From IMG/VR virus record IMGVR_UViG_3300013129_001023, positions 1 to 27,398 of that record: DNA of 27,398 nt. One strand, given 5' to 3'. Below the pieces are notes generated by a model. That model did no database searches, was not told where the DNA came from, and was given only the letters and a program-made list of their open reading frames with translations. The position numbers and the translations under genes are program-made. The DNA is from a virus. This document shows, one piece after another, positions 1-27,398 of this stretch (positions within the stretch are counted from its first letter, which is position 1; every line of letters starts with the position of its first letter).

Positions 1-54
1 GTCAATAAAGACGACCCCGCGCAGTAGTTCGTTAGTTTCCGTGTTTCGTAAGGT

Positions 55-96
55 TCACAGGGTCCAGAGAAGAATCTCGATGAATGTGATCACCAT
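55..96 (-). CDS. possible 13-residue leader peptide, divergent strand
   Basis: On the minus strand an AAGGAGG Shine-Dalgarno (bases 109 to 103) sits 6 bases before an ATG at 96-94, which opens a 13-codon frame reading MVITFIEILLWTL and stops at TGA (57-55). The peptide is hydrophobic. The ribosome binding site is as good as any in the window, while the other two frames from this point close quickly. A TATAAC box on the minus strand (146-141) could be its -10. It could be a leader or attenuator peptide for a minus-strand gene left of the window, a tiny membrane peptide, or the remnant of a frameshifted gene. The product is not recognised, and translation is inferred only from the ribosome binding site. 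Confidence 0.25.
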   Translation of the reverse strand: MVITFIEILLWTL

Positions 97-118
97 GATG
101 AACCTCCTTCCTATGTTC

Positions 119-148
119 TTGTACCTCTGAATCAGCAAAGGTTATACT
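119..148 (+). promoter_or_regulatory. promoter of the RNA polymerase gene, probably leaderless
   Basis: TTGTAC (119-124), an 18-base spacer and TATACT (143-148) form a bacterial-type -35/-10 pair. The -10 box ends 5 bases before the ATG at 154, so transcription would start at or next to the start codon. No Shine-Dalgarno lies in between, which agrees with a leaderless message. The same geometry recurs before the gene at 21355. Inference from sequence only. Confidence 0.45.
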
Positions 149-153
149 GAGCC

Positions 154-3100
154 ATGGCTGAATTGACCTCCATTCTCATGAGCCCCCAAGACCGAAGAGA
201 CCGGATTCGCAGGCGGGTACTCGAAGGTCTTCAAGAATCGTTCCCGATCAAGTCCCGCAACAAGACGGTCGAGCTGTCCGACCTTCATTACGAGCAGCGG
301 GACTTCAGTCCTTCAGAACAGAAGGAGGCCATCCTCAAAGGAGACACGCTTTCCGAGGTGGTAAGGGGGACGGTCATCCTGAAGGACGCGGACGGCAAGG
401 TCATCGACAAGACCAAGAACTTCACGCTTGCCAGAGTACCTTGGTTCACGACTCGACACACTCTGGTCGTCGGGGGAAATGAATACTCAGTCTCGAACAT
501 GGTCCGGCCTAAGCCGGGAGTGTACGCACGCAAGCGCTCGAACGGAATTCTGGAGGCGCAGTTCAACGTCGTCGGCGGCAGCAACTTCAACGTGAGCATG
601 GACCCTGAGAAGGGTATCCCGCACCTGGAGTACGGCTCGACGAAGATCCCGGTGTACCCGATTCTCCGCAAGGCTGGCATTTCCCACGACCAAATTTCCG
701 CGTTGTGGGGAAAGAAGATGGCGGACCATAACCACACATCTACTTTCAAGAAGTCAGACCAAACCGTTGAGAAGCTCTACGGGAAGATGGTGCCGGAGTA
801 CGCAAGAAAGAAGGACGCGTCTTCGGACGAGATGATGAAGGAGATTGTGACGCGGTACGGGTTGGCCAAGATGGATCCTGAAGTCACGTCCCGCACACTC
901 GGAAAAGCATACGGGACTGTGACCCCGCATAGCATTCTTGACGCCTCGGGAAAGATTCTCCGCATCTTCCGGCAGGACGCCGAAGTGGATGACCGGGACA
1001 ACCTCGACTTCAAGAGCTTCCACTCTGTCGAGGACTTCTTCAAGGAGCGCATCAAGCTCGATGCGCGTGATATCGCAAGGAAGGCTGCGATCAAGGCTGA
1101 GGCTACCCCGGAGATCAAGAAGATCATTCCCGCGGGTCCGTTTACGCGGGGACTCATCCAGTTCATCAACTCCTCGCAGCTTGTCTCGGTTCCGACACAG
1201 ACGAACCCGCTGGAGCTTGTCGATTCGGCTATGCGTGTCACGTCTCTCGGGGAAGGCGGCATCTCTACGGAGAGGGCTATCCCGATGGAGGCTCGACAAA
1301 CGCACGTTACGCAGATCGGGGCTCTCGACCCGATCCGAACTCCGGAATCGTTCAGGGCCGGTATCGATATCCGGGCGTCCATGCGGGCTATGACCGACGA
1401 GCGCGGAAACCTGCACGTCCCGGTTTACGACGTAAAGAGCAAGAAGAATACCTACATCCGGGCCGGAGAACTCCAGTCGTCGGTAGTGGCGTTTCCCCAC
1501 CAGGAGCTGAAGGGTACCGTAGACGCGTTGGTTGGTGGTGTGGTTCGACAGATCCCGGCCTCGCAGGTCCGCTACCAGATACCGCACTCGTCCGTGCTTT
1601 ATAGTCCGACAACGAACCTGCTCCCGTTCCTGGAGTCGTCACAAGGCAACCGCGCCATCATGGGGGCGAAGCACCAGACGCAGGCGCTTTCTCTCATCGA
1701 GCGCGAGGAGCCTTACGTACAGGTTCGTTCGCAGACGGGTAAATCGTTCGAGAAGTTGATGGGTAACGTCATCAACCCTGTGGCGCCGGTGGCTGGAACC
1801 GTGGCGAAGATCGATAAGGATTTTATCTATATTCGTCCGGACAAGATCAAGCTTGGGGCAACAGGAGATGCCGCGCTCGTCAAGATCCCGTACGAGACGA
1901 ATTTTCCCCTGGCGGCGAAGACGTTCCTCCACCACGACATCAAAGTGAAGGCGGGGGACAAGGTTTCCGCAGGACAACACCTCGGGGATTCCAACTTCAC
2001 GAGGAACGGCACGCTGGCGCTCGGGAAGAACCTGAGCGTAGCGTACATGCCGTACTACGGCTACAACACGAATGACGCCGTCATCATCAGTGAGGCCGCG
2101 GCGAAGAAGCTCACCTCCGAGCGCATGTACAAGATCATCATCCCCCGGGATCCTGACCTCTCGTTCAACAAGGACAAGCACCAGGTCTATTACGGCAACA
2201 ACTACTTTAAGGAGCAGTACAAGAACGTAGACGGGGAAGGCATCATCAAGCCTGGGATGACAATACATCCCGGGGACCCCATGATCTTCAGCCTGAGGAA
2301 GACGCAACTCACGTCCGATGACGTCATGCTCGGACGGCTGCACAAGTCCCTGGCACGTCCGTACCGGGACAGTACACATACGTGGGAGCATGACCATCCT
2401 GGTGAAGTCATCGACGTAGTGAAGACTGCGAAAAGAATCTCGGTCACGGTTCGTACGAAAGAACCAATGATGATCGGCGACAAGCTGAGCGGTCGATACG
2501 GGAACAAGGGTGTTGTTTCCCTCATCCTGCCGGATGACCACATGGTCACGGATGAGGCGGGAAAGCCTATCGACGTTATCATGACCTCCGCAGGTGTGGT
2601 TTCACGTATCAACCCGAGTCAGGTTATCGAGACCGCCGTAGGGAAGGTTGCGGAGAAAACAGGAAAGCCGATTCTCGTCGACAACTTTACCGGCAAGAAC
2701 AACGTTCAGTGGGTCAAGAAGCTGCTCAAGGATAACGGACTCAAAGACAAAGAGACCGTAACCGACCCGACTACAGGGAAGAAGATACCCGGAGTATTCG
2801 TCGGTCGTCAGTACGTCTTCAAGCTCTTCAAGTCCACGGATACCAACTACAGTGCTCGTGGCGTGGACACTTACGACGTAAACCAGCAGCCCACCAAAGG
2901 CGGGGCACAAAGCGCGAAGGCTATCGGCAAGATGGAGTTTGACGCGCTGTTGGGCCATAACGCACGCAACGTTCTTTTGGAATCGGCAACCATCAAGAGC
3001 CAGAAGAATGACGAGTTCTGGCGAGCTCTACAGTTGGGGTATCCCACCCCGCCGGCAAAGGCGGCGTTTGCCAGCGACAAGTTTCTCAACATGCTTGTCG

Positions 3101-4512
3101 GTGCCGGGGTTCATGTTCACCGAGACAGCTCTCGCATTTCACTGTCTCCGCTCACTGACGGAGACGTTTTGCAGATGTCCGCCGGGGAGATCAAGGAGCC
3201 GACCCTTGTTCGTGCCAAGGATCTGCGGCCGGAAACAGGAGGACTCTTCGATCCCGTCACTACCGGAGGCTTGTCCGGACAGAAGTGGTCGCACATCACA
3301 CTGGCCGAGCCGATTGTGCATCCCGTCTTCCGGGACCCTGTAAGGCGGCTTCTCGGGATGAACGGTCCCCAACTGGATAAGGCCATCGCCGACAAGGGCG
3401 GTGCTTGGATACAGGGGGAACTGAAGAAGATCGATCTCGACAAGAAAGAGAAAGAACTTCTTGAGACTATGAGGGGCAAGAAAGCCGACCAGCTCGACAA
3501 CCAGCTCAAGCAGGTAAAGTACATACGTGCTCTCAAGGCCCAGAAGCTCACCCCGGACAAGGCATACGTGATATCGCATGTTCCGGTAATCCCCCCGGCT
3601 TATCGTCCGGTTCTTCCGGGACGTGGCGGGTCTGAGCTGATGTACGCCGATGTCAATCCCCTGTACCGGGATCTGGTTTACGTGAACAACCAGTTCAAGG
3701 AAATCAAGGAGTCAGGTGCCGTGCCTGACGAAGAGAAAAACCTCCGTCCGGTTCTTCATGATGCGGTGGGCGCGGTATTCGGTACCGGTGATCCCATTAC
3801 AACCAAATCACAGGCGAGAGGGCACAAGGGGTTTCTGACGTACATTGCGGGGGTGTCCAGCCCGAAGTACGGATACTTCCAGTCCAAGCTCATGAAACGT
3901 ACGCAAGACGTGGCGGGCCGCGGGACGATCGTCCCAGACCTGACCCTCGGGATGGACGAGGTCGGTATCCCGGATGACATGCTTTGGACTATGTGGGAGA
4001 AGTTCGTCATCAAGAGGCTTGTCGGTCAGGGTTACAGTGCGATAGACGCCCAGAAAATGGTCAAGGACAAGCACCCGGCCGCGAAGGAAGCGCTCATGCG
4101 CGAGACGCGGGAGCGCCCGGTGATGTTGAACCGAGCACCGACACTGCACCGCTTTAACGTTATCGCGTCCTACCCTCGACCCGTTCCCGGCAAGACAATC
4201 CGCATCAATCCCTTCATGGAGAAGGCGATGAACGCCGACTATGACGGGGACACCATGCAGGTCCACTCTCCGGTTAGCATGAAGGCTGTTGATGACGCCA
4301 AGTCCATGACGCTGTCGAACCTGCTCTTCCACGACAAGTCGAAGACCAACCTACTTGTGTTCCCGGAGATGGAAGCTATCATGGGTGTGGATCATGCGAC
4401 TACCGTGGACGAGAAGAACACACCCATCAAGTTCAAGACCACGGGAGACGCGGTGAAGGCGTATCACGAGGGTAAGATCAAGCTGGGAACACGGGTGACG
4501 ATTGGCAACTGA
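154..4512 (+). CDS. DNA-directed RNA polymerase, beta subunit fused to N-terminal part of beta'
   Basis: This 1452-residue protein carries a full beta subunit followed in line by the front part of beta'. Beta landmarks in order: the N-terminal segment ending RPKPGVYARKR (about residue 125), LDPIRTPE near 391-398 (bacterial CPIETPEG), VAYMPYYGYNTNDAV near 629-643, and GDKLSGRYGNKGVVS at 775-789 with the two active-centre lysines K777 and K785. The beta C-terminal GKMEFDAL is near 926. Beta' begins near residue 1018 with RPETGGLFDP. It continues through a PVIPPAYRPVLPGRGG segment, RPVMLNRAPTLHRFN near 1321 and the catalytic NADYDGD, with Mg-binding D1362, D1364 and D1366. The four-cysteine zinc site normally after GLF is absent. 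The protein stops about 85 residues past the catalytic loop, and the gene at 5988 supplies the rest of beta'. No Shine-Dalgarno precedes the ATG. Fused rpoBC genes are known in Helicobacter and Wolbachia, and phage polymerases of the phiKZ type are also split. The family call is very secure; the role in late or virion transcription is inference. Confidence 0.96.
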   Translation: MAELTSILMSPQDRRDRIRRRVLEGLQESFPIKSRNKTVELSDLHYEQRDFSPSEQKEAILKGDTLSEVVRGTVILKDADGKVIDKTKNFTLARVPWFTTRHTLVVGGNEYSVSNMVRPKPGVYARKRSNGILEAQFNVVGGSNFNVSMDPEKGIPHLEYGSTKIPVYPILRKAGISHDQISALWGKKMADHNHTSTFKKSDQTVEKLYGKMVPEYARKKDASSDEMMKEIVTRYGLAKMDPEVTSRTLGKAYGTVTPHSILDASGKILRIFRQDAEVDDRDNLDFKSFHSVEDFFKERIKLDARDIARKAAIKAEATPEIKKIIPAGPFTRGLIQFINSSQLVSVPTQTNPLELVDSAMRVTSLGEGGISTERAIPMEARQTHVTQIGALDPIRTPESFRAGIDIRASMRAMTDERGNLHVPVYDVKSKKNTYIRAGELQSSVVAFPHQELKGTVDALVGGVVRQIPASQVRYQIPHSSVLYSPTTNLLPFLESSQGNRAIMGAKHQTQALSLIEREEPYVQVRSQTGKSFEKLMGNVINPVAPVAGTVAKIDKDFIYIRPDKIKLGATGDAALVKIPYETNFPLAAKTFLHHDIKVKAGDKVSAGQHLGDSNFTRNGTLALGKNLSVAYMPYYGYNTNDAVIISEAAAKKLTSERMYKIIIPRDPDLSFNKDKHQVYYGNNYFKEQYKNVDGEGIIKPGMTIHPGDPMIFSLRKTQLTSDDVMLGRLHKSLARPYRDSTHTWEHDHPGEVIDVVKTAKRISVTVRTKEPMMIGDKLSGRYGNKGVVSLILPDDHMVTDEAGKPIDVIMTSAGVVSRINPSQVIETAVGKVAEKTGKPILVDNFTGKNNVQWVKKLLKDNGLKDKETVTDPTTGKKIPGVFVGRQYVFKLFKSTDTNYSARGVDTYDVNQQPTKGGAQSAKAIGKMEFDALLGHNARNVLLESATIKSQKNDEFWRALQLGYPTPPAKAAFASDKFLNMLVGAGVHVHRDSSRISLSPLTDGDVLQMSAGEIKEPTLVRAKDLRPETGGLFDPVTTGGLSGQKWSHITLAEPIVHPVFRDPVRRLLGMNGPQLDKAIADKGGAWIQGELKKIDLDKKEKELLETMRGKKADQLDNQLKQVKYIRALKAQKLTPDKAYVISHVPVIPPAYRPVLPGRGGSELMYADVNPLYRDLVYVNNQFKEIKESGAVPDEEKNLRPVLHDAVGAVFGTGDPITTKSQARGHKGFLTYIAGVSSPKYGYFQSKLMKRTQDVAGRGTIVPDLTLGMDEVGIPDDMLWTMWEKFVIKRLVGQGYSAIDAQKMVKDKHPAAKEALMRETRERPVMLNRAPTLHRFNVIASYPRPVPGKTIRINPFMEKAMNADYDGDTMQVHSPVSMKAVDDAKSMTLSNLLFHDKSKTNLLVFPEMEAIMGVDHATTVDEKNTPIKFKTTGDAVKAYHEGKIKLGTRVTIGN

Positions 4513-5986
4513 AGGGACAGCTAAGATCACGTCTGGACTCGAACTCACGAAAGATGAGGTTCGCCAGTACTACGCTCGTCCCGAGGTTCAACGAAAACTC
4601 CTGCCGTATCTCCGAGGTCATGATCTTGTAGTCGGGCAATCGGCGGGGCCGAATTCCCTCATCTACAAGCGCTACATCAAGGGGGAACCTATCCGGGTCA
4701 ACTCTCCCGCGGACCTGGAGTGGTACGGGTCTCGCCGGCATACTGAGTTTCATCCTACTATCGGCACGCGTACAAATGAGCTGTGGGTGGACATCGATTC
4801 TGGTTCTTCCCGGGACCTGTCGTCTGTGAAGACCCTGGTCCCGGAAGTCGAGGATGCTCTTCGGCGAATGCCGCAGGTGAAGAACACCAACATCGCATTT
4901 TCGGGCGGAAGAGGGTTCTACGTTCGGGGTGAATTGGACAAGCAGTACTCGACACACGAGATACGCGAAAAGCTGAAAGCCGCTGTCCGTGGTCTCGCCC
5001 AGAAAAAGGAAGACGTAGTTGTTGATCGTCCTCCAGGAATCGACGAGGTTCGGCTAGACGTATCTACCTTCCACGAAAAAGGGTCGATCCGGGCCCCGCA
5101 CGCTCTCCATAGTGAAACAGGGTTCATTTCAATCCCTCTGACACGGGAACAGCTGCACGGGTTCGACCCGATGGTCGATGCGAATCCCAGGAAACTCACC
5201 ATGAAGAAGGAATTCGCCCCTGGCATTTCGATGAGTCGTGCAACTCACGACCTACCAGAACTCAAGGATAAGACGTGGACGCTGGCGGTGCAGGCACACA
5301 ATGCACGCAAGGCGGGCATGCATTGGGATCTCCGGTTGGTTGACCCGAATACGACACACGCACATTCGTGGGCGATACCGAAGTCAAAGCTTCCCAGTCC
5401 AGGAGATGCCCCTATTCTTGCGGTACGTACACCCACGCACACGGCGCAGTACGCACTGAATTACGGAGCGAAAGGTCCGAAAGCAATCCACGAAGGTTAC
5501 GGTAAGGGCATGGTGGAAATCGTCCACAAAGAGCCGGTTACCGTGCTATCCTCGCAGACGGACAAGGTGAAGTTCGAGAGAACGGTTAACGGACTACCTC
5601 AGCAGTACGTGCTGTTTCAAGCAAAAGGGTCTTCGTGGATGATCAAGAACATCACGAAACCCGCGAAGGAGGCGAGCATGACTCCCTACACCCGTGGCCG
5701 TTACGCCGCGCTCTTGAAGTTGGGTCTGGCGGATGGTGTTCAGGAGCGACCCTCTACGTTTGAAGTACCCGTACCGATCGAGGCGCATGACGATCAGATG
5801 CCCGCAGGACAGCTCGCCGCAATGATGTCGCAGATGCCAGAAGCGATGACGCATTCCGAAGCGCTGAAGACCAAGGGTGAGAATGTAGAAGGCCACCTGA
5901 ACCGGAATACGGTATGGAGCGAGCCTCACCCCATCACGAATGATATGGCGACCGGGCCGTCTCCGGTGATGCCGGGAAGATTCTAG
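4502..5986 (+). CDS. primase-polymerase (AEP) fused to LigD-type 3'-phosphoesterase
   Basis: Residues about 15-235 resemble the archaeo-eukaryotic primase/LigD polymerase fold. They show LLPYLRGH, LEWYGSRRHTEFHP, motif I WVDIDSG (metal ligands D97 and D99), motif II SGGRGFYV (134-141) and motif III RLDVSTF (D186), then an IRAPHALHSETGF stretch like that of archaeal small primases. The usual motif II histidine is Tyr140. Residues about 240-385 match the LigD phosphoesterase domain, with the H266-x-A-R269 ... H274-W-D276-L-R-L signature and H313; this domain trims 3' phosphate or ribonucleotide ends. No ligase domain is present. The last ~100 residues are unrecognised and have an internal ribosome binding site and ATG. 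The only reasonable start is TTG at 4502, behind GGTGA and overlapping the preceding gene by 11 bases; the frame is closed at 4496-4498. The gene sits between the two halves of the phage beta' subunit. A role in priming, repair or end processing of phage DNA is inferred. Confidence 0.8.
   Translation: MATEGTAKITSGLELTKDEVRQYYARPEVQRKLLPYLRGHDLVVGQSAGPNSLIYKRYIKGEPIRVNSPADLEWYGSRRHTEFHPTIGTRTNELWVDIDSGSSRDLSSVKTLVPEVEDALRRMPQVKNTNIAFSGGRGFYVRGELDKQYSTHEIREKLKAAVRGLAQKKEDVVVDRPPGIDEVRLDVSTFHEKGSIRAPHALHSETGFISIPLTREQLHGFDPMVDANPRKLTMKKEFAPGISMSRATHDLPELKDKTWTLAVQAHNARKAGMHWDLRLVDPNTTHAHSWAIPKSKLPSPGDAPILAVRTPTHTAQYALNYGAKGPKAIHEGYGKGMVEIVHKEPVTVLSSQTDKVKFERTVNGLPQQYVLFQAKGSSWMIKNITKPAKEASMTPYTRGRYAALLKLGLADGVQERPSTFEVPVPIEAHDDQMPAGQLAAMMSQMPEAMTHSEALKTKGENVEGHLNRNTVWSEPHPITNDMATGPSPVMPGRF
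5666..5680 (+). promoter_or_regulatory. internal Shine-Dalgarno and ATG inside the primase-phosphoesterase gene
   Basis: AAGGAGG (5666-5672), a 5-base spacer and an in-frame ATG (5678-5680) make a near-ideal initiation site just after the phosphoesterase domain ends. The three codons giving the signal (Lys-Glu-Ala) are ordinary, so chance is possible. The case is stronger because the peptide begun here carries the 13-residue motif seen at the N-termini of the next genes. Confidence 0.4.
5678..5986 (+). CDS. possible nested in-frame 102-residue protein
   Basis: Initiation at the internal ATG at 5678 would make a free 102-residue protein identical to the C-terminus of the primase-phosphoesterase. 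It opens with TPYTRGRYAALLKLGL at residues 2-17, a motif shared with the N-termini of the products at 7794 and 8480 at the same spacing, and then becomes Pro/Met/Gln-rich and probably disordered. If real, the phage makes both a long and a short form. Otherwise this is simply a tail on the long protein, and the Shine-Dalgarno is a coincidence of codon choice. No function is recognised. Confidence 0.3.
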   Translation: MTPYTRGRYAALLKLGLADGVQERPSTFEVPVPIEAHDDQMPAGQLAAMMSQMPEAMTHSEALKTKGENVEGHLNRNTVWSEPHPITNDMATGPSPVMPGRF

Positions 5987-5987
5987 G

Positions 5988-7790
5988 ATGTCTACGACGG
6001 ACACCTTGGGGCGACACCTGGTTAACGCGATTCTTCCGAAGGACTACCAACTGACTGGTCCTACCGGGAAGAAGATGCTGAACCAGTCCATGGCCGTGTT
6101 GGCCAAGAAGGACCCACACCTGTACGTAGACACGGTGGCTAAACTGAAAAAGGTAGGAGACCGTCTCGCTACCTTGGAAGGTTTGTCCATCGGTTTGGAC
6201 GACATCGAACCCGATTACAAAACGCGGGATTCGATCATGAAGCCTCACGCACACAGGTTCAACCAGTCAATAACCGATGACAGGAAGCGCGAGATCGTAG
6301 AAGCAGCACAGACGGATATGCTGAAGCACGTGATGGCACATCCCGGAACGTTGACACAACAAGTCCGAAGCGGCGCCAAGGGAAATCCTGTCCAGTACAT
6401 GAAGATAGTGGGTTCTCCGGTTTATGCTCGTGATGCGCACGGAAAGACCGAGCCTTGGATGATCCACCGGTCTTACGGCGAGGGCTTGAAGTCTTCCGAC
6501 TACTGGGTGGCAGGTAGCGAAGCCATCCTCGACACCATCAAATCTTCCGTCTCGGTGTCCGAGCCCGGGGAGCTCTCGAACATCCTCTCCAGCAACATGC
6601 GGAACATTATTGTGACGGAGGATGATTGCGGGACGTCAAACGGCATTCTGATGTCCGCCGATAATTCCGATGTAGTAGACCGCTTCCTGGCTCGTGACGT
6701 TGGGGGGTTCAAGCGGGGAACACTCATTACCCCCATGGTACAGAGCAAACTGAACAAGGTTCAGAGCAAGATCCTTGTCCGGTCTCCCATGACGTGTGAA
6801 GCCGGTGACGGGGTCTGCCAGAAGTGCCAGGGTCTCGACGAGAAGGGACAGATGCACACGCACGGGACCAACGTAGGTGTGCGTGCCGCGCAAGCCATGT
6901 CTGAACCCCTGACGCAGTTGGCGCTCAACGCGAAGCACGGTGTGCGTACTGCGAAGGACGACCGCGTTCAAGTTCACGGCCTTCAGGGGGTGCGGCAGAT
7001 CATTCAGACCCCGCACCAGTTCATCAACAAGGCGACGCTGGCCGAGCGGGACGGTAAGGTAACAAAGGTGGAGGCCGCCCCTCAAGGCGGGCACTTTGTC
7101 TATATAGATGATCATCAACACTATATAGTGCCTAACCTCGGGGTTACCGTTACTTCGGGACAAGTAGTCGAGAGGGGAGACGCTATCAGCCAGGGCGTAC
7201 CCAAGCCGGATGAAGTTGTGAACCACAAGGGTCTCGCGGCAGGGCGGCTTTACGTCGTAAACACGCTGAAGAACATCTACAAGGACCAAGGACAGGATCT
7301 GGATTCCCGGCACTTCGAGATTCTCGCTCGTGGTGAAATGAATCACGTGCGCATCCTCGACGACCCGAGCAACAAGTTTCTCAAGGGAGACATTGTCAGC
7401 TATAACCACCTCAGGAGTGCCTTGAAGTCCGGCGTAAAGGACTTGCCTGTAAACGACGCGCTCGGGGAGACCTTAGGAAAAGAGTACTTCCACTACTCGG
7501 CAGGGATGAGAATCACACCTCCGATGGTAAAGTTTCTCAAGGGCCAAAAAATAGACACAATTACGATTGCCCCGAGAGCCCCGACAGTACAGTTCATCAT
7601 GAAGCCGGCAACGACTGCCCCGCTTCTTGACCCGGACTGGATGGCGCGTTTGGCACACCGCGATATCAAGTCGTCGATCTTGCAAGCGGCTCATTTTGGT
7701 GAGACAACTGATGTACATGGAACGAGCCCTGTACCAGCATACGCACTCAGCAGCCCCGAATTCGGAAAGGGCCCGAAGGGTAGGTACTGA
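5988..7790 (+). CDS. DNA-directed RNA polymerase, C-terminal part of beta'
   Basis: This 600-residue protein continues beta' almost where the gene at 154 stops: it opens with TTDTLGRHLVNAILP, the counterpart of bacterial TTVGRAILWMIVP, and then has LSIGLDDI. The second beta' zinc site is intact: C214 in TEDDCGT, then C270, C277 and C280 in the C-x6-C-x2-C pattern. The trigger-loop region reads EPLTQLALNAKHG (306-318) and keeps the catalytic-type histidine (H317), but Met-Arg of the bacterial MRTFH is Leu-Asn. The bridge helix before C214 is strongly diverged and lacks GARKG and YLTRRLV. The C-terminus has ILQAAHFGETTDV, the match of bacterial AASFQETTRV. The ATG follows the stop of the primase-phosphoesterase by one base, so translation is probably coupled. 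The polymerase needs both gene products. The split lies slightly upstream of the cyanobacterial rpoC1/rpoC2 break. Confidence 0.95.
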   Translation: MSTTDTLGRHLVNAILPKDYQLTGPTGKKMLNQSMAVLAKKDPHLYVDTVAKLKKVGDRLATLEGLSIGLDDIEPDYKTRDSIMKPHAHRFNQSITDDRKREIVEAAQTDMLKHVMAHPGTLTQQVRSGAKGNPVQYMKIVGSPVYARDAHGKTEPWMIHRSYGEGLKSSDYWVAGSEAILDTIKSSVSVSEPGELSNILSSNMRNIIVTEDDCGTSNGILMSADNSDVVDRFLARDVGGFKRGTLITPMVQSKLNKVQSKILVRSPMTCEAGDGVCQKCQGLDEKGQMHTHGTNVGVRAAQAMSEPLTQLALNAKHGVRTAKDDRVQVHGLQGVRQIIQTPHQFINKATLAERDGKVTKVEAAPQGGHFVYIDDHQHYIVPNLGVTVTSGQVVERGDAISQGVPKPDEVVNHKGLAAGRLYVVNTLKNIYKDQGQDLDSRHFEILARGEMNHVRILDDPSNKFLKGDIVSYNHLRSALKSGVKDLPVNDALGETLGKEYFHYSAGMRITPPMVKFLKGQKIDTITIAPRAPTVQFIMKPATTAPLLDPDWMARLAHRDIKSSILQAAHFGETTDVHGTSPVPAYALSSPEFGKGPKGRY

Positions 7791-7793
7791 GAG

Positions 7794-8381
7794 ATGAGCG
7801 CGACGTACGAGCGTGGATACCGACAGGCCCTCTCAACTCTGGGCATGGCGAAGTTCGCGAACCCGGTGGCCAGATGGGTAGCCCAGAAGGCCCCGGGCTT
7901 TCTGACGAATGTAAGGCATAACATTATCGGCCAACCTATCCGGGCGTACAAGCAGCTCCGTCAGGGAACGCTGTTCGGCAAGGGCGGGCTTGTCCGCTCT
8001 GGTCTCTCGGCTCCGACTTGGGGTAGCAAGCTTCTGCTCTACGGAATCCCGGCGGGCATGGCGGCATATACCGCAGCGGGGGATGATCCGGACAAGTACG
8101 AGCAGATCGGCGGGTTGGCTACGTCCACGCTTGCCGGCGGAGCGGCCTTCGGTCCTCTCGGAATGCTCGGGGCTATGGCCGCAATGCCCCTGGCTTCAAG
8201 AGCTGGGCGGCATCTCGGTGGCGGGGTACGCCATCTGGTAACCGGACAGCCGTCTCAGGCAGAAGGTCCGGCACCGAAACCGATACACGAATTGCCGCCC
8301 CCGTTCGAAGGTCCCAGACCTTATCCGGCAGTCCAGTACGGACAGATGGCGGGGCTGTTGGGGAGTGGAACCGGTGCTTGA
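7794..8381 (+). CDS. unrecognised Gly/Ala-rich protein with hydrophobic segments
   Basis: This 195-residue protein is not recognised. It starts 3 bases after the beta' stop, so it is probably in the same message. The N-terminus carries Y-E-R-G-Y-R-Q-A-L-S-T-L-G (residues 5-17), the motif shared with neighbouring genes. After a basic segment (about 20-65) comes a hydrophobic, glycine-rich region near 80-145 (IPAGMAAYTAAG, LAGGAAFGPLGMLGAMAAM) that could pack as helical hairpins or insert in a membrane. The C-terminus is Pro-rich (LPPPFEGPRPYP). A virion-internal or ejected protein is one possible reading, based only on composition and location. Confidence 0.75.
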   Translation: MSATYERGYRQALSTLGMAKFANPVARWVAQKAPGFLTNVRHNIIGQPIRAYKQLRQGTLFGKGGLVRSGLSAPTWGSKLLLYGIPAGMAAYTAAGDDPDKYEQIGGLATSTLAGGAAFGPLGMLGAMAAMPLASRAGRHLGGGVRHLVTGQPSQAEGPAPKPIHELPPPFEGPRPYPAVQYGQMAGLLGSGTGA

Positions 8382-8405
8382 AAAAGATATTGAAGGTGAG
8401 AATAA

Positions 8406-8425
8406 AACCGCATACACTTGCGGTT
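8406..8425. promoter_or_regulatory. 7-bp perfect inverted repeat between genes
   Basis: AACCGCA (8406-8412) and TGCGGTT (8419-8425) are perfect inverted copies around a 6-base loop, in the 98-base gap between two genes. No T-run follows, so it is a poor intrinsic terminator. An operator or a processing hairpin is possible. A TTGAAA (8378-8383) with AATAAA 17 bases on (8401-8406) could be a weak promoter overlapping it. Confidence 0.25.
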
Positions 8426-8479
8426 GTATTGTAAAGGACGCGATTGACAGATCGCTGTAAACAACAGAGGAGTCAGACC

Positions 8480-9085
8480 ATGAACCGCGTGCAACTTCTG
8501 AAACTGGCATACGCCCGTGGGGCGTTCCTTGCTCTCCAAGAGGCAGGCTACCACGAGAAGGTGGCCGAGGACCTCGCACTCAAGATCGCAAACCGGGACG
8601 CCCTTGACGTTCTGGAGGACGTGGGCATCGGTGCCGGCGTTGGCGGTCTCGGCGGCGCGGCTCTCGGCGCAGGTGCAGGTGCCCTCACGGGCCGTTTCGC
8701 ACGGAGCATCCCTGGCGAAGCTCGGCTCCTGAGCATGTCCGGAGCCCAGAACCCGACCCTGCGTCGGGCACTCGGCGCAACCGGCTACGTCCCCGAGGCG
8801 CTGTCGTCTGACATGATCCACGCCATGAACAACCCCGAATTCGCGTCGCAGGCCGCGATGGCCGGACAGATGGGTTCGGAGGGTGCGGCGATGGCCGATG
8901 CGCGGATCACGGATGCGCTGCGCAAGTCTCAGTACAACGGCCCCGGTGGCATTACCGGAGGCTCGCGCATGAGCACTAGGGATCCGTTCAGCATGCCGGT
9001 TCGTGGGGCAATGCAGTACGGTGCCGCAGGTCTCGGAGCGGGCGCACTCGGTGGCGGGCTCGTCGGCGGTCTGGCGGGCGAGTAA
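8480..9085 (+). CDS. unrecognised glycine-zipper protein, likely abundant virion component
   Basis: The ATG at 8480 was chosen over the upstream in-frame TTG at 8444 because GAGGAG lies just ahead of it. The 201-residue product begins with a Lys/Ala helix holding YARGAFLALQEAG (11-23), the motif shared with the gene before it. It has two glycine-zipper stretches, GAGVGGLGGAALGAGAGAL (about 54-72) and a C-terminal GAAGLGAGALGGGLVGGLAG, typical of tightly packed or membrane-inserting helices. Codons strongly favour C or G in the third position, as in the capsid and sheath genes here, which hints at high expression. Family unknown; an ejection or internal virion protein is only a guess. Confidence 0.75.
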   Translation: MNRVQLLKLAYARGAFLALQEAGYHEKVAEDLALKIANRDALDVLEDVGIGAGVGGLGGAALGAGAGALTGRFARSIPGEARLLSMSGAQNPTLRRALGATGYVPEALSSDMIHAMNNPEFASQAAMAGQMGSEGAAMADARITDALRKSQYNGPGGITGGSRMSTRDPFSMPVRGAMQYGAAGLGAGALGGGLVGGLAGE

Positions 9086-9098
9086 TCGCACGTCGAAC

Positions 9099-9113
9099 GG
9101 AGGAAAACAAATG
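9099..9113 (+). promoter_or_regulatory. strong ribosome binding site
   Basis: GGAGGAAAACAAATG sets the start of the following gene at 9111. The identical 15 bases precede the decoration-like gene at 19312. Confidence 0.8.
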
Positions 9114-10085
9114 GGACTCTTCAAGCGAGCACATATCCGTGGAATGTCGCACCGGCTGTCGGCGCTCGGCCTCGTGACCTGGCCCACCAAGCAGGCAGAG
9201 GAAATGGCGTGTGACATTGTCGCTGACGACTTCAACGACCAGGAACTGCGTGAGGTCACGGCAGAAGACGGTCTGACTCCCAAGGAGGCCGCCCTCGCGG
9301 TGCGGCGCCTGGCACAGGTGGCCAATGACCTCTCGGTCAAGACCGGTGGTGCCCGCGACGTGGGAGTCAACAAGTACGCCGCCGAGGTCGATCCGATCCA
9401 GGCCGCGTATTACGCGGCGGACTGCGTCATGGTGAAGGCAGCGGAGGAAGCCGAAGCCGGGAACATGGTGACCGGTGACGGACGCTTCCAGCACGAGATG
9501 GCGGCAGGGGTTGGGCCGGTCGATGCATCCAAGAACCCGTCGAGCGAGTGGGTGGGCGAGAAGGGCACGACCCGACTCGACACGTCTCCCGGCGCGGTCG
9601 GGGCAGAGCGCCCGCAGGAGAACAAGCCCGGAGCATCGGACGTGACTCCTGCTCAGGTTGCGAAGCTGTCGGCGTTCCTGTCGAAGCTGTCCTCGGGTGA
9701 GATGGCCGCGGTGGGTACGCCCAACGAGCCGAAGGACAACCTCAAGACGCCGGGAACGTTCGCACAGGGCAAGACGACTCAACCTCTGGGACCCCAGATG
9801 GGTGAGCAGAAGCCCAATCCCGCGAAGCAGCAGACCACGGCGGCTACTCCGAACGAGCCCTCGAAGCTCGCTCGTGCCATGAGCGTTCTCGCCAAGCTCT
9901 CCGAGGAGATGGAAGCCGAGGAGAAGAAGGAAGAGGCCGCTGCGGAACACGAGAAGAAGGAGACCAAGGAAGAGGAGGAGAAGAAAGACGCTCCTCCGCC
10001 TTTTGAGCCGAAGACCAACGAGACCGAGCAGAAGTCTGCGGCTGTCATCTCCGCTCTCCAGGCTCTCGCTGCCGCCGTTCAGTAA
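9111..10085 (+). CDS. unrecognised helical protein with highly charged C-terminus
   Basis: The 324-residue product starts at the ATG behind the GGAGG site; a longer frame upstream overlaps the preceding gene and was dropped. N-terminal residues 8-20 (H-I-R-G-M-S-H-R-L-S-A-L-G) are a weaker copy of the motif in the two preceding products. Residues about 25-130 look alpha-helical and Ala/Glu-rich. The middle is Gly/Pro/Thr-rich and likely disordered. Residues about 265-305 are a run of Glu and Lys (EEMEAEEKKEEAAAEHEKK), likely a charged single helix or coiled coil. Codon use resembles the highly expressed head genes. It could be a scaffold-like or internal head protein, but no family is recognised. 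Confidence 0.75.
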   Translation: MGLFKRAHIRGMSHRLSALGLVTWPTKQAEEMACDIVADDFNDQELREVTAEDGLTPKEAALAVRRLAQVANDLSVKTGGARDVGVNKYAAEVDPIQAAYYAADCVMVKAAEEAEAGNMVTGDGRFQHEMAAGVGPVDASKNPSSEWVGEKGTTRLDTSPGAVGAERPQENKPGASDVTPAQVAKLSAFLSKLSSGEMAAVGTPNEPKDNLKTPGTFAQGKTTQPLGPQMGEQKPNPAKQQTTAATPNEPSKLARAMSVLAKLSEEMEAEEKKEEAAAEHEKKETKEEEEKKDAPPPFEPKTNETEQKSAAVISALQALAAAVQ

Positions 10086-10097
10086 CCGGATTTTCCC

Positions 10098-10126
10098 TTC
10101 CCTGATAACGACATCCCGGATATACT
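10098..10126 (+). promoter_or_regulatory. possible promoter before the 874-residue virion gene
   Basis: TATACT (10121-10126) repeats the -10 found at 143-148. Seventeen bases upstream is TTCCCT (10098-10103), a poor -35. It lies in the 80-base gap before the gene at 10166, whose own Shine-Dalgarno (GAGGAGGAA) begins about 25 bases further down. Sequence match only. Confidence 0.3.
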
Positions 10127-10165
10127 TCCCACGTAGAGGTCTGTTCTTTACGAGGAGGAACTGGT

Positions 10166-12790
10166 ATGCCCGACACGATGTCGATGTCCCCGCAAATCCA
10201 AGGTTTTGGGGATACGCCGCCCGCTGAACAAGCAGAGCAGATGTTCAAGGACCGGTTCACGCAGATCGCGTACAGCGTTTTGTCGTCGAAGTTCTCAGAG
10301 CTGGTCCCAGAAATCGTGACTCTGAAGATCCTCGACGTAAACGCGGATAAGGGAAACGCTGTCGGGGCGTTTATCCTTCTCAGAAATGAGAAGCCCTTGT
10401 ACATCCCAGTGGTCATGACCAACGGGCAACTCAAGCCGTTGGACATGTTCTACTATAAGGACTTGAACATCTTCCTGCCGCTCTCTCCTCAGTGGATAGA
10501 GGAAGTCGCGAAGATGTCCTTGAACTCGATGGGAGACAGCGCGAGCATCCCAGAAGAAGTGCCGAGGGACGTCAATATCCGCGACCTGATTCTCCCTCCC
10601 GCTACACTTACCGGGCGTGTTGGTTGCGCGTCGGACCTCAATCACGGCGTGAAGAAGATGTTCAAGGAGGCGCTCGACCACACGATCGAGTTCCACCCAC
10701 GGTTCCTGGACGTGCTCCGCGATTCCCCGAAGCCTGTCCTCGACGGGATGAAGCTCGCGTTTCAGCAGCACCCCAGCATGCTCGAAAAGTTCGTCGGCAA
10801 TTACGGGGTAAAGAATCTCGTACAGGCGTTCACGGACGGCTACGAGAAGAATGCACGGGCACAAAGGCCCGCCGTGAAGCAGGGGTCGGTCATGGTCGTG
10901 AGCCGGGATGACAGCCCGGACACGCTCAAGTCGATTTTCGGGAAGCAGGCATCGTTGGCGTTCCAGAAGGTGCTTCGTGACGGGTTTGCCATCAAGGATA
11001 GCCGTCGTGGAATCCGCAAGGTTGCCATGAAGGTCGAGCACCCGCAGTTTCTTGCTGAACCTGGAGCGATGCCCGGGTGGTTCAGGCTCTACTTTGTGGA
11101 CGGGCCGGCAGACATCTACTACGTTATCCCGATCAAGCTGCGTTGCCAGATGTCCTACCCGGTTACCGCAAACGTTCAACACGGAGAAAACGACCACCCT
11201 CAGCCGTTCGAGTATCTGGTCATCCACCGTGATCTGAAGGAGGCGTGGACAGCGCCTCAGGTTGTCGGCGAGCGACTCAACGACACGGAAGAGCTGTTCG
11301 AGAATTCCAAGCTGTACCGGTTGCTTCACGGGTCGTCTCAAGGCGAGACGGTGCGTCCTAAGGCTTACGGCCTTTTCATGCACCTGACCGATCGTGGAGC
11401 TGAAGCGACCAAGCCGATCACCATTGAAAAGGTAATGGACAGTGGTGGCGTGAAGAAGATCATGACGCGCTGTGGGAAGATCTTCGTCATCGACCAGGAC
11501 CCGTCCCGGAAGCGTATCAGCCCCAAGGTCCACGACGACTACTCCAGCACCATGGTGTTCTTGCCGAATACCGTGAAGTGGGTGGAGCTCGCCAGCGGCG
11601 TTGACAGCAGCGACAAGGACCCGTCTTGTACGTGGAGTCCGGCGTACCGAGAATCCCGGCGCAACTCGATTATCAAGGACCCCAAGGTTCTTCTGCGCTG
11701 GCTCAACGTGAAGCTCCAGGATTCCGGGTCTCCGGTAAACGTGAAGCGGGCAGAGCTCGATACCTGGTGGGTCAACGATTGCTCGACGCCGCTCTCCCTG
11801 CCAAAAGCACTGGCGAAGGTCGCTAACGAGTACGGCGTTTCGATTCCTGATGCCGCGGGCATTCTGACCGATGCGGCGCTCAACGGACGCTCTTACTCGT
11901 TCGTGTTCGACAAGCAGGCGGCGGACCGTCTGTTTGGTGGTCTGCTGAAGTGCGCCCAGCCCGGGCAAGGACAGACGGCCATGCCGGCTCCGGGCGGTCC
12001 TCCTCCAGGAGGGCCTGGCGGTGATCCGAACGCGATGCCCCCCGGTGGAGACCCCAACATGATGGGCATGGCTCCGCCGCCACAGTCGCCGATGTCCCCA
12101 ACCGACCTGGCGATTGCCGAGGTGATCCAGGGGTTGCAGCACCAAAACGACCTGATGTCGCAGCAGCTACAGGCTCAGATGGAGCAACAGCAGCAAGCGA
12201 TGACCATGCAGCAGCAGAGCACTCAGCAGCTGATGGAGGTCTTGCAGCACATTCAACAGCGCTCGTCTGAGATTGGTGGGGCGACGGGTGGTGTGATTCC
12301 GGCAGGAGCCGAGGGCTCTCCGGCTGCCGCCGCAGGTATGTTGGCGCCGGTGCCCCCACCTGAGGAGCAGCCGCCGCCGATGCCGGTGATGTCTCAGGAA
12401 TCACAGAACCCGGAAATGATCGCGGCGCAGATCAACCCGCAGATGGTCGAGCAAGCTTCTGACCTCCAGGATCAGGGCGTGTTCGATACCGCGGCTATTG
12501 CGATGCTCGCCGCATCCTCGGCGCTGCAAGATGTCGTGGCGTCCTACATCCCGGACATGGAGAAGTGCCTCGACAAGATGGAGCGCACGGTTCTCACCAT
12601 GTGGATGAAGGAGCCAGAACTGAAGAAGGCGATCGGCGATGAGGCTTTCATCTCCATCGAAGACAAGCTCCGTTCGGTGAACAAGAATCTGGGCGAGGTG
12701 ATCCTGTCGCTCAGCCACACCGCACTGAACGTGAAGTCTGACGTGGAACGCATGCAGCAAACAGCAGGTGTGAGCTCAAACGTGCAGTGA
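10166..12790 (+). CDS. large unrecognised protein, probably structural (portal not excluded)
   Basis: The 874-residue protein follows a GAGGAGGAA ribosome site. Residues 1-600 look globular, mixed alpha/beta, with segments such as NEKPLYIPVVMTNGQLKPLD near 72-92 and GWFRLYFVDGPADIYYVIP near 305-323. Residues about 608-645 are Pro/Gly/Met-rich. Residues about 650-700 are Gln/Met-rich, with long runs such as QQLQAQMEQQQQAMTMQQQS, and probably form a coiled coil. A helical C-terminus follows. In many phages the portal stands before the prohead protease, and this is the only protein here of that size, but I see no portal motif. It may instead be a large internal or tail-associated virion protein. 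The stop overlaps the next ATG by one base. Confidence 0.8.
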   Translation: MPDTMSMSPQIQGFGDTPPAEQAEQMFKDRFTQIAYSVLSSKFSELVPEIVTLKILDVNADKGNAVGAFILLRNEKPLYIPVVMTNGQLKPLDMFYYKDLNIFLPLSPQWIEEVAKMSLNSMGDSASIPEEVPRDVNIRDLILPPATLTGRVGCASDLNHGVKKMFKEALDHTIEFHPRFLDVLRDSPKPVLDGMKLAFQQHPSMLEKFVGNYGVKNLVQAFTDGYEKNARAQRPAVKQGSVMVVSRDDSPDTLKSIFGKQASLAFQKVLRDGFAIKDSRRGIRKVAMKVEHPQFLAEPGAMPGWFRLYFVDGPADIYYVIPIKLRCQMSYPVTANVQHGENDHPQPFEYLVIHRDLKEAWTAPQVVGERLNDTEELFENSKLYRLLHGSSQGETVRPKAYGLFMHLTDRGAEATKPITIEKVMDSGGVKKIMTRCGKIFVIDQDPSRKRISPKVHDDYSSTMVFLPNTVKWVELASGVDSSDKDPSCTWSPAYRESRRNSIIKDPKVLLRWLNVKLQDSGSPVNVKRAELDTWWVNDCSTPLSLPKALAKVANEYGVSIPDAAGILTDAALNGRSYSFVFDKQAADRLFGGLLKCAQPGQGQTAMPAPGGPPPGGPGGDPNAMPPGGDPNMMGMAPPPQSPMSPTDLAIAEVIQGLQHQNDLMSQQLQAQMEQQQQAMTMQQQSTQQLMEVLQHIQQRSSEIGGATGGVIPAGAEGSPAAAAGMLAPVPPPEEQPPPMPVMSQESQNPEMIAAQINPQMVEQASDLQDQGVFDTAAIAMLAASSALQDVVASYIPDMEKCLDKMERTVLTMWMKEPELKKAIGDEAFISIEDKLRSVNKNLGEVILSLSHTALNVKSDVERMQQTAGVSSNVQ

Positions 12791-13506
12791 TGTTTCATGA
12801 GTGCGTCCCAGACCGGAAGTGGCGACAGTATTGCCAGCTGAAGGAGAGCAAGAAGGCCATTGCGGATCCCTTGCTTCAGAAAGTGGACGCAGTCAGAAAC
12901 GGCAAGCTCAAGGACGATGAGGTGGAGTACGTACTCGACCTTATTGAGAATCCTGACCACAAGGATTCCGTCATTGCTTTTCTTTTGAGCGGTGCGGAGA
13001 TTTCCGTGATCTCCACTTGGTTGTACATTCCCGTGTCGGTGTTGGATCTCTTTTGTGAGCTGTGTTTCAACAAGTCCGAATTTCGAAACAAGCTGGAGAT
13101 CCGCAGTTACGCCAAGTACTACGCGCAAAGCATGGCGCAACTGGCAAACGCCGATCTGATAGCTTCTGCCATTCTGCTTGGTCCAGAGTACATGATGTAC
13201 CATTTCCAGCAGGGCTCGGAGAAGGTCTCCATGGACCCGCGGGACTTTGCCCGGAACCTCATCAACCAGGCATTCCACATGAGCCGGGTTGCCCGCGGGA
13301 ACTCCATCAACTCCCCGGCAACGAAAGAAGCCTTGCGCTGGTTGAACACAGCGGCGAAACTACTCACAGGATACGACAAGGTACCTGGAGATGCTGATTC
13401 TGATGATGACAATGAGGCCATGGTGGCGATTGAATCTGTGCGCCTCACCAAATCTCAGGAAGAGTACTACGCCGAAACCGGCGGTCCTGTAGAGATCATG
13501 CACTGA
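12790..13506 (+). CDS. unrecognised helical protein with helix-turn-helix-like segment
   Basis: The ATG at 12790 overlaps the preceding stop (TGATG); an in-frame GTG at 12787 would add only one residue. The 238-residue product is largely helical. Residues about 65-95 (SGAEISVISTWLYIPVSVLD, then FCELCF) read like a helix-turn-helix in which a short helix recognises DNA, the pattern of phage packaging or regulatory proteins that place an IS..L.IP motif before a hydrophobic helix. A small-terminase-like role is conceivable but not established. The C-terminus is acidic (DADSDDDNEA), then Tyr/Glu-rich. Coupling to both neighbours suggests a structural or packaging role. Confidence 0.7.
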   Translation: MFHECVPDRKWRQYCQLKESKKAIADPLLQKVDAVRNGKLKDDEVEYVLDLIENPDHKDSVIAFLLSGAEISVISTWLYIPVSVLDLFCELCFNKSEFRNKLEIRSYAKYYAQSMAQLANADLIASAILLGPEYMMYHFQQGSEKVSMDPRDFARNLINQAFHMSRVARGNSINSPATKEALRWLNTAAKLLTGYDKVPGDADSDDDNEAMVAIESVRLTKSQEEYYAETGGPVEIMH

Positions 13507-13523
13507 GGAAAGGAAAACACGAG

Positions 13524-14342
13524 ATGTGGACCCGGAAAGAATACGAGAACGCGGCTGAAGAGATTTCCCTGAAGTACGCAGAGAGCAAGGGTGCGACGAG
13601 CATCAACAAGCTCGCTGAGGACATGTCCCGGACTGCTTCTCTCAATCCCGACGGTATCCGCACGATGGTCCGTCTCGCCAACGTGTCTGTATTCGAGAAG
13701 CTCTTCTCCGCGAAGACAGGGGAAGACCGCATGATCGAGTACGAGCCGGGAGACGCCGAAGTCGTTATCAGCAACATCTTCTCGGCGGAGAAGAAGGCGT
13801 GCATCGAACATCTCACGAACGCGGATTCCTATGACCGCTACCAGGACTACTACGGAGACCTGAATCCGATGACGAAGGTCGCCAATTCGGACGAGCACTT
13901 CCTCGGGAAGAACGAGAACAAGACCCCTACCCGCCAGGAGGCTAAGTTCGTCGTCAGCAAGGCTCGTGAGAAGCTGGCCGAGGAAAAGGTCATGACGGAA
14001 CATCGCTGGCTCTCCGCCATGGAGAAGCTGGCTGAGAACGCCAAGCTTTTTGCTCAGACCCCGGCACAGAAGGCGAGGTTCGAGAAGCTTGCCGTTTCTG
14101 CGTTGGGGGAGCAGGTCATCCCTGAGCTGAGAGCACTCAACAAGTTTCTTGGTCATGGGGTGGACGCTCCTCTTTTCGGGGGAGAGAAGCTGGCGGACGT
14201 TCTCGACCGTTTTTCAACGAGTCCTTCAAGCCAGGATCGTTTCATGCTAGATTTCATTGAGGGCGCTAAGCATGCGCGTGTCGAGATACGGAACCTGACG
14301 CACGGAGTCGACGTTCTCGACGGAAAGTTGGCGAAGCTGTAA
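13524..14342 (+). CDS. unrecognised helical protein
   Basis: The 272-residue product starts 17 bases after the preceding stop, behind GAGGAAAGG. It is mostly amphipathic helix with many Lys-x-Ala steps (NKLAED, EKLAEE, EKLAENAKLF, EKLAVS, EKLADV), and the sequence LNPDGIRTMVRLANVSVFEK near 50-69 looks like a small globular helical unit. No catalytic motif, signal peptide or membrane segment is seen. The stop TAA shares its last base with the next ATG, so translation is coupled. Its place between the 874-residue protein and the protease makes a virion or head-assembly role likely; this is context only. Confidence 0.75.
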   Translation: MWTRKEYENAAEEISLKYAESKGATSINKLAEDMSRTASLNPDGIRTMVRLANVSVFEKLFSAKTGEDRMIEYEPGDAEVVISNIFSAEKKACIEHLTNADSYDRYQDYYGDLNPMTKVANSDEHFLGKNENKTPTRQEAKFVVSKAREKLAEEKVMTEHRWLSAMEKLAENAKLFAQTPAQKARFEKLAVSALGEQVIPELRALNKFLGHGVDAPLFGGEKLADVLDRFSTSPSSQDRFMLDFIEGAKHARVEIRNLTHGVDVLDGKLAKL

Positions 14343-15028
14343 TGAAGGGCCTGCTTTCAATCCCGGTCAAGGCTGGTCGTTTTGCGGCCAAGCATCCTGT
14401 TCTGACGGCCGGGACAGCAGGAGTCGGTGTTGCCGGGTACGGGACCTTGCAACACGCCAAAGCGGAAGAGCAGGCAATCAGAGACAACTACGCGGGAGCT
14501 CCCATGGGAAAATACGTCTTCGCGGAACTGGAACGGTTCGAAGATCGCAAGGGCTATCTCGACGAGAAGCTCGCTTTCGAGAAGGTAGCAGTCGTCTTCG
14601 GAGGTGAGAGAGACGAAAAAGGCGGTATCGCCTGGGCTCCTACGATCGGGGCAGACCTGTCTGGAGGTTTCGGCAAAGCCGTAGGACAGCAGACTGTCGG
14701 CGGGATCGCCTCCCTTCTCGGAAGCGTGGCGGATAGCCTCCGGGACAAGATTGTTCTCGCCCCCAAGCGCGAGGCCATCTTCACCCACCTCGTTCAGCAT
14801 GATCCTGTGATCTCCCAGTACGAGGCATCCCAACCGGGGTCTGCTGCGCGTGCGTACATGTCCATGAGCCGGTTCGCTCCTGAACTCAGCACGGACCCCA
14901 ATGTAGTGACGTCCTTCCTGCGCGAGACTGCACAGACGGGCGGGACGCTCAATCACGTGACCATCAAGCAGCTTGCTGAAGCGGAAGCTGCTATCCAGGC
15001 CGCTACGGGAAGAGGAGGACGGAGATGA
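14342..15028 (+). CDS. unrecognised protein with N-terminal hydrophobic Gly-rich segment
   Basis: The 228-residue product overlaps its upstream neighbour by one base and the next gene by four (ATGA). Residues about 18-36 (KHPVLTAGTAGVGVAGYGT) form a hydrophobic glycine-rich helix that could cross a membrane or act as a signal anchor, preceded by basic residues (KAGRFAAK). A second glycine-rich stretch lies near 105-130 (DLSGGFGKAVGQQTVGGIAS). The rest is helical, with a basic Gly/Arg C-terminus. Similar segments occur in the C-terminal part of the protease gene product. Not recognised; an internal head or ejection protein is possible. Confidence 0.75.
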   Translation: MKGLLSIPVKAGRFAAKHPVLTAGTAGVGVAGYGTLQHAKAEEQAIRDNYAGAPMGKYVFAELERFEDRKGYLDEKLAFEKVAVVFGGERDEKGGIAWAPTIGADLSGGFGKAVGQQTVGGIASLLGSVADSLRDKIVLAPKREAIFTHLVQHDPVISQYEASQPGSAARAYMSMSRFAPELSTDPNVVTSFLRETAQTGGTLNHVTIKQLAEAEAAIQAATGRGGRR

Positions 15029-15237
15029 CCTACGAGGAACTGTCGGCTGTAGTTCCCGAGAGCGTGAAGCTCGCTACTCGGAATCACCAGCTGCATCATG
15101 TTGTGTCCCGAATGACGGGACTCCAGGACTTCTCTTTCGGGAAGGTTGCGGAGTACATGGGTGGCATGATGTCCGCGAGGCAACACCGGTGGCAGCCAGT
15201 GCGTGAGGGCCTTCTGGCGCTCTCCAAGCTGAGGTGA
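15025..15237 (+). CDS. small unrecognised protein (70 residues)
   Basis: The ATG at 15025 overlaps the preceding stop by four bases and follows AGGAGGACGGAG, a strong ribosome site. The 70-residue product is helical, with a His-rich patch (TRNHQLHHVV) and FGKVAEYMGGMM in the middle. Its stop (15235-15237) overlaps the ribosome site GAGGTGAT of the next gene. Small size, coupling and position make it a credible gene, but no function can be read from it. Confidence 0.7.
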   Translation: MTYEELSAVVPESVKLATRNHQLHHVVSRMTGLQDFSFGKVAEYMGGMMSARQHRWQPVREGLLALSKLR

Positions 15238-15241
15238 TTTC

Positions 15242-15646
15242 ATGGCGCTTTTCGCACACGAAGTCTCACAGGTTCTCCATAGCATGGGGACTCTGGAGGA
15301 ATTCGCCGTTAAGACGGCGGAAGTAAAAGACGTGGCGCTCATCGGTGCGAATAACGCCAATGCCGCCATCGCTCTTTACGGCGTAATGGCCAAAGAGGCG
15401 TCTTTCCTTCCTGACGGCTCCAACCCATACCGGATGTGCCGGATGGTATCGAAGTTCGCCCAGGATCTGGGGAAGCCTACTCTCGACGCTGTCACGCAAC
15501 TGAAGATCGCCGCGGCAGTCGCAGTGGACGACGCGTTCAATACCGTGCTCTCTTCCGGCACCGCCGATCCGGAAAAGGCGAAAGTCGCAGAACTGCAATC
15601 GTATGGGCGGGAATACATCGCGGAGCTTTTGCGCGAGGTCATCTAG
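15242..15646 (+). CDS. unrecognised helical protein (134 residues)
   Basis: The ATG at 15242 sits behind GAGGTGAT, which overlaps the previous stop. The 134-residue product appears all-helical, Ala-rich and soluble, with KTAEVKDVALIGANNANAAI near 24-43 and SKFAQDLGKPTLDAVTQLK near 70-88. No known motif is recognised. Its stop TAG shares a base with the GTG start of the prohead protease gene, so the two are translated together, which points to a head-assembly role. That role is contextual inference only. Confidence 0.72.
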   Translation: MALFAHEVSQVLHSMGTLEEFAVKTAEVKDVALIGANNANAAIALYGVMAKEASFLPDGSNPYRMCRMVSKFAQDLGKPTLDAVTQLKIAAAVAVDDAFNTVLSSGTADPEKAKVAELQSYGREYIAELLREVI

Positions 15647-17700
15647 TGGACAAGATCATTCATCTTGAGCCTTACTTCCCGAAGACCGGCGAGCTCACGG
15701 TGCAGCCCGTTCTTCTCTGGGCCAATGGGCGTCCCTGTTACGAAGAGATCACCAAGTACGCCAGTGTAGGGCATGACTTCTTCAAGACCGTGACGCCGGT
15801 GCCAGGACACTCGTTCGTCTACGTTCTCGCGGTCAGCGGATGGGAGTTCTACGGGGAAAACCGTAACGGAGACAGTTTTCCTGAGTTTCCTTTCAAGGAG
15901 ACCGAGAACCCGCCGTGGATTGCTGCGGACGAGACGTTAGTACACTACTACAAAACGTTCGAACAGTTCGGGATGAACTACCGCCACCACGTGAACAAGG
16001 ACCCGGCGAAGGCGGTAGGGAAAGTCGTCAAGGCTTTCTGGAATCCCGCGATGCACCGGGTCGAAATTCTGATTGATCTCGATAATGCGCGGGCTCCGGA
16101 CTTGGCTGACCGCATTGCGGCCGGCGAGTACCCGCCAGTAAGCATGGGGACGCGGGTTCCATACGACGTTTGCAGCATTTGCGGAAACCGGGCGCCAACA
16201 CGAGCCCAGTACTGCAACCACCTGCGATTCCAGATGCGGGACGTCATCAATGGGATGAAGGTCTCCGCACTGAATCCGCGTCCCAAGTTCTTTGATATCT
16301 CCTGGGTGTTCCGCCCGGCTGATCCGATTGCCTTCATGATGAAGAAGGTGGCCGAAGAACGCCCGTACGAAATCACCGGAGCCGAAGCGGGTGAGTACAT
16401 CAGCCGTCTCAATGACTTCAAGGCTGCTGCGCATAAGATGGCGGTTATCGACAAGCTCGTTCAGGGGTTGCCGGTTGACTCTCGTACTTCAGGGATGGAC
16501 CCGACTGAGTTGCAGAACATGCAGAACTGCCGTCCGGTAGCTATGCAGCTCAGCCGGTCATCCGTGGATCTTCCTGATGACATCATGAGCGGCATGTCTT
16601 CCTTGTCTATGCCGCAGATCTTCTCCACCATGGCGGCAAGGGGCATGAGTCCGACAACGCCCGAGGTTGTGAAGATCACAGTCATCAAGGTCTACAAAAC
16701 CAGCCCTGCGCCCGGGGTTCTCGACAAGTCCGTAGCCCTACAAAACGGAATTTTCGGGCTTCTGGAAGACCATCCCCAGATCATCCAGCAGCTCATGGAC
16801 TCGGGTGCCCTCTCTTTGGGTCCACAGCATGTGCATCAAGGACTCTTCGATGCTCTCGGTCCTCTCATGGAGAAGCGTTCAGGTATCGGGGAATACCTGA
16901 AGAGACGAGTCGTTCACGAGAGGTGGCGAGACGAGCCGGCGTACACCACTCCGCTGTCTATGACCGATCCGGTTACCGGACAGCAGTACGGCACTACTCG
17001 GGGAGCGGCCATCTTGGCACATGATGAGATTGCCAAACGCAATCTCTACAAGATTCTCGGGGGGACAGCGCTTCTCGGAGGAGCGTACAAGGTCATAACC
17101 CATGGGTTGGGTCCTAGCCGCGGGTGGATGAAACCGCTGGTGGCCGGAGGACTCGGTGCGCTGGGTTACACCATGCGTCCGACCATGGGACCCCACTACA
17201 TGACTGACCAGGGAGTGCCGATCCCCACCAATACTGAACTGGCGAAAGTGGGCTCTCTCGGAGGATACGCCCTCCCGTTCGTCGGTACTTTGGGGTTGAT
17301 GGCACTACTGGGACATGATTACAGTTCCCGAATGCAGGATGGAATCCCTATCGGTCACCCCGCCCTCCCGCTGTCCCGACGCATTCTCGATCAGGTCGAG
17401 CAGGCGTCGTACGAACACCCGTTCATCGCTGCGGGAGTAGGGACACTCGGGTTGAAAGGCTTGGGCGCTAGTCGCTTGGGTCAGTGGGCCAATAAGAGAG
17501 TCGCCAACCCGCTCATGGATATCGGGAGCGACATCGCAGGAAAGTCCAAAGAAGTTCTGCGCGGCGTATCGAGCGGAGGAGTTAAGGTTTCCACGTGGCT
17601 GGCTCATGAACTTCCGGTCCCCGCGGATACCGTAACGCTTCCTGCGGTGGATCTTGACAAGCTCGCTGAGCACATTGGGTGGTTGATCGTGGAGGGTTAG
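15646..17700 (+). CDS. prohead maturation protease with long C-terminal extension
   Basis: The 684-residue product starts at GTG 15646, which overlaps the preceding stop (TAGTG); an open stretch upstream of it is out of frame with the previous gene and was discarded. Residues about 45-245 match large-phage prohead proteases: GENRNGDSFPE, then YRHHVNKDPAKAVGKV with likely catalytic H115, then PPVSMGTRVPYD with likely nucleophile S166, and NPRPKFFDISWVFRPADP. A zinc-finger-like insert holds C176, C179, C190 and H192. The third catalytic residue is not certain. Residues about 280-684 are not protease-like. They include Gly-rich hydrophobic helices (LYKILGGTALLGGAYKV, KPLVAGGLGALGYTM, GYALPFVGTLGLMALLG) and may be a separate internal-protein domain. 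The enzyme would cleave scaffold and head proteins during capsid maturation. Immediately downstream lie the scaffold-like and capsid genes. Confidence 0.85.
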   Translation: MDKIIHLEPYFPKTGELTVQPVLLWANGRPCYEEITKYASVGHDFFKTVTPVPGHSFVYVLAVSGWEFYGENRNGDSFPEFPFKETENPPWIAADETLVHYYKTFEQFGMNYRHHVNKDPAKAVGKVVKAFWNPAMHRVEILIDLDNARAPDLADRIAAGEYPPVSMGTRVPYDVCSICGNRAPTRAQYCNHLRFQMRDVINGMKVSALNPRPKFFDISWVFRPADPIAFMMKKVAEERPYEITGAEAGEYISRLNDFKAAAHKMAVIDKLVQGLPVDSRTSGMDPTELQNMQNCRPVAMQLSRSSVDLPDDIMSGMSSLSMPQIFSTMAARGMSPTTPEVVKITVIKVYKTSPAPGVLDKSVALQNGIFGLLEDHPQIIQQLMDSGALSLGPQHVHQGLFDALGPLMEKRSGIGEYLKRRVVHERWRDEPAYTTPLSMTDPVTGQQYGTTRGAAILAHDEIAKRNLYKILGGTALLGGAYKVITHGLGPSRGWMKPLVAGGLGALGYTMRPTMGPHYMTDQGVPIPTNTELAKVGSLGGYALPFVGTLGLMALLGHDYSSRMQDGIPIGHPALPLSRRILDQVEQASYEHPFIAAGVGTLGLKGLGASRLGQWANKRVANPLMDIGSDIAGKSKEVLRGVSSGGVKVSTWLAHELPVPADTVTLPAVDLDKLAEHIGWLIVEG

Positions 17701-17707
17701 TTCCCTC

Positions 17708-17736
17708 TTGTGGATTCGAACAAAGCGTCCTAATAT
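17708..17736 (+). promoter_or_regulatory. promoter before the scaffold-capsid genes
   Basis: TTGTGG (17708-17713), a 17-base spacer and TAATAT (17731-17736) make a plausible promoter in the 67-base gap after the protease gene, which would start transcription near 17743. An AGAGG ribosome site follows (about 17756-17760). It would allow extra expression of the scaffold, decoration and capsid genes. Sequence match only. Confidence 0.45.
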
Positions 17737-17767
17737 AGACGCGACACCTGGCGAAAGAGGTAAAGAC

Positions 17768-18445
17768 ATGCTCGTGGACAAAATTCTGGATGAAATCGAG
17801 GCCCAAGAGAAGACGGCGGCACAGGCAGCTCCGGACCCTCGGCAGGTTGCAGAGAGCCAACTGTCGAGCGCTCTTGGCGAAACCCTGAGCAAGGTTGCTT
17901 CCCAGGCGGCGCCGGCGGCGGGCGACCCGGTTCGTGACCTGTTCAAGATGGCCGAAGATGTGGCCAACGCCGAGAAGCAGGGAGAAGTCCAACAGGCAGC
18001 TCTCTGCGGCCGGGCGTTCGCACATGCGGCGATCAACGAGTTCGCGGCATACGACAATGCGGCCAAGGTTGCGGCAGCGCAGTCGTACCAGCCGCCGACG
18101 TACGAGGAGGCCGTGAAGGTCGCCGCGTCCGATGACGAACTCGTGAAGGCCGCGGAGCTTGGCTACCAGGATGCGGCTATCCGCATCCAGCAGGAGGCCG
18201 CGCTCCAGGGTCAGAACAAGGAAGCCCAGATGGAAGTGAAGCTGGCTTCGGTCAACATCGACGACGACGTCATGGAGAAGATGGCCCAGGTGGGCTACAC
18301 CCAGACGCACGAGAAGATCGCGGCCGAGCAGTTCAACCAAGGCTACGACGCCGCGATGGGTGAGGTCCGTGACCGTGCGGCCGAAGAGTTCATCAAGGGC
18401 GCACAGGAAGTCGACGCGCTGATGCAGATGTCGCAACAGGGCTGA
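17768..18445 (+). CDS. probable scaffolding protein
   Basis: The ATG at 17768 follows AGAGG; an upstream in-frame TTG at 17708 lies in the promoter and was not used. The 225-residue product is rich in Ala, Glu, Gln and Lys and should be almost entirely helical, with no Trp and one Cys, a composition typical of phage scaffolding cores. It sits in the usual scaffold slot, after the prohead protease and before the major capsid protein. Repeated Lys-x-Ala helices (EKTAAQ, SKVASQ, FKMAED, EKMAQV, EKIAAE) run through it. Codon use is strongly C/G-ending, consistent with high expression. The role rests on composition and position; no family signature is visible. Confidence 0.6.
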   Translation: MLVDKILDEIEAQEKTAAQAAPDPRQVAESQLSSALGETLSKVASQAAPAAGDPVRDLFKMAEDVANAEKQGEVQQAALCGRAFAHAAINEFAAYDNAAKVAAAQSYQPPTYEEAVKVAASDDELVKAAELGYQDAAIRIQQEAALQGQNKEAQMEVKLASVNIDDDVMEKMAQVGYTQTHEKIAAEQFNQGYDAAMGEVRDRAAEEFIKGAQEVDALMQMSQQG

Positions 18446-18573
18446 TGATGTACGAGGCGAAGGTCAGAAAACAGTACGCGAAGCTCTACAAAGAGGCAGT
18501 GGTGAAACTCGCCTCTACGTTTGGCATCCGCCTGCCTTCCAGCCCGCCTCCAACACCACCTCGGAGGAAGTGA
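18445..18573 (+). CDS. small basic protein (42 residues)
   Basis: ATGATG starts on the last base of the scaffold stop. The 42-residue product has a basic N-terminal helix (EAKVRKQYAKLYKEAVVKLA) and a Pro-rich basic tail (PSSPPPTPPRRK). The end of the frame contains CGGAGGAAG, the ribosome site for the gene that starts two bases after its stop. It is too short to classify. Tight coupling on both sides and the shared K-L-A helix support a real gene. Confidence 0.55.
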   Translation: MMYEAKVRKQYAKLYKEAVVKLASTFGIRLPSSPPPTPPRRK

Positions 18574-18574
18574 C

Positions 18575-18796
18575 ATGCGACCACTGCCGACCATAAGCCA
18601 GGTGATCACGGCGACCCGTCAAGAGTCGGCCGGCGCGACGAAACAAGCCGCAGCTCCTTCTCTGGAGTACGCTTCAGAGATTGCTCGCGGGCTTCACGAA
18701 GTGGCTGAGATCGTCAAATCGGCGTCGAGTGTGCCGGTGACGTATGAAGACGTTCTGGGCTTCGGCCAAGGACTCCTCAAGGGAGGCTCGCGATGA
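18575..18796 (+). CDS. small unrecognised helical protein (73 residues)
   Basis: The start at 18575 follows CGGAGGAAG located in the preceding gene; a longer upstream frame is rejected because it would begin inside that gene with no ribosome site. The 73-residue product has a central helix, EYASEIARGLHEVAEIVKSA (about 29-48), resembling the A-x-x-L-x-K-T-A-E-I-L helices of the next two products, and ends in Gly/Arg. The stop overlaps the next start by four bases. A capsid-associated cofactor is possible. No function is recognised. Confidence 0.6.
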   Translation: MRPLPTISQVITATRQESAGATKQAAAPSLEYASEIARGLHEVAEIVKSASSVPVTYEDVLGFGQGLLKGGSR

Positions 18797-18957
18797 TGTC
18801 CCCGAAGGAACTCGCGGCGGGACTCCGAAAGACGGCTGAAATACTCCGTAAAGAGGAAGTTCAGGCTGAACATGCGAAGCTGATCAAGTGCGCCCAGATT
18901 CTTACAGCCACTCGCGGTCTCATCCAACTGCAAAAGAATCTCGGAGGCGTTCGATGA
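18793..18957 (+). CDS. small helical protein (54 residues)
   Basis: ATGATG at 18793 overlaps the previous stop by four bases (18793-18796), and its own stop overlaps the next ATG in the same way. The 54-residue product is one or two helices: KELAAGLRKTAEILRKEE, then LIKCAQIL and a short tail. The core G-L-R-K-T-A-E-I-L resembles A-E-I-L-E-K-T-A-D-Y-I at the start of the next protein, which suggests duplication of a small helical module. No function is recognised. Confidence 0.6.
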   Translation: MMSPKELAAGLRKTAEILRKEEVQAEHAKLIKCAQILTATRGLIQLQKNLGGVR

Positions 18958-19298
18958 CCACGATCATGAGCCAGGTAGCGGAAATTCTCGAAAAGACCGC
19001 CGATTACATCGAGCGGCTCGAAGGCGAGAAGGTCGCTACCCAGAACGAAGAGAGAAAGAAGGCTGCCTCTGTTTTGGCTACCCGGCTGACAGAGGCCGTC
19101 GGCGAACCTGTCGATGAATCTCTGGCCGTCAAACTGTCCAACCTTGACCCCGAGGTGCAGAAAGTCATCTCGAAGCTGGCAGGTGCGGAGAGAGTTGACT
19201 CGATGGGCGGGCCGAGCGACAATGACACTCAGAAGGTGGCGTCTACAAATGGGCTGCCGCCAGAAGACGCAAGGCTACTCACGTGGCTGAATAGCTGA
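18954..19298 (+). CDS. unrecognised helical protein (114 residues)
   Basis: The ATG at 18954 overlaps the preceding stop (ATGA). The 114-residue product opens with a coiled-coil-like helix, VAEILEKTADYIERLEGEK (about 7-25), followed by ASVLATRLTEAVGEPVDESL, and has a polar, probably flexible C-terminus. It stands directly before the decoration-like and capsid genes and is the largest of a run of four coupled small genes. Its N-terminal helix resembles that of the 54-residue product upstream. Function unknown; a small head-assembly or capsid-stabilising protein is a guess. Confidence 0.65.
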   Translation: MTTIMSQVAEILEKTADYIERLEGEKVATQNEERKKAASVLATRLTEAVGEPVDESLAVKLSNLDPEVQKVISKLAGAERVDSMGGPSDNDTQKVASTNGLPPEDARLLTWLNS

Positions 19299-19299
19299 T

Positions 19300-19314
19300 G
19301 GAGGAAAACAAATG
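19300..19314 (+). promoter_or_regulatory. strong ribosome binding site
   Basis: GGAGGAAAACAAATG, the same 15 bases as at 9099-9113, sets the start of the decoration-like gene at 19312. Confidence 0.8.
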
Positions 19315-19857
19315 ACCATTCTCAGTAGCAAGTTCAACTTCCACGGGCATGACCCGCATGCGGCGGCGAAATCGTCACTCCTGACGGTTCTCGACGTTGC
19401 CGGCGCAGTCGGTCCGTACGGTGGACCCGGCGGTGGGGGTACCCCGATAGCGGGACCGATCTTCCGCGGTGCCATCGTCATGATGGACGGAAACGGCCGG
19501 GCCGTTCTCGCCGACAACGACGTCACGGTAGTCCCGTTCCAGGCCACCAGCCAGCGGACCCCGTACTTCGTCGCGGTTGACGGCGACCAGGACTACGACG
19601 GCGCGTTCGTCCACAAGGTCTCCTGCATCCAGGGCGGTGCGGAGTACCTCACCGACCGGTTCACGGCGAACCCCGGCCTCATCCCCGGAGCTCCGCTGCG
19701 TCCCGGCGGAACCATCGCAGGTAACCGGGGCATGTTCGTCCTGGCTACCCCCAGCATCGTTCCTGGCGCTGACGAGCAGGTCTACGGGTACGTCGGTCCG
19801 GAAGGTGTCAACCTGGCGACGGGGCTTCTCCACGTCATCATTCCACAAGGCATCTGA
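19312..19857 (+). CDS. probable head decoration protein
   Basis: The 181-residue product starts behind a perfect GGAGG site. It is beta-rich and Gly/Pro/Val-rich with few charges. A glycine-proline loop (GPYGGPGGGGTPIAGP) is followed by FRGAIVMMDGNGRAVLADND and by C-terminal strands GMFVLATPSIVPGADEQVYG. Position immediately before the major capsid gene, size and composition fit a capsid decoration protein or a beta-barrel head protein. Codon use is strongly C/G-ending, as in the capsid gene, implying high expression. The family is not proven from sequence, and a head fibre or minor capsid role remains possible. Confidence 0.6.
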   Translation: MTILSSKFNFHGHDPHAAAKSSLLTVLDVAGAVGPYGGPGGGGTPIAGPIFRGAIVMMDGNGRAVLADNDVTVVPFQATSQRTPYFVAVDGDQDYDGAFVHKVSCIQGGAEYLTDRFTANPGLIPGAPLRPGGTIAGNRGMFVLATPSIVPGADEQVYGYVGPEGVNLATGLLHVIIPQGI

Positions 19858-19867
19858 GGAGGCAGTC

Positions 19868-20785
19868 ATGAATTACCAGCAAGAGTCTCCGGAAGTGACT
19901 GCCCGTTTCGTGAACTCGAACTTCGTTCGCAAGATCGAAGAAGGGCGTGTCAAGGAAGCCGAAGTCGAGAGTTCCGCGTTCATCCGCGAGAAGCTCCGTC
20001 AAGAGGCCGCGGTTCGTGAGATCATCGTTCCGGTGGGCATCACCGAGGACGAGATCGACCGCGACGAGAACACGGATCAGCCGAAGAAGATCATCGACAA
20101 GGAGCCCGACTCCGCGGCGACCTTCTGCCAGTTCCAGGGCACCGGCCACCGGACCTGGTTCTACGGCCAGCGCTATTCGATCTTCTTCGGGAAGGTCGAG
20201 TCGCAGCGCTTCACCAAGTCGAAGTTCGAGCTGATGACGTACACCAGCGACATCCGCAAGATCCTGTCCGACAACTCCGTGAAGGACATGGCGGACGAAG
20301 AGGATCGCGCGTTCCGGAACCTGGTGGACGACATCATCGCCCTGAACCCGGCTGTGCAGCGGACTCCTGGCCCGTTCCAGAGCTCGACCTTCAAGAGCGC
20401 CATGCAGAGCCTCCTGAGGCGTCGGCGTCCGGTCGGCAAGATGCTCATGACGAAGAGCCGCTACATGGATGCTCTGGACCTGCCGTCGACCACGGTTGGC
20501 CACGACATCGCAAAGCGGCACTTCGACGAGGGCATCGAGTCCTCGCAGAAGCTGTGGGGTCTCCCGGTCGTGACCACGATCAAGGCCGACGTCTACGACG
20601 ACACGAAGGCGTACGTCTTCGCGCCGCAGGCGCCGAACAACTTCCTCGGGAACTTCTACCTCCTCCAGGACGCCACCCTGTTCATCAAGCAGGAAGCGGA
20701 CATGATCGAGTTCTGGTCCTACGAGGCTCTCGGGCTCGGCATCGGCAACGCGCTCTCGATCCAAGAGATCCAGTTCGGGCCGTAA
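19868..20785 (+). CDS. major capsid protein (HK97-like fold)
   Basis: The ATG at 19868 follows GAGGAGGCAG; the frame open upstream belongs to the wrong frame of the decoration gene. The 305-residue product has a charged helical N-terminus (about 20-55), FYGQRYSIFFGKVESQRF near 97-115, and a C-terminal half with the typical capsid pattern: MLMTKSRYMDALDL, LWGLPVVTTIKADVY, YVFAPQ, NFLGNFYLLQDATLFIKQEA and EALGLGIGNALSIQEIQFG. This resembles HK97-type major capsid proteins, in which the last segments form the A domain and P-domain strands. It probably assembles on the upstream scaffold and is matured by the protease at 15646. A terminator hairpin follows its stop at once. Confidence 0.85.
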   Translation: MNYQQESPEVTARFVNSNFVRKIEEGRVKEAEVESSAFIREKLRQEAAVREIIVPVGITEDEIDRDENTDQPKKIIDKEPDSAATFCQFQGTGHRTWFYGQRYSIFFGKVESQRFTKSKFELMTYTSDIRKILSDNSVKDMADEEDRAFRNLVDDIIALNPAVQRTPGPFQSSTFKSAMQSLLRRRRPVGKMLMTKSRYMDALDLPSTTVGHDIAKRHFDEGIESSQKLWGLPVVTTIKADVYDDTKAYVFAPQAPNNFLGNFYLLQDATLFIKQEADMIEFWSYEALGLGIGNALSIQEIQFGP

Positions 20786-20797
20786 CATGAGGTGTGC

Positions 20798-20832
20798 ATC
20801 GGGGTCGGGAAACCGGCCCCGATGGCTTTTTT
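20798..20832 (+). terminator. intrinsic terminator after the capsid gene
   Basis: An 11-bp stem (20798-20808 with 20813-20823, one G-T wobble) closes on a GAAA tetraloop and is followed after three bases by six T's (20827-20832). It starts 12 bases after the capsid stop and would end the high-level head transcript; genes beyond would need read-through or a further promoter. Confidence 0.9.
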
Positions 20833-20846
20833 CTGGGAGATACGCA

Positions 20847-21311
20847 ATGATTTTTGTCCCACTGAAGAACATGACCGCTACCCGCATTGTTGTCCCTCAG
20901 GTGCGTGGTGCAAGCGGCAAGTCGCTGGTCTTCGAACCTGCTGGAACTGAAGGATCGGTGCAGCAGATTCCGCAGAGCGCGTTGGGACACCCAGCTCTCT
21001 CTCCGTATCTCCGTTCGGTTCCGCCAAAGCTGGTCGCTCAAGTCGAGGTCGCTCCTGTTCCCGTGAAGAAGGCCGTCCCCGTTCCGGCTCCGGTGAAGGT
21101 CCCGGCCCCAATTCCCGCTCCTGTTGTTTCTCCTCCGATGCCGGTGGAGCCGGTGCCCGTTGCACCTCCTCCGCCCGCTCCTGAGCCGGAACCAGAGCCG
21201 GAACCCGAGCCCGTTCCTGAGCCGTTGCCGGAACCTGTTTCGGAGGATGCTTACAGTACCCCGGAACCGGCTTCGAACGAGAAGCTCGGAAAGAAGAAAA
21301 AGAAGCACTAA
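20847..21311 (+). CDS. proline-rich protein
   Basis: The 154-residue product starts at ATG 20847, after GGGAGA and only 14 bases past the terminator T-run. A small N-terminal part (about 1-65: MIFVPLKNMTATRIVV, then FEPAGTEGSVQQIP) may be folded. Residues about 70-135 are a Pro/Val/Glu-rich stretch (VPVPAPVKVPAPIPAPV; PEPEPEPEPEP), and the end is very basic (KLGKKKKKH). Such stretches form extended stalks or linkers, for example in capsid-attached or tail-associated proteins. No family is recognised. Because it follows a terminator it is likely expressed at a lower level than the capsid gene. Confidence 0.7.
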   Translation: MIFVPLKNMTATRIVVPQVRGASGKSLVFEPAGTEGSVQQIPQSALGHPALSPYLRSVPPKLVAQVEVAPVPVKKAVPVPAPVKVPAPIPAPVVSPPMPVEPVPVAPPPPAPEPEPEPEPEPVPEPLPEPVSEDAYSTPEPASNEKLGKKKKKH

Positions 21312-21319
21312 GCCACTTC

Positions 21320-21348
21320 TTGCCTCAGTTCTCGATTCCGCCTAAAAT
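21320..21348 (+). promoter_or_regulatory. promoter, probably giving a leaderless message
   Basis: TTGCCT (21320-21325), a 17-base spacer and TAAAAT (21343-21348) form a promoter whose expected start falls at the ATG at 21355, six bases after the -10. No Shine-Dalgarno precedes this ATG. The arrangement matches the one before the polymerase gene at 154. It would restart transcription after the terminator at 20798. Confidence 0.5.
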
Positions 21349-21354
21349 CAGGGC

Positions 21355-21624
21355 ATGAGTACGACGGTAGACCACAACTACCCTCATGCCGGTGACCTCC
21401 GCGTCATCAATTCCTCGGGTGAACCCGTGGAGGGTGCGGAGATCCGCGTCTTCCTGCTATCCGAGTTCCTGGCGGGTCATACCTCCACATGGGTTGCGGC
21501 CACGACAAGCGACATCAACGGGGAGTGGGTGGACCCGGTCATCCTGGCTGACGGTCAGACCTGGGCGGTGCACATACAGAAGCCGACCATGTACGGTCCG
21601 GTGCACGTAGAAGTCACGACGTGA
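21355..21624 (+). CDS. small Ig-like beta-sandwich protein
   Basis: The 89-residue product begins at an ATG with no ribosome site but with a -10 box six bases upstream. It has the pattern of the carboxypeptidase-regulatory/prealbumin-like Ig fold: DLRVINSSGEPVEGAEIRVF, then ATTSDINGEWVDP, then LADGQTWAVHIQKP. In phages such domains bind surfaces or decorate capsids and tails. No signal peptide is seen, so it is likely a virion accessory protein. The fold assignment is moderate; the role is inferred from the neighbouring connector and tail genes. Confidence 0.65.
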   Translation: MSTTVDHNYPHAGDLRVINSSGEPVEGAEIRVFLLSEFLAGHTSTWVAATTSDINGEWVDPVILADGQTWAVHIQKPTMYGPVHVEVTT

Positions 21625-21637
21625 AGGGAGCATAGAA

Positions 21638-22111
21638 ATGGACATCAGTGTAGGGTTCGAACCGGTAGGAGTTCGACAGCAGGTTGGAGCCGGAGACCAG
21701 TTCTTGGGAGCGCTCCCTCACCTGAACGGACCGCCTGTCGTGGACTTCATTGTTCAGGACTACAATGCCAATCGGTTCGACTACGGTACTCCCCAAGGGA
21801 CAGTGCCTATGACGAAGGTCGGGAACGATGGCGGCATCTTCAGGTTTCCCACGGTCGCGGTTGTGACCGAAATCCGAGCAGTCTGTGGGGCGGGCTCCGT
21901 TCTTTCTGTGTACGTCGAAGAACAGGACGGTACGTCTTCAGTTCTGGTCGCCGCAGGATTGTCCGGGGTTGCCGATCGCCACGTCATGGTGCCTGAAGGT
22001 CTCCCGGTTCTCCCGAGCCAGCAACTCCGAATACTGGAAACAGTTAGCGGAGTCCCGGCAGTCGCCAAGTCCCTGGCGGTTTACGTCGTAAAGCGCGGAA
22101 GGCTGCTGTAA
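21638..22111 (+). CDS. unrecognised beta-rich structural protein
   Basis: The ATG at 21638 follows AAGGGAG. The 157-residue product is Val/Gly-rich with alternating hydrophobic strands (TEIRAVCGAGSVLSVYVEEQ, QQLRILETVSGVPAVAKSLA) and likely a compact beta protein. It stands between the Ig-like protein and the connector genes, with one base before the next ATG. It could be a head-completion or head-fibre protein. No family is recognised. Confidence 0.7.
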   Translation: MDISVGFEPVGVRQQVGAGDQFLGALPHLNGPPVVDFIVQDYNANRFDYGTPQGTVPMTKVGNDGGIFRFPTVAVVTEIRAVCGAGSVLSVYVEEQDGTSSVLVAAGLSGVADRHVMVPEGLPVLPSQQLRILETVSGVPAVAKSLAVYVVKRGRLL

Positions 22112-22112
22112 G

Positions 22113-22580
22113 ATGCCCGTTGTTATCCCAACCAACGCTACTCCCATTACCGTCCAGGATGTGCGGTGGTTTCTGCGGGATCTCCCGTCGAAGAATCCTC
22201 TTCTTCTTGAAGAGATAGAGTTCAGCGACGACGACCTGAATCGGGCACTTCAGTTTGGTGCTGACAAGTACAATGCGATGACGCCGCAGACCAATGTTCC
22301 GGCCAACCTGATAAATCGCTGGGTCCTGATGGTGTGTGCGTGCTCTATTCTTCTTCGTTCAGAAGGAATACGGCAGCTGCGCAACCAGCTCATTACTCAG
22401 GATGGGAATATTGCGCCGGTAGGTCTCGACGAAAAGCAGGCACTCTACATGGCGTGGGCGGACAACCTGCAAGCTGAATTCGACGGGCTCGCACGACAGA
22501 TCAAAACACAGAACAACATGGAAGCTTGTTACGACGGTCTCAGCTCAGGCTACCGCTACATCGGTAGGTGGACTGCGTAA
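22113..22580 (+). CDS. probable head-tail connector (adaptor) protein
   Basis: The 155-residue product is mainly helical and has the layout seen in phage adaptor/connector proteins: VQDVRWFLRDLPSKNPLL near 14-31, EIEFSDDDLNRALQFGADKY near 34-53 and a central hydrophobic helix RWVLMVCACSILL. QLRNQLITQDGN and a long amphipathic C-terminal helix follow. Its position, two genes before the tail terminator-like gene and after the capsid cluster, supports a head completion role. The stop TAA shares its last A with the next ATG. The assignment is by pattern and synteny. Confidence 0.55.
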   Translation: MPVVIPTNATPITVQDVRWFLRDLPSKNPLLLEEIEFSDDDLNRALQFGADKYNAMTPQTNVPANLINRWVLMVCACSILLRSEGIRQLRNQLITQDGNIAPVGLDEKQALYMAWADNLQAEFDGLARQIKTQNNMEACYDGLSSGYRYIGRWTA

Positions 22581-23446
22581 TGGCTACAGCACCTCTCTCC
22601 ACGGTTTACGGGAAGCAGGAATCCCCCCTCAAGGGGAGTAAAGCCTTCCTGGAAATCACGCGGTGCATTCCCGTGTGGCCGAGGAGAGTCTACATACAGT
22701 GGATCATCCGGAATCCCGTATCGGTCCCTCACTACCTTTTCAAGGTGGAGCGTTCAGGAAGCCATCACGGTCCGTGGGAGCTTCTCGTAGAGGATCTTGA
22801 GGACGAATACTTCTACGTGGATAACAACATCCAGTCCCCGCATAACGATTCGTCCATGGGGATGATGTCCCTGGAGCGCAAGCCATACTACCGCGTTACC
22901 GCGGAGCCGGGAGACTTGGAAGTAATCGGGGACACCTGGCCGGCGTTGGATCATCGCCGCCGGGGAATCCACTACAAGCTCACTCGCGACGCACTGCGCT
23001 ATTTCAAGGTGGGGGTGGGCACGGAGGTCGCCATTTTCAAGAGGCGTCGGTGGGGTGAAAAATGTCCGATATGTCTGTCCTCTACTGGCCAGTCGACGCG
23101 TGCCCATTGTTCGACGTGCTTTGGAACGGGATTCGTTGGGGGGTACTGGAACCCTGTATACACATACGCCCAGCGCCGACCGTCACCTATTCAAATCCAA
23201 ACGGCGCCTCAGGGGGATGTTGAAAGCAACGTCATCCAGATCTTGATGCCGCACATCCCTATCGTGGACATGCAAGACGTCCTGGTGTTCTTGCGGGATG
23301 ACACGCGATACGAGATCAAGTCGGTAACTCCGACGCTCATCCACTCGCTGATAGTCCATCAGGAATTGGTGGTCTCCGAACTGGCAAGGTCTTCGAGAGA
23401 ATACGGGCTCAAAGCCGATCACTGGCACGAGCCTCCGTGGTTTTAA
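22580..23446 (+). CDS. probable neck protein with four-cysteine zinc motif
   Basis: The start at 22580 overlaps the preceding stop by one base; an in-frame upstream codon at 22568 would only extend into that gene. The 288-residue product has an N-terminal fibronectin-like strand pattern (VYIQWIIRNP, HYLFKVERSG, about 38-65). It also has a four-Cys cluster, C162-P-I-C165 ... C177-S-T-C180-F-G-T-G, that should bind zinc, and ends in beta strands. A C-P-x-C ... C-x-x-C-x-G-T-G-F segment of this kind is familiar from neck proteins of large contractile-tail phages. A head-tail junction role fits the neighbours; this is moderate inference. Confidence 0.6.
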   Translation: MATAPLSTVYGKQESPLKGSKAFLEITRCIPVWPRRVYIQWIIRNPVSVPHYLFKVERSGSHHGPWELLVEDLEDEYFYVDNNIQSPHNDSSMGMMSLERKPYYRVTAEPGDLEVIGDTWPALDHRRRGIHYKLTRDALRYFKVGVGTEVAIFKRRRWGEKCPICLSSTGQSTRAHCSTCFGTGFVGGYWNPVYTYAQRRPSPIQIQTAPQGDVESNVIQILMPHIPIVDMQDVLVFLRDDTRYEIKSVTPTLIHSLIVHQELVVSELARSSREYGLKADHWHEPPWF

Positions 23447-23447
23447 T

Positions 23448-24197
23448 ATGGGCGGTGTAATACTCACAGACGAAGGTTACCGGTACCGACTTCCCCGCCT
23501 GAAAGGCGAGGGCGTAGACGTGTGCCCGGGAACTCCACTTGCCTTGGTGGGGTTGTGGGTCACGGCACTCCGCTATCGGTTCAACCGGAATCCCGCCGAG
23601 CCTTTGCCGTGGGTGTGGGATCCTGACCTCCGGCCATCCGACATAGAAGATGGACAGCCGGTACCTGAAGGTGAACCGCGAAAGCTGCTTATCGAAGCGG
23701 CATTCAACGTGGAAAAATCCACACGCAATTACCGCCCGGCAATCTACGTGGACCGCGGGCCGGTGACTGCTGACAAGGTGGTGTTGGACAACCTGGCCGG
23801 GCACAAGGCTCAGACGAGCTTCAACGCCTACTTCTGCCAGGCAAATATTCCTATTACGTTTTACTGCGAGTCTGAGAATGCCGCGGAATCCTGTCTGATT
23901 GCCGACACGGCTTGGTTCTTCGTATTGGCTACGAGGGACATCTTCAGGAAGGACTTCGGGCTGTACGATATCAGGGAACCGGCAATGAGTGAAACCCGGC
24001 CACTTGACGAAGATAAACAGGTATGGCAGACGACCGTCAGCTTTACGGTCACTCTGGAGACGCGGTGGTCTACTGTTCCCGTTGCCCCGCTTCTCAGGGA
24101 TCTCGTCGTGAAGATAGGACTTACGGGAGACCCCAACTTGTATTATCATCAGGTAGTGCTTCGGGATTCCGGCGACGGAGATACGTCCGTCGAGTGA
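23448..24197 (+). CDS. probable tail terminator / tail completion protein
   Basis: The 249-residue product starts one base after the preceding stop and ends 16 bases before the sheath gene. It contains RPAIYVDRGPVTADKVVLDN near 97-116, ITFYCESENAAESCLIADTA near 137-156 and WQTTVSFTVTLETRWSTVPV near 190-209. This order is typical of tail terminator or completion proteins (the gpU/gp15-like group), which cap the tail and join it to the neck. Position right before the tail sheath supports this. No enzyme motif is seen. The family call is by pattern and synteny. Confidence 0.55.
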   Translation: MGGVILTDEGYRYRLPRLKGEGVDVCPGTPLALVGLWVTALRYRFNRNPAEPLPWVWDPDLRPSDIEDGQPVPEGEPRKLLIEAAFNVEKSTRNYRPAIYVDRGPVTADKVVLDNLAGHKAQTSFNAYFCQANIPITFYCESENAAESCLIADTAWFFVLATRDIFRKDFGLYDIREPAMSETRPLDEDKQVWQTTVSFTVTLETRWSTVPVAPLLRDLVVKIGLTGDPNLYYHQVVLRDSGDGDTSVE

Positions 24198-24213
24198 AAA
24201 AGGGAGTTCGTAA

Positions 24214-26940
24214 ATGACTACGCACCGTCCAAATGTTGCCATCTACCAAGAGTTCAAGACTGTGTCGTTTACGCCCGCGACGCCCACGCTGGACGTGTTG
24301 GTCGTAGGGCCGTGCTACCAGATCTTGGACTACCTGGACGACAAGGATGACTGTTACGCCGACGCGGACTACGGCACGTATGAAGAGAACAATCCCTTCA
24401 CTACGCCGCCCGCGGTACTCGTCACGGACGCTCCCAGCATCGAAGCCGGAGCGAAGCTCGACGCGGACAGCGTCAATGTCTTCTTCGACGAGGCGCGGGC
24501 AATCCTGGCGGAGCACTCGGGAGCGCCGGATGACGCCTACTACCGGCTGAACGACAACCTCTTCCAAGCGAATGCCGGTGTGCCTGGTGCGATCGGTGTT
24601 CACTTCGGGAGTGAGGAAGTCGCAGCGGGAGATCGTCTGATCGTCCAGCCCGCGGCGGGTGTTGACGACTACAAGATGACCATCAAGGAACTGGCGTACA
24701 CCTTCAGTGGTGTGGGCTTCACGTTCGTGACCGCAGGAGTCACTAGTGGGGATTCCGTGGTCATCTCGGCCGACGCTGCTCCGACACCACGCAACGGGAC
24801 CTACACGGTGAAGCGTGTGGTGAGCGAGCTCGCCCTGGAGGTCGAAGACGACGACGGTCTTCTGGGGACCGTCGCTCTCTGTAACTTCAAGGTTCTCGGC
24901 TCGGGTGGTACCGTGAAGGTGGACGCAATCGGCGTTGCCGTGACCGACGCCTGCTATCTGCGCACGACCTCGGATTTCGACGCAAACAGCCTCGCGGCCT
25001 CTCCGATTCTATGGAGAGTCGAGCGCAAGTTCGACGACTACAAGCTCGACGCGACCCAGTTCTCCGTCGACACCAACAACGACTCCATCACGATCAACAG
25101 CGCGATTCAGGTCGGCCTCAGCACCACCCTGCTGAACAAGGACGTCACGTACGCGAAGATCTACATCGAGTACCGGGCTCTTCGCCAGACTCTCCAGCAG
25201 ATCAACGAAGTCTCCCAGGACACGGCCGCCATGGAGCTCCTTCTCGGGAAGCTCGACGCACGCAACCCGCTGCATGTCGGTGCGTACATCGCTGCGCTGA
25301 ACACGCTCACTACGGTGAAGGTGTTCGGATTGAAGTCGGATGACATCGCAGGCTACATGGACTTCGTGTCGAAGATCAGCAATGAGCGCAAGGTCTACGC
25401 CGTGGTGCCGCTGACCTACAACACAACCGTTCTCGGGTTCCTGAACACGATGGCGATGACCCTGGCCGACCCGGACTACGTTCTTTCGAGCGGTATCCGG
25501 CAGAAGTTCCGGGCCGTGTTGGGTGCGGTTGACCTGCCGGTTTACCGCTACATCATCAACCCGACGAACAGCGCGACGACGCTCCAGAAGACGAGCACCA
25601 AACCGCTCTCGAAGGGCCGCCGAAACCTCGTGTTCGACAACGTCGCGGGTCTCATCGTTGCTCCGGCATTCATTACCGTCAACGGTGTCATCCCCGGAGA
25701 CAAGATCGAGTTCATGGCAAACAGCGTCGTGTACAACTACACCGTCGCCCACGTCCGAGCGGACGACACCATCGAGGTCGATCCCGACGAGGGAGCCCAG
25801 CTGCCTCCGGGTACCTTGTGGCCGGTAGTCAGCCCGGTTCTCGTTGCCGACGGCGACTACCTGAACATCACCGACGCGACGGGGTTGGTGCTGAGGTTCA
25901 GTAGCGGTCTCTACAACACGATGGCGGGAGACACGTTCGACATCACCACGGACTACTACGACGACCTCTACCTCGTCCTCCAGGTTCCGTCGGCGCACTT
26001 CATCACCGATGGTGTTCTGCCCGGCGACATTCTCCAGATGCCGAGCAACCCGAGCATCAACGACTTCACGACCCCGACATCGTGGGTTGTCGATGACGTC
26101 CTCAGCGAGACGCGCCTCCAGGTCGTGAATGCCGGCAACGATACCTCGACGGTAGAGAACGAACTGCCCCACGAGGGCTACCGTGGCGGCGGCTCGTCAA
26201 TTCTGCCGGGCACTCTGTACATGCGCGTCATCCGGAACTTCACGAAGGCGCAGCAGGTTACCGAGTTGCTGGCCACGGCACACAGCTTCTCCAGCCGGCG
26301 TCTCGTGTTGGCTTTCCCGGATCTGGTCGATGTGGCCGGCCTCAAGGACGGCAGCCTCGACCGCATGGGCGGGACGGACCCGATCGATGCTCTGTCACAA
26401 CCTGGCTACTACCTGGCCTGCGCCATCGGTGGACAGACCGCGGGACAACCGTCGCAGCAGGGCTTCACGTTCCTGGGCATCAACGGCATCAGCCGGATCT
26501 ACGGTTCGAATGACTACTTCTCGGAAGAGCAGCTCACCGAACTCTCGAACGGCGGTCTCTACGTCTTCACGCAGGACAGTCTCGCGGCGCTGCCCTCGAC
26601 CATCCACGAGGTCACCACGGATGTGTCCACGCTGGAGTTCAGCGAGTACATGATCCTGAAGAACTTCGACTACATCGCGTGGACCTTCCTCGATGTCCTG
26701 CTGGCATTCATTGGCCGGTGGAACGTGACGCAAGAGACGATCCAGTTCATCGGCCAGGCGGAACAGGCGGTTATCGGAACGCTGAAGAGCGCGCGGAAGA
26801 TCAAGATCGGGGCGCCGCTCATTGACGCGAAGATCATCTCGAACGAGATTTCGACCATCAGTTCCGATCGCGTGGAATCGTTTATCGAAATCGAGATGCC
26901 GATGGTCCTCAACATCATCGGTTGTCACCTGGTGGCATGA
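24214..26940 (+). CDS. tail sheath protein
   Basis: The ATG at 24214 follows AAAGGGAG. The 908-residue product begins with RPNVAIYQEFKTVSF (5-19), the equivalent of the usual PGVYIQE sheath start. It ends with a clear sheath C-terminus: FTFLGINGISRIYGSNDYFS near 751-770, GGLYVFTQD, DYIAWTFLDVLLAFIGRWNV near 823-842, and KIKIGAPLIDAKIISNEIST. This shows a contractile tail. It is longer than typical sheaths (Mu about 500, T4 659 residues), with about 500 extra or diverged residues between the ends, probably surface domains. Codon use is C/G-ending, as in other abundant virion genes. The next gene overlaps by four bases. Confidence 0.9.
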   Translation: MTTHRPNVAIYQEFKTVSFTPATPTLDVLVVGPCYQILDYLDDKDDCYADADYGTYEENNPFTTPPAVLVTDAPSIEAGAKLDADSVNVFFDEARAILAEHSGAPDDAYYRLNDNLFQANAGVPGAIGVHFGSEEVAAGDRLIVQPAAGVDDYKMTIKELAYTFSGVGFTFVTAGVTSGDSVVISADAAPTPRNGTYTVKRVVSELALEVEDDDGLLGTVALCNFKVLGSGGTVKVDAIGVAVTDACYLRTTSDFDANSLAASPILWRVERKFDDYKLDATQFSVDTNNDSITINSAIQVGLSTTLLNKDVTYAKIYIEYRALRQTLQQINEVSQDTAAMELLLGKLDARNPLHVGAYIAALNTLTTVKVFGLKSDDIAGYMDFVSKISNERKVYAVVPLTYNTTVLGFLNTMAMTLADPDYVLSSGIRQKFRAVLGAVDLPVYRYIINPTNSATTLQKTSTKPLSKGRRNLVFDNVAGLIVAPAFITVNGVIPGDKIEFMANSVVYNYTVAHVRADDTIEVDPDEGAQLPPGTLWPVVSPVLVADGDYLNITDATGLVLRFSSGLYNTMAGDTFDITTDYYDDLYLVLQVPSAHFITDGVLPGDILQMPSNPSINDFTTPTSWVVDDVLSETRLQVVNAGNDTSTVENELPHEGYRGGGSSILPGTLYMRVIRNFTKAQQVTELLATAHSFSSRRLVLAFPDLVDVAGLKDGSLDRMGGTDPIDALSQPGYYLACAIGGQTAGQPSQQGFTFLGINGISRIYGSNDYFSEEQLTELSNGGLYVFTQDSLAALPSTIHEVTTDVSTLEFSEYMILKNFDYIAWTFLDVLLAFIGRWNVTQETIQFIGQAEQAVIGTLKSARKIKIGAPLIDAKIISNEISTISSDRVESFIEIEMPMVLNIIGCHLVA

Positions 26941-27398
26941 TCGAGCAAGGACACATGGGCACTGCGTGTGCATTTCGCGATCTCGGGTACTCCCCGGAAC
27001 AAGTGAAGCTCGCCTTCATTAACCGGGGTGTACCTGAAGAGGACGCGGATTACCTCGTAAAAGAGGCATGGGGTGGGGCGGTTGTCGGCGCTCTTGGAAA
27101 AGCTCTTCCGTGGTTGGCCAAGGTCTTCGGGTCGAGAGTTGGAGGGGCCGCCAGCGGAACGCTGACAAAGGGTCTGATGTCCGGAGGAAAGGTCAGCAAG
27201 ACTATCGGAGGAGGACTGCACCGTTTTGGTCAGGCCGCACAACACAGTGTCGGGTCTCTCAAGCAGAGCCCACTCAAGTCTCTCGGCGGGGGTATAATGA
27301 ACTTTGGTCGAGGGATGTTCTTCTCTAGCTCTAAGACTCCGAGTCTTGCTAACATGGCCGGCAAGGGATTCGGAGTGTACGGATTGGGACAAATGGTA
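26937..27398 (+). CDS. Gly-rich protein, 5' part only (runs off the window)
   Basis: The ATG at 26937 overlaps the sheath stop (ATGA), and the frame is open to the last base, giving 154 residues without a stop. Residues 5-17 (G-H-M-G-T-A-C-A-F-R-D-L-G) are a degenerate copy of the motif in the genes at 7794-9111. A Lys/Ala helix (EQVKLAF, YLVKEAW) is followed by Gly-rich hydrophobic helices (GGAVVGALGKALPWLAKVFG, RVGGAASGTLTKGLMSGG) like those of the unrecognised proteins upstream of the protease. Truncated by the window edge; no family recognised. A tail tube gene normally follows the sheath, but this sequence does not look like one. Confidence 0.75.
   Translation, partial: MIEQGHMGTACAFRDLGYSPEQVKLAFINRGVPEEDADYLVKEAWGGAVVGALGKALPWLAKVFGSRVGGAASGTLTKGLMSGGKVSKTIGGGLHRFGQAAQHSVGSLKQSPLKSLGGGIMNFGRGMFFSSSKTPSLANMAGKGFGVYGLGQMV

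Follow-up and report, generated by a model that had tools for sequence, protein, structure and literature searches.

The locus studied here raises the question of why a phage protease gene should continue far beyond its protease domain. It lies in a stretch of viral DNA of 27,398 nucleotides, referred to below as the window, and a sequence-only reading had described its product as a prohead protease with a zinc-finger-like insert, fused to a hydrophobic, Gly-rich extension of about 400 residues that the protease may free from itself as an internal or ejection protein. The explanation that best accounts for our data, and in which we place considerable confidence, is that a large tailed phage makes its prohead protease from this gene as a precursor, which would excise itself by cutting after the motif K-x-A.

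The open reading frame and the six residues singled out by that reading (H115, S166, C176, C179, C190 and H192) were found at the positions it had given (Table 1), and the assigned GTG start fits the invariance of K3 across 13 aligned near sequences. An AlphaFold2 model of the 684-residue protein shows a protease domain and a separate, mostly helical tail of about 448 residues, with pLDDT values below 50 at residues 1–38 and 234–240. The division into protease and tail thus holds; its boundary, previously set at about residue 245, lies nearer residue 236, where the match to the herpes fold stops and pLDDT is low.

Table 1. Features of the prohead protease locus and of candidate substrate genes (window coordinates)
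Feature	Position	Strand	Basis or remark
Prohead protease precursor gene (most likely)	15646..17700	+	ORF; GTG start; 684 aa
N-terminal propeptide (predicted), residues 1–39, ending K37-Y38-A39 / S40	15646..15762	+	Conserved columns; low pLDDT
Protease domain, residues 40–236, herpes/T4 gp21 fold	15763..16353	+	H115, S166 and probably D217 catalytic (by analogy)
Cys3His knuckle C176-x2-C179-x10-C190-x-H192	16171..16221	+	Conservation
Self-release site K234-V-A236 (predicted)	16345..16353	+	K-x-A near PAD motif; low pLDDT
Middle helical domain, residues 237–411	16354..16878	+	AlphaFold2; profile matches
Additional K-x-A sites K259-A-A and K264-M-A	16420..16443	+	Near-clade relatives retain one or both
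Gly-rich, partly hydrophobic C-terminal part, residues 412–684	16879..17697	+	First K-x-A only at 672
K672-L-A674 close to the C-terminus	17659..17667	+	
Head-module protein rich in K-x-A	13524..14342	+	11 K-x-A versus 2.7 expected
Scaffold-like protein (by composition), 225 aa from ATG	17768..18445	+	ORF opens at 17708; 11 K-x-A versus 2.8 expected
Major capsid protein, 305 aa	19868..20785	+	Propeptide predicted to end K29-E-A31 (19952–19960)

The gene most likely encodes a prohead protease of the herpes/T4 type from a large tailed phage, and the identity first proposed from the H115 and S166 motifs is borne out by sequence, database match and fold. Both residues are identical in all 51 aligned sequences (the window and 50 relatives), and the column of D217 holds Asp in 46 of them and Glu in five. 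The protein matches the PHROG annotation 'head maturation protease' (5e-12); it had no match in Pfam or NCBIfam, and Foldseek with the full model returned none at E<=0.001. Over about residues 49–236 the model matches the VZV protease (1vzv, Z 10.8) and T4 gp21 (5jbl, Z 10.2), in a comparison where unrelated structures such as MlaD score up to Z 7.3. In the sequence alignment with T4 gp21, S166 coincides with a Ser of the GVSS motif and H115 is offset from the His; a profile comparison of the two proteases was not significant, and when the family profile was run against PDB sequences, all matches were helical ones at chance level. The genomic setting, with the scaffold-like and the capsid gene downstream of the protease gene, resembles the gene order in Salmonella phage Arash.

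The suggestion of a zinc-like site beside the nucleophile is likewise supported. The three cysteines of the Cys3His motif are identical in 51 of 51 sequences and H192 in 44, and several of the seven exceptions carry a Cys-rich variant, for example YCGPEMC or YCDC. The spacing in the window yields two ligand pairs and is conserved. We regard the site as probably a structural zinc knuckle, as judged from the pattern of putative ligands. Since the cysteines are invariant and the knuckle is present also in relatives that consist of the protease only, the zinc-like site appears to be old and the tail an addition. Titles and abstract openings in the open-licence literature yielded no prohead protease with a zinc site, and the main text of the jumbo-phage overview PMC7824862 does not use the term 'prohead protease'.

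K-x-A motifs bracket the folded protease where pLDDT drops below 50. On the N-terminal side, K37 is conserved in 55 and A39 in 54 of the 56 rows of an alignment; 53 rows have both and three lack the pair, residue 38 is variable (3.2 bits), and residue 40 is Ser in 44 rows and Ala in nine. Over the stretch searched, an N-terminal K-x-A occurs in 64 of 65 sequences, the exception being Rhodococcus E3, whose K-x-A lies upstream of the annotated start. A propeptide ending at A39/S40, which the sequence-only reading had not noted, is predicted from this pattern. On the C-terminal side, 67 sequences including the window were considered, of which 65 could be anchored on the PAD motif; in 63 of these a K-x-A is found within 30 residues of that motif, compared with 11.7 expected, and the two without it are Myrna and the sequence of locus L066. 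K234 and A236 occur together in 50 of the 56 alignment rows. K234-V-A236 is thus a probable self-release site, and to this extent the proposal that the protease frees the tail from itself gains ground.

The protease could instead stay joined to its tail, with no cut at residue 236 and the tail serving as an anchor on the inner shell. The sequence KKVA lies next to the final strand of the fold (residues 230–234 in the AlphaFold2 model), so its conservation could be partly structural, and the two anchored sequences devoid of a junction motif would suit such an arrangement. However, the junction K-x-A varies in its middle residue and shifts in position (offset 6–19), it falls in a segment of low pLDDT (234–240), and C-terminal self-cleavage is reported for the SPN3US and phiKZ proteases. 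Taken together, these points make permanent joining quite unlikely.

The motif also stands out beyond the protease. In an unbiased scan of residue pairs, K-x-A (K.A) occurred 68 times in the head module of the window compared with 23.9 expected (z 9.4; runner-up pair 4.7), which makes it the most over-represented pair of this module but not of the tail and enzyme genes; neither A.E nor S.E was among the eight highest-ranked pairs of this spacing in the list for the head proteins of the window. Of the 1200 pairs, K.A came top in 31 of the 39 relative loci; as the sequences share ancestry, this and the other counts are not independent. K.A was also first in the head modules of Arash (45 versus 20.6 expected) and Vibrio phage D69 (49 versus 20.3), whereas in the tail and enzyme genes of Arash it ranked 811th. 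As a control, the scan recovered the known T4 signals I.E and L.E at ranks 1 and 2 and, more weakly, the phiKZ signal S.E at rank 3 or 2; the known SPN3US motif A.E came only at rank 11, which marks the method as imperfect, and it could be tried on other phages. The fetched stretch of SPO1 consists mainly of tail and replication genes and served as a tail control only. Around the protease, K.A was weakly or not enriched in three relative loci (L077, rank 920; L069, rank 39; L080, rank 41). It was not enriched in Rhodococcus E3 (rank 626) and was weak in phage G (rank 2, z 3.1; portal and gp22–28, rank 243) and Myrna (rank 10); the variants R-x-A in E3 (z 2.8) and [KR]-x-A in Myrna (z 4.7) are suggestive only. 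Four Arash head proteins (gp213, gp219, gp221 and gp224) have no clear excess of K-x-A.

Such an enrichment might also arise if, instead of a cleavage signal, K-x-A were a helix or binding motif that recurs in head-core proteins, for example for scaffold binding. Acidic, Ala-rich and probably helical sequences are common among these proteins, so that EK-x-A patterns can recur, and the pairs EK, KV and K..E are indeed somewhat raised in the window, as is K..S in D69; these pairs would also fit an extended E-K-x-A-S site. By contrast, the related pairs R.A, K.S, K.G and K..A are not enriched in the window, Arash or D69, and E.A lacks enrichment too. Moreover, position 38 varies freely between the conserved K37 and A39, the residue following K-x-A is Ser in 30 of 94 sites in Arash and D69 (4.2-fold over composition), and a signal of this kind also comes from the known cleavage motif of T4. 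The capsid protein adds a further argument. Its gene has a weak PHROG match to 'major head protein' (E 0.025), and the product is homologous to Arash gp226, annotated as major capsid protein. All 60 distinct sequences carry a K-x-A in the propeptide (14.5 expected), their bodies contain 34 where 75.3 are expected, and in 57 of the 60 the motif sits six residues before the conserved capsid arm, a fixed place that speaks against a helix or binding motif. We therefore consider a helix or binding motif unlikely and newly propose K-x-A as a candidate cleavage signal, for which titles and abstract openings in the open-licence literature held no precedent in a prohead protease. Because K-x-A both brackets the protease and precedes the capsid arm in 60 of 60 sequences, a precursor that excises itself is the most likely product of the gene. 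The scaffold-like protein and the K-x-A-rich head-module protein (Table 1) are probable further substrates, judging from their motif content.

The tail itself is real: relatives of 52–82% identity retain it to the final residues, and in the model it forms a separate, mostly helical region outside the protease fold. Relatives without a long extension exist, namely phage G gp19 (300 aa), Erwinia phage Yoloswag gp142 (257 aa) and the Xanthomonas phage PhiXhv-15 protease (268 aa), and none of the homologues examined forms one protease fold over its whole length. The earlier description of several hydrophobic Gly-rich helices applies to the last 273 residues and not to the remainder of the tail, as the Gly content is 14.3% in residues 412–684, 7.4% in 237–411 and 5.5% in 1–236. 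On the Kyte-Doolittle scale, averaged over 19 residues, only the segment 538–556 rises above 1.2 (1.56), which leaves the case for transmembrane helices ambiguous. Among 28 distant relatives, six match the profile of the middle domain at E<=0.001 and none that of the Gly-rich part. For the tail model, BFVD gave no match at E<=0.001 (best E 0.055) and VIA-align scores did not exceed Z 6.0; these searches gave no fold assignment, which is not evidence of a new fold.

An origin of the tail from a gene of its own elsewhere was rejected: among 9583 stop-to-stop frames of at least 60 aa from all loci of the dataset, only protease genes match either tail half at E<=0.001, five of the listed 'other' frames being copies of the same protease genes in loci L001, L008, L009, L013 and L014. 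Weaker matches outside protease genes were seen in one frame each of L053 (E 0.0037) and L097 (E 0.014). The idea that the tail is the scaffold was dropped in view of a separate acidic protein, rich in K-x-A, that is encoded after the protease.

Two further readings concern only the fate of the tail. It may be no more than a targeting propeptide, which brings the enzyme into the prohead and is afterwards degraded without leaving a stable internal protein; this is compatible with a self-excising precursor. An excess of K-x-A in the tail cores of 22 distant relatives (98 versus 29.7 expected) and 19 middle-clade relatives (90 versus 40.8) suggests such a fate, which is also inferred for the 64-residue C-terminal propeptide lost by SPN3US gp245. 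In the near clade, however, the tail cores of 19 sequences fall below expectation (29 versus 38.7), the window has no K-x-A between residues 267 and 671, and the end of the tail is conserved. From these counts the tail looks sacrificial in distant relatives and may persist in this clade. We hold purely sacrificial use to be a serious prospect that stops a little short of probable.

Alternatively, the freed tail could become an internal head protein that is ejected and perhaps acts on the host membrane. In favour of this, the tail core of this clade holds few K-x-A sites, uncharged Gly-rich stretches recur in the neighbouring head-module proteins at 7794, 8480 and 14342, and the Arash homologue gp222 is deposited as 'structural protein', a label for which the open-licence literature offered no paper on Arash. 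Yet the hydrophobicity is modest, with a best 19-residue mean of 1.56, uncharged Gly-containing stretches are found also in 19312 and in the tail-module proteins at 22568 and 24214, the gp222 tail is shorter with six K-x-A, and the tail has no fold match. An internal or ejected protein is thus a tentative possibility. The most far-reaching version, a widespread zinc-bearing branch cutting after K-x-A in which one precursor of this clade would yield two virion proteins, the protease and a Gly-rich, membrane-active internal or ejected protein set free when the enzyme cuts its own precursor, appears rather doubtful.

For the self-excising precursor, we envisage an order of N-terminal propeptide (1–39), protease with knuckle (40–236), middle domain (237–411) and Gly-rich end (412–684), in which the tail probably carries the enzyme into the prohead. 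Once inside, the protease would cut after K-x-A, freeing itself at A39/S40 and A236/E237 and trimming the capsid protein, the scaffold-like protein and other core proteins. In this clade, where the tail core is poor in sites, the tail would come off nearly whole, whereas that of distant relatives would be fragmented.

If this is true, the cleavage code could be read from sequence for many uncultured and cultured big phages, including Arash, D69 and perhaps phage G, and mature capsid ends and processed head proteins could be predicted in phages whose head genes mostly lack annotation. Alongside the T4 and phiKZ enzymes, which cut after Glu, there would be a further specificity class (P3 Lys, P1 Ala), and a phage enzyme would come close to the Ala/Ser cutting of herpesviruses. 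The knuckle, as an invariant feature, is immediately testable.

With T4 gp21, SPN3US gp245 and phiKZ gp175 (MEROPS S80) the protease shares the fold class (T4 gp21, Z 10.2), the position in the head module and a short motif with fixed first and third residues. SPN3US gp245 removes its own C-terminal propeptide (PMC5694885, PMC10052503), and C-terminal self-removal, reported for phiKZ too, is what we propose here. The predicted motif differs, being K-x-A instead of A/S/G-x-E (phiKZ type) or I/L-x-E (T4); T4 gp21 lacks the zinc knuckle; and the tail comprises about 448 residues compared with 64 in SPN3US gp245, with an N-terminal cut predicted in addition.

The best structural match is the VZV protease (Z 10.8), a herpesvirus assemblin, and both enzymes have a long C-terminal extension. 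Assemblin is the UL26 protease with a scaffold tail (family S21), and its scissile bond is Ala/Ser, like the one predicted here at A39/S40. In the window protein, by contrast, the third catalytic residue appears to be the Asp/Glu of FFDIS, the tail matched no scaffold in the searches made, and the scaffold-like protein is the product of a separate gene.

Closer to the window are phage proteins with the same knuckle. Yoloswag gp142 and the PhiXhv-15 protease, which probably belong to phrog_18299 by size and annotation, have the C-x2-C...C-x-H pattern and the core motifs, without a tail; K-x-A is missing from the ends of these proteins, as it is from the Yoloswag capsid protein over its first 90 residues. 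Arash gp222 and VPHD69_0270 of Vibrio phage D69 combine the knuckle with K-x-A at both ends of the protease, and have tails of about 265–281 residues after the PAD motif, in which the hydrophobic segment is short and near the end. Like the window, both phages have a head module rich in K-x-A.

The gene encodes a prohead protease of the herpesvirus/T4 type with an invariant zinc-like knuckle and a clade-specific long tail. Pfam and NCBIfam searches with the protein gave no matches, and Foldseek by itself returned only weak matches for the full model; among the PHROG families that it matches is phrog_18299, annotated head maturation protease (5e-12). An AlphaFold2 model built from 56 sequences is confident over about residues 51–230. 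Structurally it aligns with varicella-zoster protease at Z 10.8 (rmsd 2.7 over 115 aligned residues) and with T4 gp21 at Z 10.2 (rmsd 2.8 over 128 aligned residues, 17% identity), the two matches together spanning residues 49–236. In an alignment of the window protein with 50 chosen relatives, H115, S166, C176, C179 and C190 are identical in 51/51 sequences, H192 is kept in 44/51, and position 217 is Asp in 46 and Glu in five. The full tail, down to its final residues, is kept in relatives at 52–82% identity. Fold, cysteines and tail thus confirm what the sequence-only reading had observed, namely a protease with a zinc-like Cys/His site and a long extension.

In the sequence alignment with T4 gp21, S166 falls on a T4 serine and H115 is offset from the T4 histidine; T4 gp21, unlike the window protease, has no Cys-rich stretch. 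Relatives with little or nothing beyond the protease domain have the knuckle too (phage G gp19, 300 aa; Yoloswag gp142, 257 aa; PhiXhv-15, 268 aa), which indicates that the zinc-like site is an old trait of this branch, independent of the tail. Conserved sites are frequent intein positions. An intein with Hint and LAGLIDADG domains lies directly behind the catalytic H115 in one relative (L020:3513–6758) and another just before C176, the first cysteine of the zinc-like site, in a second (L012:3–2594); Hint domains begin near the latter place in relatives L067 and L056.

Within the 27,398 bases of this IMG/VR virus record, RNA polymerase beta/beta' genes and a series of head-module genes lie 5' of the protease ORF, and a scaffold-like gene, small genes, the capsid gene and tail genes follow 3'. 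In the polymerase region (154–7790) one ORF holds the beta domains together with the first part of beta', up to an NADYDGD motif, and another the remainder of beta'; between them lies a LigD-like gene whose product combines LigD primase-polymerase and phosphoesterase-like domains. The tail-module protein 22568–23446 carries CPIC...HCSTC, which may be a zinc ribbon; its Pfam match to the NOB1 ribbon is weak (E 0.097). Scans of IMG/VR and GTDB supplied relative loci in partly overlapping sets of 19, 70 and 4. The closest annotated relatives found are Salmonella phage Arash gp222, Vibrio phages D69, D181 and D148, Bacillus phage G gp19, Rhodococcus phage E3 gp77 ('prohead protease') and mycobacteriophages such as Myrna (gp97). 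Myrna gp97 (L025:5767–9402), annotated as tape measure, begins with a prohead protease with zinc knuckle, followed by an extension of ~1000 residues.

Reading the proteins of neighbouring genes first raised the suspicion of a recurrent K-x-A. When every residue pair at five spacings was scanned in 13 head-module stretches of the window (3407 aa) against shuffles, K-x-A was the top pair (68 observed, 23.9 expected, z 9.4; runner-up z 4.7); it was not among the top pairs in 10 window control proteins (4577 aa, made up of polymerase, LigD-like, decoration and tail proteins). Gene by gene, window proteins 7794, 12787 and 14342 had no excess.

Protease precursor ORF and K-x-A counts in window proteins (named by start position)
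Feature	Position	Strand	Product	K-x-A observed vs expected
Protease precursor ORF	15646-17700	+	684 residues, GTG start	
Protein 17768	17768			11 vs 2.8
Protein 13524	13524			11 vs 2.7
Protein 10166	10166			11 vs 4.2
Protein 15242	15242			5 vs 1.4
Protein 18954	18954			6 vs 0.9

Among 1200 pairs, K-x-A ranked 1 in the Arash head module (nine stretches) and 811 in tail proteins and enzymes of the same phage (20 in all). Of 74 Arash proteins tested (251 numbered gene products), gp220, gp225, gp223, gp242 and gp222 were the most enriched, four of them from the head cluster; gp213, gp219, gp221 and gp224 lacked a clear excess. The rank was 1 in D69, 10 in Myrna, 626 in E3, and in phage G 2 for gp15–21 and 243 for gp14 and gp22–28. 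Across 39 relative loci, chosen as mostly non-duplicate, it was 1 in 31; the remaining eight ranked 2 (L064, L070, L085), 6 (L073), 7 (L094), 39 (L069), 41 (L080) and 920 (L077). Head genes of the actinobacteriophages E3 and Myrna have an excess of R-x-A or [KR]-x-A instead of K-x-A alone, which suggests a relaxed first motif residue in that branch.

The T4 prohead cleavage motif is I/L-x-E, and the same scan of T4 gp67, 68, 21 and 22 placed I-x-E first and L-x-E second. For SPN3US (A-x-E) and phiKZ (S/A/G-x-E; motifs as given in PMC5694885), A-x-E ranked 11 in the former and S-x-E 3 or 2 in the latter, where A-x-E and G-x-E were raised little. K-x-A ranked 809 for T5 and 927 in tail genes of SPO1. 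R-x-A, K-x-S, K-x-G and K-x-x-A were not enriched in the window, Arash or D69. In Arash and D69 the residue following K-x-A is Ser at 30 of 94 sites (4.2-fold) and the preceding one Glu at 29 (4.0-fold); in the window, Glu (15/68, 3.2-fold) and Ser (7/68) follow. We deduce from sequence a predicted K-x-A specificity for this protease; among the papers listed by literature searches, none was seen to give it for a prohead protease.

The placement of the motif concerns related sequences, so that the counts are not independent events: the N-terminal propeptide of the capsid protein carries a K-x-A in 60/60 distinct sequences (14.5 expected), six residues ahead of the conserved arm in 57 and with ten different middle residues, and the capsid bodies contain 34 against 75.3 expected. 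In the protease alignment of 56 rows, K37 is Lys in 55 and A39 Ala in 54 (jointly in 53), residue 38 is free (3.2 bits), and residue 40 is Ser in 44 and Ala in nine. A K-x-A lies 18–60 residues ahead of the NxNxD motif in 64/65 anchored sequences (14.3 expected; 66 given, L041 not anchored); the pattern alone gives 65/65, the E3 site lying upstream of the annotated start. At this N-terminal site L091 and L094 have K-R-G-S rather than K-x-A-S, where Gly may stand in for the final Ala of the motif. At the C-terminal junction, K-x-A occurs no more than 30 residues from the PAD motif in 63/65 anchored sequences (11.7 expected; offset 6–19; 67 given, L078 and L080 not anchored), with middle residue V (48), A (9), Q (2) or C, T, E, S (once each); it is absent from Myrna and the diverged L066, in whose locus K-x-A nevertheless ranks 1. 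Model confidence is lost at both places (1–38 and 234–240). Sites at both protease ends are what predicted paired self-release sites should look like.

Modelled separately, the tail is mainly helical (mean pLDDT 71.9), and fold comparisons assigned it no fold. Among 28 distant relatives, a profile of residues 237–411 matched six (E<=0.001), solely in protease genes, and one of 412–684 matched none; the middle domain is therefore, judging by these profiles, the older part, and the Gly-rich end a trait of this clade and nearer kin. Tail cores beyond the junction are rich in K-x-A in 22 distant (98 vs 29.7 expected) and 19 middle-clade relatives (90 vs 40.8) and poor in 19 near-clade sequences including the window (29 vs 38.7). 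Thus in most of the family the tail appears to be sacrificial. In the window phage, whose tail has no K-x-A between 267 and 671, it could survive as a fragment of ~405 residues.

The proposal that the protease frees an internal or ejection protein from itself is partly supported, gaining the predicted self-release site at the junction. Residues 412–684 have 14.3% Gly, and a single segment of the tail is clearly hydrophobic. A released fragment is a possible internal or ejection protein. Small head-module proteins (7794–8381, 8480–9085, 14342–15028) have long uncharged Gly/Ala-rich stretches resembling the tail, the first two beginning with a Y-x2-G-x3-A-L type motif; these stretches are circumstantial for such a role because 19312, 22568 and 24214 share them. 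A role of the tail in targeting is likely. In SPN3US, gp245 cuts itself free of a C-terminal propeptide of 64 residues; this propeptide, the authors infer, directs the protease into the prohead (PMC5694885, PMC10052503).
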